From: Fidelibacterota bacterium
GTDB taxonomy: Bacteria; Fidelibacterota; Marinisomatia; Marinisomatales; SCKK01
Assembly (NCBI GenBank): GCA_004124475.1
Contig: SCKK01000002.1
Coordinates: 1 to 64,000, forward strand
Length of the DNA: 64,000 nucleotides
Reading direction: 5' to 3'
Shown: positions 1-64,000 of the stretch, one piece after another
Numbering within the stretch: the stretch's first letter is position 1
Layout of the letters: every line of letters begins with the position of its first letter
Program-made: the position numbers and the translations under genes
The notes under the pieces: model-generated
Database searches by the model: none
Told to the model about the DNA's origin: nothing
What the model saw: the letters and a program-made list of their open reading frames with translations, nothing else

Positions 1-162
1 TTAATCATAGTTTTTTATCTGCAAGGGTTTTGGTTGAATAATAGCTTATTTCTTGCATATAATTTACGAATAAATATCTATATTTACTAATGTTATCAAT
101 AAATTATAACTTTTTAAGGAGACCCTAATTAGTAAGTATTCTATTGCCACTCTAGTGGGTTC

Positions 163-1281
163 TCATAACTTCCCTGCCACTGCCTCTGCCACTTCCAGAC
201 TTGTATTTTCTCCTCCCACATCATAGGTTCTCACTTTCCCTTCAGAAATTACCTGAGCCACCGCCTGTTCCAGACCAAAAGCTTTCTCCGATTCTCCGAG
301 CCAGTCCAGCATCATCCTGACGGTTAAGATCATTGCCATTGGATTGACCTTGTATTGACCGGCATACTTGGGAGCTGAGCCGTGGGTCGGTTCAAAGACA
401 GCGTAGTCATCACCAATATTAGCTGAACATGCAAAACCGAGACCCCCCACCAACTGAGCACACAAATCTGACAGAATATCCCCAAACATATTTTCAGCCA
501 CAATCACTTCGTAATCATGCGGGTTTTTTAATAACCACATACACTGAGCGTCAATATTCGTCTCCCATAGCTCAATATCAGGGTATTGCTTAGCCACCTC
601 CCGGGCTGTACGCAACATTAGTCCACCTGTTTCCCGGAGAACGTTCGGTTTATCTACAACCGTTACCGACTTCCGACCAAAATTTTTGGCATACTCAAAT
701 GCCTGAGTGACAATATTTTCACACCCCTGCCTTGTCATGATTCGTGTAGATAGCGCAATGTTTTCCAGCCCAAACTTCCCGAATTTGCCCATTTTCGGAT
801 GATTTCGGTCAAGAACATCAAAGACTTCCTGGGGCAAGGGAAAGAACTCCACTCCGCTATACATCCCTTCTGTATTCTCCCGGAATATCACGATGTCAAT
901 ACCATCTTTGTAATTTAATGGATTACCTGCGTAGGCTTTGCATGGACGCATGTTGGTGTGGAGATTGAACTCCTGCCTAAGCTGGACAATAGGACTGAAA
1001 TAGACATACTCTTTATCCTGTAATTCAGGCGCCAATTCTTTTGCTGCTTCCTCCTTAGGCTTGGAAGTGATGGCGCCAAAGAGGGCACAGTCCGTTCCTC
1101 TCATCATCTCTTTGGTTCGCTCCGGGAGGGCATCCCCCTCCGATTTCCACAACTCCCAACCAATATCACCATGAATATATTCTGCATTAAACCTCATGGC
1201 ATCCAGCACAAGCCGGGCACAATCCATTACGTCATTTCCTACTCCGTCTCCGGGGAGCCATGCGATTTGGTATTTAGACAT
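163..1281 (-). CDS. NAD(P)-dependent isocitrate/homoisocitrate dehydrogenase family protein
   Basis: This 372-residue protein belongs to the beta-decarboxylating dehydrogenase family (IDH/IPMDH/HICDH), which oxidises and decarboxylates a 2-hydroxy acid using Mg2+ and NAD(P). Visible family features are the N-terminal 'LPGDGVGNDV', 'SPIVQLR' at 96-102 followed by 'NMRPCKAY', 'FRENTEGMYSGVE' at about 133-145, the metal-binding stretch 'ENMFGDILSDLCAQLVGG' and 'EPTHGSAPKYAG'. The 'SPIVxLR' substrate loop matches fungal homoisocitrate dehydrogenase (Lys12), whereas 'NTEGxYSG' is more like NAD-IDH, so motifs alone do not fix the substrate. The gene lies 1.6 kb from a Lys4-like homoaconitase on the same strand, which favours homoisocitrate in the aminoadipate lysine pathway. 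An 'AGGAGG' Shine-Dalgarno sits just before the ATG. Family is certain; substrate is inferred. Confidence 0.85.
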   Translation of the reverse strand: MSKYQIAWLPGDGVGNDVMDCARLVLDAMRFNAEYIHGDIGWELWKSEGDALPERTKEMMRGTDCALFGAITSKPKEEAAKELAPELQDKEYVYFSPIVQLRQEFNLHTNMRPCKAYAGNPLNYKDGIDIVIFRENTEGMYSGVEFFPLPQEVFDVLDRNHPKMGKFGKFGLENIALSTRIMTRQGCENIVTQAFEYAKNFGRKSVTVVDKPNVLRETGGLMLRTAREVAKQYPDIELWETNIDAQCMWLLKNPHDYEVIVAENMFGDILSDLCAQLVGGLGFACSANIGDDYAVFEPTHGSAPKYAGQYKVNPMAMILTVRMMLDWLGESEKAFGLEQAVAQVISEGKVRTYDVGGENTSLEVAEAVAGKL

Positions 1282-1344
1282 CTAATTCCTCCTATATTTA
1301 CTTTTTAATTATTATTAATTTCTGGAATTTACCCCGTATTAAAA

Positions 1345-2544
1345 TTAAAACCGAAGAATGGGTGAAATAAATCCAATCTGAATCTCAAATTCCGGAAATT
1401 CCTCACTCAAGGCTTCTGTAAATAAGTTCTTCAATTTATACTGTTTCTCTTCTGAATTAAGGCGATTTGCCTCTAATTTAAAAAGAATCATATGATGGTC
1501 TTTTTCAGTAACCAATCTGAAATCATGGTAGGAATCGACATCCGGATAGCTTTCCACCAGTGTATCTAAAACAGTCTTGATGGATTGCGCTGTTTGACCT
1601 TGATTTGTCACCGGATCCACGTGGACAGTTACATGAGCACGAAAAGTATCCGTTAGTTTTCCGGTGACCTGGCTCGCCATGGCATGAGAGTCAGACTGGG
1701 ATTCTTTTTCATCAACCTCCAAGTGAAGGGATATAAACCGATTAGGTCCGTAGCTATGAATAATGATGTGATGTGCCCCAATGATCCCACCCACCGATGT
1801 GGCTGTCAACCGAATATGTTCAACCAATTCTGGTCTGGGAGGTTTACCGAGCAAGGAATCAATTGCCCGTTTCGAAAGTGAATAACCCGTCCAGATAATA
1901 AACAAACCCACAATAACACCTAATATGCCATCCCAGCGTTCCAACCCCATATTAGCCAAAATCATGGAAAGTAGGGGTGCAAGAGAAGAAAATGCGTCTG
2001 ATCGGTGATGCCATGCGTCGGCAATAAGGATATCCGAATGAAAGATTGTCCCAAAAGAGTAGGACAATCTTGCCATTATTTCCTTGATTACGACTGTACA
2101 CAGCACAATTACGATGACTAATGGAGTAGAATCAGTAATAATGGGCGAATGAATTATGCCAATGGATGACCGGATAAATTCCACTCCGGTTACTACGATA
2201 AACATAGACAATATAAGCGTTGCAATGTACTCAGCCCGACCATGACCGTAAGGGTGCTCTTTATCCGGTGGCTTCAAGGAAACTTTGAAACTGAAAATAA
2301 TAATGACCGAACTGAGGCTGTCAGACAAGGTATGAACAGCATCTGCCAGGAGAGCAATACTGTGAATAGAGAAACCAATAAATAGTTTCACTAAAAAAAT
2401 GATCACATTAAGGATGGCAGAAAGCCACCCTTCGAACTTGCCTACTCTGGCTCTTATGGTTGGGTCTCTTTCCAATGAGCTTTCGGAAAAATCAGTGATA
2501 TCCGGAAAGAGCCGTTTTACAATCCATTGGGTTATGGCATTCAT
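1345..2544 (-). CDS. Cation diffusion facilitator (CDF) family metal efflux transporter
   Basis: About 399 residues (407 if the upstream ATG at 2568 is used; neither start has a clear ribosome site, and I prefer 2544). CDF proteins export Zn2+, Fe2+, Mn2+ or Co2+ against protons across the inner membrane. The N-terminal half has the expected six membrane segments with the two metal-site motifs 'HTLSD' (in 'ADAVHTLSDS') and 'HHRSD' (in 'DAWHHRSDAFSS'), followed by a cytoplasmic C-terminal ferredoxin-like domain containing 'HVTVHVDP'. The C-terminal part is extended beyond the usual ~300 residues by a second alpha/beta segment. It sits between the dehydrogenase and the homoaconitase on the same strand but has no evident link to lysine synthesis. 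The transported metal cannot be read from the sequence with confidence. Confidence 0.9.
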   Translation of the reverse strand: MNAITQWIVKRLFPDITDFSESSLERDPTIRARVGKFEGWLSAILNVIIFLVKLFIGFSIHSIALLADAVHTLSDSLSSVIIIFSFKVSLKPPDKEHPYGHGRAEYIATLILSMFIVVTGVEFIRSSIGIIHSPIITDSTPLVIVIVLCTVVIKEIMARLSYSFGTIFHSDILIADAWHHRSDAFSSLAPLLSMILANMGLERWDGILGVIVGLFIIWTGYSLSKRAIDSLLGKPPRPELVEHIRLTATSVGGIIGAHHIIIHSYGPNRFISLHLEVDEKESQSDSHAMASQVTGKLTDTFRAHVTVHVDPVTNQGQTAQSIKTVLDTLVESYPDVDSYHDFRLVTEKDHHMILFKLEANRLNSEEKQYKLKNLFTEALSEEFPEFEIQIGFISPILRF

Positions 2545-2568
2545 TTTAATAACCCAAGTTTCGCACAT

Positions 2569-2930
2569 ATTAATTGTTTTATATTTCGGAAGATGTCCAT
2601 AAATAAAGTCATTAAATATCGTAATAAAAAAGATGAATTTTTTATTGCCGTTATTCTCTGTACTTTTCTTAGCGTAAGAAAAGTACCAAAAGAAACAGTC
2701 GCTGGAGAAAAATTATATCCGTCTGCATCATTGTTTTGGGATTGAATTAAACTCATCCCTTTCCGCCAGCTGGCGGATCGGTCTTCAAACAGTAATTCAT
2801 TCTCATCCAAAACAATGGTTTGACGATAATGATAATCCCGATGCATCGGGACTAATGCGACAAAGAAATCCTATAGTGTATCTAATTAATCAGACATGCG
2901 AAACTTGAGTAAATCTTAAGAAGCAAACAA
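2569..2930. other. Intergenic region with three perfect palindromes, no convincing gene
   Basis: This 362-bp gap holds short inverted repeats: an 11-bp stem with a 3-nt loop at 2661-2685 (arms TACTTTTCTTA/TAAGAAAAGTA), a 16-bp palindrome TCCGCCAGCTGGCGGA at 2762-2777 and TCCCGATGCATCGGGA at 2836-2851. The last two belong to palindrome types that recur elsewhere in the window. A 101-codon minus-strand reading frame crosses the region, but it is built from these palindromes and has no recognisable domain, so I do not call it a gene. The 2661 hairpin could act as a bidirectional terminator. Confidence 0.6.
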
Positions 2931-4916
2931 TCACTGTTTTAGCTTAGACTGTAACCTCTTCCTTACCCATGCCTCCAATCCTCCAACCAAGATCAGTTCC
3001 TGAGCCGTCAAACCTACCGGGTCAAAGGAGTAGTTCTTTTCATCAGTTTGAATAACAGTGTTTACAAAATCAATTTTTACCCGGATGCCAGTCCGCACTG
3101 TAAGCTTCCTATCTCCAAAGGTTGTTTTCATATCTTCAGTTAATTCGGTACACTTCAAAACGAGAAAGCTATTATTGATGGCGTTCCGGGCGTAGGTTTG
3201 GCTGAACGAACCGGCAACTACTAATTGTATTCCCCGATATTTCAGCGCTGTGGCAGCCTGTTCACGGGAACTTCCCGAGCCAAAGTTGAATCCTCCAACC
3301 AAAATATCTCCCTCCTTAACCAAATCTACAAAGTCAGGATCATAATTTTCCATCACTACTTTTGCTTGCTGATCCGGAGAAAAATCATCTATGTAAGTAT
3401 ATTTACTGGGGAAAATACCGTCTGTGTTCAGGTTGTCCTGATAACAAAAAACCAGTTCACCTTTAATGGTTTTTGGAAAGTCCGCCAGCAATTCTATGGT
3501 TTGCTCAGTCGTGGGTGTAGTTTCGTTCTCCGAAATGGTCACAGTGGGTTTAATGGAGTCATATTCTTGTGGCGCTGCGATTATTCCCCGGATGGCAGAA
3601 GCCGCTACTACTGCTGGTGAAGCAAGATAGGCTTGAGCATCCCTGGATCCCATTCGCCCCTTGAAATTTCGATTTGTTGAAGAGATGGCTACCTCACCTG
3701 GTTCTAGCGTCCCCACACCAAGACCAATACATGGACCACATCCGGGCGGAAGTGGAATGGCACCTGCATCTAATAGTGCCTGCCAGTCACCCCTCTTCTC
3801 GCTTTCGGCTTGTACCTCACTTGATGCTGCGGCAATGTACAACTCAACTCTCTGTGCCACCTTTTTCCCTCGCAATACTGCAGCGGCTACGGCAAGATCT
3901 TCAACTCTGCTATTCACACACGAAACAAGATAAGCCTTGTTGATTCGTATTTTCCGATTCTCGATTTCAGAGGCACTCATCATCTCTTTCACATGGTCTG
4001 GCCCTGAGACATTGGGGCGAACAGTAGAAAGATCCAGCATCAGTTCCTTAGCATAGAATGCATCGGGATCTGGGGTAAGAATATTCTGTTCCAGTTCATC
4101 AATTCTCCTGTGGTTCAGGCGAGGATGAATCCCATGCCCGTCTTCGTCTGAAGGTACGCCTGCCAGACTCCGTTCAGCCACAAAGTCAGCCCTTTGGTGT
4201 AACCACTCGATAGTAACTTCATCCGTAGGGAAAAGCCCTACAAGTACACCCCATTCTGTGGTCATATTGGCAATGGTGAGACGATCATTAAGGGACAGGT
4301 GCCTCACCCCATCTCCCACGAATTCCACTGCATGATTCAGAACCTCGTCCTTGTTGAAAACACCACAGAGCGTGACTATGACATCTTTCCCTGAAACACC
4401 GGTGGGAAGCTGTCCTTTAAATTCCACTTTTGCGACGGGCGGGACTTGCCACCAGGTTTGTCCCGTAGCCCAAATGGCTGCCGCATCCGTTCGGACCACG
4501 GGCGTCCCGAGGCACCCGAGTCCACCATACATATTGGAATGGCTGTCTGAAGCAACTACTAAGGTCCCCGGCCAAGCGTACCCTTCCTCACATATGATCT
4601 GGTGACCAATTCCTCGTCCAGCTGGATAAAATACCACACCCATCTCTTTAGCAAAATCTTCAATACTCCGGTATTTTAATAAGTTCTTTTCAGATTTATC
4701 CTGAATGTTATGATCGAGAGTAAATACTGGCTGACGTGGATTAGCCATCTTCGTAGCCCCAATGGTATGAAACTTCATCATCACCGCACCCGTATTGTCA
4801 TGAGTCATAACGTGAGCAGGACGGATAAAAACATAATCACCGCTGTGAACCTCGTGACCATCTTCAAGTCCAACAGCGAAGTTTTGAACAATTTTTTCAA
4901 TTATATTTTGTGGCAT
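2931..4916 (-). CDS. Homoaconitase, single-chain Lys4 type (aconitase superfamily)
   Basis: This 661-residue protein is an aconitase-superfamily [4Fe-4S] hydro-lyase with catalytic and swivel domains in one chain. Cluster cysteines are visible at C333 ('YLVSCVNSR'), C393 and C396 ('GCGPCIGLG'). The C-terminal swivel domain contains 'GFNFGSGSSREQAA'. From memory it aligns along its whole length with fungal mitochondrial homoaconitase Lys4, starting at the first residues ('EKIVQNFAVGL', 'HSGDYVFIRPAH') and including 'YPAGRGIGHQI', 'ASDSHSNMYGGLG' and 'IWATGQTWWQVPPVAKVE'. Known bacterial and archaeal homoaconitases are usually two-subunit LysT/LysU enzymes. It probably converts homocitrate to homoisocitrate for lysine synthesis, together with the dehydrogenase at 163-1281. 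Plain aconitate hydratase activity is the main alternative. Confidence 0.85.
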   Translation of the reverse strand: MPQNIIEKIVQNFAVGLEDGHEVHSGDYVFIRPAHVMTHDNTGAVMMKFHTIGATKMANPRQPVFTLDHNIQDKSEKNLLKYRSIEDFAKEMGVVFYPAGRGIGHQIICEEGYAWPGTLVVASDSHSNMYGGLGCLGTPVVRTDAAAIWATGQTWWQVPPVAKVEFKGQLPTGVSGKDVIVTLCGVFNKDEVLNHAVEFVGDGVRHLSLNDRLTIANMTTEWGVLVGLFPTDEVTIEWLHQRADFVAERSLAGVPSDEDGHGIHPRLNHRRIDELEQNILTPDPDAFYAKELMLDLSTVRPNVSGPDHVKEMMSASEIENRKIRINKAYLVSCVNSRVEDLAVAAAVLRGKKVAQRVELYIAAASSEVQAESEKRGDWQALLDAGAIPLPPGCGPCIGLGVGTLEPGEVAISSTNRNFKGRMGSRDAQAYLASPAVVAASAIRGIIAAPQEYDSIKPTVTISENETTPTTEQTIELLADFPKTIKGELVFCYQDNLNTDGIFPSKYTYIDDFSPDQQAKVVMENYDPDFVDLVKEGDILVGGFNFGSGSSREQAATALKYRGIQLVVAGSFSQTYARNAINNSFLVLKCTELTEDMKTTFGDRKLTVRTGIRVKIDFVNTVIQTDEKNYSFDPVGLTAQELILVGGLEAWVRKRLQSKLKQ

Positions 4917-4980
4917 ACCTTACTAACTATGTGATCTTTCAGGGTCTTTTGATCCTGAGATTGTTATCATTCTCGATACC

Positions 4981-5038
4981 ACAAGGTCAGCCTGTCTGCC
5001 CTGCCTTGCCGGCAGGCGACCAGGCAGGGAGACCTTGT
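4981..5038. repeat. Composite inverted repeat between homoaconitase and Yip1 genes
   Basis: Outer arms ACAAGGTC (4981-4988) and GACCTTGT (5031-5038) enclose a GC-rich 'ctgcctgcc/ggcaggcg' palindrome. The inner motif is one of the dispersed GC-rich palindromes of this genome, and the outer caaggtc/gaccttg motif also appears in the hairpin at 21985-22006. It lies in the 235-bp gap upstream of the homoaconitase and could act as a terminator for the upstream minus-strand gene. Confidence 0.55.
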
Positions 5039-5151
5039 TAGATCCTTTATGGAAGAAGTGGTTCCTGACAAGAATATGGGTGATCCCTATAAAGCCGCGA
5101 GTACCTTTTATGCTTTGTTAACTTTTGTTTTGACGGCAACATCAAAAAGCG

Positions 5152-5685
5152 TTATACTGGTTTTGCCGCACTACCCAAAATAGAAAACAATAACACAAAG
5201 ATTAACGCTTGAATGATCCAGCCGATCACGCAAACTCCTACCGCGCGTAAAGTGCTCTCATAATCAAGAGCTTGTCTCACCGCGATTACCATTGCCATTA
5301 GCATCCAAATTCCAGCCACAAGAAAAACTACCCCTCCCAGCCCTGGGATGATACCTAATACTCGAATCAAGCCGGGAGAGCTCGAAAAGCCGATAGTGCG
5401 AAGCAATTCACCGTAATCTGCTTTGGTCTGCGGCTCTGGCAGTAATTTCGTGCCAATATAGTAAGTTAGATAGGCCCAGATATACCAGCCGATAAGGGCA
5501 GCGATCGTCGCTGTCAAAATCCCACCAAGCCCTCCTGTAGCAATGCTGCCTATTCCAGCGGCGATACTGGAGAGAACCACCACTCCCATGGCTTGGCGCA
5601 TGGACCCGGTGTCGGCCTCAACCTCTTCATACAGATTAACATCTAACTTAGCTGCCCGCAGCATACGATCCTGAAAATTAGTCAT
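5152..5685 (-). CDS. Yip1-like integral membrane protein
   Basis: A 177-residue membrane protein with about four or five hydrophobic segments. A charged N-terminal stretch is followed by a Gly/Ala-rich segment around residues 33-50, then 'TATIAALIGWYIWAYLTYYIGTKLL', 'GLGGVVFLVAGIWMLMAMVIAV' and a C-terminal hydrophobic pair. The arrangement, with a conserved Gly-Trp-containing central segment, fits the bacterial YIP1 (PF04893) family, whose bacterial function is undefined. A strong AGGAGG ribosome site precedes the ATG. The gene stands alone between the homoaconitase and the accessory island. Family assignment is by pattern, not by search. Confidence 0.65.
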   Translation of the reverse strand: MTNFQDRMLRAAKLDVNLYEEVEADTGSMRQAMGVVVLSSIAAGIGSIATGGLGGILTATIAALIGWYIWAYLTYYIGTKLLPEPQTKADYGELLRTIGFSSSPGLIRVLGIIPGLGGVVFLVAGIWMLMAMVIAVRQALDYESTLRAVGVCVIGWIIQALIFVLLFSILGSAAKPV

Positions 5686-5766
5686 TTTATCCTCCTGACT
5701 TTATTCATCATTTCATATTAAATAGTGTTTCTCTCAAACAGACCATTAAAATTTCAGCTAATGGTT

Positions 5767-5873
5767 GCGTGTATCTGAAGTTTCGCACACTTCCTTAATT
5801 TTTTCAATTATCATGTGCGAAATTTGGGCGGAGGTTTGCGGAAGTATGGAGCAAGCCGTAGCCAGATACACGC
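5767..5873 (-). repeat. attC-like imperfect palindrome downstream of the orphan gene
   Basis: An 11-bp perfect arm pair GCGTGTATCTG (5767-5777)/CAGATACACGC (5863-5873) encloses a second pair TTTCGCACA (5781-5789)/TGTGCGAAA (5814-5822). On the minus strand it starts just after the stop codon of the AT-rich gene at 5894-6973 and begins with TATAAC, as an integron attC right-hand box would. The far end (ATTAGCT) only approximates the GTTRRRY core. It resembles an integron recombination site, but the asymmetry leaves doubt. Confidence 0.35.
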
Positions 5874-5893
5874 CGTTATATGATGTTTACGAC

Positions 5894-6973
5894 TCATCCT
5901 TTTTCTTTTTCAAAAAATCCTTGTTCTTTTAGTCTTTCCACTTGGGGTTTAATCATGTTATTCTCTATTGCCCATTTTCTTAATATTTCTATTCTTTCTA
6001 GAACTTTCTTTTTAGTCTTTTCGTTATAAAGTTTCAGGCTCTTTTTTTCTTGTTTTTCCCACCCAGTAAATCCTTCAGGATGGTGCTCAATACTCATCTT
6101 ATCAAAACTAAGAATCTGTTCCTCTTTCTGGTCAACAGTCATATCAGGGATTTCTTGAATGTGTTTATAAAGATCCTGTGTAAACTGATCATTATCCGCA
6201 ATTTTCTTAATTGCTTCCGTGTAGTCTTTTGGCAAAAAATTTCTAATACTCTCAATTTCGAATTTTTCAAGTACAGGAAATGGGTTGTCTATTCCACACT
6301 TTTTACTCCAGTCATATTCAAGCACTCCAATTGGATATTTTAGAAGGTGTAGAGTTACAATAATAATAACTATTTCTTCGTATGTTTTAAGCCATTTAAT
6401 TAGTACTTTTTCCTCAAAAGTTTGAAAATTTGATTTAAGAACACCTAATTGATTTGAGTACTTATAACCTTTTGTGTGAACATAGTTATGCAAAAAACTT
6501 AATTTATTAAAACGTCCACGAAGATTAATTTCTTTATTAAAGGTTGCAATATTGCTATTTGAATTTAATATCTTCCAAATTTTATCAGTACGAGGAGTAT
6601 TTGCATCCCATGAATCTTTCGATTTGAGCCAACTTTGCACCTCATTATGGCCTTCATCATTTATGTTGTAATAGACTGATAGCAAACCTAACTCAAGACC
6701 ACTACGAAGAGACATAAAAGCTTGTTTATAAAGACCAAAAATAGCAAGATTGAATGATATTTGTAGTTCATCCCACGATTCCGTATAAGGGAAGAAGTGA
6801 CCAGACCAAAAGTTCTCTGTCGTTTGTGGAATTATTTTCCCAATACTATGATAAACCCAACTAAATTCCTGAATTCTTTTTTTAATACCTGGATTTTTTT
6901 GCAAGAAAGCTTCAGTTTTTCCCAAAACTTCTATACTTTTTTCTGGGTTATATATAAGGGGGAAAATATTCAT
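5894..6973 (-). CDS. Hypothetical protein, AT-rich orphan gene
   Basis: A soluble, largely alpha-helical 359-residue protein that I do not recognise. The segment 'QAFMSLRSGLELGLLSVYY' and the later 'FLHNYVHT' resemble helical patterns seen in DUF5677/HEPN-like proteins, but no catalytic motif is secure, so function stays open. The C-terminal ~70 residues are highly charged and probably coiled coil. The gene is visibly AT-richer than its flanks, with lysine/asparagine/isoleucine-biased codons, and an attC-like palindrome lies directly after its stop codon. These signs suggest a horizontally acquired cassette. It opens the accessory island on the minus strand. Confidence 0.7.
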   Translation of the reverse strand: MNIFPLIYNPEKSIEVLGKTEAFLQKNPGIKKRIQEFSWVYHSIGKIIPQTTENFWSGHFFPYTESWDELQISFNLAIFGLYKQAFMSLRSGLELGLLSVYYNINDEGHNEVQSWLKSKDSWDANTPRTDKIWKILNSNSNIATFNKEINLRGRFNKLSFLHNYVHTKGYKYSNQLGVLKSNFQTFEEKVLIKWLKTYEEIVIIIVTLHLLKYPIGVLEYDWSKKCGIDNPFPVLEKFEIESIRNFLPKDYTEAIKKIADNDQFTQDLYKHIQEIPDMTVDQKEEQILSFDKMSIEHHPEGFTGWEKQEKKSLKLYNEKTKKKVLERIEILRKWAIENNMIKPQVERLKEQGFFEKEKG

Positions 6974-7073
6974 TCGAGAAGGATTTTTTTAAATATTTTT
7001 GAGTCGTAAATTTCATGTAACTCGTTCTTATCCGAAATAGGTTCGTATATACCTCACTATGGCCGAATCATTC

Positions 7074-7304
7074 CTAAGACTTGTCTACTCCTCTCTTACG
7101 CATGTTCAAACTCTCAAGCTGACTTTTAATTCTACCAATGCTCTGTTTACTAACGCGGGTATATATTTCCGTTGTTTTACTACTCTTATGCCCCATCCCT
7201 AAAATTCGGGACTGAATATACCGGATGTCAGTCCCACTTTCTATTAAATGTGTCGCAAGACTCTGTGAACCAATACCCCTTTCCGTATTATTGCTATCTG
7301 CCAC
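7074..7304 (-). pseudogene. Tyrosine recombinase (phage-integrase family) C-terminal remnant
   Basis: Only the last ~70 residues of a tyrosine recombinase remain. 'SLATHLIESGTDIRYIQ', then 'GHKSSKTTEIYTRVS' with the nucleophile-tyrosine context, then 'IGRIKSQLESLNM' match the usual family tail. The normal 'ELLGHKSSKTTEIY' is disturbed here by extra residues ('RILGMGHKSS'), and the HxxR box and the whole upstream domain are missing. It is therefore a decayed fragment, probably left from the element that brought in the neighbouring accessory genes. The tail is unlike integron IntI ('RTTMIYTHVL' type), so it does not prove an integron platform. Confidence 0.7.
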
Positions 7305-7373
7305 GCTTTTGTGAGAATATTCTCGACGGACTTATTGAAACTGAAGAAACCACTTATGTTTTGTTTTCGGCTG

Positions 7374-7610
7374 TCATCCAATGGAACTGATTTCGTACAA
7401 CTCGGCAGTAAACTTTCCGGATGGCTTGACTTTTCCATTTAAGATATCCTCTACAATCCTCGCCGATGATAGGGGCATGGATTCTTGCCCACAGTTTGGA
7501 CATACATAAATGGTCAAGTCTGAAATAACAACAGGCTCGCCGTTGCGATGGAAGATCTTTTCTTCTTTTCTTTCCTCCATGAGGGATGGACAGCCATTAG
7601 GACACTGCAT
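7374..7610 (-). CDS. YgiT-type zinc finger antitoxin (MqsA N-terminal-like)
   Basis: A 78-residue protein beginning 'MQCPNGCPSLMEERKEE', with a second zinc knuckle 'VCPNCGQESM' and the typical 'YEISSIG'-like C-terminus. The CxxxC...CxxC pair and 'GEPVVISDLTIYVCPNCG' are characteristic of YgiT-type zinc finger proteins that serve as antitoxins. The start at 7610 is chosen because an AGGAGG ribosome site sits 7-8 nt upstream and is formed by the last two Arg codons (AGG AGG) of the preceding toxin. An upstream ATG at 7655 is less likely. It forms a two-gene unit with the DUF4258 protein, toxin first, and probably binds it and autoregulates the pair. Confidence 0.75.
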   Translation of the reverse strand: MQCPNGCPSLMEERKEEKIFHRNGEPVVISDLTIYVCPNCGQESMPLSSARIVEDILNGKVKPSGKFTAELYEISSIG

Positions 7611-7615
7611 GTCAG

Positions 7616-7813
7616 TTACCTCCTGTTTGCTGTGATAATGAATCCTGGTTTGCAATCTTTTACCACAAACAGAATATTGGCTTTAGAAATCGTGTACTTA
7701 GTGAATCTACCTCGGGAACGTTCATCTTTCTCTTTCTTGCTAACTGTACCTGTTAGAATGGTGTCGAGAACTTGATCGATTGATATACCATTCTCCCACA
7801 TTCGCTGAATCAA
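7616..7813 (-). CDS. DUF4258-family putative toxin of a toxin-antitoxin pair
   Basis: A small basic 65-residue protein with 'IQRMWENGISIDQVLDTILTG', then 'KYTISKANILFVVKDCKPGFIITANRR'. This matches the compact DUF4258/RelE-like fold found next to YgiT zinc-finger antitoxins. The start is uncertain: the first usable codon is TTG at 7813. The frame stays open upstream and would add 'ITFGPH', which resembles the usual DUF4258 N-terminus, but offers no ATG. The native start may therefore be lost or non-canonical, and activity is doubtful. Its last codons overlap the ribosome site of the antitoxin, so the two genes are translationally coupled. Confidence 0.6.
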   Translation of the reverse strand: MIQRMWENGISIDQVLDTILTGTVSKKEKDERSRGRFTKYTISKANILFVVKDCKPGFIITANRR

Positions 7814-8000
7814 ATGTGGACCAAAAGTAATACGCCCGGACCTAATGTCATCACGAATTGTTTATATCGACACAAATCATGTACTCACAATGGACGTTAG
7901 CATACTTGGTGCAAATCCCAAACCAAAGAATTTTTTTGGTTAAAAGATGTCATCTTTATTCATCTCCTGTGTTCACTTAATCCAACTTAGCTCTTTGCCA

Positions 8001-11000
8001 TCAGGCAGATTCGTGAAATTTGGCTTCTTCCCCATGCCACACCGAAAACGGCACCACCTTTTCAAAATAGGAATCTCCGCCGTGGACATAATCACCATCC
8101 TGCTCTACGAATCCGTGGTCAGCGGAGATAACCACGGTGGACTGTGGAGGAAAAGCACGCAATACGGGACCCATGAGAGCATCCATCCTGGTCTTCACGA
8201 CTTCCAACATTGACCGAAATGGCTCTTTCCGCTCGTGAAGTAATGTATCCACGATGGTCGTATTCAACACGGTCAATTGACCCCCAGTAGACAGATGTCC
8301 GATTACCTTTGCTCGATTGGCAGGATCTTCCGATACGGTTTCCAAATGCCATTCCAAAGCTCCCGTGACATCTGCTAACTTCTGAATCAGCAGAGGGCGA
8401 TTCACCTCCGTTGTCGTGGGACTCGCCACTTCCATTGCTCCCAAATACACTATTCCATGTTTTGTCAAATTTTTCTCAAACCATGATCTCAGACCCTCCC
8501 ACACATCCCAACGCATGGCATCTACAATGAGCAGCACTACGGGGGATTTGCCAATCTGTTGCTGCAACTTCTTGGGGAATGTTTCAATGGAAAAATAGGG
8601 TACAGGAAGCTCCTTTCGTCCCACCCTTTCCTTAGAGAATACAAACTGTTTCTGAAGCTGGAAACCTCTATCAGAGAGAAGGTCAAGGCGGTTTGTGTCC
8701 GAGATGCTCACAACAGAACCCATTCGCTTCACTTCCTCAAGCAGGTGAGTCAATTGCCATCCACCGGACAAGTAATACTTCATAAGATTCTCGGCTGCTT
8801 CACCATTGGTTATGAGATCAATTGCCGTAAGAAAACGCTCAAGCAATGTAAGATGGGACCACCGTTCCACTTTGGGATGCGACCGAAGCCTATTAAGAAA
8901 TGGTGTCGATTCAGACGTCAAAGGTTCGGTGGGGGCAATTCTCAGGATAAGCTGCTTGGCTGCTTCAAGCGAAAGCGGTTCCAGAAAGCGTTCATTGAGG
9001 ACAAAATCCTGCAATTCATCTAACGACATTTCCTGAGGACCAATCAATTGCATCAACCGAGAGGTCATCTGCGCCCGAATAAGATAAATAGCCATCCGAT
9101 CAGCGTCGTCCCTATTGCTTAGCTCTTCCCGCACGGATGCCACCACCGAAAAGTCATGGGACTGAATACGGTATCGATTCTGCACCCAATCCAGCCACTC
9201 TCTTTTGCCATGCTGTCCTGCCCAAGCCAAAAGCCAAAACGCTTCAAAGAATCGGAATCCTTTCTCCCGGATAATCTCTTCCGCTCTTCGGTAGAATCGC
9301 CTGTCAAATTCCGGCAATTCCTCATCTCCCAAAATGTGGATGTACGTGTCCTCTCCGATCGATTCTCCTTCCATCAACCATTCGTCAAAAAGTGTCCGGA
9401 CCTCCTTCAGTGTCATCTGCCTGCCTGCGATCCTCTGAGTCAACATTTTGACCTGCCGCTGGAGAATCAAAACCTTGCCGCGAATGGCAGAGTTAATCGC
9501 AGAGATCAGTTCCTCTGTCACCAATGGTGTGAGACGGGAAAAATGCTTTTCCACCTGCTCCACAGGAATGTTAAGAAGCTTGGTCAATCGGTCGGCAGTT
9601 TTTGTTTGTCCAACACGGTTGAGGTTGACAAGGTACTCTTCAATAGCCCAACGAAAAGCGGTTTGCAACTGACGCAAAACGCTCTGTACTCCTTCCATAG
9701 CCATGTCTCGAATTCTTTCCGCTTGAGATTCAGGCAGTTCCTGGCCTGGAATAAAACCGCACTCACAAATGGGAAGTGTGGCAAGTTGTTGCTTGAGTGG
9801 GTGACGACAGGGTTCCTCCAAACGGAGGATACGTTCTTGCACCGCTATCCAATCGGGTGTTGCCACCACCGACTCCAGAGAATGGAACTGCTTCAGCAAC
9901 CGAACCGCAGGTTCTGATTCTACCGTTGTCGAAGCATGGAAAACGTCCCTGGAATAATAGGTGGCGTGCGCTTTAGAATACAGCCCAATATGATCGGTTC
10001 TGAATTCGTAAAACTGTTGGGTAAAATCGCTGACATTCCCTTTGGGCAGAAAATCACCATTCTCCAAGTTCCGGTACAGTTGCTGAAATGACTGCTGTAC
10101 TTCCGGCGTTGTATTTGAAATAACTTTTGTCAAAGATGGATGCTGCAAATAGACGTAAATCTGATTCAGTTCCGAAAACCGGGTTTCAAAAAGTGAGATC
10201 AACTCCAGTAAACCCTGCACTTCGGTTGGAAGTCGGCAAAGTCGCTCAAGACCCATTTCATGGGCGATTTTTTCCAACCCCTGCTGGGCAGAATAAGAAA
10301 CTCGGATCGATTGGCAGAACTGTTCCGCCCCTGTCAGATCCACATCGGAAGCGTGGATAATGGATTGATATGCCGGATAGGCTTCGTAACGAGATGCCAG
10401 AACCTCCCGCTTGTGGAGCAGCGCTGATACGGTTTCCCGAAAATGCTTCATCCGGCGCCAGATCTGCTCTTGCGTCGAGACGGAAAAATGCTCCGGAATA
10501 CCGTCAAAATCACTCAATGTCAAAAAGGGCAGGAGCGCCTCCTGGATTTCCTCCGAAATCAACCGACCCTCGCCAACTGCATCAACGCTCCCGTCGGTAA
10601 GCTGCGTGATCGCCCGGAATGGCGTCACATTGCCGGACTGAAACGCTGTAAGCCTCCCGGATACTATGAGAGCCCCCAGAAGAAGCTGAAATTGATACCT
10701 CGACACACCCCAATTACTCTTGCGCATCTGCCAGTAGAGAGAGTAGAGGTCCATCGGTTTTTCACCCATACAGCTCCCAATGACGTCAGCTCCAAAACTG
10801 TTGTCCTTGAACGCCACCGACAGCACATATTCAGTTTGAGTGGATTCAACAATGGCGAGTGGAGACAGATAAGCGCCGATGAGTGTATCAAGATGCTGTG
10901 CCCGGGCGTCATCCCTGGATATTCTGCCAACGCGTATAAACTGGGCAAACAATTTCTCCACGGCAAAGGGTTGAATCAAATCACCGGGCATGATTTCACT

Positions 11001-13301
11001 GTGACGCGGGTAGAGCCGTTGCAGAATCGGTGAAAAGAATTGTTTCAGCAGCGCCTTGAAATCGGGATACAACATGGAAAATCGAAAGGGTCGCCACCCT
11101 GAATAATCGGCAATGCGCCCACCGTAGTATGCGTTCTCCACCACGGTTACCAGCTCATTCTCATGCTCTTCTATCCACTCTTTCAGAATGTCACGCATCT
11201 GCCGCTCCTGAGGACTGGGATTCTGTCCGAGATGATTAAAGGTCTCAAGGTAAGCATAGAACTGATGAATAAATCTGCTCTCATCCTCTCTGAAAGGCCT
11301 CGGAAGCCACCCCAAGACTGCCCCGGCAAAACGCCCCTCCATCGATTCTCCAAAGAATCCTTTTTCCGAAGGACCCTGTGGGGAAAAGCCGAAAGGTGGC
11401 TGATCCGGAAATCCCTCTTCAGGGATTCCACCAATGAACAGAACAAAATCGGTCTCGGATATCTTCACTTGCTGGATGATAGTCTCCAGTTCAACCGAGC
11501 CTACAGGCAAAAGGGATTTGAAATACACCCAACCCTCCCGATTCGTATTTTGCCATTGGATCGTGTATTTTTTACGCTGTCCTCCTGCAAGGAATGAAAA
11601 AGGAATCATGGATGAACGTAAGTAGGGGAAGAGTCTCAAGAATTCTTCATGAATCTGAGTCGGTCGCTTAAGGACTTCCTGAACACGGTTCCGCACCATC
11701 TGGTGAATAGTTAGTTCCAGACTTATGTGATAAACGTTTTCCCCGGTATCGGTCACACTCCGGGTTACAAAAGAACCTTCCTTAACCAATTTTCCGAGGA
11801 TCACTTCTTCCAGATACCGGTAGTTCACACTTTCTTCCAGATCCGAAACCGGTTCATCGACCATTTGCGCCAGTTTCTGGACAGTCGGACGTTTCTCAAT
11901 AGGTGAGATTTCAATGAGTATGAGGATTTTGATTGCCTTGTAAGCGATCTGTTGATCTTGCGTCGATTCAAATATGGTTGGGATTTCACGATCGAGGGTT
12001 TTAAAGACGACTTCCGAATATGCCGATAGTTCAGGATGTTCTTTGATTCGCTCTTGAAAATGATCGAAGATGGTATCGGGAGTCATCAGTTGTGTTACTG
12101 GCAGCGATAACATTCCCTCCCATTTCCGATTCGGGTCACCGGTCAACTGATGATAGATGAAGTCAACCACGCCCCGGTGCTGGGAAAAAAGGGGCGTCAA
12201 GCCCTCCATAATAGTGACGGTATCCGGGTGCACAGGATAAATTTCAATAAACGGTTTGGAGTCAATGGCAATCTTCGGGAATGCACCCCGAAACTGATCG
12301 TAAACTTTTTTAATAGCCTTCTCTGCTCCGGGCTTTTTCCGGATCAATCGCTTCGAAATCAACTGCTTCACATGATGGGAAGAGAGAGTAAAGCGAAATG
12401 GAAAGCGGTCTTTGATCCTGTGCACGAGATCATCTTCCAGGTAGCCGGTTTGTTCAATGTTTTCCTGCAGGGTTGCCACCAGATAGAAGGGGAGCTCTTT
12501 GGTCATTTCCCCCATGAATTGGAGAAAGCGGAGATCTTCGGCAAAGGCGGCAGCATCGGTTTTGGACTTTAGGAATTCAGACAACTCGTCCACGGCAAAG
12601 AAAACGCCGGTGAAATCCTCTGCTTCCAAAACGGAGGAGAGTGTATCCATGGACTGCCGTCGGTCAAATTGAGCCTTCAACGGTATTCCATGGGATTGGA
12701 CAAAAGTATGAACCATCTTCGCCGCTTCATTCGCATTTGTTTTGCATAAGTCTTCCCAACTCTCAGACGTACGATTGACAGAATTCAAAAATTCACCGTG
12801 TTGGGGCAAGATATAGCGATTGAAGTGATTGACCAGCAAAGCTCCCCTGTGAAGAAGAACGGGTTTGCCTATCCGGTCTGAAAGAGCTTTTTCCGTTTCC
12901 TCCAGAACAATGGTTTCCAGGGCTTCTCCTGATGCAAAATTGTGAAGCGCTATTTTAACAACAAGTCGTTTTTGACCCCTAAGTCCGGAGAACTCTTGAA
13001 GGAGAGGATGAGAGATATAATCCCAGCACCGATCAGATTCTAACAACAGTGAAAGAACAGCCAGAAAGTGAGATTTCCCCGAACCATAATTCCCCTTTAC
13101 AAAAGCGCCAACGCCTTTTTCATCGGAGACGTGAGTGAACAGCTGCCTGATGGCATCCTCAATCTCATCCGTCAGAACAAAGGAAGATAGGAGCTCCCGG
13201 CTGCGATCCGGATCTTTGCTGTCTGCCGCCGACAGTTGAATAACCGTCTCAACCGGGGGGACGGTGATGAGATCAGCTATTTTTTGTGTGGAATTCTTCA
13301 T
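8001..13301 (-). CDS. BrxC/PglY-like (DUF6079-type) P-loop ATPase fused to a C-terminal PglZ phosphatase domain
   Basis: A 1766-residue protein. The N-terminal region has 'IADLITVPPVETVIQLSAAD', a Walker A 'GNYGSGKS' at 70-77 and a Walker B 'GVFFAVDEL' at 232-240, as in the large ATPases of BREX/Pgl phage-defence systems. A long helical middle (about 400-1580) has no recognised motif. The last ~180 residues are a PglZ-type alkaline-phosphatase-superfamily domain, with metal-ligand signatures 'IVDAMRWD' near 1594, 'SPTTTEVNRP' near 1627 and 'SADHGF' near 1727. In classical BREX these activities are separate proteins acting with a methyltransferase (PglX). No methyltransferase, BrxA/B or BrxL is visible here. 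It is flanked on the same strand by toxin-antitoxin genes and a TPR gene. Defence function is inferred from the two domains and the setting. Confidence 0.8.
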   Translation of the reverse strand: MKNSTQKIADLITVPPVETVIQLSAADSKDPDRSRELLSSFVLTDEIEDAIRQLFTHVSDEKGVGAFVKGNYGSGKSHFLAVLSLLLESDRCWDYISHPLLQEFSGLRGQKRLVVKIALHNFASGEALETIVLEETEKALSDRIGKPVLLHRGALLVNHFNRYILPQHGEFLNSVNRTSESWEDLCKTNANEAAKMVHTFVQSHGIPLKAQFDRRQSMDTLSSVLEAEDFTGVFFAVDELSEFLKSKTDAAAFAEDLRFLQFMGEMTKELPFYLVATLQENIEQTGYLEDDLVHRIKDRFPFRFTLSSHHVKQLISKRLIRKKPGAEKAIKKVYDQFRGAFPKIAIDSKPFIEIYPVHPDTVTIMEGLTPLFSQHRGVVDFIYHQLTGDPNRKWEGMLSLPVTQLMTPDTIFDHFQERIKEHPELSAYSEVVFKTLDREIPTIFESTQDQQIAYKAIKILILIEISPIEKRPTVQKLAQMVDEPVSDLEESVNYRYLEEVILGKLVKEGSFVTRSVTDTGENVYHISLELTIHQMVRNRVQEVLKRPTQIHEEFLRLFPYLRSSMIPFSFLAGGQRKKYTIQWQNTNREGWVYFKSLLPVGSVELETIIQQVKISETDFVLFIGGIPEEGFPDQPPFGFSPQGPSEKGFFGESMEGRFAGAVLGWLPRPFREDESRFIHQFYAYLETFNHLGQNPSPQERQMRDILKEWIEEHENELVTVVENAYYGGRIADYSGWRPFRFSMLYPDFKALLKQFFSPILQRLYPRHSEIMPGDLIQPFAVEKLFAQFIRVGRISRDDARAQHLDTLIGAYLSPLAIVESTQTEYVLSVAFKDNSFGADVIGSCMGEKPMDLYSLYWQMRKSNWGVSRYQFQLLLGALIVSGRLTAFQSGNVTPFRAITQLTDGSVDAVGEGRLISEEIQEALLPFLTLSDFDGIPEHFSVSTQEQIWRRMKHFRETVSALLHKREVLASRYEAYPAYQSIIHASDVDLTGAEQFCQSIRVSYSAQQGLEKIAHEMGLERLCRLPTEVQGLLELISLFETRFSELNQIYVYLQHPSLTKVISNTTPEVQQSFQQLYRNLENGDFLPKGNVSDFTQQFYEFRTDHIGLYSKAHATYYSRDVFHASTTVESEPAVRLLKQFHSLESVVATPDWIAVQERILRLEEPCRHPLKQQLATLPICECGFIPGQELPESQAERIRDMAMEGVQSVLRQLQTAFRWAIEEYLVNLNRVGQTKTADRLTKLLNIPVEQVEKHFSRLTPLVTEELISAINSAIRGKVLILQRQVKMLTQRIAGRQMTLKEVRTLFDEWLMEGESIGEDTYIHILGDEELPEFDRRFYRRAEEIIREKGFRFFEAFWLLAWAGQHGKREWLDWVQNRYRIQSHDFSVVASVREELSNRDDADRMAIYLIRAQMTSRLMQLIGPQEMSLDELQDFVLNERFLEPLSLEAAKQLILRIAPTEPLTSESTPFLNRLRSHPKVERWSHLTLLERFLTAIDLITNGEAAENLMKYYLSGGWQLTHLLEEVKRMGSVVSISDTNRLDLLSDRGFQLQKQFVFSKERVGRKELPVPYFSIETFPKKLQQQIGKSPVVLLIVDAMRWDVWEGLRSWFEKNLTKHGIVYLGAMEVASPTTTEVNRPLLIQKLADVTGALEWHLETVSEDPANRAKVIGHLSTGGQLTVLNTTIVDTLLHERKEPFRSMLEVVKTRMDALMGPVLRAFPPQSTVVISADHGFVEQDGDYVHGGDSYFEKVVPFSVWHGEEAKFHESA

Positions 13302-13418
13302 GATATTTTACATGTAATTGTAGCAACTATTATGACTATTCATGAGAGAAAGATTGCAGTGATGACAGGGGGGTTATTCTCAACTATGAGAGGAGGAAGA
13401 ATACACAACTACAGCATG

Positions 13419-13796
13419 TTATCTCTTACGGATATATTTAACATTGGGTAGTTCCTTGAAATCTTCATCCTGAGTCCATACAGTAGCATTAAAGGTTCTT
13501 GCTGTTGCATAAATAACACTATCGGCCATAGGAATTCTTTGTTCATAACTAATCTTTGCTGCGATCATCGCTATATTTTCATCCAGAGATACCACTCTGT
13601 ATTTCTTCAATTGAGCGGTAATTCTAATTGCCATTTCTTCTCCACGTTCTGTTAGGATTTTCTTAAACACTTCGTAGATACAGATTGTGGGCACTATGAT
13701 TTCCTCACTCTTCTTTAGGATGGGTTCAGCAAACGTTTGGGCATTTTTACCTTTTGTAATAAACTCCAGCCAACCACTTTAATCAATGACAATCAA
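13419..13796 (-). pseudogene. VapC-like PIN-domain toxin interrupted by an in-frame TAA at codon 6
   Basis: Read from a TTG at 13796, which overlaps the antitoxin stop codon (TTGA), the frame gives 'MIVID*SGWLEF' and then 120 residues of a PIN domain with 'ADSVIYATARTFNATVWTQDEDF', the usual acidic-residue region near the C-terminus. The TAA at 13779-13781 sits where a Ser codon is expected (TCA to TAA needs one change). It follows the first catalytic Asp, so translation from the native start is stopped at once. A later start would lose the first acidic residue. This is a nonsense-inactivated VapC ribonuclease, or a sequencing error. Its partner antitoxin is intact. Confidence 0.75.
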
Positions 13797-14002
13797 ACTC
13801 TATCCTCTCTATCTCTTTCAATTGTGGTATCCATTCCTTCTAAAATACCGTATAATTCTTCAGTGGCCATTTCCGGTACCAGTTCGATTCTATCCTCATA
13901 AGGGATCATTATCAATCGCTTACCGGATTTTAGGTGTAAGGCTTCCCGTATCTTTTTTGGTATGACGACCTGGAATTTGGGTGAGATCGTAACGGTTTCC
14001 AT
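13793..14002 (-). CDS. AbrB/MazE-type antitoxin
   Basis: A 69-residue protein starting 'METVTISPKFQVVIPKKIREAL', the classical swapped-hairpin AbrB DNA-binding domain, with 'LKSGKRLIMIPYEDRIELVP', then an acidic tail that would neutralise the PIN toxin. Its stop overlaps the TTG start of the downstream vapC by 4 bp (TTGA), a typical coupled toxin-antitoxin layout. It lies between the TPR gene and the BrxC/PglY-PglZ gene on the same strand. It probably autorepresses the pair, and since the toxin is broken it may persist only as a regulator. Confidence 0.8.
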   Translation of the reverse strand: METVTISPKFQVVIPKKIREALHLKSGKRLIMIPYEDRIELVPEMATEELYGILEGMDTTIERDREDRV

Positions 14003-14176
14003 ATTACAACTCCTTCTCGTTCGTTTAGTGGTAAAACAATATTACAATCAATAGAATTAATTTACAAAGGAGAATATAGCCTTCATCGGCAATCCCCGCC
14101 CAGCAAAAGGGGGCAGAGTCCGTCTCTGTCTTAGGTTATCTGTTTGCCAATGGCAAATGACATATGAAGACTCCAC

Positions 14177-15172
14177 TCACCATTTTTCGACTTTTCTACG
14201 AATTCCCAAATAATTCCGCTTCTCCGGGTAACGTAGGAGCAGTTGATCAATGAATTGGAGAGCTTGTTCTTTGCCGTCTCCTAAGGATTCTGCGAACATT
14301 TTCCGAAATGCAGCAAAGAGGGAACTGCGGACAAAATGATCGTCAGGGTCTTTCAGCAAGCAATCCTTCAGTATTTCAGCTGCCTCCGCCAGACTGCCTC
14401 GCTTGGCATAGAGAAATCCCATCTGTTTCTTTTGAAACAAATCATCGGGACTGATGGCAAGAATCTTTCGATACGTCTGTTCGGCATTTTCCCACTCCTT
14501 GCTCTTCTTGTACTCCCGGGCTAACAGTCCGAGCAAGTGAACATTCTTCTCCTGAGATGGCAGCTTGAGAATCATCTCCAGCTGACGGATTTTTTCCGGG
14601 CCCGACTTACCCTCTGTTTTCAGAGCAATTAGACGTTCATAGGCAAAATCGCTTGACTTACCCTCCGATACTACTCGTTGATACAGTTCAATAGCTTTCT
14701 CTGTATTGCCGATTTTGTGGTAGTACTCCGCTGCAGTTGACACAAATTCCCCATCGTTGTGAAAGCGCTGAATCCATTCATTGAAATACGGCTCAAGATC
14801 GGTGAGAATTCCGAGAGATTCACCGACTTTCACCAGTTTCATCAGTAGTGGAATCTCCATCTTTTCTTCGATGAGCTCCTGTATTATTTCCAGAGAAGCC
14901 GCTGTATTGTTAGTGCGAAGCAGGATAGAGGAGTACAGCGAGCGAATAAATCTGGACCGGGGACTAATGCTCAAGGCTGTTTCAGAAAACTTCTTCGCTT
15001 TCTGGTGCCGGTTCATCAGAAAAGCCAGATGAGCAAAATTCGACCAGAAATATGCGGAATGGGGATTGGATTTCGCAAGTTCGCTAAACAGTTCCCATGA
15101 ATCGTTGTAATTTTTCTCCTTCTTCAGGAGTACTGCTTCGTCCAATTGCGATTGAAACTGTGATGTTACCAT
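14177..15172 (-). CDS. Tetratricopeptide-repeat protein of the accessory island
   Basis: A soluble 331-residue protein with no signal peptide, made of about seven TPR-like helix pairs. Examples are 'SWELFSELAKSNPHSAYFWSNFAHLAF', 'YYHKIGNTEKAIELYQRVVSEG', 'EYKKSKEWENAEQTYRKILAISP' and 'LYAKRGSLAEAAEILKDCLLKDP'. TPRs mediate protein-protein contacts; no enzymatic domain is visible. It is the first gene of a same-strand series TPR - AbrB - (vapC) - BrxC/PglY-PglZ, with 174 bp to the antitoxin. It may be a partner of the large ATPase-phosphatase protein, but this rests only on position. Confidence 0.75.
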   Translation of the reverse strand: MVTSQFQSQLDEAVLLKKEKNYNDSWELFSELAKSNPHSAYFWSNFAHLAFLMNRHQKAKKFSETALSISPRSRFIRSLYSSILLRTNNTAASLEIIQELIEEKMEIPLLMKLVKVGESLGILTDLEPYFNEWIQRFHNDGEFVSTAAEYYHKIGNTEKAIELYQRVVSEGKSSDFAYERLIALKTEGKSGPEKIRQLEMILKLPSQEKNVHLLGLLAREYKKSKEWENAEQTYRKILAISPDDLFQKKQMGFLYAKRGSLAEAAEILKDCLLKDPDDHFVRSSLFAAFRKMFAESLGDGKEQALQFIDQLLLRYPEKRNYLGIRRKVEKW

Positions 15173-15706
15173 CTTAGAGTGTTTCCGCCAGTTGGCGGAC
15201 TACGTTGACCCGGAGGGTCTCCTGTGGAGGAGCATGTGTTAGAGTGTTTATGTGCTAACGTCTCTACGCTGGACCAATAGACCAAGCTGGCAAGACCTGC
15301 GAATTCTTCCACCTTGTCAGAGATTGCATCCAATTACAGTAAGCCTATTCTGTGCATTAAGAATAATGATGATACCTTTACAAAGGATCCTTCGGAAATA
15401 CTTGCCGTACCTGATCCAAGAGTTTAAGATTCCGGTCAGGGACAAATTTTGGTTGAATTTTATCCCTTAATTCATTACATCGTTATAAGTTAGTTAAAAT
15501 TCCGTTAGAACCATATTGATTTAATATTATGTGGATGAATCATCATTCCCTGCCCGCTGGCCCGTCCGCCGGAGGGCGGGCAGGCAGGCGTATTCCAATC
15601 ACAATAGTTCAATAGATGGTTATTATTTTCAGTCTATAAAGGTAATATGAAGCAAAAGTTTCTACATATTGACACTGTTAACTGGCAAAAACATTAAGGA
15701 GGATTT
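15173..15706. other. 534-bp intergenic region with dispersed palindromes
   Basis: Contains the palindrome TCCGCCAGTTGGCGGA (15184-15199), an 'aaaggatccttcgg' element near 15376 that recurs near 19358 and 26440, and a GC-rich compound palindrome at 15551-15590 ('tgcccgctggcccg...ggagggcgggcagg'). Small reading frames here show no recognisable protein. The stretch near 15480-15515 carries GTTAG-like boxes ('cgttataagttag') that could be the worn end of a cassette junction, but I cannot define a site. A clear ribosome site (AAGGAGG) precedes the gene starting at 15707. Confidence 0.55.
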
Positions 15707-16729
15707 ATGGCTACTCCAGAAGAACGTAATGAAAGAATTGAAGAAGCAAAAAAACTGCTTGAGGAGTTAGCCGCGCAAAAAGCGACTTCTTTAGCAAGAA
15801 CAGAGGAGCTATCAAGAGATATTAATTTTTCTGATGCAGTTCCGTCCTTCGAAGAGATGCTAGATATAGCAAAACAACTAAACCAAAGAAGTATTGATAG
15901 GTTAGCCCATAATCAAATTATCCAAATTATTACCGCTTGTACCAATCTGAAAAATTTAATCAATAGGGTGAAGGAGTTTACATTAAACCAAAATACTCCA
16001 GCTGATGTATGCAAGTCAATAATTCAAGAGGTCAAAAATGCATATGACGCAATCATGGAGCCTCTAACTGTTCCTCTCGCTTTTACAGCTACACAGGCAA
16101 CAGATTATGCAAAAATTGAGCGGGAAGCAAAAGGTTATCTTGCAACAATGAAGAAAGAAGCCGAAGCCTTTAAAAAAATGTTGGAGTCATACAAGGTAGA
16201 CGCAGAAAAAGCCCTCCAGGCTGTTAAGGACCAAGCTGCAGAAGCTGGTGTAGCAACAAATGCCCAAATATTCTTAACCGACTCAGAAAACCATGCAAAA
16301 ACGGCAAAAAAATGGCTTACTGCAACTATATTGGCGTCAATTATTACCCTTGTCGTTACCGTTATTTTTGTTTTAATCAGTTTTATTTACAAGCCTGAAT
16401 CAACAGCAGTTGCAATTCAATATGTAGTAAGCAAGTTAATTCTTCTTTCGACGTTGTCCTTCGGTATTTTTTGGAGTGCCAGGAATTATAAATCAAGCAA
16501 ACACAACGAAACCCTTAATAAACATCGGGCAAATGCACTAATGACATTTAGAGCGTTTGTTGAGGGGAGTAGCGACCAACAAATAAAAGAAGCAATTCTT
16601 TTGCAAGCTGCTCAGGCAGCATTTGTTAACCGGCCAACAGGATTTGAGGTCCAAGAAAAAGAATCGCAAACCGTAAACCCAGTTGTCGAGATCTTAGGAA
16701 GATCTTTTGCTAAACCAGCTAGTTCTTAA
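15707..16729 (+). CDS. Hypothetical coiled-coil protein with two central membrane segments
   Basis: A 340-residue protein I cannot name. Residues 1-200 are charged and helical with heptad-like stretches ('ERNERIEEAKKLLEELAAQK', 'KKEAEAFKKMLESYKVDAEK'). Two membrane segments follow at about 204-227 and 238-256. The C-terminal ~80 residues form a cytoplasmic helical tail with 'LNKHRANALMTFRAFVEG' and 'ILLQAAQAAFVNRPTGFE', a tail type I believe recurs in uncharacterised cassette-borne proteins. A strong AAGGAGG site precedes the ATG. It is followed by an attC-like element and another small gene, which suggests an integron-type cassette. A helical sensor plus membrane anchor is compatible with defence or stress roles, but that is speculation. 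Confidence 0.75.
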   Translation: MATPEERNERIEEAKKLLEELAAQKATSLARTEELSRDINFSDAVPSFEEMLDIAKQLNQRSIDRLAHNQIIQIITACTNLKNLINRVKEFTLNQNTPADVCKSIIQEVKNAYDAIMEPLTVPLAFTATQATDYAKIEREAKGYLATMKKEAEAFKKMLESYKVDAEKALQAVKDQAAEAGVATNAQIFLTDSENHAKTAKKWLTATILASIITLVVTVIFVLISFIYKPESTAVAIQYVVSKLILLSTLSFGIFWSARNYKSSKHNETLNKHRANALMTFRAFVEGSSDQQIKEAILLQAAQAAFVNRPTGFEVQEKESQTVNPVVEILGRSFAKPASS

Positions 16730-16745
16730 ATAAAAATGAAAAGCC

Positions 16746-16867
16746 AGTTAACCAGGCACTACAGCCAACCGCAAGAAGAGCGGTCGATTTTCGTTACGAT
16801 TTTCCGTCCACAATGGTTTCCGTCAGCTGCACCACTTTCCTGGCAGCGGGTGAGTTTAACGTTAGGT
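16746..16867 (+). repeat. Possible attC site (weak) after the coiled-coil membrane gene
   Basis: Starts shortly after the preceding stop codon. The right end carries a perfect integron core GTTAGGT (16861-16867), and GTTTAAC before it can pair with GTTAAC at 16747-16752. Internal pairing is asymmetric. Length (~120 bp) and position between two small same-strand genes fit an attC, but the left core does not match RYYYAAC well. Confidence 0.3.
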
Positions 16868-16912
16868 TTTGTAATTATCTTAGCAAACCCCAATTAGAAA
16901 GGAGTGAATAAA

Positions 16913-17335
16913 ATGGCAACACAAACATTTACAATTGAACTTGATGGTTACTGGAGAGAACCAAATAAAGGCAGCATCCCTACAAAGTCCGGCGTCTATT
17001 GCGTCTACAGTTGTGTTCATAATGCTCATAAAAAAACTGTCTTGATAAAAAAACTAATTTATATTGGCGAATCTGAAGATGTTAATGATCGCATCTCAGA
17101 CCACGAAAAACTCCCTGATTGGAAAAAGCATTTAAAATCAGGGGAAGTGCTCTGTTATAGCTTTGGAGGAGTCGCAGCTACCAACCGAGTAAGATGTGAA
17201 GCTGCAATTATCTTTAAGCATAAGCCGCCAGAAAATACTGAGTATGTAAGCTCATTCCCATTTGATCAAATAACAATGAATTTGTCTGGGAAAACAGCTC
17301 TACTTTCAACGAGTTTTACTGTTAACAGAACATAA
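16913..17335 (+). CDS. GIY-YIG nuclease-like small protein
   Basis: A 140-residue protein with the GIY-YIG signature spread as 'SGVYCVYSC' and 'KKLIYIGESEDVNDRISDH', followed by a downstream 'VRCEAAIIFKHKPPEN' that supplies the family's conserved Glu and Asn. GIY-YIG domains cut DNA or act as repair nucleases. Here the domain stands almost alone, as in many mobile-gene-cassette proteins. The ATG at 16913 is chosen because AAAGGAG lies 8 nt upstream; a GTG at 16904 would overlap that site. An attC-like element begins 2 nt after the stop. Exact substrate unknown. Confidence 0.7.
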   Translation: MATQTFTIELDGYWREPNKGSIPTKSGVYCVYSCVHNAHKKTVLIKKLIYIGESEDVNDRISDHEKLPDWKKHLKSGEVLCYSFGGVAATNRVRCEAAIIFKHKPPENTEYVSSFPFDQITMNLSGKTALLSTSFTVNRT

Positions 17336-17336
17336 A

Positions 17337-17420
17337 ACCTAACAAAGCAAATTCACTCGGACTGCCTTTTCCGTTGCGCTCTAAGGCATCCGGTGATTTG
17401 CAGCATTAAATTAGTTGGCT
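17337..17420 (+). repeat. attC-like integron recombination site
   Basis: Begins 2 nt after the GIY-YIG stop codon with ACCTAAC (17337-17343, matching RYYYAAC) and ends near AGTTGGC (17413-17419). Between them, 17347-17366 and 17385-17401 pair into a long stem that leaves three unpaired bases (T, T, C), all on the left strand. Such extrahelical bases on one arm are a hallmark of folded attC sites. The right core is one base off GTTRRRY. Best candidate attC in the window. Confidence 0.5.
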
Positions 17421-17588
17421 ATGTTCTATGAAATGACTGATTAAACTCATAAATTTTATTCTCGACGGGAAAAAATATGAAATCAAGAAACACAAATTTA
17501 CCGACTTATATTTTTAGAATCATAAGTGTACAGAATTTAAAGAAAGTGGCATTAAATAAGGTCGTTTGTAGAACATAGCTAATTAGTT
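17411..17588. repeat. Inverted repeat pair of ~22 bp enclosing ~130 bp of AT-rich DNA
   Basis: The arm at 17411-17433 (ttagttggctatgttctatg...) is the near-inverse of 17565-17588 (tttgtagaacatagctaatt...), sharing the uninterrupted core TAGAACATAGC. The AT-rich interior holds no gene. It may be a small non-autonomous element or a second, inverted cassette-boundary sequence. Confidence 0.4.
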
Positions 17589-17690
17589 TTACCAAATTCA
17601 TTTCAATTTTTCTTCCACCTTCTAATCTTATGTTTTTTAAAAATCTCTGTAATCTTTGCCTGCCTTGCCTACCTTCTTTGTGGCGGGAAT

Positions 17691-18266
17691 GGCTTTGCCG
17701 GGCTACCTATCACGCGTAACGATGGTTCCCGACCTTAAGCTCGGTGTGGCAGTCATGTCTAACCAGGAATCTGTGGCCCATTTATCAATCATGAATCACA
17801 TTATAGATTACTACTTGGGGTATTCAGACGTGGACTGGTTTGACACCTACAAAGCATATGACCAGCAGAGGAAGGTGAGAATAGCAGCAGCAGAAGAAAA
17901 GATTTCTACACAACGGGAGACAGTTCATCGGGTCCCATCCTCCCGCTCTCAATGCATACACTGGTACTTACGCTGATGCCTAGTATGGCAACATCACCAT
18001 AGAGTAGAAAGATGACGGAAGCATGTTGTTGAAGTTCTCTCAAACGCCTTCCCTTGCAGGCGATATTTATCACTGGCAGCACGATACATTTATTGTGCAC
18101 TGGCCACGACCGGGAACTGCCGGCTGACGCATTTGTAACATTCGCTCTCAACCCAGATGGCAACATTGACCAGGTAAAAATAAAACCAGTATCGCCGGCT
18201 ACGGACTTTAGCTTCGATTTTCTAAATCTCCTGTTGAAATCTATTATGTTAAAAAAGAATAAGTAA
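17691..18266 (+). pseudogene. Serine hydrolase (beta-lactamase family) C-terminal remnant with DUF3471 domain
   Basis: The + strand encodes 'LPGYLSRVTMVPDLKLGVAV' and 'SNQESVAHLSIMNHIIDYYLG', the end of a class C beta-lactamase-like domain. After a frameshift come 'NAYTGTYADA*YGNITIE*KDDGSMLLKFSQTPSLAGDIYHWQ' and, after another shift, 'ADAFVTFALNPDGNIDQVKI', which together form a DUF3471 domain. At least two frameshifts and two stop codons are present, and the catalytic SxxK half is gone. It is a clearly decayed gene, truncated at its 5' end next to the inverted-repeat/attC region. Confidence 0.8.
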
Positions 18267-18318
18267 ATTGAAAGACTTAAATAGATATAATAGAAACCGA
18301 TAAAGGAAGAGGCACCCA

Positions 18319-19236
18319 TTGTCAAAAACGCATTCGAACATGGCGAGAGGAATCTATGCCGCCAGCCTGACTCCTCTGGATCAGGAGCTGAATATCGACT
18401 ATAAAAAATTGGTCAACCATTGCCGGTGGCTGCTCAATAACGGCTGCCATGGAATTGTTCTTATGGGCACCACGGGAGAAGCCAATTCCTTCAGCATTGC
18501 CGAAAGAATGGAAACCCTGGAGGCGGTTATCCATGAAGGCATCCCTGGGAATAAACTGCTCGTAGGCACCGGCTGTTGCGCCCTCCCGGATACGGTAAAA
18601 TTAACCAAACATGCCCTGTCCCATGGCGTTGGGGGTGTGCTCGTTCTACCGCCCTTCTACTACAAACATGTTGATGATGAGGGACTTTATCGGGTATTCG
18701 CGCAAATCATTCAAAGTGTTAGTGATGATGGCTTGAAGATATTCCTGTATCACTTCCCCAAGATGAGCGGAATATCCTTCAGCATTCCTTTAATCCGGCG
18801 CCTGGCCCGGGACTTCCCCGAACAAATCGTAGGTCTGAAGGATTCCAGCGGCGACCTGAAAAACATGGAATTGATGCGCCAGACTTTTCCGGATTTCGGC
18901 ATATTCCCCGGGAATGAAAAAGTGTTGCTGAAAACGTTGCGGGAAGACGGTACTGGCTGCATTTCAGCTTCCATTAACCTTACCTGTGGATTAGCGGCAA
19001 AGATTTATACCGGGATAGATCATAAAGATGCGGAAGTATGGCAAAAAGAATTGAATCAATACCGCGGAACCATAGAAAAATATCCCATGGTTCCGGCATT
19101 GAAACAGGTCCTGTATCATATTACTCATGATGAAACCTGGCTCTATATGCGTCCCCCTCTGGTACCCCTAAAAAAGGAGCAGGCCGAAAATTTGATAGAA
19201 GAACTGGAGTCTATCGGTTTTCAAATGGATTATTAA
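18319..19236 (+). CDS. DapA/NanA-family aldolase (dihydrodipicolinate synthase family)
   Basis: A 305-residue TIM-barrel class I aldolase. It has the pyruvate-binding 'MGTTGEAN', the tyrosine site as 'LYHFP' and the Schiff-base lysine in 'GLKDSSGDLKNM'. The family covers dihydrodipicolinate synthase, N-acetylneuraminate lyase and sugar-acid aldolases. The window suggests lysine is made via aminoadipate, and 'YHFP' replaces the 'YNxP' of true DapA, so a catabolic sugar-acid or related aldolase is at least as likely as lysine synthesis. The start is a TTG with upstream AAGGAAG; the ATG seven codons later ('MARGIYAASL') is an alternative. It has no co-directional partner close by. Confidence 0.85.
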   Translation: MSKTHSNMARGIYAASLTPLDQELNIDYKKLVNHCRWLLNNGCHGIVLMGTTGEANSFSIAERMETLEAVIHEGIPGNKLLVGTGCCALPDTVKLTKHALSHGVGGVLVLPPFYYKHVDDEGLYRVFAQIIQSVSDDGLKIFLYHFPKMSGISFSIPLIRRLARDFPEQIVGLKDSSGDLKNMELMRQTFPDFGIFPGNEKVLLKTLREDGTGCISASINLTCGLAAKIYTGIDHKDAEVWQKELNQYRGTIEKYPMVPALKQVLYHITHDETWLYMRPPLVPLKKEQAENLIEELESIGFQMDY

Positions 19237-19560
19237 TCCATGGAAATGAATACCTATCAAAGAATTTTCGGGACGCGTTCGCTACGGTTTGCATAAATGC
19301 TAATCCTTGTCTCAGCGTGCTCTGTTACCATTACACACCCAAAGATTGCTTTTCCAAAGGATCCTGCGGAAAGGCTGAATGGAAAATTGTACTTTATGGC
19401 TCTTTCATCCATTTGGTTTACCCACATTGCTTGGTTGTACCCGAAATTTCGGGAGGTGGCTAATGAATCAAGGCTTGTTTTTCCTTTATAGTAAAAGCAA
19501 ATTCTCCAGTCAGTTTCTCCATATAGCTATCGAAAACATAAAAAAGTAGGGGTGTAAAAT
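19237..19560. other. 324-bp intergenic region with a dispersed element
   Basis: No convincing gene. It includes 'ccaaaggatcctgcggaaagg' (near 19358), close to sequences near 15376 and 26440, and so a member of a short dispersed repeat. A 64-codon frame over it has no recognisable features. Confidence 0.5.
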
Positions 19561-19896
19561 ATGTTCTGCCCGGAATGCGAATACGAATATAAAGATGAGA
19601 TTTTATTTTGTGAAGATTGTCGTGTCAGTCTTATTTCGGAACTTCCTGAAGATGTTTCTCTTAAGGAAATCAAATGGGTACCATTAGACACTCTTTCCGG
19701 CGATATTTATGCTGAAATGGTGAAAGAGAGTTTGGAAAATGCCCAAATCCCCTGTTTTATTAAAACCGATTTCATGATCTCTGCATACGGTGTGAAAGGC
19801 TCTGGAATCCCCGGAACCAAATCAAGGATTTTCGTCCCGGATGATTACTATGATAAAGCAATGGAAATTCTTGATGAGATGATGGATCACGATTAA
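19561..19896 (+). CDS. Zinc-ribbon plus DUF2007 protein
   Basis: A 111-residue protein. A four-cysteine ribbon at the N-terminus ('MFCPECEYEY' and 'FCEDCRVSL') is followed by a DUF2007 domain ('KWVPLDTLSGDIYAEMVKESLE', 'RIFVPDDYYDKAMEIL'), an alpha/beta fold described as a putative signal-transducing domain related to PII-like folds. This two-part architecture is common in FCB bacteria, and its function is unknown. 'GGGGTG' upstream of the ATG gives a fair ribosome site. It stands alone ahead of a toxin-antitoxin pair. Confidence 0.8.
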   Translation: MFCPECEYEYKDEILFCEDCRVSLISELPEDVSLKEIKWVPLDTLSGDIYAEMVKESLENAQIPCFIKTDFMISAYGVKGSGIPGTKSRIFVPDDYYDKAMEILDEMMDHD

Positions 19897-19988
19897 CAAA
19901 GGAAATTTTAAATTCGTTTGATTCCAGTGGCCTTTTGAGATAAATTCCAATATGGTTCCATTTTGGAAGTAAAACTGGAGAAATATTT

Positions 19989-20231
19989 ATGTCCACATTA
20001 ACAATAAAAAACATTCCCAATGAACTTTATGAGAGAGTAAAAGAGAGTGCAAAGCAGCACCGAAGAAGTATCAATAGTGAGGTCATTGTCTGTTTGGAAC
20101 ACACATTTTTTAGCAGGAGAATTGACCCTGATACGTTTCTTGCCAGAATACATTCTTTACGGCAACAAGTTTCCCTTCCTCCGCTTACTGACGAATTCCT
20201 TAAAAAGGCGAAAAATGAGGGGCGTCCTTGA
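19989..20231 (+). CDS. FitA-like ribbon-helix-helix antitoxin
   Basis: An 80-residue protein starting 'MSTLTIKNIPNELYERVKESAKQHRRSINSE', the standard ribbon-helix-helix DNA-binding domain of FitA/Arc-type antitoxins, followed by a short tail that would wrap the toxin. A 'GGAG' ribosome site lies upstream. Its stop overlaps the TTG start of the PIN-domain toxin by 4 bp. It probably represses its own operon with the toxin as co-repressor. Confidence 0.85.
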   Translation: MSTLTIKNIPNELYERVKESAKQHRRSINSEVIVCLEHTFFSRRIDPDTFLARIHSLRQQVSLPPLTDEFLKKAKNEGRP

Positions 20232-20632
20232 TTGTCGTTGATACAAATGTTATAGCTTATCTAATCCTACAAGGTACTCATACATCAGTTGCTTCCGTTA
20301 CCCTACAAAAAGATCCTGATTGGGTAGCTCCTCTACTTTGGAAAAGTGAATTTCGTAACGTTTTGACCACGTATATGCACAAAGGATCATTATCACTTAG
20401 GAAAGCCTTCCAACTTATGGAAAATGCCGAGTATTTGATGCGGGGTACTGCATTTGAGGTTGAATCATCCCATGTTTTGGATTTGGCGGCGAATTCTCCC
20501 TGCTCAGCCTATGATTGCGAGTTCGTTGCATTAGCGGAAGATCTTGGAATACCTCTAATTACAACGGATCAAAAAATTCCGTCATCTTTTCCATCCATAG
20601 CCATCTCTCTCGAAAGCTTCGTGGGGAGATAA
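20228..20632 (+). CDS. PIN-domain ribonuclease toxin (VapC/FitB type)
   Basis: A 134-residue PIN-domain protein with TTG start. Acidic metal-binding residues are visible in 'IVVDTNVIAYLI' (D), 'LLWKSEFRNVL' (E), 'SAYDCEFVALAEDLGIPLIT' (D) and 'TTDQKI' (D). VapC/FitB toxins cleave RNA, often tRNA, when freed from the antitoxin. In contrast to the PIN gene at 13419, all the key positions are present, so this copy looks functional. Coupled to the preceding FitA-like gene. Confidence 0.88.
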   Translation: MIVVDTNVIAYLILQGTHTSVASVTLQKDPDWVAPLLWKSEFRNVLTTYMHKGSLSLRKAFQLMENAEYLMRGTAFEVESSHVLDLAANSPCSAYDCEFVALAEDLGIPLITTDQKIPSSFPSIAISLESFVGR

Positions 20633-20700
20633 TAATAAATTTTAACACAATTCAATGTTAATCTGCTGAAAGGATTTAACCAAATACGAAACCACTATTT

Positions 20701-21966
20701 ATGATACATAAATTCCAATCCGTAAAAGGAACGAAAGATCTCCTTCCAACCGAAACTCCCCGCTGGCGAGAACTGGAAGAAACGGTCCACAAATTTATTT
20801 CTCGCTGGGGATATCTGGAAATTCGTACTCCTGCTTTTGAGCCTACAGAACTTTTCGTCAGAAGTTCCGGTGAGGGGAGTGATATTGTCACCAAACAGAT
20901 GTACACCTTCGAAGACCAAAGCCAGACAAGTATCACCTTGAAACCCGAATTGACAGCTCCCGTTATTAGAGCGTACATCCAGCATAATCTGGCAAAACAA
21001 GGCGGAACAACAAAACTCTATTACATCGATTCCCTCTATCGCCAGGAACGTCCCCAGGCTGGGAGGCTCCGCCAATTCAATCAGTTTGGTGTGGAGGCAA
21101 TTGGTTCATCAAATCCCGAACAAGATGCTGAGGTTATCGCCTTAGCATACCTGATTTTACTAGACCTGGGAATTGAAGACCTGGAACTTTATCTTAACAG
21201 CATCGGTTCTGAGGAAACACGAAAGCGATACAGAAAAATCCTGTCGGAATATTTTTTAGAACATGAGCAACAATTGAGCGATGTGAGCCGAGAAAGACTG
21301 CACAAAAACCCCCTCAGAATTCTTGATACTAAGGATAAGAAAGAACAGACATTATTAGCCAATGCTCCGAAAATTTACAATTATTTATCTCAGGATGATC
21401 AAGACCACTATGAGACAGTCAAACACCATCTGACTGAGTTGGAAATACCTTTTATCCAGCACGATTTATTGGTGCGAGGTCTCGATTATTATACACGAAC
21501 CACTTTTGAAATTACAAGCTCAAAATTAGGCGCTCAAAACGCTCTTTGCGGGGGAGGACGATATGACGGTTTGGTGGAATCGCTTGGAGGTCCCCCCACA
21601 CCTGCAATAGGTTTTGCTGCAGGGATTGAAAGAATCCTCATGGCACAAAAAGATACCTGCACCGGTAAAGATAAACCAGATCGCATCTATGTTGTTTGTG
21701 CCACTGAAAACGCCAGAGATTTTGTTCTAAAATTGACGATGGATCTTCGGAAACAAGGTTTACCCGTCGAATTTGATGCACTCCGCCGAAGCTTGAAAGC
21801 CCAGATGCGGGATGCTAATCGGTTAAAGTGCACTTTTGCTGTTATCATCGGGGAAAAAGAATTGGATTCCGAAACAATCCAATTAAAGAATCTTACCACC
21901 AGCGAACAGAAAACTGTACAACTTGGTACTTTGATCACATACTTGACCAAGGAACTTAAATTCTAG
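20701..21966 (+). CDS. hisS: Histidyl-tRNA synthetase
   Basis: A 421-residue class II aminoacyl-tRNA synthetase charging tRNA-His. Family motifs are the N-terminal 'VKGTKDLLP', motif 2 'YYIDSLYRQERPQAGRLRQFNQFGVEAIG' region, the histidine-specific 'LVRGLDYYTRT', then 'ALCGGGRYDGL', motif 3 'AIGFAAGIERILMA' and a C-terminal anticodon-binding domain. Length is normal for bacteria. It is followed by a hairpin resembling a terminator and is monocistronic. Confidence 0.97.
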   Translation: MIHKFQSVKGTKDLLPTETPRWRELEETVHKFISRWGYLEIRTPAFEPTELFVRSSGEGSDIVTKQMYTFEDQSQTSITLKPELTAPVIRAYIQHNLAKQGGTTKLYYIDSLYRQERPQAGRLRQFNQFGVEAIGSSNPEQDAEVIALAYLILLDLGIEDLELYLNSIGSEETRKRYRKILSEYFLEHEQQLSDVSRERLHKNPLRILDTKDKKEQTLLANAPKIYNYLSQDDQDHYETVKHHLTELEIPFIQHDLLVRGLDYYTRTTFEITSSKLGAQNALCGGGRYDGLVESLGGPPTPAIGFAAGIERILMAQKDTCTGKDKPDRIYVVCATENARDFVLKLTMDLRKQGLPVEFDALRRSLKAQMRDANRLKCTFAVIIGEKELDSETIQLKNLTTSEQKTVQLGTLITYLTKELKF

Positions 21967-21984
21967 GTTTTTACGACTAACTGT

Positions 21985-22006
21985 GACAAAGTCCAAAGAC
22001 CTTGTC
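21985..22006 (+). terminator. Hairpin after hisS
   Basis: Arms GACAAAGTC and GACCTTGTC with a CAAA loop form a 9-bp stem (one mismatch), followed by an AT-rich stretch ('aaattattattt') about 19 bp after the hisS stop. The arm motif recurs in the composite inverted repeat at 4981-5038. Confidence 0.5.
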
Positions 22007-22120
22007 AAATTATTATTTTAAAAATTAAGATTTCAAAAAATGGCAAATCGATAAAAATTGGAATTTGGAAGAAAATGAATTTATGATTATATTAATTCAT
22101 GAAAAATAGGAAGACATGAC

Positions 22121-22390
22121 ATGCTTAGAAAATTAGGTAAGAGTAATCAGGTGGCTATTCCAAGGAATATTATGGAAACATTGCATCTAAGAGTGGATGA
22201 CTATCTCGATGTTTATATTGAAGACAATAGAATTATTCTTGAGCCCAAAGTCGTTATTCCGAGAGAACAGGCCTATTTCTTCACCGAAGAATGGCAGAGA
22301 GAAGAACAACAAGCTGAGAAGGACATTCAGGAGAAAAGAGTAACAAAGACGACCAACCTCGACGAGCTGTTTGAAGAGATGGACAAGTAG
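22121..22390 (+). CDS. AbrB-type antitoxin
   Basis: An 89-residue protein with an N-terminal AbrB/MazE DNA-binding hairpin ('LRKLGKSNQVAIPRNIMETL', 'RVDDYLDVYIEDNRIIL') and an acidic, glutamine/glutamate-rich C-terminal tail ('EEWQREEQQAEKDIQEK', 'LDELFEEMDK') for toxin binding. It overlaps the RelE-like gene by one nucleotide (TAG/GTG), a coupled arrangement. Together they form an AbrB-RelE toxin-antitoxin unit. Confidence 0.85.
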   Translation: MLRKLGKSNQVAIPRNIMETLHLRVDDYLDVYIEDNRIILEPKVVIPREQAYFFTEEWQREEQQAEKDIQEKRVTKTTNLDELFEEMDK

Positions 22391-22644
22391 TGCATATTGA
22401 AGCCACTGGAACTTACATCAAACTCTACAAGAAACTCTCACCTGATATACAGAAAAAAGTTAAGAAGACACTATCTTTGTTCCAGGAAAATCCTTCTCAT
22501 CCTTCATTGAGAAACAAGAAAATGACAGGTCAAAAAAACATCTACGAAATTCGTGTTACTCTGAATTTCAGGATTACCTACGCCAAAAAAGTGAATACAG
22601 CGATCTTGCGAAAAGTGGGTACTCACATAATGAAACAGCCCTAA
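22390..22644 (+). CDS. RelE/ParE-family toxin
   Basis: An 84-residue protein with GTG start. The pattern 'LYKKLSPDIQKKVKKTLSLFQ', 'LRNKKMTG', 'IYEIRVTLNFRITYAKK' and the final 'AILRKVGTH' are typical of the RelE/ParE mRNA interferase or gyrase-inhibitor fold (the common ending is 'RRIGTHD'). It follows its AbrB antitoxin without a gap. Length and motifs look intact. Confidence 0.85.
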   Translation: MHIEATGTYIKLYKKLSPDIQKKVKKTLSLFQENPSHPSLRNKKMTGQKNIYEIRVTLNFRITYAKKVNTAILRKVGTHIMKQP

Positions 22645-22778
22645 CGTGGCAAGACTGGCTCACCTCTCTACAGGATTGTTCTGTTAACGCCCCTTGACCA
22701 CAGGAGAAGCTTTTCATTATAATTCCTACTTGACTTTCCCTATCCTCATCGTAAATTTTACACGCACGCACGTATATC

Positions 22779-25025
22779 ATGGGTAAACAATCATTAATTA
22801 TCGTTGAATCTCCCTCGAAAGCGAGGACAATAGAGCGGTATCTCGGAAAGGAATACCGCGTTCTTGCATGTAACGGGCATATAAAAGATCTGCCAAAATC
22901 GGATCTGGGTATCGACATAGAAAATAATTTCGCTACCAAATATGTACTGCTTCCTGAGAAATATAAGGTGATTAAAAAAATTAAAGAGACAGCAAGTCAC
23001 GCTCCCCAAATTCTCATCGCCACTGACCCTGACCGGGAGGGAGAAGCCATAGCCTGGCATCTTGTCACAGAGCTGGATGGAAAGTCGAGCAAGATAAAGC
23101 GGGTTCTTTTTAATGAAATCACTGCTTCCGGTATACAGGCAGGCATTCAAAACATGAGAAACGTCGATATGCAGCTTGTGGATGCCCAGAAAGCAAGGCG
23201 TGTGATTGACCGGATTGTCGGTTTCAAAGTATCAGAATTTCTATGGCGGGTCTTATTCAATGGTCTAAGCGCGGGTCGTGTTCAATCTGTCGCACTTAGG
23301 CTGGTATGCGAAAGACATCAAGAGATCATTGATTTTAAACCTGTTGAATATTGGACACTTGGCGTGCTATTGAAATCCCAAAAGGGGGAAATTTTCATAG
23401 CTCAACTTTATCTAATCAAAAATCAAAAACCCGAGATTCCAAACGAAGCTGAAACTGACCGAATTATCCGGTTCATTGCTGACAAGGAATTTAAGATCTC
23501 CTCCATCGGGAAAAAATTAGCGAAGAAAAGACCCTATGCCCCGTTTATCACAAGCACACTCCAGCAAGAAGCAGCCAACCGTCTCGGATTTTCACCGGCT
23601 AATACCATGAGAATAGCACAAAAACTTTACGAAGGGATTGATATCGGAGATGGCGCTCCCACGGGTTTGATCACATATATGCGAACAGATTCCACCCGAA
23701 TTTCCAATGAAGCTATCGGATCAGTAAGAAAACATATTTCCCGGCAATACGGGAATGAATATCTCCCCAAAAAGGCAATAATATACGCCTCCAAAAAGAA
23801 ATTGGTACAAGATGCCCATGAAGCTATCCGACCATCAAAACCCGATTTGACACCTCAAGGCATAAAGGATAATTTGGGAAAAGATGAATTCAAATTATAT
23901 GAACTGATCTGGCAGCGGTTTGTCGCTTCACAGATGACCCCCACCGTATTGAATCAAACTACCATCGATATCTTAGCAGGAGATGATCACCTCTTTCGGA
24001 CAAAGGGGTCTGTGGTCAAATTTGACGGGTTTCGTAAGGTGTATCCTATGGCGAGAAAGAGTGAAGATCAAAATACACCCAAATATTTGGCAGAGGGTGA
24101 AATAGTAGAAAGACTTGAGTTCAGACCTGAACAACACTTCACCAAACCGCCTCCCTACTTCACCGAAAGTTCCCTCATCAAGGAACTCGATAGCAGAGGT
24201 ATTGGTAGACCAAGCACATTTGCTGAAATCATTTCCCGACTGAAAAAGCGAGAATACGTTACTAAGGAAAAAGGTAAATTAATCCCAACGGAAATTGGTA
24301 TGACAGTAAACAAAGTCCTTACCAACAACCTCCCTGACATTTTCGACTTTCAGTTTACCGCAAGGATGGAAGAAGAATTAGACAACATTGAAACAGGAAA
24401 ACTGAAATATCTGGATGTTGTTAACAATTTTTATAAACCGTTTCACACATCCATAAATAAGGCTCGCGAACGAAGATCAGAAATCAAATCGACACTTGTA
24501 GAAACAACATCTGAAGTGTGTGAAAAGTGTGGTAGCAAAATGGTCATTAAGTGGAATTCAAGAGGAGAAAAGTTTTTAGCCTGTTCCGGTTTCCCCAAGT
24601 GCCGGAATGCCAAATCTTTACTCGGGGAAGAATCTCAGCCAGAAAAACTTGGTATACCGTGTCCCGAATGCGGGGGAGATCAAATTGTGAAAAAAGGGCG
24701 TTATGGTCGGTATGCGGGCTGCAGTAATTATCCTGAATGTAAATTTACAAACTCCATTTCCACAGGAGTTCTGTGCCCTGAGATCGGCTGCACCGGAGAA
24801 ATCGTCGAACGGACCAGTAGAAAAGGGAAACGATTCTATAGCTGTAATCGCTATCCCGATTGTAAACATGTCTCATGGAATAAGCCAATTTTATATCACT
24901 GCATCGAGTGTAGTAATACTTATGTCGAAGAACGCTTCTCCAAAAACAGGGGGAAATATTATGCCTGTCCCAATTGTAAAAAGACCACCCAATCACTGGA
25001 AGAAAAGGTGAAGACGGTAGATTAA
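22779..25025 (+). CDS. topA: DNA topoisomerase I
   Basis: A 748-residue type IA topoisomerase that relaxes negative supercoils. Visible are the TOPRIM domain ('LIIVESPSKARTIERYLG' and 'ATDPDREGEA' at about 81-90), 'SAGRVQSVALRL', the active-site tyrosine Y300 in 'LITYMRTDSTR' and 'DAHEAIRPS'. The C-terminus carries four Cys4 zinc ribbons ('CEKCGSKM...CSGFPKC', 'CPECGGDQ...CSNYPEC', 'CPEIGCTG...CNRYPDC' and 'CIECSNTY...CPNC'). Length and layout are typical. No ribosome site is obvious before the ATG. Monocistronic. Confidence 0.97.
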   Translation: MGKQSLIIVESPSKARTIERYLGKEYRVLACNGHIKDLPKSDLGIDIENNFATKYVLLPEKYKVIKKIKETASHAPQILIATDPDREGEAIAWHLVTELDGKSSKIKRVLFNEITASGIQAGIQNMRNVDMQLVDAQKARRVIDRIVGFKVSEFLWRVLFNGLSAGRVQSVALRLVCERHQEIIDFKPVEYWTLGVLLKSQKGEIFIAQLYLIKNQKPEIPNEAETDRIIRFIADKEFKISSIGKKLAKKRPYAPFITSTLQQEAANRLGFSPANTMRIAQKLYEGIDIGDGAPTGLITYMRTDSTRISNEAIGSVRKHISRQYGNEYLPKKAIIYASKKKLVQDAHEAIRPSKPDLTPQGIKDNLGKDEFKLYELIWQRFVASQMTPTVLNQTTIDILAGDDHLFRTKGSVVKFDGFRKVYPMARKSEDQNTPKYLAEGEIVERLEFRPEQHFTKPPPYFTESSLIKELDSRGIGRPSTFAEIISRLKKREYVTKEKGKLIPTEIGMTVNKVLTNNLPDIFDFQFTARMEEELDNIETGKLKYLDVVNNFYKPFHTSINKARERRSEIKSTLVETTSEVCEKCGSKMVIKWNSRGEKFLACSGFPKCRNAKSLLGEESQPEKLGIPCPECGGDQIVKKGRYGRYAGCSNYPECKFTNSISTGVLCPEIGCTGEIVERTSRKGKRFYSCNRYPDCKHVSWNKPILYHCIECSNTYVEERFSKNRGKYYACPNCKKTTQSLEEKVKTVD

Positions 25026-25333
25026 ATCATATCCTATTTTGTTATAATTTTTAACCCTTAAAATAGACTTGATAAATCGGGAACAGGAAATAATCTCAGG
25101 AATTGAACCAATATTATCCATTTTTCCAACAGCAAGTATTAAGATTAAAAGTTAAATGAAACACACATCCCGACCCCCCCGACAAGTCGGGGTCGGGGGG
25201 ACAAACCTGCCCGACAAAGCCGTTCAGGCAGGGAAAGATGAAAATATGAAGCAGGGAGCAGGAGCTATAGATTGAACAATATTTTCCCATCACTCCTCCA
25301 CATCCCGAAGAATCGGGATGAAGGTATTTTGAG
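25026..25333. repeat. Intergenic cluster of three GC-rich palindromes
   Basis: Within 308 bp lie a long palindrome at 25169-25200 (cccgaccccccc...ggtcgggggg), a second at 25206-25232 (cctgcccgac...caggcagg) and CATCCCGAAGAATCGGGATG at 25301-25320, only 13 bp before the ccmH-like start codon. They belong to the dispersed palindrome families of this genome. The last could fold in the mRNA leader and influence translation of the next gene. No coding sequence is seen. Confidence 0.6.
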
Positions 25334-25774
25334 ATGAAACAGATATTATTCATCATCGCTTTACTTCTGACATCTGGAATTACAGCCGATGAGAACAAGG
25401 CAATTCGGAAAGAAGTGGAATCTGGCTTAATGTGCCAATGTGGTTGTACCATGACTGTCGGAACTTGTAATCATGCGGAATGTGGTTTTTCTATTCCCGA
25501 ACGAAAAAGGATAGCTCAAATGGTCTCAGCTGGAAAGAACAAAGAAGAAATCATAAAATCCTACGTATCAAGATTTGGACAACAGATCCTTTCCGCACCT
25601 CCGAAATCCGATATTATAGCTTGGGCTACTCCGATTGTTATTGCGTTTGTTGCGCTCGGTGTGCTTCTGATTTATCTTAAAGAAAGACCCGATGATGTGA
25701 GTCGCACTCCGGTAAAGTCTAAAGAAATACCCTATGATGAAGTGATTGAGAAAGAGTTAAAAGAGATGGACTAA
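25334..25774 (+). CDS. CcmH/NrfF-like cytochrome c maturation thiol protein
   Basis: A 146-residue exported protein: a signal peptide ('MKQILFIIALLLTSGITA'), a cysteine-rich periplasmic domain with 'LMCQCGCTMTVGTCNHAECG' in place of the usual RCxxCQ motif, 'IKSYVSRFGQQILSAPP' as in CcmH, then a transmembrane helix at about 96-114 and a cytoplasmic tail. CcmH/CcdA-partner proteins reduce apocytochrome c thiols before haem attachment. The 'CxCGC' variant is common in FCB bacteria. No other ccm genes are adjacent. Confidence 0.8.
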   Translation: MKQILFIIALLLTSGITADENKAIRKEVESGLMCQCGCTMTVGTCNHAECGFSIPERKRIAQMVSAGKNKEEIIKSYVSRFGQQILSAPPKSDIIAWATPIVIAFVALGVLLIYLKERPDDVSRTPVKSKEIPYDEVIEKELKEMD

Positions 25775-25900
25775 TGTGGAACCGGAGAAATGGCAAATTG
25801 CCTGAACAAATACCTGTTGAGATATAGTATCCGTATAACGTCGGGATCTGATAAAATATCGTAATAGTTCACCACCATAATTAAAAAGTAACATAAGAGT

Positions 25901-26509
25901 AACACCCTGCTTTAGCTGGGTGTTATTGGTCGTAAGAACATATTAGTCTGCTTTAGCGGACTTACTAAGAATGTTCCAATAGGAAGCAGAAATGACACAT
26001 ACTCATACGAGAATTTGGATTCATATCATCTGGGGTACAAAAAATCACCGAAAACGTTTGTTCAAAGAAACCAGTAAAAAACTATATCGCCATCTTATGG
26101 ATCTAGGAAATGAAATAGGTGTTCCATTAGAACGTCTTAACATCCAACCTGAACATGTTCATGGATTGATTAATTTACCTTCTGATAAATGTTTGGCTGA
26201 TGTATTACAAGAATTTAAAGGAGAATCATCTCATTGGATTAATGATAGTCATTTAATGAATGGAAAATTCAGTTGGCAACGTGGGTATGGAGGGTTTTCA
26301 GTGAGTATATCACAACTAGAAAAGGTGAAGCGATATATTGAAAATCAATTAGAACATCATAGAATAAAAACATTTCAAGAAGAATATGATGAATGGAAAA
26401 AGAGGTATGGTATCTTTGATGATTAAAAAAGTACGCTTCCTAAGGATCCTGCGGAGAAGCGCACTATTCAGGATGCGTTAGAAAACCACCCAGCTAAAGC
26501 AGGGTGCTA
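25901..26509 (+). mobile_element. IS200/IS605-like insertion with hairpin ends
   Basis: A single Y1-transposase gene lies between an upstream imperfect palindrome (25901-25924, around CCCTGCTTTAGCTGGG) and its inverse copy downstream (26486-26509, around CCCAGCTAAAGCAGGG). A second hairpin, GTCTGCTTTAGCGGAC (25946-25961) with longer outer arms 25937-25977, sits just before the gene. Subterminal hairpins and absence of long terminal inverted repeats fit the single-strand HUH transposition mechanism. Exact ends are not determined. Confidence 0.7.
25992..26426 (+). CDS. tnpA: IS200-like Y1 (HUH) transposase
   Basis: A 144-residue transposase with the HUH motif as 'PEHVHGLI' (H55, H57) and the single catalytic tyrosine Y115 in 'EKVKRYIENQLEHHR'. 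The fold and the 'WQRGYGGFSVS' segment are standard for TnpA of IS200/IS605 or REP-associated (RAYT) proteins. The enzyme nicks single-stranded hairpin ends. It appears full length and intact, and no accessory tnpB is present. Confidence 0.9.
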   Translation: MTHTHTRIWIHIIWGTKNHRKRLFKETSKKLYRHLMDLGNEIGVPLERLNIQPEHVHGLINLPSDKCLADVLQEFKGESSHWINDSHLMNGKFSWQRGYGGFSVSISQLEKVKRYIENQLEHHRIKTFQEEYDEWKKRYGIFDD

Positions 26510-26597
26510 TTCTTACCTGCCCGACTACGTAATTCAGGCTGGTAGGAATATTCAACGTTACGAACAAAAATTATTATCAAGAATCATTGCATGATGA

Positions 26598-26753
26598 ACT
26601 ATTACCAAATATCTTAATCAGAATGGCTTCTATCTTTTGCGTGAAGGAAAGAAACATTCCATTTATACTAATGATGTAAAAACTATACCCATCAAAAGGT
26701 ACCGTACCATTGACAGAATAACAGCGAATGAATTATGCGAACAAGCAGGATAG
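26598..26753 (+). pseudogene. HicA-like toxin remnant, 5' truncated
   Basis: In frame up to the TAG at 26751-26753 the sequence reads 'KYLNQNGFYLLREGKKHSIY', then 'KTIPIKRYRTIDRITANELC'. This is most of a HicA mRNA interferase, including the catalytic-histidine context 'KKHSIY'. The first ~8 residues are lost: a TGA stop lies in frame upstream with no start between. No HicB partner is seen. It lies between the IS200-like element and glyS, so insertion of the IS may have removed the front. Confidence 0.7.
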
Positions 26754-26790
26754 AAACCGAATTTCAGAAAATAAAGTGCCAAATAATTTA

Positions 26791-28080
26791 ATGGACAAAC
26801 TTGTATCTCTGTGCAAACGACGGGGATTTATATTCCAGAGTTCCGAGATTTATGGCGGACTGGAAGCCACCTACGACTACGGTCCTCTGGGGGTTGAACT
26901 GAAAAACAACGTGAAGCAGATCTGGTGGCGAGATATAGTAACCTCCAGAGCGGACGTCGTGGGGATGGACGCAGCAATCTTCATGAATCCGAAGGTGTGG
27001 GAAGCCAGCGGTCATGTTCAGGAATTTCACGATCCTTTGGTGGATTGCAGAAACTGTAAAGCACGGTATCGGGCAGACCAAATAGACCTGAATAAACCAT
27101 GTCCTCGCTGCGGGATAACCGATTGGACCGATCAGCGCCAGTTCAACCTCATGCTGAAAACACACTACGGTCCATCTGAGGATTCCTCTTCCGTCATCTA
27201 TCTTAGGCCAGAGACGGCACAGGGGATTTTTGTCAACTTCGCCAATGCTCAATCCACCGCCCGGATGAAGCTTCCCTTTGGCATTGCCCAAATAGGAAAG
27301 GCATTCCGGAACGAAATCACCACCGGAAATTTTCTCTTCCGCACTCGGGAATTTGAACAGATGGAGCTGGAATATTTTGACCATCCCCAAGAATCTTCGA
27401 AATGGTTGGATTATTGGGTGCAATCCCGTTTCGATTGGTATAAGAATTTAGGCATTACTCCCGAAAAGCTCAGGTTGCGACAGCATAAAGACGATGAATT
27501 AGCCCATTATGCCGCTGACTGTTATGATGTGGAATACGAATTCCCCTTCGGTTGGTCGGAACTCGAGGGTATCGCAGACCGGGGAACATACGACCTCGAC
27601 CAACACATAAAATCCAGCGGGAAAAAGATGACGTGGTTTGATCCAAAATCCAATAAGCATATTACGCCTGCTGTAGTAGAATCCTCTGCCGGGGTAGACA
27701 GGACAGTCCTTACCATTCTTGTGGATGCATACCATGAGGAGGAGGTTCGTGGTGAGAAACGCGTTGTATTGCGATTGCACCCCAGATTGGCTCCCATCAC
27801 GGTGGCAGTATTTCCTCTGGTAAATCGAGATGGAATGCCCGAGATTGCGGAAAAGATATTTGACGATCTCAGGTCCCACTTTGCTGCATTCAACGATACA
27901 GGCGGCTCAATTGGACGACGCTACCGCCGACAGGATGAAGCAGGAACACCCTATGGTATCACAGTTGATTCACAGACGCTGGAGGATCAGACGGTCACTG
28001 TGAGGGATAGGGATTCTATGGAGCAGGAGCGGGTATCTAAAGATAAGCTTACATCCTACCTGTCCGATAAACTGCGATAA
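26791..28080 (+). CDS. glyS: Glycyl-tRNA synthetase (dimeric, eukaryote/archaea-like type)
   Basis: A class II synthetase of 429 residues from the chosen ATG at 26791. An ATG at 26728 would add 21 residues ('MNYANKQDRNRISENKVPNN') that overlap the hicA remnant and do not look native. Visible are the N-terminal 'LVSLCKRRGFIFQSSEIYGG', a 'CRNC...CPRCG' zinc element, motif 2 'FGIAQIGKAFRNEIT', 'RTREFEQMELEYF', motif 3 'SAGVDRTVL' and the anticodon domain 'RYRRQDEAGTPYGITVD'. It is the alpha2 form rather than the GlyQ/GlyS tetramer. Confidence 0.95.
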   Translation: MDKLVSLCKRRGFIFQSSEIYGGLEATYDYGPLGVELKNNVKQIWWRDIVTSRADVVGMDAAIFMNPKVWEASGHVQEFHDPLVDCRNCKARYRADQIDLNKPCPRCGITDWTDQRQFNLMLKTHYGPSEDSSSVIYLRPETAQGIFVNFANAQSTARMKLPFGIAQIGKAFRNEITTGNFLFRTREFEQMELEYFDHPQESSKWLDYWVQSRFDWYKNLGITPEKLRLRQHKDDELAHYAADCYDVEYEFPFGWSELEGIADRGTYDLDQHIKSSGKKMTWFDPKSNKHITPAVVESSAGVDRTVLTILVDAYHEEEVRGEKRVVLRLHPRLAPITVAVFPLVNRDGMPEIAEKIFDDLRSHFAAFNDTGGSIGRRYRRQDEAGTPYGITVDSQTLEDQTVTVRDRDSMEQERVSKDKLTSYLSDKLR

Positions 28081-28158
28081 GTCTAACTTTCAGTTTTTAC
28101 TCAAATTATGCACCTTTTCAAGGTTCTATTGGGTAATACAGACACCTCCATTGAAACT

Positions 28159-28986
28159 ATGAAAGAAACTGTATCAGTCATTATCCCAACGTTCAACCGA
28201 AGTTCATTACTTCAAAGAGCCCTCGATTCTGTTCTATCGCAAACAATCTGTCCTCATGAAATCATTGTGGTGGATGATGGCAGTACTGACGAAACAGCCG
28301 TTCTTGTGGAACAAGAGTACCCAGTAATTATTTATTTTCATCAGTCCAATAAGGGTGTCAGCGCTGCCAGAAATCGCGGCATCCGTGAAGCGTCGGGGGA
28401 CTGGATCGCCTTTCTCGACTCCGATGACATGTGGTTGCCGGAGAAGCTGGAACGCCAGTTTGAGGCACTCCGAGCAAACCCCGACATGAAACTCTGCCAC
28501 ACCGATGAAATCTGGATTAGAAATGAGAGGCGTGTGAATCCAATGAAAAAGCACAAAAAATACGGGGGCTGGATTTTCCAGAAGTGCCTCCCCCTCTGCT
28601 GCATCTCCCCCTCCAGCACCCTTATCCACAGGTCTATATTCGATGAAATTGGGTTATTCGATGAAACGCTACCCGTTTGTGAGGATTACGACTTTTGGCT
28701 TCGAGTCACAGCCCGGCATCTTGTGCTATATGTGGATGAAAAACTCATCATCAAGTATGGCGGTCACGAGGACCAGTTATCAAAAAAATATTGGGGCATG
28801 GACCGGTTTCGGATCCAAGCATTGGAGAAAATTCTCTCATCCGATAAGTTAGGTGGTGATGATCGCCTTGCAACAGAGCAAATGTTGGCGGATAAAATCC
28901 AGATATATATCCAGGGAGCTAAAAAACGGGGTAAGTTGGAGGAGGTTGATAGTTACAAAGAGAAATGGCAAACGCTGATCAAATAA
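28159..28986 (+). CDS. GT2-family glycosyltransferase
   Basis: A GT-A fold glycosyltransferase of about 275 residues: 'VSVIIPTFNRSSLLQRALDSVL', 'IIVVDDGSTDET', 'GVSAARNRGIREASGDWIAFLDSDDMW' (the DxD metal site) and the acceptor-side 'CEDYDFWLR'. Start 28159 gives the usual 'MKETVSVIIP' opening; an ATG at 28108 would add 17 residues. Donor and acceptor cannot be read from the sequence. It is the first gene of a short same-strand run with a nucleosidase-like gene and a radical SAM gene. Confidence 0.88.
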   Translation: MKETVSVIIPTFNRSSLLQRALDSVLSQTICPHEIIVVDDGSTDETAVLVEQEYPVIIYFHQSNKGVSAARNRGIREASGDWIAFLDSDDMWLPEKLERQFEALRANPDMKLCHTDEIWIRNERRVNPMKKHKKYGGWIFQKCLPLCCISPSSTLIHRSIFDEIGLFDETLPVCEDYDFWLRVTARHLVLYVDEKLIIKYGGHEDQLSKKYWGMDRFRIQALEKILSSDKLGGDDRLATEQMLADKIQIYIQGAKKRGKLEEVDSYKEKWQTLIK

Positions 28987-29000
28987 CAGGTAGATTGAAC

Positions 29001-29606
29001 ATGGTCATAGCTTTGCCTATGGAAGCAAAGTCAATCGTCAAGCATTTTAACTTCGAATTACTCAGCACTTCCCCGTTTAAAGTTTATACCAATTCGGAAA
29101 AAAGCATCTGGCTCGTAATCTGCGGAGTGGGGAAAGTGTCAGCAGGCGCGGCAACAGCACATTTGGCTTCAATCTCAGCAGCAGATGGCGCTACAACCTG
29201 GTTGAACTTAGGTGTGGCAGGACATAAAAGCTTACCCATCGGCAGCATTGTGGCGGCTCACAAGATCATAGACGCCGGCAGCGGCCTGTCATGGTCACTC
29301 GATCGCAATCTCGATCACCAAATAATAACGAAATCCATTTTGACTTTAGACAAGGAAAGTCACGATTACACGGAGGATGAAGCATGTGAAATGGAAGCAG
29401 CCGGATTTTATCAGACAGCAATTAGATTTTCATCCCGTGACCACATCTACTGCATAAAAATTATCTCGGATAATGAACGAAATGCTGAAATCAATTACCG
29501 AGAAGTGGGAGAACTCATCCAACAGAATATATCTGCCATCGAATCTATAGTAAAACATCTATTGAAATTATCAGCCGGGCGATCAGAATTAGAAAAGACG
29601 GCATAG
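29001..29606 (+). CDS. Nucleoside phosphorylase/nucleosidase-superfamily protein
   Basis: About 201 residues of the PNP/MTAN superfamily: 'MVIALPMEAKSIVKHF', 'ICGVGKVSAGAATAHL', 'LNLGVAGHKSLPIGSIV', the substrate-binding 'CEMEAAGFYQTA' and 'CIKIISDNE' with the catalytic Asp. It is likely a 5'-methylthioadenosine/S-adenosylhomocysteine-type nucleosidase or a futalosine-hydrolase-like enzyme. Start 29001 has AGGT about 8 nt upstream; an ATG at 28965 would overlap the glycosyltransferase. It ends 23 bp before the radical SAM gene, and such nucleosidases can remove 5'-deoxyadenosine made by radical SAM enzymes. Confidence 0.8.
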   Translation: MVIALPMEAKSIVKHFNFELLSTSPFKVYTNSEKSIWLVICGVGKVSAGAATAHLASISAADGATTWLNLGVAGHKSLPIGSIVAAHKIIDAGSGLSWSLDRNLDHQIITKSILTLDKESHDYTEDEACEMEAAGFYQTAIRFSSRDHIYCIKIISDNERNAEINYREVGELIQQNISAIESIVKHLLKLSAGRSELEKTA

Positions 29607-29629
29607 AACAAAGTGTATAGATAGGGCAA

Positions 29630-31021
29630 ATGAAAAAAGAAATAGATTATACAAAACGATTCGACTTATTCAGTGAGCATGTACTTTACCAGAATCTTGA
29701 TGATGAATTGAAAATATTCATTCGCAAGATTGGATTCAAATACCGGCTTAGCTTTCAAGAGTTACGTCAAATCACTGAGATTGCAGTGGATCTTCGAATG
29801 TGGAGCGAGCCCTCTTTGGCAACCCAGTGGAATGAATTGGAACTACTCACAACATTGGAGGGAAGGGCTCGGAAGAAGCGATTACTCCAGAAACTTACAG
29901 ACAGGTGGCTCTTGCTAAAGAACCAGGAAACTGTCTATGAATCTCATGCAGCGCCATCCTCGTCGCCATTTGATCCAAAGAAGCTCACAATCCAGGAGAG
30001 TAACAATGAAGTGTTCGGTATGTGCCCTGTGGCTTCCGAGAAGACTGTTTGTTGCAACCTCAAAACGATAGACGTGATTCAGGGCTGTGTTTTAGGTTGC
30101 AGCTATTGCAGTATCCAGACATTCTACGACCCAGATAACCTCGCCATTGTAGGCGATCTTTCAAAAAAACTCGATAATATCGTCTTAAACCCCAACAAGA
30201 AATACCACATTGGTTCAGGACAATCCTCCGATTCACTGGCATTGGGTAATCGAAATGGTATCTTAGATGCTCAGATGGAATTTGCCATGAAGAATCCCAA
30301 TGTCATCCTTGAATTCAAAACAAAATCAAAGAATGTTAAATATTTTCTTGAAACGGACACACCGCAAAACGTCTTTGTCAGTTGGTCTCTGAATCCACAG
30401 GTAATCATAGATCAAGAGGAACACCGCACCGCTACATTAACACAACGACTGAGAGCAGCCCGAAAGGTAGCTGACAAGGGAATTCGTGTAGGGTTTCACT
30501 TCCATCCTATGGTATACTACCAGGGCTGGAAGAACGATTACCGGGAACTTATTAAGACCCTACTTGACGTGTTCTCCGCAGAGGAAGTGGCGCTTGTCTC
30601 TTTTGGCACTCTGACCTTTATCAAACCGGCTATCAAAAGTCTCAGACTGAAGGGTATTAAGAGCAAAGTCTTGCAGATACCCTTAGAAGAAGCCGCTGGG
30701 AAATTCTCATACCCCATGAGAATTAAGGAAGAATTATTCCGAACCGCCTGGGATGCATTCCAACCCTGGCGTGACAGGGTTTTCTTCTATCTCTGTATGG
30801 AGGGGCGAGAATTGTGGGAGTCAATTTTTGGGTTCTATTATGACAACAATGAAGCTTGTGAGAGAGCCCTGTTCGAGGATGTTTCCCGGAAACTCAGTCC
30901 TACTCCCACCCCAACCAAAAGCTACTCAGCGTCTATCGGTTGCTGGGACGAGCAGACTACAACCCTACAACATGACGAGCAATTGAGTATCAACTCCGGA
31001 ATAATGTCTCCTCCCGGTTGA
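29630..31021 (+). CDS. Radical SAM protein of the spore-photoproduct-lyase type
   Basis: A 463-residue protein. The 4Fe-4S cysteines are C153, C157 and C160 in 'GCVLGCSYCSIQT', the CX3CX2C form. The family features 'ILEFKTKSKNV', 'VFVSWSLNPQVI', 'EHRTATLTQRLRAARKVADKG' and 'RVGFHFHPMVYY' match SplB-like proteins that repair or modify nucleic acids by radical chemistry. An N-terminal ~130-residue helical region precedes the barrel. Non-sporulating bacteria carry such homologues with undefined substrates. It is probably co-transcribed with the nucleosidase. Its 3' end overlaps the convergent ABC permease gene by 32 bp. Confidence 0.85.
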   Translation: MKKEIDYTKRFDLFSEHVLYQNLDDELKIFIRKIGFKYRLSFQELRQITEIAVDLRMWSEPSLATQWNELELLTTLEGRARKKRLLQKLTDRWLLLKNQETVYESHAAPSSSPFDPKKLTIQESNNEVFGMCPVASEKTVCCNLKTIDVIQGCVLGCSYCSIQTFYDPDNLAIVGDLSKKLDNIVLNPNKKYHIGSGQSSDSLALGNRNGILDAQMEFAMKNPNVILEFKTKSKNVKYFLETDTPQNVFVSWSLNPQVIIDQEEHRTATLTQRLRAARKVADKGIRVGFHFHPMVYYQGWKNDYRELIKTLLDVFSAEEVALVSFGTLTFIKPAIKSLRLKGIKSKVLQIPLEEAAGKFSYPMRIKEELFRTAWDAFQPWRDRVFFYLCMEGRELWESIFGFYYDNNEACERALFEDVSRKLSPTPTPTKSYSASIGCWDEQTTTLQHDEQLSINSGIMSPPG

Positions 31022-32186
31022 ACCATTTGACACAACCCCAGACAGCTATCCCGGCTAATAGGAACAGGGAAAGATAGACTTCCACCAGATGAAATGGATT
31101 TATAGTTCCCGCCAATAAATCTTTGCTGGCAAGAGAGACATTTAAAATCGGGACCAATGCAGTTTTGGCATTCAATTCAATTCCTGGTAATAACCCAATC
31201 AATACAGGTATAATGATAATCATATTTGCAGGTCCGATGATGCTCTGCGCTTCTTTGAAAGATCGTGCGTAGATGGAAATACTCAGTACAACCGCTGCAA
31301 AAAATATGGCAATAGGTATGACCAGCGTCAGGATTGTAATGATGATTCTGAATCCTAACATATCTAAAATCACCTCTAACATATCAGCAGGGATGTCTTC
31401 AATCATCTGGATAGCCACGTAAATACCGAGTATGGCGATCAGTGCCGATATAATCCCCGATAATGACACAACCCCGAGTTTGCCAAGCACAATTTGCAGG
31501 CGGTTTGCCGGACTGGACAACAGTGTCTCAAGCGTTCCCCTTTCTTTTTCTCCCGCACCCAAATCTATCCCAGGGTACATGGCTCCCATAAAACTGAATA
31601 GAATAAACATGTAGGGTAGATACCCACCCGCAATTTTCCCAATTCTTTCCTGTGCGGAAGAGACATCCATCTCAATGATAGCCACCGCATCGAATAAATC
31701 TTTATCCAGACTGAGTCTATCAATCCTTTCTTCGACAATTTGTTCATCATAAGACTCAATAAGATCGGTCATCCGTTTGATGGCACTCCCATAAGCTTCT
31801 GATGATTTAAAATAAACTTCAATCTTGCCTTGACGGTCAGACTCTATATAAGCAGGAAAGTCAGAATGAACGATTACCGCCCCATCAATTTCTTCTGAAG
31901 CGATACTGGCGGTAATACTGTCTACGGGGAAGTTGTCGATTAAGACAATTTTTTCACCCTCTTCGAATATTTGATATAATTGGGGAGCATTTTCTTTACC
32001 CAAAAAGGCGACTCGAATTTCCTTGGCTTTAGCCTTCTCAAGTTGCATCCGCTGTATTTTCAACATACCCACAATTAGCATTGGAGTTATAACCATAGGT
32101 ACAATGATCATCATTATGATTGTACGTCGATCCCTAAGAATGTCTTTCAGTTCTTTTTTAAATATGGTAATAAACTGGTTCATCAC
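30990..32186 (-). CDS. ABC-2 type permease (NatB-like)
   Basis: A 398-residue membrane protein with an N-terminal 'IFKKELKDILRDRRTIIMMIIVPMVI' segment, a ~150-residue extracytoplasmic domain, then five or six C-terminal helices. 'YPGIDLGAGEKERGTLETLLSSP' is the conserved cytoplasmic coupling region of ABC-2 exporters such as sodium exporter NatB. It partners with the ATPase at 32183, whose stop overlaps its start by 4 bp (ATGA). Substrate cannot be assigned. Confidence 0.9.
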   Translation of the reverse strand: MMNQFITIFKKELKDILRDRRTIIMMIIVPMVITPMLIVGMLKIQRMQLEKAKAKEIRVAFLGKENAPQLYQIFEEGEKIVLIDNFPVDSITASIASEEIDGAVIVHSDFPAYIESDRQGKIEVYFKSSEAYGSAIKRMTDLIESYDEQIVEERIDRLSLDKDLFDAVAIIEMDVSSAQERIGKIAGGYLPYMFILFSFMGAMYPGIDLGAGEKERGTLETLLSSPANRLQIVLGKLGVVSLSGIISALIAILGIYVAIQMIEDIPADMLEVILDMLGFRIIITILTLVIPIAIFFAAVVLSISIYARSFKEAQSIIGPANMIIIIPVLIGLLPGIELNAKTALVPILNVSLASKDLLAGTINPFHLVEVYLSLFLLAGIAVWGCVKWFNREETLFRS

Positions 32187-32953
32187 GCCTCCGCAGTCAT
32201 ATGGATAAATTCGTCTTCAAAGCTGTCGAAAGTCATTTGAGATTCAAAATCCTCAAATTTCCCACAGAAAAATAACCTGCCCTGATGAATTATAGCCATA
32301 TCATCACACAACAATTTGACTTCTTCCATGCGGTGAGTGGAAAAGAGTATTGTTTTACCTTCTTCCCTGCAGGTACGAATAAGTTCAATAATCCTTCGAG
32401 ACGTCATTACATCGAGACCTACCGTCGGTTCATCAAAGATGATAACCTCGGGATTGTGTATGATTGTTCTCGCTATGGATGTTTTTTGTTTCATTCCGGT
32501 ACTTAGACGAGCAATTCGACGATTAGCAAAGTCATGCATGTCAAGAACATCAAAAAGCTGATCTCGTCTGGATTTGAACTCAGTCACATCCATTCCCTGA
32601 AGGTCAGCAATGTATCGAACCATTTCATTGGGTGTGAGCCTGTCATATAAAGCCGTTTGACCCGTCATGAACCCAATCCTTTCCCTCACCTTCTGCGGGT
32701 CGATTTGTGTATCATACCCAGCCACAGTGATGTTTCCTGAAGTAGGTTTTAACATCGTTGCGACCATCCGGAGGGTGGTTGTTTTCCCTGCTCCATTGGG
32801 TCCCAACAATCCAAATACTCTTCCTGGTGGACACTCAAAACTGACATCATCCACAGCCTTTATGGTCTTTGCATTTCGGTAAGCTTCTCCCATCTCATTG
32901 CGTGACTTTTTTGTCAGCTTAAACTCCTTAGATACATGTGTTATTTTTATCAT
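32183..32953 (-). CDS. ABC transporter ATP-binding protein (NatA-like)
   Basis: A 256-residue ATPase from the chosen ATG at 32953 ('MIKITHVSKEFKLT'); an upstream ATG at 33037 is less likely. Walker A is 'GLLGPNGAGKTTTLR', signature 'RIARLSTGMKQKTSIAR', Walker B 'VIIFDEPTVGLD' and the H-loop 'STHRMEEV'. It powers the ABC-2 permease encoded immediately downstream on the same strand (4-bp overlap). The resemblance to NatA/CcmA-type drug or ion exporters is general. Confidence 0.92.
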   Translation of the reverse strand: MIKITHVSKEFKLTKKSRNEMGEAYRNAKTIKAVDDVSFECPPGRVFGLLGPNGAGKTTTLRMVATMLKPTSGNITVAGYDTQIDPQKVRERIGFMTGQTALYDRLTPNEMVRYIADLQGMDVTEFKSRRDQLFDVLDMHDFANRRIARLSTGMKQKTSIARTIIHNPEVIIFDEPTVGLDVMTSRRIIELIRTCREEGKTILFSTHRMEEVKLLCDDMAIIHQGRLFFCGKFEDFESQMTFDSFEDEFIHMTAEA

Positions 32954-33037
32954 GATGTTTGTCGAACCTTTATTGAATTGTTGATTGGAATTTGCTATAA
33001 TTTCAATTAAAGTAAAACTGATTAACAGTTGATACAA

Positions 33038-33239
33038 AAGAAGGAAAACAAGTTATTGGAAATTAGCCTGCCCCGTAGCGGAGTGTACTGGGGAAATGTG
33101 AAAACAGAAATTATTAGCACGGAGTCCCAACATTCGCTCCCGAAAACTTCGGGATCTACGCCTCGCTCCGACTTGATTCTTGGTTCTTAGTAAACTTACT
33201 AGTATATGAGGAATTACCAAATTTAAACAGGTCAATATC
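33038..33239. repeat. Dispersed repeat between divergent ABC and PLP-enzyme genes
   Basis: Around 33120-33175 the sequence 'gctcccgaaaacttcgggatc' and 'cctcgctccgac' forms a short palindrome. It resembles the repeat at 56185-56265 ('ccgaagtttcggg', 'atcggagcgcag'). Promoters for the divergent genes must also lie here, but I see no strong box. Confidence 0.4.
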
Positions 33240-34187
33240 ATGAATTCCATTCCGACCTTAAAAGACATCCGGGAAGCAGTAAGAAGAATTGCTCCCTATG
33301 CCCATATAACTCCAATTCTGACCAATTCATATTTTAATAAATTGACCCATGCACAACTTTACTTCAAATGTGAGAATTTCCAAAAAGCAGGGGCGTTTAA
33401 ATTCAGGGGAGCATGTAACGCTGTCATGTTTCTCACCGATAAAGAAGCGAAACGGGGAGTGGCAACCCATTCCTCCGGAAATCATGGTGCAGCTCTTTCT
33501 TTGGCAGCAAAAAATCGCGGCATGGACGCCCATATTGTTGTACCCTCCAACGTCTCGAATTTCAAGATAAAAGCCGTGCAGAGCTATGGAGGAAAAATCA
33601 GGTTTTGTGAACCCAGTCTCAAAGCCAGGGAATCGACCCTTTCCCAACTCCTCGAAGAGACTGGGGCTATTCCTATCCATCCTTACAATGATCCAAAGGT
33701 AATTGCGGGTCAAGCTACAGCTGCCTTAGAGTTGTTAGCCAATGTGCCCAATCTGGGCATGATTATAACACCTGTCGGTGGGGGTGGATTGCTTAGCGGT
33801 TCTGCCATTGTTGTAAAAGAAAAATATCCCCACATCAATATTATCGGTGTGGAACCAGAAGGTGCGGATGATGCGTTTCGATCATTCTCCTCAGGAAGAC
33901 TTATTCCTTGTAGTAATCCCAACACCATTGCAGATGGACTCCTTGCCTCCCTTGGAGAATTAACCTTTTCCATTATTACAAAGTATGTAGATGACATTAT
34001 CACGGTTAGTGATCAAAGTATTATCCATGCAATGAGGGTGGTGTGGGAACGGATGAAGATTATCATCGAACCCTCATCAGCCGTGGTTGTGGCAGCTCTT
34101 TTGGAACAAAAAATTGATGTTTACAATCAACGAATTGGCATTATCTTAACAGGAGGAAATGTAGATTTAGGGTCATTACTATGGTAA
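33240..34187 (+). CDS. PLP-dependent threonine/serine dehydratase or serine-racemase-type protein
   Basis: A 315-residue fold-type II PLP enzyme. The Schiff-base lysine lies in 'AFKFRGACNAV', the carboxylate-binding 'SSGNHGAALSLAA' follows, and the phosphate loop is 'VGGGGLLSG'. There is no C-terminal ACT/regulatory domain, so it is not the long biosynthetic IlvA. It is most like short threonine dehydratases, serine racemases or threo-3-hydroxyaspartate ammonia-lyases. Monocistronic. Confidence 0.9.
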   Translation: MNSIPTLKDIREAVRRIAPYAHITPILTNSYFNKLTHAQLYFKCENFQKAGAFKFRGACNAVMFLTDKEAKRGVATHSSGNHGAALSLAAKNRGMDAHIVVPSNVSNFKIKAVQSYGGKIRFCEPSLKARESTLSQLLEETGAIPIHPYNDPKVIAGQATAALELLANVPNLGMIITPVGGGGLLSGSAIVVKEKYPHINIIGVEPEGADDAFRSFSSGRLIPCSNPNTIADGLLASLGELTFSIITKYVDDIITVSDQSIIHAMRVVWERMKIIIEPSSAVVVAALLEQKIDVYNQRIGIILTGGNVDLGSLLW

Positions 34188-34387
34188 TTCCGGAATATCT
34201 GATATTTTATCACTTTGAAAAACAGTAATATAAAAATTATAGTTTGTCATAAAAGAATTCTTAAATTCTCCCTGCATTAGTTCGGTGGCACAAGCTCGTT
34301 ACAAACGGATTATACTATATCCTGTTTTGGCCTAACTTGTAAATGATTCCGGACTTTATAGATTAATTAATGAAGGAGAAAACAGAT

Positions 34388-34636
34388 ATGGCAACATCCA
34401 TATATGTCGGCAACTTGGCATTTGATACTACTGAATCTGAAGTTAGTGACTTATTTTCACAACATGGGAAAGTAGAATCCGTTAAGTTAATAACAGACCG
34501 TAATACCGGAAGATCCCGTGGTTTTGGTTTTGTCGAAATGGAAGCCAATGAAGCAACTGCCGCAATTGAAGCCCTTAATGGCCAAGAGTTCAAGGGGCGT
34601 ACTTTACGTATAAATGAGGCGAGGCCGCGTCGTTAA
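34388..34636 (+). CDS. Small RRM RNA-binding protein
   Basis: An 82-residue single RRM domain, with RNP2 'IYVGNLAF' and RNP1 'RGFGFVEM' and a basic 'RPRR' tail. The ATG at 34388 is chosen because 'AAGGAG' lies about 9 nt upstream, inside what would be the first codons of a longer frame from 34370. Stand-alone RRMs of this size in bacteria are often cold-inducible and bind single-stranded RNA. The ~200-bp leader could hold regulation, but no motif is recognisable. Confidence 0.92.
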
Positions 34637-34699
34637 TAAAGATCCCAATTATTCTTCAAGATTTATCCCATCACATAAATAGGCTATAATTTGAAGTCC

Positions 34700-34834
34700 C
34701 TTTTGGGGGAAGTCAGGAGACCAGGCAGGTTAAAACACTTACTGGTTAGTGGGATAACTACATCATTATTTCACTGTATCGCCTACCTGCCCAGCCTCCC
34801 TGCCTGCAGCTGGCAAGCGGCGGACGGGACGTAG
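34700..34834. repeat. GC-rich palindromic repeat downstream of the M20 peptidase gene
   Basis: Segments 'ttttgggggaagtcaggagaccaggcagg' and 'cctacctgcccagcctccctgcctgcagctggcaagcggcggacggga' carry several ccctgcctgcc/ggcagg type inverted stretches like those at 4991-5030 and 15551-15590. They lie between two convergent genes and may provide termination. Confidence 0.5.
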
Positions 34835-36013
34835 CTATGTTCTAATAAGGTCATCAATAAGTTGAACCCAAATTGAACTCCCTACCAACAGCGCCTCCTC
34901 ATTAATATCAAAATGCGAGCAGTGGTGGGGAATTTCTGATGGATCTACGCCTTCAGGAGAGGATCCAACAAAGAAAAAACAGCCGGGAACTTTTTCCAGG
35001 TAATACGACATATCCTCAGCACCCATGGACATGTATGGGAACTGAACCCCACTTCCCACTATCTTTTTAGCAGCGTTGGCTGCCTTGATAGTTTCCGGTT
35101 CAGAATTGATGGTGGGTGGGTAGCCATCTTCAAAAATACAAGAGATCTCAGCTCCAAATGACTTAGCTATCCCTATAATGATTTCATTCATTCGACGGAT
35201 AATCATCTGCCGATTGGCGTCGGTATAGGCTCTGATGGTTCCTTTCAAAACAACCTTATCCGCAATCACGTTAAAATTGTGACCCCCTTCTATCATACCC
35301 ACAGTAACAACCGTCGACTCGAGTGGATTTGTGTTTCGACTGACAACAGTTTGAAGTGCAGTAACAAGATGAGACGCAGCCACGATGGCATCTACAGTAT
35401 TCTGGGGAACGGCGCCATGTCCTCCCTTTCCTAAGATAGTAATCGTAAATATATCTGCCGCAGCCAGGATAGGTCCATCTTTGATTCCAACTGTCCCGAA
35501 TTCCTGATAATTCCAGAGGTGGATACCGTAAATTTCATCAACACTGGGATTATCCAGAACGCTGTCTGCAATCATATATTTAGCACCACCCCCTCCTTCT
35601 TCCGCAGGCTGGAATATGAACTTCACAGAACCCGAAAGGCGATCCCGAAATCCTATCAGGATACTTGCCGCACCCAAGAGCATAGCCATATGACCATCAT
35701 GTCCGCAAGCATGCATCACCTTGTCATTTACTGATTTAAATGGTAGGCTACCTGTTTCTTGAATGGGTAATCCATCCATGTCAGCACGAAGACCAATACA
35801 AGGTCCTGACTGTGACCCCTCTAATAAACCCACTACACCTGTTTTACCGATGTTTATTGAAACCTTTAACCCACACTCCTGTAATTCCCCTGCAACAAAT
35901 TCCGCAGTCTTAAATTCTCGAAATGCAAGTTCCGGATGTTTGTGGAGATACCGCCTGAATTCTATGATTTTATCCCGGATTGCTTTTACTTCCGACCGAA
36001 TTTTAATGTTCAT
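34835..36013 (-). CDS. M20-family amidohydrolase/aminoacylase
   Basis: A 392-residue metallohydrolase of the M20D type (hippurate hydrolase, N-acyl amino acid or IAA-amino acid amidohydrolases): 'FRRYLHKHPELAFREFKTAEF', 'LRADMDGLPI', the zinc-binding 'HACGHDGHMAMLLGAA', 'FIFQPAEEGGGGAKYMI', the dimerisation-domain 'GKGGHGAVPQ' and the C-terminal zinc ligand in 'PHHCSHFDINEEAL'. It hydrolyses N-acyl groups from amino acids or peptides. It precedes the purine nucleoside phosphorylase order on the minus strand with a 21-bp gap. Confidence 0.92.
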   Translation of the reverse strand: MNIKIRSEVKAIRDKIIEFRRYLHKHPELAFREFKTAEFVAGELQECGLKVSINIGKTGVVGLLEGSQSGPCIGLRADMDGLPIQETGSLPFKSVNDKVMHACGHDGHMAMLLGAASILIGFRDRLSGSVKFIFQPAEEGGGGAKYMIADSVLDNPSVDEIYGIHLWNYQEFGTVGIKDGPILAAADIFTITILGKGGHGAVPQNTVDAIVAASHLVTALQTVVSRNTNPLESTVVTVGMIEGGHNFNVIADKVVLKGTIRAYTDANRQMIIRRMNEIIIGIAKSFGAEISCIFEDGYPPTINSEPETIKAANAAKKIVGSGVQFPYMSMGAEDMSYYLEKVPGCFFFVGSSPEGVDPSEIPHHCSHFDINEEALLVGSSIWVQLIDDLIRT

Positions 36014-36034
36014 TCAGTAACCCTCATGATTAGC

Positions 36035-36853
36035 TTACTCTTTTCCTATTGCCGTAATAATTTCTTTAACCAATCGTGTGAAATCTTTTCCCACTTCAGC
36101 TGTGGTTTCCATCACTTCCTCATGGGTTAACGGCTTATCTGTAATGCCAGCCGCATAATTGGTCAAACATGATATTCCCAAAACGCGCAGCCCTAATTCA
36201 CCTGCCGCTTGAATTTCCGGCACAGTTGACATGCCAACAGCATCACCTCCGAACTCCCGAATCATTCGAATCTCTGCAGGAGTTTCGAAGGACGGTCCAA
36301 GTGTCCAGACGTAGACACCCTCGGTTAATTTTACATTTAGCCTTTTTGCCGTATCTAATGCCAGTTTTAAAAGTTCGGTGTCATGATATTTTTCATTCCG
36401 AAAGATCTCCGGTTGAAGGGGTCCATCGCGGAATGTACAGTCCATGTGTCCTGATATCGCCATCAATGTTCCTGGCGGGGATGACCTTCTTACTGAGCCA
36501 GCAGCATTAGTAATAATCAGATTTCTAATACCGAGCGCATGGAACAGCCTAATGGAAAGGGTCAGTGTTTCAATATTGTGACCCTCATAATAATGAAATC
36601 GCCCGCTGGCAAAAAGAACAGGTACATTTCCAATTTCCCCCGAAATAAATTCTCCTGTATGACCTTTTACTGTTGGCTGAGGATAACCCGGGATTTCTTT
36701 ATAGGTTATCGTCACAGCTTCTTCAACATCCTTTGTAATCAGGCTCAGACCTGACCCCAGGATTACAGCTATTTCCGGGGGCGTTACAATTTTCCCCCGC
36801 ACAAAGTCAACTACTTCCTTGACGTCGGTTAATGTGAGGAACGAATTCATCAT
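36035..36853 (-). CDS. Purine nucleoside phosphorylase, trimeric PNP type
   Basis: A 272-residue enzyme phosphorolysing inosine/guanosine: phosphate loop 'ILGSGLSLI', 'GHTGEFISG', 'FASGRFHYYEGH', 'NAAGSV', 'YVWTLGPSFETPAEIRMIREFGGDAVGMSTVPE' region including the base-binding Glu and Met, and 'TNYAAGI'. This is the mammalian/Bacillus PunA-like class. Its stop lies 21 bp before the M20 gene, so the two are probably co-transcribed. Confidence 0.93.
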   Translation of the reverse strand: MMNSFLTLTDVKEVVDFVRGKIVTPPEIAVILGSGLSLITKDVEEAVTITYKEIPGYPQPTVKGHTGEFISGEIGNVPVLFASGRFHYYEGHNIETLTLSIRLFHALGIRNLIITNAAGSVRRSSPPGTLMAISGHMDCTFRDGPLQPEIFRNEKYHDTELLKLALDTAKRLNVKLTEGVYVWTLGPSFETPAEIRMIREFGGDAVGMSTVPEIQAAGELGLRVLGISCLTNYAAGITDKPLTHEEVMETTAEVGKDFTRLVKEIITAIGKE

Positions 36854-36988
36854 AGGTGCGTTTTGCTTGATATCAAGTTATCGTTTGTGCTGAGAGATTT
36901 CAAGAGAATTCCTTTGATTTGGGAAAGGTCTCTGCGTAAATTTTTCGTTTGGAACTCTTCAATTTAACAGCAAATAGAAAGAGAAAAC

Positions 36989-37975
36989 ATGAACCAGAAT
37001 AATGACATACAACTTGTAGAACAATTACACGACACTCGAGATAGAATATTTTCTGAACTGGGAAAAATTATTATTGGTCAGAAAGAAATACTCGAGCATA
37101 TCCTAATTACCCTTTTATGCCGAGGACATGCCCTCATCATCGGGGTGCCAGGATTGGCAAAAACATTGGTTATCAAATCTTTTGCAGAAATATTAGATCT
37201 GAAATTCAGTCGGATTCAGTTCACTCCAGACCTCATGCCCAGTGACATAACAGGAACCGAAATTATTGAGGAGGACCACACAACCGGAAAGCGAAGTTTT
37301 AAATTCGTGAAAGGGCCTATCTTTGGTAATATTATTCTCGCTGATGAGATCAACCGCACACCACCCAAAACACAGGCAGCCCTCCTTGAAGCGATGCAGG
37401 AATATAATGTCACCGCTGCTGGGAATTCCTATAAATTGGAAGAACCATTTTTAGTCCTTGCCACCCAAAATCCAATCGAACAAGAAGGTACCTATCCTCT
37501 TCCGGAGGCACAGCTTGATCGTTTCATGTTTAGTATTAACATTACTTATCCATCTAAGGAGGAAGAAATTGAAATTGTAAAATCAACGACCAGCGGACAT
37601 GAAGCTCATCTCGACACAATTATTTCCAGAGAAACTATACAGAATTTCCAGATGTTGATAAGGCATGTCCCTGTAGCTGATAATGTGGTAGAGTTTGCTG
37701 TTAATCTTGTGGCAAGTACCCGGCCTTCTAATGACGGAATTCCATTTATTAATGACTGGCTGGAGTGGGGTGCAGGACCCCGAGCCTCTCAATATCTTAT
37801 CCTTGGAGCCAAAGCAAAAGCGGTGCTGGAGGCTAGACCCACTCCTGATATTTCCGATGTTATTACCATGGTAAAACCTGTATTGCGACATCGCATCATT
37901 ACCAATTTCAATGCCGAAGCCGATGGCGTAAAAACGGATGATGTGCTGGAGAGATTGATTAAGGATCTACGTTAG
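36989..37975 (+). CDS. MoxR-family AAA+ ATPase
   Basis: A 328-residue MoxR ATPase: Walker A 'IIGVPGLAKTLVIKS', the preceding 'KIIIGQKEILEHILI', 'QFTPDLMPSDITGTEI', Walker B 'IILADEINRTPPKTQAALLEAMQE' region and sensor 'ATQNPIEQEGTYPLPEAQLDRF'. MoxR proteins act as chaperones with a DUF58 partner. The partner here is at 38490, on the same strand but separated by an inserted four-helix-bundle gene. The last codons run into a 7-bp repeat array. Confidence 0.94.
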   Translation: MNQNNDIQLVEQLHDTRDRIFSELGKIIIGQKEILEHILITLLCRGHALIIGVPGLAKTLVIKSFAEILDLKFSRIQFTPDLMPSDITGTEIIEEDHTTGKRSFKFVKGPIFGNIILADEINRTPPKTQAALLEAMQEYNVTAAGNSYKLEEPFLVLATQNPIEQEGTYPLPEAQLDRFMFSINITYPSKEEEIEIVKSTTSGHEAHLDTIISRETIQNFQMLIRHVPVADNVVEFAVNLVASTRPSNDGIPFINDWLEWGAGPRASQYLILGAKAKAVLEARPTPDISDVITMVKPVLRHRIITNFNAEADGVKTDDVLERLIKDLR

Positions 37976-38003
37976 ACGTTATACGTTGTACGTTAGAAGT
38001 TAA
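37969..38003 (+). repeat. Five 7-bp direct repeats ACGTTRK
   Basis: ACGTTAG, ACGTTAT, ACGTTGT, ACGTTAG, AAGTTAA follow without gaps. The array begins inside the last codons of moxR and ends 3 nt before the ATG of the four-helix-bundle gene. The inverse heptads recur after that gene. Confidence 0.8.
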
Positions 38004-38006
38004 AAA

Positions 38007-38366
38007 ATGGCTTCATTTAAAGAGTTAGAAGTTTTTCAGTTATCGGTGCAGTATGTGAAATCTATCTATCAAACAACTAATTCGTTTCCAAAAGAAGAAC
38101 GTTACGGTTTGACAAGCCAATTGAGAGACGCCGCTGTAACCATTTCCTCATGTATTGCTGAAGGTTCAGGGCGGCGAACTGCTGCTGATCGGAAGCACTA
38201 TATCGACATTGCTATTAGTTCACTATTCGAAACACACTCCCAATTAATCATTGCAAGTGAATTGTCCTATATCAACAAAGCCAAACTGGCACAAGCCGAA
38301 GAATTCATAGAGAAACTCAAAGCTAAACTTATTGCCTATCATAAATCGATTAAAGATCGACCTTAA
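38007..38366 (+). CDS. Four-helix-bundle protein (S23/bAvd-like family)
   Basis: A 119-residue helical protein: 'FKELEVFQLSVQYVKSIYQ', 'FPKEERYGLTSQLRDAAVTISSCIAEGSGR' and 'DIAISSLFETHSQLIIASEL' are hallmarks of the four-helix-bundle family. That family includes the 23S rRNA intervening-sequence protein and the Avd accessory factor of diversity-generating retroelements. No reverse transcriptase or template repeat is near, so it is a stand-alone member. It is wedged between moxR and its usual DUF58 partner and bracketed by inverted heptad repeats, which suggests a mobile passenger. Confidence 0.9.
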   Translation: MASFKELEVFQLSVQYVKSIYQTTNSFPKEERYGLTSQLRDAAVTISSCIAEGSGRRTAADRKHYIDIAISSLFETHSQLIIASELSYINKAKLAQAEEFIEKLKAKLIAYHKSIKDRP

Positions 38367-38451
38367 TGTTCGCTATACCTTGGAAATTACACACTACTTG
38401 TGGGTCTTCGGACACCTTTGAAAAACAATCAATATGAACTTTCAGGGAAAT

Positions 38452-38489
38452 AACGTGAAACGTCTAACGTACAACGTCCAACATTTAAC
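38452..38489 (-). repeat. Inverse 7-bp repeat array after the four-helix-bundle gene
   Basis: Reading aacgtga, aacgtct, aacgtac, aacgtcc, aacattt, aac on the + strand, the complement gives the same ACGTTNN heptad as 37969-38003. The array runs directly up to the DUF58 start codon, so it forms that gene's leader. Confidence 0.8.
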
Positions 38490-39389
38490 ATGACGATAAT
38501 TGATAAACGAAAATACCTCCAACCCGAGATGGTGGCAAAGTTGAACAACATGTCTCTTATAGCACGGTTAGTGGTAGAAGGATATATCGTTGGATTGCAT
38601 AAAAGTCCTTACCACGGTTTCAGCGTTGAATTTGCAGAACATCGTGCATACGGAATTGGGGATGAAATCCGACACATTGACTGGAAGCTCTATGGCAAGA
38701 CTGACCGCTTCTACATTAAACAATTTGAAGAAGAAACAAACCTACGGTCATATTTGCTCTTGGATACCAGCAAATCCATGACCTTCAAGAGCGGTCCTGT
38801 TTCAAAACTACAGTATGGCACTTATCTCGCTGCAGCTCTTACTTATCTGATGCTCAATCAACAAGATGGAGTTTCGCTCACATTGTTTGATGAACATACA
38901 AGGGGTTTTGTCCCGCCACGTTCTACCAAAAGCCATCTCAACACAGTTCTTGCCCTGTTGGAAAACATAACAACAGGTCCCGATACAAAGATTGCACCTG
39001 CTCTTCACCAACTGGCAGAAAAAATTTGGAAGCGGGGACTTATTATTCTGATCTCGGATCTTTTAGATGATCCGGACGATGTGTTGACCGGTCTCAAACA
39101 CTTTCGACATAAAAAACATGAAGTGATTGTCTTTCATCTCCTCGATCGCCAGGAGTTGGATTTCAACTATTCCGTTAGAACCCGATTCCGGGACCTTGAA
39201 TCAGGTAAAGAAATCACCACCGAACCGTGGCAGATTAAAACAGCCTACCGAAAAATTGTGAAAGAGTTTCAGAATACATATAAAATCAAATGCCGTTCGA
39301 AAAACATAGACTATGTCCCCATCTATACTGACGAGAACCTCGATTTAGCTCTTAACGGCTATTTAATGAAGAGAAAAACGATTGGGTAA
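38490..39389 (+). CDS. DUF58 domain protein (MoxR partner)
   Basis: A 299-residue soluble protein with the DUF58 motif 'FAEHRAYGIGDEIRHIDWKLYGKTDRFYIKQFEEE' region, followed by a von Willebrand A-like domain ('SYLLLDTSKSMTFKSGPVSKL', with a MIDAS-like DxSxS). It usually works with MoxR in membrane-complex or envelope assembly. Here the moxR gene is 515 bp upstream because of the inserted four-helix-bundle unit, whose repeat array replaces its normal leader. Further genes usual for such operons (BatA/B) are not next to it. Confidence 0.9.
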   Translation: MTIIDKRKYLQPEMVAKLNNMSLIARLVVEGYIVGLHKSPYHGFSVEFAEHRAYGIGDEIRHIDWKLYGKTDRFYIKQFEEETNLRSYLLLDTSKSMTFKSGPVSKLQYGTYLAAALTYLMLNQQDGVSLTLFDEHTRGFVPPRSTKSHLNTVLALLENITTGPDTKIAPALHQLAEKIWKRGLIILISDLLDDPDDVLTGLKHFRHKKHEVIVFHLLDRQELDFNYSVRTRFRDLESGKEITTEPWQIKTAYRKIVKEFQNTYKIKCRSKNIDYVPIYTDENLDLALNGYLMKRKTIG

Positions 39390-39394
39390 AATTT

Positions 39395-40462
39395 CTATTC
39401 CAATGCTTTTGCCCGGTTAAGCAGCTCAGATCCTTCTTCCACACGACCCTGTCTATAGATGACTCTTGCCAATGCCCTTATCAATGTGGCGTTTTCAGCC
39501 TCAATTCTTAACGCTTTGTTGTAATAATACTCAGCGTCTTCCCACTGCTCCAGCCTTTCATAGGCTTCTCCCACACCCATAATGGCTTCAAAATCATCCG
39601 GATTAAGTTGCAGAACCTTCCTGAATTTTTCTTCTGCAAAATCGTAATCTTCTATCTGGAGATAAAGGACACCTAAATTAAAATTAAGATCTACATTATC
39701 AGGGTCATTCCGGATAGCTTTTTTATAGGCAAAAATAGCCCCTTCCTTATCTCCTTTTTCGTAATACGCATCAGCTAACAACCGGATAGCACTGCTGTTT
39801 CTTCTATCGGTTCTGATCGCTTTTTCTAAATATTCGATAGCTTTATCTACATCACCATTATCAAGCGAAACTTTCCCGGCTGTTATTAGTAATGAGGCAT
39901 CTTCCGGATTTTTTCTAAGAGCCTGGTTCAATGTCAACGCTATCTGTTCCGAGTCTTTTAACTGTACGTAACAAAACAACAAATTCCTGTAGGTTTTTGG
40001 CTCCTCACTATAAATCTGTATAGCAGTATTAAAAGCGTCGATTGCTTTCCCCAGACTTTCGTTTTTCTGTGAGCCCTCACTTTGCAAGGCTACATTATAG
40101 GAATCAGCGCCTTTGTTATAATATTCGCTCCAATACTTCGCTCGTTCACTTTTAACAGCAGAATGAATGGGCTCTCCAGTACGTAATTTTTTGTCTTGAT
40201 CCAAAGAAATTGCTTTATCGAACATGCTATTCATTTTGTCCCATTCTGCCTGCCGTGCATAGATTTCCTTACCCAAAAGAAAATAAATTTCTGCATTCTC
40301 CGGCTCTGCTTCTATTGCAGCCAAAAGCATTTCCTCAGCCTTACTCCAATTCTCCTCGCGAATATAAAGTCTTGCAGACTCAAGCTGTTCACTGGCACAA
40401 CCCCAAAACATTACAGTTACACCAATCACAACAAATGATTGTATCAGTTTTTTACTAAACAT
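39395..40462 (-). CDS. TPR-repeat lipoprotein
   Basis: A 355-residue exported protein: signal peptide with lipobox 'VMFWGCAS' (lipidated Cys at 22), then about eight TPR units, for example 'REENWSKAEEMLLAAIEAEPENAEIYFLLGKEI' through 'YERLEQWEDAEYYYNKALRIEAENATL'. It presumably anchors to the outer or inner membrane and scaffolds an envelope complex. The gene converges tail-to-tail with DUF58 with only 5 bp between. Confidence 0.88.
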   Translation of the reverse strand: MFSKKLIQSFVVIGVTVMFWGCASEQLESARLYIREENWSKAEEMLLAAIEAEPENAEIYFLLGKEIYARQAEWDKMNSMFDKAISLDQDKKLRTGEPIHSAVKSERAKYWSEYYNKGADSYNVALQSEGSQKNESLGKAIDAFNTAIQIYSEEPKTYRNLLFCYVQLKDSEQIALTLNQALRKNPEDASLLITAGKVSLDNGDVDKAIEYLEKAIRTDRRNSSAIRLLADAYYEKGDKEGAIFAYKKAIRNDPDNVDLNFNLGVLYLQIEDYDFAEEKFRKVLQLNPDDFEAIMGVGEAYERLEQWEDAEYYYNKALRIEAENATLIRALARVIYRQGRVEEGSELLNRAKALE

Positions 40463-40529
40463 GGTTTACTCCTTCAATAAAAATATCTTAGTCAAATTTC
40501 GCCGAATTTACCAAACCCCTCCAGGTTTT

Positions 40530-41426
40530 TCAAGGCAATTTAGACATATTCCAGACTGTATTTTTCCTTTTTTTTATATCGGTCAACGTTAATTCACGCA
40601 TGGCTTCCGTTCCAAATCCTTCAATACAGAAAGATGCCGTTGCAGTTCCCCATAACATACTTTCTACCATGGATAAACCCATAGATAACGCCCCCAGAAA
40701 CCCCCCAGCGAAAGAATCACCTGCTCCTGTAGGATCTATTACTCTTTTGACAGGATAAACATCCACATTAACCAAATTCCCTTTATCAATGAGAGCAGAG
40801 CCATGTGAGCCCATTTTTACAACAACTGCTGCAGGTCCAACCTCCAGAATTTTCCTCCCTGCTTCAAAGGGGTCAGACATACCCATCAAAAGGGATACCT
40901 CACTATCATTAATAAGCAATATATCAATCTCTGAAAGAACTTTCATGAGATCATCCTTAAAATTGTCAATCCACAGATTCATGGTGTCACAGACGATCAA
41001 CTTTGGGGAGATTATCTGTTGTAGTATTCTGGATTGAAGCGAAGGCTGAATGTTCCCGAGATACACATAGGAACACGTTTTATTTATTATACTCAGTTCA
41101 GGATCAAAATTCTCGAACACACCTAATTCCGTATAAAGCGTTTCCCTTGTATTCCAATCGCATTGATATTTCCCTCCCCACCTGAATGTCTTACCCCCTG
41201 TAACTTGAATCCCGTCATGATTTGCTGAATATTCGGCGAACAGCTTCATCCCTTCTTCCGGGAAATCTCTTCCAACTATACCTACCGGATGAACAGGTGC
41301 CAATGAACCGGCTGCCAGAGTGAAATAGGTCAACGACCCACCTAATGTCTCCCCTTTTTGCCCGCTTGGCAACTCAAGGTAATCCAAGGCTATGGATCCG
41401 ATTGCAAGTATGGAGTTTGATGACAT
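40530..41426 (-). CDS. PfkB-family carbohydrate/nucleoside kinase
   Basis: A 298-residue ribokinase-fold kinase: 'ILAIGSIALDYLELP', 'LGGSLTYFTLAAGSLA', 'VGIVGRDFPEEG', 'CDTMNLWI', 'LLINDSEVSLLMG' and the ATP/catalytic 'DPTGAGDSFAGGFLGAL' with catalytic Asp. PfkB enzymes phosphorylate sugars or nucleosides; the acceptor is not identifiable here. Placed divergently from the metallophosphatase. Confidence 0.9.
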   Translation of the reverse strand: MSSNSILAIGSIALDYLELPSGQKGETLGGSLTYFTLAAGSLAPVHPVGIVGRDFPEEGMKLFAEYSANHDGIQVTGGKTFRWGGKYQCDWNTRETLYTELGVFENFDPELSIINKTCSYVYLGNIQPSLQSRILQQIISPKLIVCDTMNLWIDNFKDDLMKVLSEIDILLINDSEVSLLMGMSDPFEAGRKILEVGPAAVVVKMGSHGSALIDKGNLVNVDVYPVKRVIDPTGAGDSFAGGFLGALSMGLSMVESMLWGTATASFCIEGFGTEAMRELTLTDIKKRKNTVWNMSKLP

Positions 41427-41561
41427 TAAACGAGGTAAAATTAACTTTGACTTGTTCCTTGTTGCAAGTTGAATTGACTAAAATCACACCAAAAAAAGAT
41501 TATTTGACCTTGTAAAATTTGATTGTTATATTTTTGCATTATAAAAAGTATAATTGACGGT

Positions 41562-42341
41562 ATGGCAAACAAAACATTCGCAATCTTAACAGATATACAT
41601 GGAAATCTCTCTGCTCTGAAAGTTGCTCTTTCCCAAATCGAAAAACACAAAGATGTCGATCAAATTATTTGCTTGGGGGATAATTTCGCTCTTGGGCCTG
41701 CTCCAAAAGAAGTTTTACACCTCCTCAAAGGCTTAGATAACTGTGTGTTCTTAAAAGGAAATCACGACCGTTATATCATTGAAAAGATTTGGGAACACGA
41801 AACTCCCACTATTGAAGGGATGAGTCCGGATGACCCCGTAAATCAGGGAATTGTGCAACATGAGCAATGGACATACGACCAGCTTGGGGAAGAAGGAATT
41901 AATTTCATTAGACAAATGCGAATTTCCCACCGGGTAAAAGTAGACTCAACATTGGTGGAATTTTGCCACGCCTGGTATGAGCGTGACGATCAACCCCCCT
42001 CACTAGAGGAGGCACTCACCTGGCGGAACCATGTTAAGGTTCGGTATCCTGATATTAAACTTTTTATTTTTGTACATGGTCATGTTCACCTCTACCGGAA
42101 AGAGGGAAACGGTAATCTGGAAATTCTCTGCCAGGGCAGCACGGGCTTGCCCTTTGATAAAAATCGGAATGGAGCTATCGGTTACCTCACCGTTGGTAAC
42201 GAGTACCGATGGGAAGTGGAACGATTCGATTATGACTCAGATGCAACGATCAATCTCCTGGAAAAACTTAAACCTCCCTTTTATCGTAATCTGCAGAATA
42301 CGATCAAATACGCCGAGATCCGAAACGAGTTTTTCGATTAG
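41562..42341 (+). CDS. Calcineurin-like metallophosphoesterase
   Basis: About 259 residues from the ATG at 41562 ('MANKTFAILTDIHGNLSALK'); a longer frame from 41523 adds 13 non-conserved residues. Metal ligands are 'DIHGN', 'CLGDNFALGP', 'LKGNHDRY' and the C-terminal 'FVHGHVHLY'. It resembles the YfcE/ApaH-type single-domain phosphodiesterases; the natural substrate is unknown. Monocistronic. Confidence 0.88.
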   Translation: MANKTFAILTDIHGNLSALKVALSQIEKHKDVDQIICLGDNFALGPAPKEVLHLLKGLDNCVFLKGNHDRYIIEKIWEHETPTIEGMSPDDPVNQGIVQHEQWTYDQLGEEGINFIRQMRISHRVKVDSTLVEFCHAWYERDDQPPSLEEALTWRNHVKVRYPDIKLFIFVHGHVHLYRKEGNGNLEILCQGSTGLPFDKNRNGAIGYLTVGNEYRWEVERFDYDSDATINLLEKLKPPFYRNLQNTIKYAEIRNEFFD

Positions 42342-42456
42342 TTTATCTTCCTCGTTCATCGAGCGGCTCCATCCTAAATTGGTTTTTGATAGCAGGAATA
42401 CATTCTCTTTTTAAGGAACTATTTATAGTATTAACCGGCTATTTAGATAAGTGACT

Positions 42457-43503
42457 ATGAAAAAACAGAGGTTATTGTTTCTAGTTTCCCTCTTTCTTCT
42501 GACTATCACCTTCATCACTTGCAATAAAAACCCAACTGATGACAAGGACTCACCGAAATGGGAAGCCCTTGGATATAGGGACAGGTTCGAATCTCGCCTG
42601 GTCATGGCAGACCCTTACTTGTACGTCTGCGGAGCTATCGACGGACTGTGGAGAAAGAATGTTCGCCAGGAAGATGCAGACTGGGAATATCTTGGCTTAG
42701 CCGACCCAGCGGGTTCATGGAGCAATGGGAACGGCGTCCGACATGTGGTGATACACCAGGAAAACCCTGACTGGTTGATGGTGACGTTTAACACCGGAGG
42801 AGCAGGGCAACACAAAATCTACCGATCACTGGACGGCGGGCAAAACTGGGCACGGGCGGACAGTGGGGTGTCAAGCCCAGGCAGCATTCAGTTATTTCTT
42901 CAATATCCGGACCGCATATTAGGCGGTGGATTATTGATTTACTCCAATCAGGATTTTGGAAACCATTGGGAAATAGTAGCTAATGGTCGTCAACAAGTTA
43001 ACATTTTCGCTAACCATCCGATAGCCAAGCATATTTGCTGGATGGGCGGCACGACGGCTTTTTCCAGGGGCTTTTTATTTAAATCGGCTAACTCGGGTAG
43101 AACATGGGAAGAAATTGACCTTCAGCAAGTTATCCCTTCGGTCAATGTCATTTACAACATTGCCTTTGATGCTACAAATTCCGACATGGTTTATGTTGGA
43201 ATGAGTAGTGGGATAATTAAAAGTAGTGATGGTGGTCAATCGTGGATAAACATTGCTGGTATTGATACCATCTATAGTGTGCTTGGTTTAGTGGCAGATC
43301 CTCGAAGTACGCAACATCTGTGGGCGGGAAGTGCTGTTCAAGGCAAAGCCTTTTGGGAAACATGGGATGCCGGTAATAGCTGGCAACCTATCGAGGTTCC
43401 CAACGACGATTCTCTAATCGTTTATGATATAGTCTGGGATGAGGTCGAGGAAGTACTGTATGTAGCCACGCCCAATGATATTTTCCAGTTCACGCCTGAG
43501 TGA
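42457..43503 (+). CDS. BNR/sortilin-like beta-propeller lipoprotein, copy 1
   Basis: A 348-residue exported protein with lipobox 'TFITC' and propeller blades showing Asp-box motifs 'SLDGGQNW', 'SANSGRTW' and 'SSDGGQSW'. Such propellers bind glycans or proteins on the cell surface; no enzyme motif is seen. ATG 42457 is used (GTG 42451 also open). Its signal peptide ('KKQRLLFLVSLFLL') differs from copies 2-4, while the mature part is close to copies 2-4 at the start and to copy 4 at the end. It is followed 30 bp later by subtilase head 1. Confidence 0.85.
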   Translation: MKKQRLLFLVSLFLLTITFITCNKNPTDDKDSPKWEALGYRDRFESRLVMADPYLYVCGAIDGLWRKNVRQEDADWEYLGLADPAGSWSNGNGVRHVVIHQENPDWLMVTFNTGGAGQHKIYRSLDGGQNWARADSGVSSPGSIQLFLQYPDRILGGGLLIYSNQDFGNHWEIVANGRQQVNIFANHPIAKHICWMGGTTAFSRGFLFKSANSGRTWEEIDLQQVIPSVNVIYNIAFDATNSDMVYVGMSSGIIKSSDGGQSWINIAGIDTIYSVLGLVADPRSTQHLWAGSAVQGKAFWETWDAGNSWQPIEVPNDDSLIVYDIVWDEVEEVLYVATPNDIFQFTPE

Positions 43504-43533
43504 TGAACTAAAATTTAATTAAAAGGAAATACT

Positions 43534-43782
43534 ATGAATAAACAAAATACTTTCAATCAATGCAAACCTTCCCACATAATGTGGCTTATTGTTTCTCTTC
43601 TTATGGCGTCAGGATTTAACCAAGTGCAGGCACAAACCTTTGAATTGCAGGGCCGGGAATATAAACAAATGTATGGGGTGTGGTACAACGTCGTCAGTGG
43701 CAGGCAGGGCGACCAAATTGTTCCTCAACGTCTCATCGTTCGACTACGTGATCGGCGCAATGTGAGGAGATTTGACCTTTAA
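43534..43782 (+). CDS. Truncated subtilase head 1 (signal peptide plus start of propeptide)
   Basis: 82 codons identical or nearly so to the first 80 of the full subtilase at 47701, with the same signal peptide ('NQCKPSHIMWLIVSLLMASG', cleavage after 'QAQ') and 'TFELQGREY'. It ends at a TAA exactly where heads 2 and 3 read on for about 8 residues to 'KKNL'. It would be a secreted ~45-residue peptide. Possibly just duplication debris, possibly a trans-acting propeptide. Confidence 0.6.
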   Translation: MNKQNTFNQCKPSHIMWLIVSLLMASGFNQVQAQTFELQGREYKQMYGVWYNVVSGRQGDQIVPQRLIVRLRDRRNVRRFDL

Positions 43783-43849
43783 AAATACAAGAAGAACCTG
43801 AAAATTATCGAAGGTTATTAATGATAATGATACTGTATTTGGACCCAAC

Positions 43850-44899
43850 ATGATATACATATCAAAACGATTATATTCCTTCCTGTTATTTTCAGCTATT
43901 CTGCCATTGTTCTTCACATGCGGGAACAACCCAACTGATGACAAGGACTCACCGAAATGGGAAGCCCTTGGATATGGAGACAGGATCGCATCTCGCCTGG
44001 TCATGGCAGACCCTTACTTGTACGTCTGCGGAGCTATCGACGGACTGTGGAGAAAGAATGTTCGCCAGGAAGATGCAGATTGGGAATATCTTGGCTTAGC
44101 CGACCCAGCGGGTTCATGGAGCAATGGGAACGGCGTCCGACATGTGGTGATTCACCAGGAAAACCCTGACTGGTTGATGGTGACGTTTAACACCGGAGGA
44201 GCAGGGCAACACAAAATCTACCGATCACTGGACGGCGGGCAAAACTGGGCACGGGTGGACAGTGGGGTGTCAAGCCCAGGTAACATTCAGTTGTTTCTTC
44301 AATATCCGGACCGCGTATTAGGCGCCGGTTTATCCATTTACTCCACTCATGATTTTGGAAACCATTGGGAAATAGTAGCTAATGGTCGTCAACAAGTTAA
44401 CATTTTCGCTAACCATCCGATAGCCAAGCATATTTGCTGGATGGGTGGATCCACTGCTTTTATGGAGGGCTTTATACTTAACTCGGCTAACTCGGGTAGA
44501 ACATGGGAAGAAATTGACCTTCAGCAAGTAAACCCTGGTGGTGGTATACATAGCATTGCCTTCAATGCCGCTGACCCTGATATAGTTTATCTGGGTACGG
44601 GCTTGGTCTTAAAAAGCACGGATGGCGGTCAATCATGGATTCGTATGCCAATCAATAACATGGTATATGACGTTGGTGCTTTGGTAACAGACCCTCGAAA
44701 TACACAGCACCTGTGGGCAGGAAGTGGTGTTCAAGGCAAAGCCTTTTGGGAAACATGGGATGCCGGTCATAGTTGGCAGCTTGTCGTGGTTCCAGGTGCC
44801 GATTCTCTCGTGGTATACGATATGGTTTGGGATGAGGTCGAGGAAGCGCTGTATGTCGCCACGCCCAATGATATTTTCCAGTTCACGCCTGAGAGATGA
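43850..44899 (+). CDS. BNR/sortilin-like beta-propeller lipoprotein, copy 2
   Basis: 349 residues, signal peptide 'IYISKRLYSFLLFSAILPLF' with lipobox 'FFTC'. The N-terminal half matches copies 1 and 4 ('LGLADPAGSWSNGNGV'). The C-terminal half matches copy 3 ('QQVNPGGGIHSIAFNAADPD'), giving a mosaic. Upstream DNA ('tatttggacccaac') is shared with copies 3 and 4. Followed 28 bp later by head 2, which has a different signal peptide. Confidence 0.85.
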   Translation: MIYISKRLYSFLLFSAILPLFFTCGNNPTDDKDSPKWEALGYGDRIASRLVMADPYLYVCGAIDGLWRKNVRQEDADWEYLGLADPAGSWSNGNGVRHVVIHQENPDWLMVTFNTGGAGQHKIYRSLDGGQNWARVDSGVSSPGNIQLFLQYPDRVLGAGLSIYSTHDFGNHWEIVANGRQQVNIFANHPIAKHICWMGGSTAFMEGFILNSANSGRTWEEIDLQQVNPGGGIHSIAFNAADPDIVYLGTGLVLKSTDGGQSWIRMPINNMVYDVGALVTDPRNTQHLWAGSGVQGKAFWETWDAGHSWQLVVVPGADSLVVYDMVWDEVEEALYVATPNDIFQFTPER

Positions 44900-44927
44900 C
44901 ATCAACCTTAATTTAAAGGGGTAGACC

Positions 44928-45197
44928 ATGAATAGGCAAAATCTTCTGAGAGGTAGTAAAAATTCCTACATAGTGTGGCTTATTACTTTCCTTTTCGTAA
45001 CTATAGGACCCGAGCAAGGATATTCACAAACCTTTGAATTGCAGGGCCGGGAATATAGACAATTGGATGGCGTGTGGTACAACTTCGCAAATGGAAGGCA
45101 GGGCGACCAAATTGTTCCTCAGCGTCTCATCGTTCGACTACGGGATCGGAGTTACTTGAAGGCGTTTGGCATTGAACAATACCAGAAAAACCTGTAA
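44928..45197 (+). CDS. Truncated subtilase head 2
   Basis: 89 codons. The signal peptide ('NRQNLLRGSKNSYIVWLI') differs from heads 1, 3 and 4, while the mature start 'QTFELQGREYRQLDGVWYN' is the shared propeptide. It ends 'GIEQYQKNL' then stop. The tail 'QYxKNL' is shared with head 3 and lies out of frame in head 1, showing a common right junction of the duplicated unit. Confidence 0.55.
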   Translation: MNRQNLLRGSKNSYIVWLITFLFVTIGPEQGYSQTFELQGREYRQLDGVWYNFANGRQGDQIVPQRLIVRLRDRSYLKAFGIEQYQKNL

Positions 45198-45237
45198 ATT
45201 ATCGAAGGTTAATTGTGATATAGTATTTGGACCCAAC

Positions 45238-46278
45238 ATGATATACATATCAAAACGATTATATTCCTTCCTGTTATTTTCAGCTATTCTGCCATTGTTC
45301 TTCACATGCGGGAACAACCCAACTGATGACAAGGACTCACCGAAATGGGAAGCCCTTGGATATGGAGACAGGATCGCATCTCGCCTGGTCATGGCAGACC
45401 CTTACTTGTACGTCTGCGGAGCTATCGACGGACTGTGGAGAAAGAATGTTCGCCAGGAAGATGCAGATTGGGAATATCTTGGCTTAGCTGATACAAGTGG
45501 ACTACAGGTGACTTGGAGGGGCGTCCATAATTTGGTAGTTTATTACGATAATCCTGATTGGCTTATGGTGGCGTATAGTGACGGAATTAGCTATAAGGTC
45601 TTTCGCTCGCTTGATGGAGGACAGAGCTGGGCACGGGCCGACAGTGGAGTGTCAAGCCCAGGCAACATTCAGTTGTTTCTTCAATATCCGGACCGCGTAT
45701 TAGGCGCTGGGTTATTGATTTACTCCACTCAGGATTTTGGAAACCATTGGGAAATAGTAGCTAATGGTCGTCAACAAGTTAACATTTTCGCTAACCATCC
45801 GATAGCCAAGCATATTTGCTGGATGGGTGGATCCACTGCTTTTATGGAGGGCTTTTTACTTAACTCGGCTGACTCAGGTAGAACATGGAAAAAAATTGAC
45901 CTTCAGCAAGTAAACCCTGGTGGTGGTATACATAGCATTGCCTTCAATGCCGCTGACCCTGATATAGTTTATCTGGGTACGGGCTTGGTCTTAAAAAGCA
46001 CGGATGGCGGTCAATCATGGATTCGTATGCCAATCAATAACATGGTATATGACGTTGGTGCTTTGGTAACAGACCCTCGAAATACACAGCACCTGTGGGC
46101 AGGAAGTTTCCTTCAAGGCAAAGCCTTTTGGGAAACATGGGATGCCGGTCATAGTTGGCAGCTTGTCGTGGTTCCAGGTGCCGATTCTCTCGTGGTATAC
46201 GATATGGTTTGGGATGAGGTCGAGGAAGCGCTGTATGTCGCCACGCCCAATGATATTTTCCAGTTCACGCCTGAGTGA
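45238..46278 (+). CDS. BNR/sortilin-like beta-propeller lipoprotein, copy 3
   Basis: 346 residues from the ATG shared with copy 2; an upstream ATG at 45166 would read through head-2 DNA and is not native. It has a unique block ('LADTSGLQVTWRGVHNLVVYYDNPDWLMVAYSDG' region, about 45488-45610) replacing the segment of copies 1, 2 and 4. Its C-terminal half is nearly identical to copy 2. Lipobox 'FFTC' as in copies 2 and 4. Confidence 0.85.
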   Translation: MIYISKRLYSFLLFSAILPLFFTCGNNPTDDKDSPKWEALGYGDRIASRLVMADPYLYVCGAIDGLWRKNVRQEDADWEYLGLADTSGLQVTWRGVHNLVVYYDNPDWLMVAYSDGISYKVFRSLDGGQSWARADSGVSSPGNIQLFLQYPDRVLGAGLLIYSTQDFGNHWEIVANGRQQVNIFANHPIAKHICWMGGSTAFMEGFLLNSADSGRTWKKIDLQQVNPGGGIHSIAFNAADPDIVYLGTGLVLKSTDGGQSWIRMPINNMVYDVGALVTDPRNTQHLWAGSFLQGKAFWETWDAGHSWQLVVVPGADSLVVYDMVWDEVEEALYVATPNDIFQFTPE

Positions 46279-46308
46279 TGAACTAAAATTTAATTAAAAG
46301 GAAATACT

Positions 46309-46578
46309 ATGAATAAACAAAATACTTTCAATCAATGCAAACCTTCCCACATAATGTGTTTTATTGTTTCCCTTCTTATGGCGTCAGGATTTAACCAAGT
46401 GCAGGCACAAACCTTTGAATTGCAGGGCCGGGAATATAGACAATTGGATGGCGTGTGGTATAACTTCGCAAATGGAATTCAGGGTGACCGGATTGTTCCT
46501 GAGCGTCTCATCGTTCGACTACGTGATCTCAGCGACGTGAAGGCGTTTGACATTGTACAATACAAAAAAAACCTGTAA
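46309..46578 (+). CDS. Truncated subtilase head 3
   Basis: 89 codons with the same signal peptide as heads 1 and 4 ('HIMCFIVSLLMASGFNQ'), propeptide 'TFELQGREYRQLDGVWYN' and tail 'DIVQYKKNL'. Same junction as heads 1 and 2. Upstream spacing (30 bp) and DNA ('tgatgaactaaaatttaatt') are shared with heads 1 and 4. Confidence 0.55.
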   Translation: MNKQNTFNQCKPSHIMCFIVSLLMASGFNQVQAQTFELQGREYRQLDGVWYNFANGIQGDRIVPERLIVRLRDLSDVKAFDIVQYKKNL

Positions 46579-46617
46579 ATTGTTAAAGGTTAATTATGAT
46601 ATAGTATTTGAACCCCC

Positions 46618-47670
46618 ATGATATACATATCGAAACGTTTTTATTCCTTCCTGTTCTTTTCAGCTATTCTGCCATTGTTTTTTACATGTGGGAACAATCC
46701 AACTGATGATAAAAACTCACCGAAATGGGAAGCCCTTGGATATGGAGACAGGATCGCATCTCGCCTGGTCATGGCAGACCCTTACTTGTACGTCTGCGGA
46801 GCTATCGACGGACTGTGGCGAAAGAATATGCGCCAGGAAGATGCAGACTGGGAATATCTTGGCTTAGCCGACCCAGCGGGTTCATGGAGCAATGGGAACG
46901 GCGTCCGACATGTGGTGATACACCAGGAAAACCCTGACTGGTTGATGGTGACGTCTAACACCGGAGGAGCGGGGCAACACAAAATCTACCGATCGGTGAA
47001 CGGCGGGCAAAACTGGACACTAGCAGACAGTGGAGTGTCAAGCCCAGGCAGCATTCAGTTATTTCTTCAATTTCCGGACCGCATTTTAGGCGCAGGTTTA
47101 TCCATTTACTCTACCGTGAACTTTGGAAACCAATGGGAATTGGTAGCTAATGGTCGTCAACAAGTTAACATTTTCGCTAACCATCCGATATCCACACATA
47201 TAGTCTGGATGGGTGGCGAGACGGCTTTTATGGATGGCTTTTTACTTAAGTCCGTCGATTCGGCTAAAACCTGGCAAGTGATTGACCTTCAACAGGTGAT
47301 CCCTTCAAGCAATGCCATCTACAGCATTGCCTTTGATGATACGAATTCCGACATGGTTTATGTTGGATTGGGTAGTGGGATAATTAAAAGTAGTGATGGC
47401 GGTCAATCGTGGATAAACATTGCTGGTCTTGATACCATCTACGGTGTGCTTGATTTAGTGGCAGATCCTCGAAGTACGCAACATCTGTGGGCGGGAAGTG
47501 CTGTTCAAGGCCAAGCCTTTTGGGAAACGTGGGATGCCGGTAATAGCTGGAAATCTATCGAGGTTCCCAACGACGATTCTCTAATTGTTTATGATATGGT
47601 TTGGGATGAGGTCGAGGAAGCGCTGTATGTCGCCACGCCCAATGATATTTTCCAGTTCACACCTGAGTGA
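46618..47670 (+). CDS. BNR/sortilin-like beta-propeller lipoprotein, copy 4
   Basis: 350 residues with lipobox 'FFTC'. N-terminal block like copies 1 and 2 ('GSWSNGNGV'), C-terminal block like copy 1 ('SDMVYVGLGSGIIKSSDGG'). Several replacements ('ETAFMDGFLLKS', 'KTWQVIDLQQVIPSSNA') make it the most diverged copy in its middle. It immediately precedes the full-length subtilase. Confidence 0.85.
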   Translation: MIYISKRFYSFLFFSAILPLFFTCGNNPTDDKNSPKWEALGYGDRIASRLVMADPYLYVCGAIDGLWRKNMRQEDADWEYLGLADPAGSWSNGNGVRHVVIHQENPDWLMVTSNTGGAGQHKIYRSVNGGQNWTLADSGVSSPGSIQLFLQFPDRILGAGLSIYSTVNFGNQWELVANGRQQVNIFANHPISTHIVWMGGETAFMDGFLLKSVDSAKTWQVIDLQQVIPSSNAIYSIAFDDTNSDMVYVGLGSGIIKSSDGGQSWINIAGLDTIYGVLDLVADPRSTQHLWAGSAVQGQAFWETWDAGNSWKSIEVPNDDSLIVYDMVWDEVEEALYVATPNDIFQFTPE

Positions 47671-47700
47671 TGAACTAAAATTTAATTAAAAGGAAATACT

Positions 47701-49875
47701 ATGAATAAACAAAATACTTTCAATCAATGCAAACCTTCCTACATAATGTGGCTTATTGTTTCTCTTCTTATGGCGTCAGGATTTAACCAAGTGCAGGCAC
47801 AAACCTTTGAATTGCAGGGCCGGGAATATAGACAATTGGATGGCGTGTGGTACAACTTCGCAAATGGAAGGCAGGGCGACCGGATTGTTCCGCAGCGTCT
47901 CATCATTCGACTACATGATCGCAGCGACGTGAGGATATTTGACCTTGAACAAGCTGGTTTTTCTCAAGTTAATGTCGTTTCAGGGGAGCTGTTTGGCGGA
48001 TACTATGTAGTGGAGGTAACCAGTCCTCATGATCCTTTTGTTATTGCGTTAAAATTTTCAAAAAATCCTTTGTTTGACTATGTAGAGTTTGATGCATTAG
48101 GAGAATATTACGGTACACCAAATGACCCATTGTATTCCAATCAATGGTATTTACCGAAAATTAGTGTGCTCCAGGCATGGGATATCAATACCGGTTGTAA
48201 TTCCATCATATTGGCGGTAATCGATAGTGGTACTGATTACGGGCATGAGGACTTGGATGGCAACATCTGGGTGAATCCAGCCGAAGATTTTAACGGGAAC
48301 GGGACAGCAGATTTCTACCCCTATTATGTTGGTGGTGATCTGGATTGGAGTGATAATGACAACAATAGTAAAGTGGATGACTTAGTGGGCTGGGATTTTC
48401 AAGACGGTGACAATGACCCTTCCGGTACCTATTATCATGGCACGGCGGTGGCAGGGGTGGCTCTCGCCCAGACAAACAATTATGAATATGGCAGTTATCT
48501 TGGCGTTGCCGGAGTAGCGGGCGGTTGGGCGGCTTCTCAAGGTGTTTAACTCATGTCACTACGGGTAGAAAATTATCAGCCATTACTCTCACAGGCTACC
48601 GAGGCAATAACCTATGCCGCGGAAAACGGTGCCCGCGTGATCAATATGAGTTTTGGATTTGGAGTGCCTTATGCTCCTATGGAGGCAGCGATAAACAACG
48701 CCGCTGACAACTACAATTGTGTGCTGGTGGCTGCTGCCGGGAATTATGGCACAGATGTTGACCACAATCCAGAGAAAAAAAATGTGCGATACCCGGCAGC
48801 CTATGATAAAGTCATTGCCGTGGGCGCCACAACTGAAGGCGATATAAGGAAAGAATTGTCAGATGGCACTGATGAAGGGAATTGGGGAAGTTGCTATGCC
48901 TATAGTTATGGAGGAGAGGACCCCCGACCATTGGATGTTATGGCTCCAGGGATTCATATTCAGACGACGGACATTACCGGGTCAGCAGGGAGAGATCCGG
49001 GGAACTACTATTCATCTTTTAGCGGCACCTCCTCCGCTGCACCAATCGTTTCCGGGTTGGCAGCGCTTATTCTTTCCATTAATGCTAATTTATCCTGGTC
49101 CGAGGTTAGGGACATTATTCGTAATACAGCCGACGAAGTACCAGCAATGGGAGGTGAGAATTTCACCGATGAATATGGCTATGGGCGCATCAATGTTTAT
49201 GCGGCATTATCCGCCGTAGAACCGTCACCTGCGGTGCCGGTAAATTTCCATAAAGAACTGCACTCGATACGCGGTGGATGGAACCCTATTCTGGTCTGGT
49301 CGCCAAATAGTGAACCTGATCTGGCTGGGTATCAGTTATATCGTAAATTCGTGCCTGGCTCATGGCACATGCGCGCCCAATTATCTTCCACTCAGACCTC
49401 GTTTACCGATGGCGAAATCTTCATATCTGCCTCAGGCGGGAATATCGAATACGTCCACTATAAAGTAAGGGCATTTAGTGATTGCTATTATTCTGATTTT
49501 ACGAATTCGCTGGTGGTACGGCACAATGAGTTGGGAGGATTCAAGCAGATTGCCGGAGAGCCAACCGAAGTCTTACCTGACCAATTCACCCTGCACCAAA
49601 ACTTCCCTAACCCCTTCAACCCTTCCACCACGATCTCGTTTGATCTTCCCGAGGCATCAGACATCCATCTGATCATCTACACCATCACTGGAGAAACGGT
49701 TGCTTCCGTAATCAAAACCGCAATATCTGCCGGATTCAGAGAAGTTCAGTGGGATGGAACCGATGTGTCAGGCAAGCTTGTCCCATCAGGAATCTATTTT
49801 TACCATCTGGAAGCAAGAGCAATTGAAACTGGAAAAACCTTTCAACAAAGTCGGAAGATGGTGCTCATACGGTAG
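47701..49875 (+). pseudogene. Secreted subtilisin-like (S8) protease with FlgD/T9SS-type sorting tail, interrupted by an in-frame TAA
   Basis: Read across 47701-49875 this is a 724-codon subtilase. It has a signal peptide, a propeptide, Asp175 in 'AVIDSGTDYG', His246 in 'HGTAVAG', oxyanion Asn in 'AAAGNYG' and catalytic Ser in 'FSGTSSAAPIVSG'. A fibronectin-like stretch follows, then a C-terminal 'NFPNPFNPSTTI' plus FlgD-like sorting domain. A TAA at 48547-48549 (codon 283, likely from CAA or AAA) splits it in frame. The downstream part could restart at ATG 48553. The N-terminal piece alone lacks the catalytic Ser. It is a recent nonsense mutation, a sequencing error or a real two-piece gene. 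Confidence 0.85.
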
Positions 49876-49954
49876 TCCATTTTTCAGCTTTATAGAGTAA
49901 TAATATTTCTAGTTTCTCTACCTCTCTTTTCACTTATATTATTAAGTTATAAAG

Positions 49955-51106
49955 ATGATCTACTTCGATTATTGTGCCACAACACCCCTTGACAAGCGGG
50001 TCGCCGCGCTCATGGCGAATGTGAACGAAAATGTTTTTGGGAATCCGTCAAGTATACATCGGTACGGTCAGGAGGCAAAAGGGTATGTGGAGAGAGCCAG
50101 AAGGCATGTGGCTTCCGCCATCAACTGCCAACCCAAGGAAATTATCTTCACCGGCGGTGGGACAGAGGCAAATAATATTGTGTTGTGGAATGTCCTCCGT
50201 GAAAATAAAAAACATGTCATTCTTTCAGCAATTGAGCACCCCTCCATTTCAAAAACGATATCCTTACTGGCTAATTGGGGTATTGAATATACTATCATCC
50301 CGGTAGATTCTTTCGGAATCGTAAACCCGAACTCCGTTCGAGACGCAATCCGGAATGACACCGGTTTGGTCACCGTAATGTTCGTGAATAACGAGACCGG
50401 AACTATCGAACCCATTGGTGAAATATCACAACTTTGTCTGGAGAGAGGGATTTATTTTCACAGTGATGGCGTCCAGGCATTGGGGAAAATTCCTGTTGAC
50501 GTCCGATCTTTAAATGTGACCAGTATGAGTTTTTCCGCTCACAAATTATACGGTCCGAAAGGCGTGGGAGCTCTCTACTTGAGCGAAGGAACACGATTGA
50601 ATCCCCTGGTCGTTGGAGGCAGCCAGGAAGGAAACTTCCGTGCAGGTACAGAAAACGTGCCCGGGATTACCGGATTCGGACTGGCAGCAGAATTGGCTAT
50701 TGCAATACTGGAAACCGAAAAGGATCGACTAAGAAAACTGGAGCAACATTTCCTCGAGAGTCTCATCGAAAATATTCCCAATCTCACGATAAATGGTCAT
50801 CAGGAACACCGAGTGCAGGGCGTGATCAACATAACGTTCCCGGATGTACCGGGAGATGATTTGCTGATGAACCTTGATCTGAACGGAATAGCCGTATCCG
50901 GTGGATCGGCTTGCTCATCCGGAACTCTAAAGCCATCCGAGGTACTAAAAGCAATGGGAATCTCCGATAGGTTAAATCGCCGTACGATCCGGATATCCTT
51001 GGGCAGATATACTAGTAAATCCGATGTCCATGTCCTCGCTGAAGCTATTGTTAAGCATGTACAGCACCTGAAAAAAGTTAATACACCTTTAGAGACTCAC
51101 GCATGA
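49955..51106 (+). CDS. Cysteine desulfurase (NifS/IscS family)
   Basis: A 383-residue PLP enzyme releasing sulfur from cysteine for FeS clusters and tRNA thiolation: 'YFDYCATTPLD', 'FTGGGTEANN', the PLP-lysine in 'SFSAHKLYGPKGVG' and the catalytic Cys loop 'SGGSACSSGTLKPS'. Its stop overlaps the mnmA start by 4 bp (ATGA), so it most likely delivers sulfur to MnmA. Normal length. Confidence 0.93.
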   Translation: MIYFDYCATTPLDKRVAALMANVNENVFGNPSSIHRYGQEAKGYVERARRHVASAINCQPKEIIFTGGGTEANNIVLWNVLRENKKHVILSAIEHPSISKTISLLANWGIEYTIIPVDSFGIVNPNSVRDAIRNDTGLVTVMFVNNETGTIEPIGEISQLCLERGIYFHSDGVQALGKIPVDVRSLNVTSMSFSAHKLYGPKGVGALYLSEGTRLNPLVVGGSQEGNFRAGTENVPGITGFGLAAELAIAILETEKDRLRKLEQHFLESLIENIPNLTINGHQEHRVQGVINITFPDVPGDDLLMNLDLNGIAVSGGSACSSGTLKPSEVLKAMGISDRLNRRTIRISLGRYTSKSDVHVLAEAIVKHVQHLKKVNTPLETHA

Positions 51107-52227
51107 ATACAAATCATTCATTGAATAAAAACAGAGTCCTCGTAGCAATGTCAGGCGGAGTGGATAGTTCGGTTGCCTTGTTAAAAATCCTCGAAGCTGG
51201 GTATGATGCTTTTGGCGTCACGATGAAACTTTGGGAATCCCATGACTCAAACGGTAATCTCATTAATGATTCTTACTGCTGTTCCTTGGATGCAGTTAAT
51301 AATGCCAAACAGGTATGCCAAACCCTCCAGGTTCCCCACTACACCATAGATTTCCAGGACGTATTTCGAGAAAAAGTGGTGGATTATTTTATCGAGGAAT
51401 ATTTCGCAGGCAGAACCCCTAATCCCTGCATACAATGCAATTCCCATGTCCGCTGGGGAGCCTTGCTGAGCAAAGCCGACCAGTTGGATTCCTATTGGAT
51501 TGCCACAGGGCACTACGCACGAATGGAGAAAGAAAATGACCAAATTCCCTTTTTGCGAAAAGCAGTGGATTCGAATAAAGATCAGACTTACGTCCTCTGG
51601 GGAATTGATCAACATTCCCTGAAAAGGACTTTATTCCCCCTTGGAGATTTGATGAAAAAGGAAGTACGTGAATTAGCAGCAAGTGCCAACTTTGCCACAT
51701 CAGACATTAAAGAAAGCATGGACCTGTGCTTTATCCCCAACAATGACTATCGAGGGTTTATGGAAGATTATGTCCCTGATAAGGTATCGGAAGATTCCGA
51801 GGGGGATTTCATTAATACCCAGGAAGAATCCCTCGGTAGGCATAAGGGAATTTCACACTATACGATTGGTCAGCGGCGTAGACTTGGTATCACGGGACCA
51901 AAAGCCAGTTACGTGCAAAATATAGACTTAGATTCAAAAACAATAACATTAGCGCCCAGGGAAAAAATGTTCTTCACCAGCTGTACTGTGAACAGGCTGA
52001 ACTGGCACTGTGACATAAGTGACTTCCTATTCAAACCAATAACAGTACATATCCGGTATCGCCATAGTGGAGTCACATGCCACCTATTGAATTTGGGTGA
52101 CAATGAAACAAGAGTCAACTTTGACACACCCCAATTTGCCGTGGCACCGGGACAGTCAGCAGTTTTTTATTCCGAAGATCGTCTCTTGGGTGGCGGTATT
52201 ATTACAAAGGCTTACATCCATGAGTGA
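51103..52227 (+). CDS. mnmA: tRNA-specific 2-thiouridylase MnmA
   Basis: A 374-residue enzyme that thiolates U34 of tRNAs for Lys, Glu and Gln. The N-terminal PP-loop 'AMSGGVDSSVALL', the first catalytic Cys in 'TPNPCIQCN', 'ATGHYAR', the second Cys in 'SMDLCFIP' and the C-terminal OB-like domain are all present. Overlaps the upstream cysteine desulfurase and the downstream nucleotidyltransferase. Confidence 0.95.
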   Translation: MNTNHSLNKNRVLVAMSGGVDSSVALLKILEAGYDAFGVTMKLWESHDSNGNLINDSYCCSLDAVNNAKQVCQTLQVPHYTIDFQDVFREKVVDYFIEEYFAGRTPNPCIQCNSHVRWGALLSKADQLDSYWIATGHYARMEKENDQIPFLRKAVDSNKDQTYVLWGIDQHSLKRTLFPLGDLMKKEVRELAASANFATSDIKESMDLCFIPNNDYRGFMEDYVPDKVSEDSEGDFINTQEESLGRHKGISHYTIGQRRRLGITGPKASYVQNIDLDSKTITLAPREKMFFTSCTVNRLNWHCDISDFLFKPITVHIRYRHSGVTCHLLNLGDNETRVNFDTPQFAVAPGQSAVFYSEDRLLGGGIITKAYIHE

Positions 52228-52957
52228 CCATCCAAATTTAGGTATCATTATCCTTGCCGCAGGAAAAGGGAAGAGAATGAAATCAACTCTTCCGAAAGTA
52301 CTTCACCAGGTGGTAGGTATCCCCATGATCAAACATGTCGTTACTACTGCTTCCCAATTAAATCCCGAAAAAGTGGTGATTGTTGTCGGTCAGGGAAAAG
52401 AACAGGTCAAAGATGTGTTAAAAGGTTTTGATCTGGTATTTGTTGAACAAAGAGAACAGTTAGGTACTGGGCACGCTGTTACACAGGCAGAAAAAGAATT
52501 TGCAGGATTCAACGGAAACATCCTGATATTATCCGGGGATGTTCCCTTAATAACTCAAATGACACTTGACAAACTACTTCAAATGCATTATGTTTCGAGT
52601 GTAGCCGCTACCGTGCTATCAGCGATATTTGAAAATCCATTCGGTTATGGGCGAATTATTCTTAATGGTGAAGGTTCATTAGACAGAATCGTTGAAGAAA
52701 AGGACTGTACTACAGAATTACAAACAATTCAAGAAGTGAATGCCGGAATATATGTTTTTGACTCGCAACTCCTTTTTCTCCATCTTTCGAACATTGTCTG
52801 TGACAACAGACAAAAGGAATATTACCTTCCGGATATTATACCACTGTTGAGAAAGTCAGGACATCGAGTGGCTATTGAACAGGTAAATAACATTCACGAA
52901 GTCGCAGGTGTAAACACTCGGGAACAATTAATAGAAATCAACCGTATTTTGGAATAA
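52220..52957 (+). CDS. GlmU-type nucleotidyltransferase, pyrophosphorylase domain only
   Basis: A 245-residue sugar-1-phosphate nucleotidyltransferase: 'IIILAAGKGKRMKS', 'LPKVLHQVVGIPMIKHV', 'EQLGTGHAV' and 'ILSGDVPLI' as in the N-terminal half of GlmU (UDP-GlcNAc synthesis). It ends right after this domain; the left-handed beta-helix acetyltransferase half of GlmU is absent. A separate acetyltransferase must exist elsewhere, or the enzyme uses another substrate. Start 52220 is chosen because it opens with the motif and overlaps mnmA by 8 bp; a longer frame from 52097 lies inside mnmA. Confidence 0.85.
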   Translation: MSDHPNLGIIILAAGKGKRMKSTLPKVLHQVVGIPMIKHVVTTASQLNPEKVVIVVGQGKEQVKDVLKGFDLVFVEQREQLGTGHAVTQAEKEFAGFNGNILILSGDVPLITQMTLDKLLQMHYVSSVAATVLSAIFENPFGYGRIILNGEGSLDRIVEEKDCTTELQTIQEVNAGIYVFDSQLLFLHLSNIVCDNRQKEYYLPDIIPLLRKSGHRVAIEQVNNIHEVAGVNTREQLIEINRILE

Positions 52958-52959
52958 AC

Positions 52960-53436
52960 ATGAAATTACTAAAAGCAAAAATTATTGTGGTGTTTGTTTT
53001 AATTGGGACAAGCATAACTATTGGTCAATTTAAGTCACAACTTCAAACAAACAACACTTCCTATCCAACCTTAGGACAGCAGCAAGATCCATTCGTTTCC
53101 TTTTTTGATCCCAGTCGTCTTTTGATAAGTCATGGATTTTCGCTAAGTATCGCTTCTACGGGAGGGAGAACGTTGAGCACCTCTGTTTATTCTAATAAGA
53201 TACATTATCTCCTTTCTGAAAATTGGTCAGTAAATACCCGAATTGATTTTGTACAACCTACTTACTCATCTTTTCAATCTGGTAAAAATGGGCTCGATGG
53301 CCAAATATTCTATGGGGCAGAATTACAGTACCGTCCCTCACAAAATTTCATTTTTAATGTCAGTTTCGATAATTACCCATCACTGTATTATCGACCGGTA
53401 TCAAGGTTTTCACCTTATCTGAGAACTACCCAATAA
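52960..53436 (+). CDS. Small exported hypothetical protein, possible outer-membrane strand protein
   Basis: 158 residues with a signal peptide ('LLKAKIIVVFVLIGTSITIG') and alternating beta-strand-like stretches ending in aromatic residues ('NFIFNVSFDNYPSLYYR', 'RFSPYLR'). No family recognised. Starts 2 bp after the preceding stop and is followed by the LytR_C gene 7 bp later, so it is part of the run from the cysteine desulfurase to argS. Confidence 0.7.
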   Translation: MKLLKAKIIVVFVLIGTSITIGQFKSQLQTNNTSYPTLGQQQDPFVSFFDPSRLLISHGFSLSIASTGGRTLSTSVYSNKIHYLLSENWSVNTRIDFVQPTYSSFQSGKNGLDGQIFYGAELQYRPSQNFIFNVSFDNYPSLYYRPVSRFSPYLRTTQ

Positions 53437-53443
53437 CTTCTGA

Positions 53444-54019
53444 ATGACAATCAGGGAGCGCGGTTATACATCGACTGCACATAATAGCAGGCGATCCCGA
53501 TTACGAAAAAGGAGAGATGGTTTTCAGCGTTTTTTTACGAATGTTTTTATTTCTGTTCTCTCTCTTATATTTTTGGCATTTTTAGTCTCCATTTTTCAGA
53601 AATATTGGAGAGGCGGTGATGCTATCGCCGGCAATAACCTGGACATTACTCCCCCCAAACTAATCGTGGAATATTATGCAGATTCCCCTATAAGCTCGAT
53701 TGAGGTAGAAGTTTTAAATGGTTGTGGTATTAAAGGCGCCGCGCATCGATTCACAGATTTTCTCAGGTTCCATCAAGTGGATGTGGTGAATGCAGACGAT
53801 GCGGATCATTACGATTATGAAACTACCATCATCATTCAGAGGAACCAGTTTATCGAAAGATCTTATAGAATTGCCGAACTTCTTCAAATTCCAAAAAGTG
53901 ATACAGTCCGCATCCGAATTGAACCTGATTTATCCCTCTCGGCAGATGTAACAGTGATCCTTGGCAAAGATTACAAAAAAATAAGACCATTTTTAGCCTA
54001 TCTGAAAACTCAACCTTAA
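53444..54019 (+). CDS. LytR C-terminal-domain membrane protein
   Basis: 191 residues: a basic cytoplasmic N-terminus ('RRSRLRKRRDG'), one membrane helix (about 30-50) and an extracytoplasmic LytR_C domain ('IEVEVLNGCGIKGAAHRFTDFLR', 'VILGKDYKKI'). LytR_C domains occur in envelope-attachment proteins and as stand-alone anchored proteins like this one. Exact function unknown. It lies 1 bp before rsfS, a frequent neighbour in FCB genomes. Confidence 0.82.
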   Translation: MTIRERGYTSTAHNSRRSRLRKRRDGFQRFFTNVFISVLSLIFLAFLVSIFQKYWRGGDAIAGNNLDITPPKLIVEYYADSPISSIEVEVLNGCGIKGAAHRFTDFLRFHQVDVVNADDADHYDYETTIIIQRNQFIERSYRIAELLQIPKSDTVRIRIEPDLSLSADVTVILGKDYKKIRPFLAYLKTQP

Positions 54020-54020
54020 T

Positions 54021-54428
54021 TTGACATCACCTAACAAGCGTTCCCTTAAAAATCCTTCCGAACTTCTCGCCAGAAAAATCGTCGAACTGGCTGCCTCAAA
54101 GAAAGCTGAAGAAATAACCTTACTTGATTTACACAAACTGACAAGTATCACAGATTTTTTTATCATTTGTACAGGAAATTCCGACGTTCAAGTCAAAGCG
54201 ATTTCCGATGCCATCGTCGAGGGTATGAAATCTGAGGTAAAACCGTGGCATATTGAAGGAAGAGAAAACTTGCGATGGGTACTTCTGGATTTCGTGGACG
54301 TAGTAGTACATATATTTCATCGGGAAGCAAGGGATTTTTACCAACTGGAAAGACTTTGGGCTGATGCCCCTATGGAAGTCATAGAATTGGAAGATACACC
54401 TGTTTCTGCTACTTCCAATAGTGAATAG
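54021..54428 (+). CDS. rsfS: Ribosome silencing factor RsfS
   Basis: 135 residues with TTG start one base after the preceding stop. 'LLDLHKLTSITDFFIICTGNSDVQVKAISD', 'WHIEGRENLRWVLLDFVDVVVHIFHREARDFYQLERLW' are the RsfS/Iojap core. It binds L14 on the large subunit and blocks subunit joining during starvation. Confidence 0.95.
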   Translation: MTSPNKRSLKNPSELLARKIVELAASKKAEEITLLDLHKLTSITDFFIICTGNSDVQVKAISDAIVEGMKSEVKPWHIEGRENLRWVLLDFVDVVVHIFHREARDFYQLERLWADAPMEVIELEDTPVSATSNSE

Positions 54429-54466
54429 AACTATCCTCTACCGATTAGATTTCCTTAAATTTGGGT

Positions 54467-56110
54467 ATGTCAATTTTAGACCTAAAAACTCAATTGATTG
54501 AAGGAATAGCCGCCTCCTTAAAGTCACTTGACCTGCCACAGGATAATCTCCATTTAGAAAGACCTAAATCTCAAGAGTTCGGTGATTTTTCATGTAACGC
54601 TGCACTCATCCTCGCGAAAAAAGCAAAATTAACACCATTAAGGCTCGCACAAAAAATCAAACAAAACCTGGATATCTTAAAAACTGTGGTTGAAGAAATC
54701 ACTGTAACACCTCCGGGTTTCATCAACTTTACACTCAGCAAGGATTTCTTAAGAAAAGAAGTACACCATATTCTGCAAGTAGGAGAAGCATATGGTCAAA
54801 CATCTCATGGAAAGGGGAAAAGTGCGCTTGTGGAATTTGTCAGTGCAAACCCTACCGGACCGCTCACCGTGGGACATGGTCGTCAGGCTGTCTTAGGAGA
54901 TATCATCTCCCGTATATTGGAGTGGCACGGATATGACGTTACCCGGGAATACTATTTTAACAACGCCGGCAGACAGATACGCTTACTGGCTGAATCTGTT
55001 TATGCCAGATATATGGGGTTGTTGGGTGAAACGATGGTTATCCCTGAAGGTGGGTACGAAGGTAATTACATTACAGAAATTGCAGAAAATATTTACAACA
55101 AACACGGCTCCATTTATAATAAGAAGGTTGATGACCCCATTTTTAAAAACACCGCAGTCCAGGTTATCTTTAATGATATTAAATCTACGTTATCCAACCT
55201 GCAGATCAAATTTGATGAGTTTGTGAATGAGAAATCCTTCTACGAAAATAATCGTATCAACTCTATCATTGATAGACTGCGAGAACAAGACCTGGTTTTT
55301 GATGAGGACGGAGCGACCTGGTTCGCCACAACCAAACTCGGCAAGGAGAAAAATACCGTTCTCATCAAAAGTAGTGGTGAACCTACTTATCGCCTGCCCG
55401 ACATCGCCTACCATGAATATAAAATGAAACGGAACTTCGATCTCTTAGTCGACATTTTTGGCGCTGACCACAAGGACACCTATCCTGATGTATTATCCGC
55501 CTTAAAAAGTCTTGGATATAATATAGATATTATTCGGGTTCTCATCCATCAATTTGTCACATTGAAAAAGGGAGGTGAAAAGGTAAAGATGTCAACGCGG
55601 AAAGCGACTTATGTAACCTTGGAAGATCTCATTAATAAGGTAGGAACAGACGTGGTACGATATTTCTTCATCATGCGAAACATGAAAAGCCACCTCAATT
55701 TCGATATGACTCTTGCCGTCAAAGAATCCGATGAGAATCCTGTCTTCTACCTTCAATACGCCCACGCAAGAATCTGCAATATTATCAAATACGCAGATGC
55801 CGTGGGTATCTCTTATACTCAAAAGTCATATCTTCGTTTGATATCACATCCTTCTGAAATTGAGTTGATAAGAGAATTGATTAGATTCCCTGAAGTAATG
55901 AAAAGTGCCCTGGAGGGTTTGGAACCTCAAGTTATTACCAACTATCTACAAGCGTTAGCCACACAATTTCACAAATTTTATACAGAATGCCGTGTGGTGA
56001 CCGAGGACAAAAAGCTCAGTCAGGCAAGGCTTGCCCTCATTACAGCCGTAAAGTATGTCCTGGCAAACGGTTTAAGTGTTTTAGGAATAAGCCAGCCGGA
56101 AAGAATGTGA
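54467..56110 (+). CDS. argS: Arginyl-tRNA synthetase
   Basis: 547 residues from the ATG at 54467 (TTG 54461 also possible). Class I signatures 'PTGPLTVGHGRQAVLGD' (HIGH-like) and 'KVKMSTRKATYVTL' (KMSTR) are present, along with the N-terminal Add1 domain and the C-terminal DALR anticodon domain ('YLQYAHARICNII'). Normal length. It is the last gene of the run that begins at the cysteine desulfurase. Confidence 0.95.
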   Translation: MSILDLKTQLIEGIAASLKSLDLPQDNLHLERPKSQEFGDFSCNAALILAKKAKLTPLRLAQKIKQNLDILKTVVEEITVTPPGFINFTLSKDFLRKEVHHILQVGEAYGQTSHGKGKSALVEFVSANPTGPLTVGHGRQAVLGDIISRILEWHGYDVTREYYFNNAGRQIRLLAESVYARYMGLLGETMVIPEGGYEGNYITEIAENIYNKHGSIYNKKVDDPIFKNTAVQVIFNDIKSTLSNLQIKFDEFVNEKSFYENNRINSIIDRLREQDLVFDEDGATWFATTKLGKEKNTVLIKSSGEPTYRLPDIAYHEYKMKRNFDLLVDIFGADHKDTYPDVLSALKSLGYNIDIIRVLIHQFVTLKKGGEKVKMSTRKATYVTLEDLINKVGTDVVRYFFIMRNMKSHLNFDMTLAVKESDENPVFYLQYAHARICNIIKYADAVGISYTQKSYLRLISHPSEIELIRELIRFPEVMKSALEGLEPQVITNYLQALATQFHKFYTECRVVTEDKKLSQARLALITAVKYVLANGLSVLGISQPERM

Positions 56111-56184
56111 TAAATGTTATGAACTCCTTGCTTGAATATATTATTCTTTGTAATGCCTCAGTTACTTGTAGACAAATAAAGAGC

Positions 56185-56265
56185 CAATTCCGAAGTTTCG
56201 GGAAAACCCAAATCGGAGCGCAGCGCCCGCCTGCCGGACAGGCAGGCACACGGAGTGTCGGGAGA
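56185..56265. repeat. Dispersed palindromic repeat inserted ahead of a TetR-like remnant
   Basis: Includes near-palindrome TTCCGAAGTTTCGGGAA (56188-56204) and GCCTGCCGGACAGGCAGGC (56229-56247). The same combination of 'cgaag..cttcggg' and 'cggagcg' occurs at 33120-33175. The repeat lies exactly where the DNA-binding half of the following regulator should be. Confidence 0.6.
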
Positions 56266-56520
56266 AGAAAAGAAATCCTGACCAAACTGCGTTCCATTTC
56301 TGATGAATATTTAGGTGGTGTTATCCAAGATGCTATTGATCGTAAAGAGCTCGATCCGGGTTTGAATTTGTCCCAGTCCGTGTTTTTCTTGGATAGTGTA
56401 TTGAATCGATTTCTGAAAGATTATCATGAAGCCATGGGTTCTGAAGATAGGGGTCACTTTAACCGTAACGAATGGGTGAAAGGAATTACACAGTTTTTCT
56501 CCAAAGGTTTAGGGACCTGA
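56263..56520 (+). pseudogene. TetR-family regulator C-terminal remnant
   Basis: About 85 residues beginning 'RRKEILTKLRSISDEYLGGVI' and ending 'WVKGITQFFSKGLGT' resemble the ligand-binding C-terminus of TetR regulators. The helix-turn-helix half is missing and replaced by the palindromic repeat at 56185-56265. The frame stays open upstream to 55987, but that part is argS DNA and repeat sequence. Its TGA lies one base before the menG ATG, so translation may still be coupled. Probably a decayed regulator of the men operon. Confidence 0.6.
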
Positions 56521-56521
56521 A

Positions 56522-57253
56522 ATGAATAAATATCCATCTGTAAACCGGATGACCGATGACCTGAGAATCAGAATTGTCCGGGATATTTTTGCCACAGTAA
56601 CAGGCCGGTACGATTTCTTAAACCGCCTTTTATCCGGCCGCCGGGATGTGGCTTGGCGAAAACGTACAGTGAGTGAAATGAATTTCTTCAATACCCACCG
56701 TTTTCTGGACGTAGCTACGGGTACGGGTGATCTGGCTCTGGACTGTGCACGAACGTATCTTGAGGTACAGGTTTCAGGGATTGATTTTGTGCCAGAAATG
56801 GTGAGTTTCGGCCAAGGGAAAGTGTCTGCTGAACAATTGAAGGACCGGGTAGACCTCCAGGTTGGAGATGGTACTGATATTAAACATGCGGATAATTCCT
56901 TCGATGTGAGCGCTATAGCTTTCGGCATCAGAAATATCCCTGATAAAGAAAAAGCACTATCGGAAATGATGCGTGTCGTTGTTCCCGGTGGTCAGGTAAT
57001 GGTGTTGGAATTAACCACGCCTGAACCAGGTTTCTGGCGATCAACCTACAGCTTTTATTTGACGGGATTATTACCAAAACTGGCACGATTGTTTACCAAA
57101 AACTCAGAGGCCTATAATTATCTTGCGGATTCAATCATGAACTTTCCCACACGACGGGAATTTTTGGAATTGATGACAGCTGTGGGGTTGAAAGAAGGGA
57201 GGGCCATTCCACTGACATTCGGGGTATGCACGTTGTATATAGGGATTAAATAG
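56522..57253 (+). CDS. menG: Demethylmenaquinone methyltransferase (UbiE/MenG)
   Basis: A 243-residue SAM methyltransferase: 'RYDFLNRLLSGRRDVAWRKR', SAM loop 'LDVATGTGDLALDCARTY', 'VGDGTDIKHADNSFDVSAIAFGIRNIPDKEKAL' and 'VMVLELTTPEP', all classical UbiE/MenG. It methylates demethylmenaquinone in the last step of menaquinone synthesis. First gene of the men operon. Confidence 0.94.
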   Translation: MNKYPSVNRMTDDLRIRIVRDIFATVTGRYDFLNRLLSGRRDVAWRKRTVSEMNFFNTHRFLDVATGTGDLALDCARTYLEVQVSGIDFVPEMVSFGQGKVSAEQLKDRVDLQVGDGTDIKHADNSFDVSAIAFGIRNIPDKEKALSEMMRVVVPGGQVMVLELTTPEPGFWRSTYSFYLTGLLPKLARLFTKNSEAYNYLADSIMNFPTRREFLELMTAVGLKEGRAIPLTFGVCTLYIGIK

Positions 57254-57269
57254 ACATTAAAGGTATACT

Positions 57270-57692
57270 ATGGAAAAAAATGAAATACTGAATAGAATTA
57301 ACACTGGTTCTGCCAATTCGATGGTGAGCCACCTGGGTATTGAAATCACCGACATTGGAGAAGATTTTGTGACTGGGAAAATGCCCGTAGATGAACGTAC
57401 AAAACATCCTTTGGATCGTCTGCATGGTGGTGCTTCAGTGGCTTTTGCTGAAACACTGGGCAGTATTGCTGCCAGTATGCAGGTGAATTTTCCCAAAGAG
57501 ATTGTTGTTGGTTTGGAGATTAATGCCAATCACGTGAAAAGTGTCAGAAACGGATGGGTCTATGGAATAGCCAAACCGGTTCATATCGGCAAGCGTACCC
57601 AAGTTTGGGATATTCGCATTACAAATGCAGAGGATGAACTGGTATGCACAAGCCGTTTGACGGTATCAGTGGTAAAGAAAAACACAGGTTAA
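57270..57692 (+). CDS. Hotdog-fold thioesterase, likely DHNA-CoA thioesterase
   Basis: 140 residues of the PaaI/YbgC hotdog type: 'HPLDRLHGGASVAFAETLGS' with the catalytic Glu/Asn region and 'HIGKRTQVWDIRI'. Placed between menG and menF, it is the expected dihydroxynaphthoyl-CoA hydrolase (MenI-type). Assignment of the substrate rests on operon position. Confidence 0.85.
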   Translation: MEKNEILNRINTGSANSMVSHLGIEITDIGEDFVTGKMPVDERTKHPLDRLHGGASVAFAETLGSIAASMQVNFPKEIVVGLEINANHVKSVRNGWVYGIAKPVHIGKRTQVWDIRITNAEDELVCTSRLTVSVVKKNTG

Positions 57693-57731
57693 AAACACCA
57701 GAACGCATAAAAAGTCAATCATCAAAGATTC

Positions 57732-58925
57732 ATGATTACTGAAAGTAAAACTGGAAAAATTGTGGCACTCCGTGATTTGTGGAAGGCCGCAATCAAGGTA
57801 AATGCATCAGCTGCTATGTGGAGATTACCTGCCAGCAGTTCTGTTCACTTTTTGGTGGATTTTTCAAATACACCCGTCAAAGGTCGGTTGAATCTGCAAA
57901 CCAAGGAGCCGGGTTTCGCTGTGAGCCCTTTTTTAAATCCTGAGGGTAACGAATCAATTTATCTAAAGGCGGATTTGCACATGACATTCGGTGGTAGCAG
58001 GGATAAAATCGAAGAATCTCAAAATGTACCTGCATCCTTTTGGTCAATAGTAAATGGGCAGAAGGAGAGTGCCTCAATACCCTACCATTTAAACATCCGT
58101 CCTGATACGAAAATATCCGGCGAAAAAGACCATTTCATCCGTATGGTAAAAAACGGTATTAGAGCTATTGAGTGTGGTAAGTTTGCTAAAGTTGTAATGG
58201 CTCGAACCTTGGATGCACCTCTGATAAAAAATTTTGATATAGTGAACCAATTTTGCCGCTTGGAAAAAGCCCATCCTACCGCTTTTATTAACCTGGTGTC
58301 GATGTCCGGTTGGGGGACCTGGATAGGGGCCAGTCCGGAATTACTCGTGGAAACTCTTGGGAACCGGAACTTTCGAACAGTTTCCCTGGCTGGAACCCAG
58401 CCTTTTCCGGAAGATGGGAACTTGAAGGACGCAGCCTGGAACCAAAAGGAAATTGAAGAACAAGCTATGGTAAGCCGTTACGTAATTGAACAGTTCAAGA
58501 CCATTCGTCTACGGGAATTTGAGGAGTCTGGACCACGAACCGTACGGGCAGGGTCCATGATCCACTTGAAAACGGAATACATGGTGGATATGGAGGATAC
58601 AAACTTTCCGGAATTGGGGACTGTGATGCTGCATCTACTGCACCCTACATCTTCTGTTTGCGGTATGCCCAAGTTTCCAGCCCTGCAGTTTATTGTAGCC
58701 AATGAACATCTGAACCGGGAATTCTACAGTGGTTTTTTGGGGCCGGTAAATATTAACGGCAATAACCAACTTTACGTGAATTTGCGCTGCATGCAGATCT
58801 TGCGGACCCGGGCAGTCATGTATGCCGGTGCCGGAATTACCCATGATTCGGACCCGGAAAAGGAATGGGACGAAACTGCTTTAAAGTGCCAAACTCTATT
58901 GGATGTTATAAATGGAGATTCATAA
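57732..58925 (+). CDS. menF: Isochorismate synthase
   Basis: 397 residues of the chorismate-binding fold: 'FAKVVMARTLDAPL', 'WIGASPELLVET', 'TVSLAGTQPF', the metal/substrate 'LGTVMLHLLHPTSSVCGMPK', 'NREFYSGFLGPV' and 'YAGAGITHDSDPEKEWDET'. It converts chorismate to isochorismate. Bacteroidetes-like sequence. 39 bp after the thioesterase. Confidence 0.93.
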   Translation: MITESKTGKIVALRDLWKAAIKVNASAAMWRLPASSSVHFLVDFSNTPVKGRLNLQTKEPGFAVSPFLNPEGNESIYLKADLHMTFGGSRDKIEESQNVPASFWSIVNGQKESASIPYHLNIRPDTKISGEKDHFIRMVKNGIRAIECGKFAKVVMARTLDAPLIKNFDIVNQFCRLEKAHPTAFINLVSMSGWGTWIGASPELLVETLGNRNFRTVSLAGTQPFPEDGNLKDAAWNQKEIEEQAMVSRYVIEQFKTIRLREFEESGPRTVRAGSMIHLKTEYMVDMEDTNFPELGTVMLHLLHPTSSVCGMPKFPALQFIVANEHLNREFYSGFLGPVNINGNNQLYVNLRCMQILRTRAVMYAGAGITHDSDPEKEWDETALKCQTLLDVINGDS

Positions 58926-58988
58926 GCCACAAAAAGATCACAGAGATTTTTTTATTCTTAATGAATGCTTTGTTCTCTGTTTAAATAA

Positions 58989-60689
58989 ATGGATACGATA
59001 GTTAAACAAAATACCCAGCATATTTATGATTTGGTGGAACTTTGTGCCCGGAAGGGGGTACGGAATGCTATCCTGTCCCCCGGATCACGGTGTGCACCGC
59101 TTATAATCGGATTTAGCAAACATCCGGATATTGAAACTATTTCGGTAACGGATGAAAGATCCGCGGGATTTGTGGGATTGGGAATCGCCCAGCAGTCGAG
59201 TGAACCGGTTGTGCTAGTATGCACATCTGGTACAGCGGCCCAGAATTTTGCTCCGGCAGTGACGGAGGCATTTTACCAAAATGTACCCTTAATTGTTCTC
59301 ACTGCCGATAGACCGGCCGAATGGATTGACCAGTGGGACGGCCAGACTATTCATCAACAGAAACTTTTTGGAGATCATATTAAGGGAAGCTTCAATTTCC
59401 CGGCAGATTTGGGTCGACCCGAAAACCAGCTTCAGGTCCAAAAAATGGGCAACCTAGCATTAAATCTGGCTTTAACACCAGCCCGGGGACCAATCCACGT
59501 GAACCTCCCAATCCGGGAACCTTTTTATCCTGAGAATCCTGATGATGTACATTTTAATTCGGGTGTAAGTGTTAATGCTAAAATAAATAACAATAATAGT
59601 GTGGACGATGAAATATGGCTTGAAATTGACCAGGAGGCTAAACAATTTCAGAATGTATTGATTATAGGTGGTCAAAACAGACTGGATCCCGAACTAAATG
59701 AACATTTAGTTCAATTGAATGTGCCGATAGTCGGTGATGTAATCAGTAATCTGCATGGAGTCAAGGAAGTGACCAGGGGAGCCGATTTCATATTTAATAA
59801 CGCTGGGATTGAACTAAAACCAGATCTACTTATTACTATCGGTCGGTCGGTCATTTCAAAAAACCTGAAACTATTTCTGCGAAAAAACAAGCCTAAGGCC
59901 CACTGGCACATTGGCCTTGGAATGGTGGGGGATCCCTTTCGGAGTCTCTCAAAAATAATTAAAATGAATCCCTTAGATTTCTTTAAGGGGTTCTTGAAAA
60001 GGAATATTTCTTTCCAATCGAAGGAAGAGTATAAAACAATACTCCAGGGATATGACCAAGTAGCGAAAGCATCCATTCAATCCCAGTTGGATGATTTTGA
60101 GGCTTTTAATGAATTTTTAGCCGTTGCCATAGTGATGAAGTGTTTACCCCAGGAAAGTGTATTACATCTGGGTAACAGTATGCCTGTTCGCATCGCCAAT
60201 TTTATTGGATTGGATAAACACCATGTTGAAGTATGGTCCAATCGGGGCACCGCAGGTATTGACGGAACTTTGAGTACGGCTGTAGGCCACGCCCTGGCCG
60301 ATCAAGAACGAAATCACACCTTGATTACCGGAGACCTGGCCTTTTTTTATGACCGTAACGGTTTATGGCTGAATCGGGCTCTACCCACAAATTTACGGGT
60401 TATAATTTTAAACAACGATGGTGGGGGCATATTCAATATGATTCCCGGACCGAATGAGCAGGAGGGTTTAACGGAACTTTTCACGACACCCCACGGCCGT
60501 ACTGCTGAATTGACTGCCCGAGAATTTGGATTAGACTACCAGACGGCGTCATCCAGTGAGGAATTAGAACAGGCTTTGGATAGATTTTCTCATGGTATCT
60601 TAGAAATCTTTACAGACATGAATATCAATACAGCATTTTTTAAGAAATTGACCGCAGAGAGCATAAGGGGAAAAGCGGAATTATTTTAA
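58989..60689 (+). CDS. menD: SEPHCHC synthase (MenD)
   Basis: 566 residues, ThDP-dependent: '[12 protein letters not shown]' near the N-terminus, '[15 protein letters not shown]', '[13 protein letters not shown]', '[18 protein letters not shown]', the ThDP-binding '[16 protein letters not shown]' and '[15 protein letters not shown]'. It joins isochorismate and 2-oxoglutarate. A 63-bp spacer from menF holds nothing notable. Confidence 0.95.
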
Positions 60690-60726
60690 TTCTTCGTGTA
60701 CTCTGCGGCAAAAAAAGGACATAGCT

Positions 60727-61551
60727 ATGAAATGGAAATACAACTGGAAGACAATTAAGAAATATGACGAAATCAAATTTGATGTTTTCGATGGAATAGG
60801 CAAGATCAGTATAAACCGGCCGGAAGTACATAATGCCTTCACACCTCATACGGTGGAAGAAATGATCGATGCAATGAACCACTGCCGGAACGATGAATCC
60901 ATCAAGGTCATTGTCTTTTCCGGTGAAGGCGGGAAAGCTTTTTGCAGCGGCGGGGATCAGGGTGTGCGCGGACATGGAGGTTATGTAGGCAAGGATGAAG
61001 TCCCTCGTCTTAATGTCCTGGAATTACAAAAGCAGATCAGGTCAATTCCAAAGGTGGTAATTGCTGCTGTGGCTGGTTGGTCTATTGGCGGCGGTCATGT
61101 ATTGCACGTGGTCTGCGACCTTACCATAGCCGCTGATAATGCGCGCTTTGGGCAAACAGGTCCAAAGGTGGGTTCCTTCGATGGGGGGTTTGGTGCATCC
61201 TACTTGGCCCGAATCGTTGGTCAGAAAAAAGCCCGGGAAATCTGGTTTCTCTGTGATCAGTACGATGCCCAGGATGCAATGGACATGGGCTTAGTGAATA
61301 AAGTAGTTCCCTTAGACAAACTGGAAGAAACCTGCGTTGAATGGGCCCAAAAAATCATGAAACATTCCCCATTGGCCATCCGGATGCTGAAGAGTGCCTT
61401 CAATGCGGAATTAGACGGGCAGGCAGGGATTCAGGAACTGGCGGGGAATGCTACGCTATTATATTATTTATCAGATGAAGCGAAAGAAGGGCGGGATGCG
61501 TTCGTGGAAAAAAGAGACCCCGATTTTGACAAGTTTCCAAAGTTTCCGTGA
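60727..61551 (+). CDS. menB: 1,4-dihydroxy-2-naphthoyl-CoA synthase (MenB)
   Basis: 274 residues of the crotonase fold: '[14 protein letters not shown]', '[15 protein letters not shown]', '[23 protein letters not shown]', '[14 protein letters not shown]' and 'LVNKVVPL'. It cyclises OSB-CoA. Standard length. Confidence 0.96.
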
Positions 61552-61562
61552 GATGAGTTGAC

Positions 61563-62459
61563 ATGATTTTTCGTCCTTGGATTCAGGCCTTCCGTCCGCG
61601 AACGCTGCCCCTGGCATTTGCCAGTATTATCACCGGTAGTGGTTTGGCTTGGGCAGAGGGAACGTTTCGCTTGATGGTCTTTGCTTTAGCGCTGATTACA
61701 ACCATTTTTTTGCAAATTTTATCCAACCTGGCGAATGATTATGGTGATTTCCAGCACGGTGTAGATAATGAAGCGCGGGTGGGACCGGACCGCACCTTGC
61801 AAGCAGGACTAATTAGCAAAGGGCAAATGGTAAAGGCCATGTGGATTATTGCTTTACTATGTTCAATTTTTGGGGTGTGGCTAATCGTAGAAGGAACTCG
61901 GGGATTAACCTGGGGGAAGTCAGTACTTTTTGCTGTTCTCGGGCTCACGGCCATGGGCGCTGCTGTAAAATATACGATGGGGAAAAATCCCTATGGCTAT
62001 GCGGGACTGGGAGACGTTGCAGTATTTTTGTTCTTCGGATGGTTGGGTGTGCTGGGGACGTATTTTCTTCACAACCATTCAATTTCAATAGAACTTCTAC
62101 TGCCGGCGTCAGCTATCGGGTTATTCACTACCGCTGTTCTAAATATCAATAATATGCGGGACCATAGAGCCGATGAACAATCCGGTAAACAAACCCTGGT
62201 TGTGCGCATAGGTTTAGACCGGGCGAAACGGTATCAACTTTCACTGAATACAGGGGGCGTTTTGTTGGCGATTGCTTTTATTTTTCCCAGCATCAGAATC
62301 TCCAATTACCTTTTTATGATTATAGCACCAGTATTGATAAATACATCCTTAAATATCCTGTACAGTGATAATTACAAATCCTTTGACACTTACCTGAAAA
62401 AACAAGCTATGGTCACTTTCCTGTTTTCAATTCTTTTTACAATCAGTATTAATCTGTAA
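61563..62459 (+). CDS. menA: 1,4-dihydroxy-2-naphthoate polyprenyltransferase (MenA)
   Basis: 298-residue UbiA-type membrane prenyltransferase: 'AFRPRTLPLAFASIITG', first Asp-rich site 'NLANDYGDFQHGVDN', second 'NNMRDHRADEQSGKQTLVVRIG' and about eight membrane helices. It attaches the isoprenoid tail. 11 bp after menB. Confidence 0.94.
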   Translation: MIFRPWIQAFRPRTLPLAFASIITGSGLAWAEGTFRLMVFALALITTIFLQILSNLANDYGDFQHGVDNEARVGPDRTLQAGLISKGQMVKAMWIIALLCSIFGVWLIVEGTRGLTWGKSVLFAVLGLTAMGAAVKYTMGKNPYGYAGLGDVAVFLFFGWLGVLGTYFLHNHSISIELLLPASAIGLFTTAVLNINNMRDHRADEQSGKQTLVVRIGLDRAKRYQLSLNTGGVLLAIAFIFPSIRISNYLFMIIAPVLINTSLNILYSDNYKSFDTYLKKQAMVTFLFSILFTISINL

Positions 62460-62530
62460 TGGTACTTATGATTGGTAACCTCACTGTCTCTCATTTTTTT
62501 AAAAGGAAAATTTGAGGAAACGTGTTAAAC

Positions 62531-64000
62531 ATGGGATTTTCCGCTTCCTGGAAAAAGTATACACTGGATTTTAAGCGCACTGCCGGTACATCCCGGGGCA
62601 TAATGCATGAACGTCATGTGTGGTTTATTTTTCTTCAGAGCAGGACAAAAATCGGTATGGGTGAATGCGCCCCCTTGCCGGGGTTGAGCTGGGATAATTT
62701 CAACCAAATAGAAAAAACATTGAGTCAGGTTTGTTCTGCCCCCGAATCATATCTGGGTGATCCTTCATTAATAAAAAATTTTCCCGCCATTCGATTCGCA
62801 TTGGAAATGGCTTACATGGATCTTTTAAATGGGGGAATTCGTAGTCTTTACCCTTCACCGTTCACAAACAGCCGGAAATCTATCAATATCAATGGATTGA
62901 TTTGGATGGGCGACCCTGAGTCCATGTCTGCCCAAATAGATCAGAAGTTAGAGGAAGGCTGGCAATGCATTAAAATAAAAATCGGAGCCTTGGATTTTGA
63001 AGCAGAACTGGAGCTGCTACGTTCCATCCGTAAGCGCTTTGGAGTTGATAGAATAGAACTGCGGGTGGATGCTAACGGTGGTTTTTCGAAGACAGATGTG
63101 CAAATGAAGCTGAACCATTTGGCGGTATTTGACTTGCATTCTATAGAACAACCCATAAAACCCGACCAGTGGGAATTGTTGGCCGAATTAAGTGCCACAT
63201 CTTCAGTACCAATTGCCCTGGATGAAGAGTTGATTGGCCTGAGAGAAGAATCTGACCGAATTGAAATGTTAAACATTGTTAAACCTCAATTCATTGTTCT
63301 GAAGCCCAGCCTGTTAGGTGGCTTTAGAGAATGTGAGAAATGGATTGAACTGGCCAATCAACGAAATATCGGTTGGTGGGTCACATCTGCTTTGGAATCC
63401 AACATTGGCTTGAATGCCATTGCGCAATGGGTAGCCACATTGGATACGATTGGATACCAGGGGCTGGGAACGGGTCAACTTTTTACGAACAATGTTCCCT
63501 CGCGGCTGAAAGTAAAAAGAGGTGAACTATATTTGGATTCAACATCTACCTGGAATGAAGTAAATCAATTCATTGGTGAATGGCTATCCCCCGCTGAAAC
63601 CATGGAGTTGGAGACATCTGGTTCCACGGGTAAGTCAAAAATAATCTCCGTTCGTAAGGAATGGATGGAAAGATCGGCCCGGCTTACAGGAAAAACCTTT
63701 AAACTGAAACGGGGAGATACCGCATTATTGTGTCTACCCATGCGTTATGTGGCCGGGAAAATGATGGTTGTGCGCTCTATGGTGCTTGGATTGGATCTGC
63801 TGGTATCTGAATCATCCACTGATCCTTTAAAGGGAGTGGACCTTCCGATCGATTTTACTGCTATGGTACCCCTACAGTTGCAGAAAAGTTTGGAAATGGG
63901 ACGACTGGGAAGCGTGAAAATGGTGATCGTGGGTAGCGGGCAGGTGAGTAATAAATTGGAAAAAGAGGTGCAGGATATTTCAACACAGGTTGTTGAGACC
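62531..64000 (+). CDS. Fused o-succinylbenzoate synthase and OSB-CoA ligase (MenC-MenE), partial
   Basis: From ATG 62531 the frame is open for 490 codons to the window end. Residues 1-~335 are MenC (enolase superfamily): 'KIKIG' with K148/K150, D180 in 'DANGG', E206 in 'SIEQP', D231 in 'LDEEL' and K258 in 'LKPSLLGG', ending 'GTGQLFTNNVPSRL'. Without a stop it continues into MenE: the ATP loop 'ETSGSTGKSKII' at about 361-372, then 'LLCLPMRYVAGKMMVVRSMVLG'. The linker is only about 20 residues. The MenE half is cut by the window end. Start and order fit the end of the men operon. Confidence 0.88.
   Translation, partial: MGFSASWKKYTLDFKRTAGTSRGIMHERHVWFIFLQSRTKIGMGECAPLPGLSWDNFNQIEKTLSQVCSAPESYLGDPSLIKNFPAIRFALEMAYMDLLNGGIRSLYPSPFTNSRKSININGLIWMGDPESMSAQIDQKLEEGWQCIKIKIGALDFEAELELLRSIRKRFGVDRIELRVDANGGFSKTDVQMKLNHLAVFDLHSIEQPIKPDQWELLAELSATSSVPIALDEELIGLREESDRIEMLNIVKPQFIVLKPSLLGGFRECEKWIELANQRNIGWWVTSALESNIGLNAIAQWVATLDTIGYQGLGTGQLFTNNVPSRLKVKRGELYLDSTSTWNEVNQFIGEWLSPAETMELETSGSTGKSKIISVRKEWMERSARLTGKTFKLKRGDTALLCLPMRYVAGKMMVVRSMVLGLDLLVSESSTDPLKGVDLPIDFTAMVPLQLQKSLEMGRLGSVKMVIVGSGQVSNKLEKEVQDISTQVVET

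Follow-up and report, generated by a model that had tools for sequence, protein, structure and literature searches.

In BREX, BrxC and PglZ are normally separate proteins. How BREX stops phages is unsettled, and recent work places BrxC, BrxB and PglZ at its core, with PglZ a nuclease. What, then, is the function of a single chain which joins a BrxC-like ATPase to a PglZ domain, and what accompanies it? The gene for such a chain lies in the window, the whole stretch of 64,000 nucleotides analysed here. If the fusion serves defence, the restriction half of BREX is able to work with self left unmarked; otherwise the BREX core has been put to a non-immune use.

The fused protein and its domains

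The fused BrxC–PglZ protein of 1766 aa is encoded by one frame with an ATG start and no internal stop (Table 1), just as the earlier note described it. The Walker motifs which that note had placed within the first 250 residues are indeed there, Walker A (GNYGSGKSHF) at residues 70–79 and Walker B (VFFAVDELSEFL, which includes D238/E239) at residues 233–244. Profile searches of the protein gave Pfam DUF6079 (E 4.6e-50) and PADLOC BrxC (E 5.4e-43), and comparison of the N-terminal part of the fusion with BrxC chains gave profile E-values of 1e-17 to 1e-18. The score with NCBIfam BREX_BrxC is 90.5 bits, under its curated cut-off of 400. When all 1766 aa are scanned with Pfam as a single sequence, the PglZ end scores weakly (E 0.0027, 18.1 bits against a cut-off of 25). 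Since such a scan would leave PglZ doubtful, the C-terminal domain was scanned alone and folded. Taken alone, its 202 residues pass the Pfam PglZ cut-off (25.7 bits, E 1.3e-5), and the same profile matches seven of nine homologous C-terminal domains.

Table 1. Position and basis of the fusion gene, its parts and the TPR gene (coordinates in the window)
Feature	Coordinates	Strand	Basis
BrxC–PglZ fusion gene	8001..13301	-	ORF; Pfam/PADLOC/NCBIfam; six full-length fused homologues
Predicted AAA+ (ORC/Cdc6-type) + wHTH, N-terminal, residues 1-530	11712..13301	-	BrxC structure match, profiles, motifs
Middle part, residues 531-1380: predicted alpha+beta/wHTH region, long helices	9162..11711	-	AF2 models, alignment
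Predicted helical linker, residues 1381-1564	8610..9161	-	Per-domain identity, AF2 model
PglZ domain, residues 1565-1766	8004..8609	-	PorX Z 15.9, Pfam PglZ, residue alignment
TPR-repeat protein, 331 aa, upstream of fusion	14177..15172	-	Pfam TPR; recurrence next to fusion

Two AlphaFold2 models were made from homologue alignments, one of residues 1000–1766 (mean pLDDT 80.5) and one of residues 1–1010 (81.7). Their pTM values, 0.39 and 0.49, make the arrangement of domains in them untrustworthy, and it is the individual domains that are usable. The N-terminal model matches the solved BrxC structures 9zll/9zdx with Z 22.0/21.6 over 461/458 residues, the next family being ORC/Cdc6 at Z 14.8. The C-terminal model matches PorX PglZ domains with Z 14.3–15.9 over 178–186 residues, the next family reaching at most 9.7, and in Foldseek it matches BREX PglZ (E 3.4e-6). 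By these models the first ~530 residues are predicted to carry a BrxC AAA+–wHTH fold and the last ~200 to be a PglZ domain. The C-terminal domain, identified beforehand as PglZ-type by its sequence, thus matched PglZ by profile and by predicted structure alike; a failure to do so had been named in the earlier note as what would refute its reading.

D1594, T1631, D1685, H1689, D1728, H1729 and H1740 are invariant in comparison with the genome's own PorX-like PglZ and with stand-alone PglZ; by this alignment, the PglZ metal site, including the Thr nucleophile and the His of the HGG motif, is intact. T1631 and H1740 align to T272/H500 of PorX and T538/H741 of Escherichia fergusonii PglZ, mutation of which abolishes or reduces activity (PMC12205998). 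In the middle part of the protein a Cys motif, C1165...C1179-x-C1181, occupies invariant columns of the homologue alignment. The linker is the least conserved part, with 25–36% identity among close homologues.

Recurrence of the fusion and its TPR neighbour

Six further full-length fused homologues, all MAG-based, are spread over three bacterial phyla (the MAG labels given here are as deposited, and the 'three phyla' are those of the genome-search grouping, namely the phyla of the window's genome, G000, and of G246 and G247). Identity to the window protein is 52% for L004 from a Marinimicrobia MAG, 53% for L005 from a MAG labelled Deltaproteobacteria, 49–50% for L006/L067 from a MAG labelled Deferribacteres and 42–43% for L065; L061 and L062 are more distant at about 24%. 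L063, L064 and L066 are partial homologues. The in-depth search covered the three phyla, and the contig scan by short exact peptides recovers close relatives only. Within the phylum of the window the full-length fusion is in 2 of 245 genomes, and in another phylum searched it is in 2 of 40. That a BrxC-like ATPase and PglZ are coupled in one chain, as the earlier note proposed, is borne out by the folds and by this recurrence.

The same note had suggested mapping gene neighbourhoods for a recurrent pair of TPR gene and fused gene lacking pglX. Such a pair does recur. A TPR gene encoding 320–357 aa lies just upstream of the fusion and on the same strand at five of the seven full-length fused loci (the window, L004, L065, L061 and L062), and in the window and L004 a toxin–antitoxin insert separates the two genes. 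For L061 and L062, where the TPR proteins are only ~19% identical, orthology is based on position and size. What weakens the partnership is that G246 and G247 do not have the two genes side by side; there the TPR orthologue (57–60%) is on another contig, and in G247 a different gene sits directly upstream of the fusion, the usual pair order being absent. A TPR gene is thus present in all seven genomes. Within the window's phylum the TPR orthologue is confined to the two genomes, of 245, that carry the fusion, a co-occurrence with a chance of 3e-5 if genomes are independent.

Comparison with BREX and other PglZ systems

In type I BREX the AAA+ domain of BrxC physically binds BrxB:PglZ, and DNA binding by BrxC is under ATP control (PMC13326643). 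Given this BrxC:BrxB:PglZ complex, a fusion of BrxC and PglZ is what the complex would allow. With the core of BREX types 1–6 the fusion shares the BrxC order of AAA+–wHTH–alpha/beta–helical arm and the metallo-phosphodiesterase core of PglZ; it differs in being one chain with a TPR partner. Its PglZ core follows directly on the BrxC arm, and the tail beyond the HGG motif is too short to hold the C-terminal beta-sandwich of type I PglZ; the N-terminal inactive Swi2/Snf2 domain of type I PglZ was not recognised in it.

Beside the fusion no methyltransferase, phosphorothioation genes, BrxA, BrxB, BrxL or helicase was recognised as a companion (one SNF2 near L061 and one RecQ near L004 do not recur). 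In the neighbourhoods examined, pglX, brxL, brxA and brxB were seen beside none of the fused genes. No modification enzyme was seen near the fusion in the window, L004, L065, L061 and L062 (phosphorothioation genes being checked by eye), and the ORFs adjacent to it in the window include no BrxA or BrxB by Pfam. Nor was HerA/FtsK recognised, either by eye in neighbouring ORFs or among those neighbours scanned with Pfam. Conservation of the neighbourhood stops at the TPR gene, and none of the fused loci was seen to lie in a defence island. The module is classed as BREX-related and not as a BREX system, since neither a modification enzyme nor BrxL was seen at its loci. The earlier claim that a BREX methyltransferase is missing holds for the window's locus and for its genome, and the homologues are not always accompanied by pglX or brxL just outside, which was the finding that would have spoken against a separate system.

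BREX-related capture (BRC), as set out in the main-text sections of PMC12839542, is alike in having DUF6079 and PglZ outside classical BREX; it differs in that these are separate proteins there, with a universal HerA/FtsK translocase, DUF4007 and a STAND NTPase, none of which was seen in the fusion neighbourhoods. The same sections of this BREX survey (January 2026) present iSTAND–PglZ fusions, DUF499 systems and the HerA/FtsK-linked BRC; a BrxC–PglZ fusion is not described in them, though its supplements may list one, and 'TPR' has no occurrence in the main text. In the other literature searched, which was largely open-access, no BrxC–PglZ fusion was found. PorX, a response regulator–PglZ protein, offers the closest solved fold (Z 15.9) and catalytic site for the C-terminal domain. 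It has a CheY receiver, whereas the fusion has a BrxC-type ATPase before PglZ, and the window's genome encodes a separate PorX-like gene (L016). The ATPase part has weak PADLOC matches (best E 4.4e-10) with SspC of Ssp phosphorothioation; BrxC models are far better (5.4e-43), and no SspB/SspD genes were seen at the locus.

Proposed role and the main alternatives

The reading preferred here, evenly poised between right and wrong in our judgement, is that of a two-gene, methylation-independent, BREX-related module in which a TPR protein is paired with a single-chain BrxC–PglZ motor–nuclease, probably for defence. From the domains we infer how it could work. The ORC/Cdc6-type AAA+–wHTH half would bind ATP, self-assemble and load onto DNA, with the long helical middle and its Cys motif serving as arm and spacer. 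This would bring the metal-dependent PglZ phosphodiesterase at the C-terminus to the DNA engaged by the motor, where it would either cut or nick that DNA, or cleave an oligonucleotide. The TPR protein may stand in for BrxB/PglX as an adaptor or sensor and control the timing of motor assembly. With no modification enzyme, self is unmarked, and so either stress or some protein or structure of a phage or plasmid would have to set the system off.

The likeliest role of such a module would be to defend against phages or plasmids, and the chances that it does so are roughly even. Homology, patchiness and dispensability speak for defence. Dispensability is seen in a sister species, G001, which is 97% identical over the neighbouring 7.3 kb. 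There, a 7.07-kb deletion has joined window positions 8151 and 15222 through ten shared bases and has removed the TPR gene, the PIN gene and the fusion except its last codons; with the TPR gene and the fusion gone, the module is dispensable. A more specific version is held more tentatively, as somewhat less probable than an even call: that this is a stand-alone, modification-independent immune system, a minimal BREX effector core, in which sensing of an invader cue by the TPR protein replaces methylation-based discrimination of self from non-self.

The main rival, which appears unlikely, is a native role outside defence, as a regulatory or DNA-maintenance ATPase–phosphodiesterase whose PorX-like PglZ cleaves cyclic or linear oligonucleotides while its AAA+ part controls physiology of the chromosome or of stress. 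Several observations which fit a native role also count against defence. GC3 of the fusion (0.52) and of the TPR gene (0.50) is host-like, unlike that of the AT-rich newcomers around them (0.24–0.30). Close fused homologues are 49–53% identical across phyla, much as topoisomerase I is (topA, 49–50%), and this is slow for an arms-race gene. The chromosomal site beside aconitase and isocitrate dehydrogenase (IDH), in the order TPR–fusion–aconitase–IDH, is common to the window and L004, which belong to different families. An IMG/VR search with the fused protein found nothing, and tblastn against plasmids and phages gave N-terminal DUF6079/BrxC matches only, none covering more than 41%. The PglZ domain also has its closest structural match in a response regulator, PorX, which suits a regulatory function. 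On the other hand, the very patchy distribution in both phyla counted above is unsuited to a core function, as is the clean recent deletion in G001, and the BrxC likeness of the N-terminal half extends over ~460 residues.

A good deal less probable is that the TPR/fusion pair is a relic, decaying or inactive, whose frame has been kept by chance. Consistent with decay are the lone deletion scar left in G001, the early in-frame stop of the PIN frame between the TPR gene and the fusion, and the recombinase and toxin–antitoxin debris around the module. A run of 1766 open codons, the cross-phylum identity just given and the retention of all catalytic residues speak against it. A module of this kind, with BrxC and PglZ in one natural chain beside one small partner, would let motor–nuclease coupling be studied in two components without methylation, and would offer a one-to-one BrxC–PglZ complex for structural work.

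BREX parts elsewhere in the genomes

The fused protein might instead be a satellite of BREX, cooperating with parts of that system found at other places in the genome. At the fused loci there was no METHYLTRANSFERASE; PglX above its curated cut-off was limited to G247 and G361, with a strong partial match in G109, and BrxL was limited to G247 and G109, being absent genome-wide from 10 of 12 genomes. In G247 and G109 the PglX-like and BrxL genes are on contigs other than that of the fusion, as a satellite would allow. Two findings make cooperation of this kind very improbable. G000, G246, G355, G309 and G313 keep the pair with neither BrxL nor PglX over the cut-off, and in G000 missed genes for either are unlikely because that genome is 95% complete; also, the BREX contig of G247 holds a separate DUF6079/BrxC ORF of its own. 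Independence from pglX and brxL, as proposed from the window's sequence, is thereby upheld in these five genomes.

Origin and unfused relatives

That an assembly or frameshift error welded neighbouring brxC and pglZ genes can be ruled out for practical purposes: Halorarius does have brxC then pglZ, adjacent in the same order with a 2-bp gap and so one stop loss away from a fusion, but the identical architecture stands in seven assemblies across three phyla. The Halorarius gene order is one from which the fusion could have come. In a tree of the AAA+ region the fused proteins group with the unfused L059 and L060, apart from BREX-1 and BREX-3 BrxC (support 89/89, which is moderate, with long branches). 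L059/L060 group within the set, and a single clade of the fused forms on this region is not rejected (p-AU 0.38).

L059 and L060 (from G303 and G302) are like the fusion in length up to residue ~1335 and in their place in the tree; they differ in being without a PglZ domain and in lying beside a nitrilase gene. These BrxC-like proteins of 1338–1344 aa end before PglZ, and their genes directly follow the nitrilase-type gene (6524-10558 and 10555-11373 at L059, with a 4-bp overlap, CN_hydrolase; 369-4385 and 4560-5351 at L060). A stand-alone PglZ of 721–729 aa is encoded on another contig in the same 2 of 82 genomes. Together, the BrxC-like protein and the stand-alone PglZ may correspond to the fusion in split form.

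Surroundings of the module

The AT-rich genes which flank the module are at 5894-6973 (-), 15707-16729 (+) and 16904-17335 (+); one encodes a GIY-YIG-like protein and two are without a convincing family match. Between the TPR gene and the fusion, at 13419-14002 (-), are an AbrB-like antitoxin and a PIN-toxin frame; the latter looks broken, as it meets an in-frame TAA after about six codons. Toxin–antitoxin genes were considered as part of the module and dropped, the slot being occupied by AbrB/PIN in the window and by MNT/HEPN in L004 (8815-9644), and being empty in L065. Downstream of the fusion, at 7374-7860 (-), there is an apparent toxin–antitoxin-like pair, made up of a Zn-finger MqsA-like protein of 93 aa and a short preceding frame. 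The G001 copy of this pair sits between two fusion 3′ ends (L002:1-1045). The scar on G001 contig C144 (L057:1-2330) has two fusion 3′ ends and two TPR upstream regions, with RelBE-like genes between. A stretch at 7090-7340 (-) resembles the C-terminal end of a tyrosine recombinase (DIRYIQSRILGMGHKSSKTTEIYTRVS) and is apparently a remnant.

By eye, flagellar genes were noticed near the L065 fusion (14866-18248; flgK, flgL, fliW) and near the unfused relative L059 (230-6083; fliA, flgA, fliW). A functional link to them was set aside, as they do not recur beyond these two loci. The intergenic DNA upstream of the TPR gene is AT-rich except for a GC-rich imperfect inverted repeat at 15550-15591 (CCTGCCTGCCCGCCCTCCGGCGGACGGGCCAGCGGGCAGG, minus strand), which has the look of a REP-type element.

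Follow-up and report, generated by a model that had tools for sequence, protein, structure and literature searches.

A mosaic tandem array of beta-propeller lipoprotein genes and subtilase remnants in a Fidelibacterota genome, probably shaped by horizontal exchange and recombination

The window analysed here is a stretch of 64,000 nucleotides of contig SCKK01000002.1 (C44 in the host genome G000, a Fidelibacterota assembly of 3.15 Mb in 77 contigs that is 95% complete). Between a metallophosphoesterase gene (stop at 42341) and nifS (49955) it contains an array of four genes for a putative lipoprotein, termed Lp below, accompanied by three stumps of a subtilase gene and one full-length subtilase frame (Table 1). 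The genes are arranged in repeat units of 1.38-1.40 kb with spacings of 1399, 1388 and 1380 bp, in agreement with the original prediction of four units of about 1.39 kb sharing nearly identical blocks of DNA. That prediction had also placed a subtilase head behind every Lp copy; this holds for units 1-3, which consist of an Lp gene and a stump of 82-89 codons, but in unit 4 the Lp gene is followed by a full-length frame, whose in-frame TAA had been missed. The Lp ORFs are intact in all four copies. Given that the intergenic gaps across the array measure only about 30-70 bp, and that terminator-like sites between the units are not in excess over chance (1 site versus a mean of 6.0 in shuffles), a single transcript covering all copies is plausible. 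A search for IS ends bordering the array recovered none, and no recombinase gene adjoins it in its neighborhood.

Table 1. Features of the array in window coordinates; for the exchange blocks the position is that in the copy named, with the equivalent positions in the last column.
Feature	Position	Strand	Basis or equivalent positions
Lp copy 1, block types S1-B1-C1	42457..43503	+	ORF; Pfam Sortilin-Vps10, 46.2 bits; mosaic analysis
Truncated subtilase stump 1, 82 aa	43534..43782	+	Translation; 70% aa identity to subtilase N-terminus
Lp copy 2, block types S2-B1-C2	43850..44899	+	ORF; Pfam; block comparison
Truncated subtilase stump 2, 89 aa, divergent signal peptide (block H2)	44928..45197	+	Translation; block comparison
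Lp copy 3, block types S2-B2-C2	45238..46278	+	ORF; Pfam; block comparison
Truncated subtilase stump 3, 89 aa	46309..46578	+	Translation
Lp copy 4, block types S2-B1-C1	46618..47670	+	Uniform 93% DNA match to single copy of another family, without breakpoints
Full-length S8 subtilase frame, FlgD_ig/Por_Secre_tail C-terminus, in-frame TAA at 48547-48549	47701..49875	+	ORF; translation; profile matches
Block S, copy 1 (leader and signal peptide)	42440..42536	+	43839-43935, 45227-45323, 46607-46703
Block B, copy 1 (~143 bp, ~48 codons, ends in first Asp-box)	42702..42845	+	44101-44244, 45489-45626, 46869-47012
Block C, copy 1 (~300 bp, ~100 codons)	43131..43434	+	44530-44827, 45912-46209, 47298-47601
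Block H, copy 2 (intergenic and stump signal peptide)	44893..45024	+	43500-43630, 46275-46405, 47667-47797
Segment absent from congener G001 (edges approximate)	42300..50115		Identity drops near phosphoesterase end, recovers inside nifS

Sequence analysis of the Lp proteins bore out their predicted membership of a lipoprotein and propeller family. All four copies exceed the Pfam gathering cut-off for Sortilin-Vps10, with partial coverage of the profile, and fall below all NCBIfam cut-offs. Copy 2 displays five Asp-box-like motifs (pattern S-x-D-x-G-x-T/S-W) at residues 126, 166, 212, 256 and 302, a feature which, together with the Sortilin-Vps10 score, it shares with the Asp-box beta-propellers such as Vps10/sortilin, GH74 and Ycf48 (PMC2716378); Lp carries no catalytic assignment, and its sequence profile matches propeller structures over part of its length only. 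An AlphaFold model built from only five close sequences had a pLDDT of 33 and was discarded. At the N-terminus there is a lipoprotein-type signal peptide with a cysteine (Cys 24) that is invariant across the window copies and locus L048, and this cysteine is followed by an acidic patch. It is preceded in the window by a non-canonical threonine; canonical lipoprotein boxes (LGC, GSC, AGC) are seen in the relatives from genomes G010, G070 and G110. In the related Bacteroidota, acidic residues right behind the lipoprotein cysteine often go with surface exposure. On the basis of these features the Lp products are probably exported to the surface, in a genome that encodes the type IX secretion system (T9SS) protein SprA. 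The export signal of surface lipoproteins in Bacteroidota is treated elsewhere (PMC5080379). Comparisons with anti-phage families recovered no match for Lp and only generic S8 matches for the subtilase, and the viral contigs and phage records searched contained no relative.

The subtilase frame behind copy 4 possesses a Peptidase_S8 domain (119 bits) and a borderline match to the Por_Secre_tail profile TIGR04183 (23.2 bits versus a cut-off of 23), and the T9SS translocon protein SprA is recognized in the genome with 747 bits. The S8 domain, the type A sorting tail and SprA that mark a T9SS-exported subtilase are all present, yet the gene in the window is cut short by a premature stop. The module subtilase is broken at every locus of this genome, by the TAA in C44, a frameshift in C20 and truncation in C74, so that the Lp-subtilase pair may be decaying here. 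As a side observation, the truncated subtilase start behind the Lp of C74 (L028 7344-10590) is directly overlapped by a gene for a 953-aa helicase/restriction-like protein without any family above cut-off. In another genome, G062 (L085 1120-1482), the subtilase start behind Lp is fused to KMVLLK and a stop, resembling the last six residues of a sorting tail, and the catalytic domain seems to have been deleted.

Each of the three stumps in the array matches the N-terminus of the subtilase before its frame passes into the leader of the following Lp. The join in unit 3, GTGAAGGCGTTTGACATTGTACAATAC, resembles what the subtilase has at the equivalent position, GTGAGGATATTTGACCTTGAACAAGC. A comparable stretch precedes the lone Lp of a genome from another family; either duplication via short homology or an old remnant of the subtilase at that place would be compatible with this. 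Most simply, the stumps would have arisen by a tandem duplication that ended, on its right side, within the subtilase gene. A better account of what had been proposed as a conserved export head is that it was carried along at the end of such a duplication. The nonsynonymous/synonymous ratios between the stumps (0.40-0.74 over codons 38-81) are largely a legacy of the functional period and say little on whether the stumps may be selected free propeptides.

Alignment of the units resolved four exchange blocks, S, B, C and H, each with two types that are 49-69% identical, versus mostly 90-100% in the flanks; immediately to the left of block C, copy 4 shows greater divergence. In block S copy 1 is the odd one (49% identical to copies 2, 3 and 4), in block B it is copy 3 (56-57% to copies 1, 2 and 4, which share 96-99%), and in block H it is copy 2 (61-63% to copies 1, 3 and 4). 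Block C separates copies 1 and 4 (92%) from copies 2 and 3 (99%), with 67-69% between the groups. The groupings originally reported for the mid block (1, 2, 4 against 3) and the end block (1, 4 against 2, 3) are thus those of B and C, and the shuffling extends to S and H, which had escaped notice. The recombination signature claimed for the array was recovered as breakpoints from alignment at the DNA level combined with shuffles: among 364 biallelic sites, 249 neighbours show the same partition versus 70.9±7.6 (maximum 97) in 5000 column shuffles, and the max-chi2 value lies above all 200 shuffles for every window pair. Chance is excluded as the cause of this clustering.

The divergence of the block types indicates considerable age. 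Overall dS between types is about 0.9-1.8 (about 0.9-1.6 in block C and 1.2-1.3 in block B), versus 0-0.06 for the neighbouring frame in copies 1-3, and dN/dS between types is about 0.25 (range about 0.2-0.3), signifying purifying selection. Being old and under such selection, the types are long-separated functional alleles joined by recombination, and not products of hypermutation. Types S1, B2 and H2 each occur in one copy only, leaving three of the four alternative blocks without a donor in the array; their donors hence lie outside the present array, which is not a closed cassette library and must have either received blocks from other strains or lost earlier copies. As the Asp-box-like motifs are spaced 40-46 residues apart, block B would correspond to about one propeller blade and block C to about two, a correspondence that, drawn from two blocks, is only suggestive. 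Copies 2 and 3 share an exact tract of 262 bp, and as the genome is a metagenome-assembled one of 77 contigs from short reads, distant blocks could in part be wrongly phased; the block junctions themselves are local. An independent genome shows a mosaic relation of like kind to copies 1-3.

Across the phylum, Lp was detected at E below 1e-20 in 9 of 245 genomes, and a subtilase or its N-terminus lies behind it in 9 of the 12 loci examined (G000 C44, C20/C40 and C74; G061 C134 and C19; G003; G212; G239; G062). This makes the pairing genuine and old, though not universal: in G110 and G070 Lp occurs without a subtilase, and the locus in G010 ends at the contig end. The Lp of G000 C40/C20 (L088 15734 and L089 13550, at contig ends) is split by an IS with a 4-bp duplication of ATAC, and a similar IS-end sequence is also found at 6422 in L064, downstream of a subtilase. 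Upstream of the split Lp, C40 (L088 2900-15700) contains paralogous stretches encoding a secreted protein of about 1050 aa with a sorting tail, the last copy of which has 96% DNA identity to that of the other-family genome.

This other-family genome, G061 (coordinates and scores in the phylum search equal to those of G109; same order as G000, different family), carries on JADFRD010000082.1 one Lp and a subtilase start with 94% DNA identity over 1.6 kb to window positions 46535-48120. Over the first 140 subtilase codons dS is 0.03, against a background between the two genomes of 68% identity for ValRS and 68-71% for RlmD fragments, and the module neighborhoods differ, being phosphoesterase-NifS in G000 and RlmD in G061. 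The differences between copy 4 and the G061 Lp are uniform and show no breakpoint, from which it follows that copy 4 and its subtilase are probably the resident pair and copies 1-3 rearranged duplicates. Also in the G061 island are another Lp and a chimeric subtilase, which combines two module types. The congener G001 has an empty site, with the phosphoesterase gene directly followed by nifS, and another empty site is seen in G110, a congener of G061, between RlmD and TrkA. Fixation of the array in all related genomes, which would have spoken against the original prediction, was not observed: the array is missing from the congener and has a single-copy counterpart in another family. A chimeric assembly of the G061 module is unlikely, because its two module-bearing contigs match the opposite flanks of the one G110 empty site. 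In the window the first ~58 codons of nifS (49955-50115) have about 53% DNA identity to the congener and the remainder about 95%; leaving the direction of change aside, this profile is as would be expected after replacement by flank recombination with the nifS start as one edge. A repeat of ~42 bp (L048 4135-4205) is scattered over many places in both G061 and G110, at about 82-93% identity.

The account that we consider probable, with real room for doubt, is that of a horizontally exchanged island in which Lp was amplified and made mosaic by homologous recombination. The core of the island would be a two-gene pair, namely an outer-membrane Asp-box beta-propeller lipoprotein and, behind it, a secreted subtilase bearing a type IX sorting tail. 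Tandem duplication ending about 82 codons into the subtilase gene would have amplified Lp, and with such an end point each extra Lp drags along a dead or near-dead protease stump. Unequal crossover or gene conversion within the array would then have swapped blocks through the conserved frame, with divergent alleles also imported from other strains by homologous recombination, resulting in mosaics of old, functional block types. At the surface the Lp products would probably serve as binding proteins, either for ligands or as anchors or partners of the protease, and the allelic blocks may tune what is bound. Of this account the data show the mosaicism, the age of the blocks and the purifying selection on them, the conservation of the pair, its transfer between families and the empty sites; the duplication route, the surface location, the partnership and an adaptive value are inferred. 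Taken together, the array looks like a slowly shuffled surface system and not a proven switching machine; its diversification would be evolutionary, with no demonstrated programmed switch.

An alternative that we regard as rather unlikely is that the diversity is a neutral by-product, produced by chance tandem duplication of a decaying module and concerted evolution through gene conversion with no selected benefit. The breakage of every module subtilase in G000, the IS interruption of another Lp and the lack of an excess of amino-acid changes in the blocks would all fit such a history, but the four Lp ORFs are intact with dN/dS of about 0.25-0.4 between copies, and homogenisation alone would have removed the three private block types that persist. 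The original prediction leaned towards a dedicated system akin to antigenic variation, in which ongoing recombination in the population would switch the expressed variants under phage, grazer or ligand pressure. The conserved frame with interchangeable blocks, and identical tracts of up to 262 bp suggestive of recent exchange, agree with this; several Lp loci also lie at contig edges, a weak sign of population variation, as roughly one in four genes of such size is estimated to touch an edge in these fragmented assemblies. However, both a silent donor library and an adjoining recombinase are absent, every copy seems complete, co-transcription is conceivable, and the blocks are ancient and under purifying selection instead of hypervariable, making active switching improbable. 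We hold it very improbable that Lp serves in the control of the subtilase or in self-protection against it, with extra copies kept against partner alleles in the manner of orphan immunity gene arrays. The tight gene pairing and the intact Lp beside a broken protease point that way, and profile comparison connects Lp to the dispase autolysis-inducing protein, a propeller whose name refers to its effect on a protease; but this match is weak and of a type common to many Asp-box propellers, and Lp stands alone in G110 and G070.

Among known systems, the closest precedents would be, by analogy, the Staphylococcus aureus lpl cluster in organisation and the dentilisin operon in function. The lpl cluster of nuSaalpha consists of tandem lipoprotein paralogues for which a conserved internal region is proposed as a driver of shuffling and duplication (PMC4470592), and its repeat unit covers two adjacent genes (Tsuru & Kobayashi 2008, as cited in PMC4470592). 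The likeness, one of organisation only, includes same-orientation tandem lipoprotein paralogues, a conserved internal region with variable flanks, location in a genomic island and homologues elsewhere in the genome. In contrast, lpl is not described as protease-paired in PMC4470592, whereas the window units include protease stumps, and block divergence in the window approaches synonymous saturation. In the prcB-prcA-prtP operon of Treponema denticola lipoproteins are likewise encoded upstream of a subtilisin-family protease, which they are proposed to anchor and stabilise at the cell surface; homologues of PrcB are stated to be absent outside oral treponemes (PMC8167434). The dentilisin operon lacks an array, and the window subtilase scores 89.4 bits versus a cut-off of 300 for the PrtP model. 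Segmental recombination among lipoprotein cassettes is also known from Borrelia vls (PMC11499132). However, the single expression site with silent donor cassettes that defines vls/pil-type systems is absent from the window array, in which all copies are complete ORFs.

To our knowledge, well-studied mosaic surface-protein arrays come mostly from animal pathogens. An array in an uncultured marine phylum, with very recent transfer between families and empty sites in two congeners, offers a concrete locus for following, in environmental long reads, how surfaces diversify under pressure from phages, grazers or ligands. Tentatively, and with more doubt than confidence, families of uncultured Marinimicrobia might share a pool of interchangeable Lp blocks and matching subtilase segments, which move as islands and are reshuffled in tandem arrays by homologous recombination, amounting to cross-lineage surface diversification in free-living bacteria.
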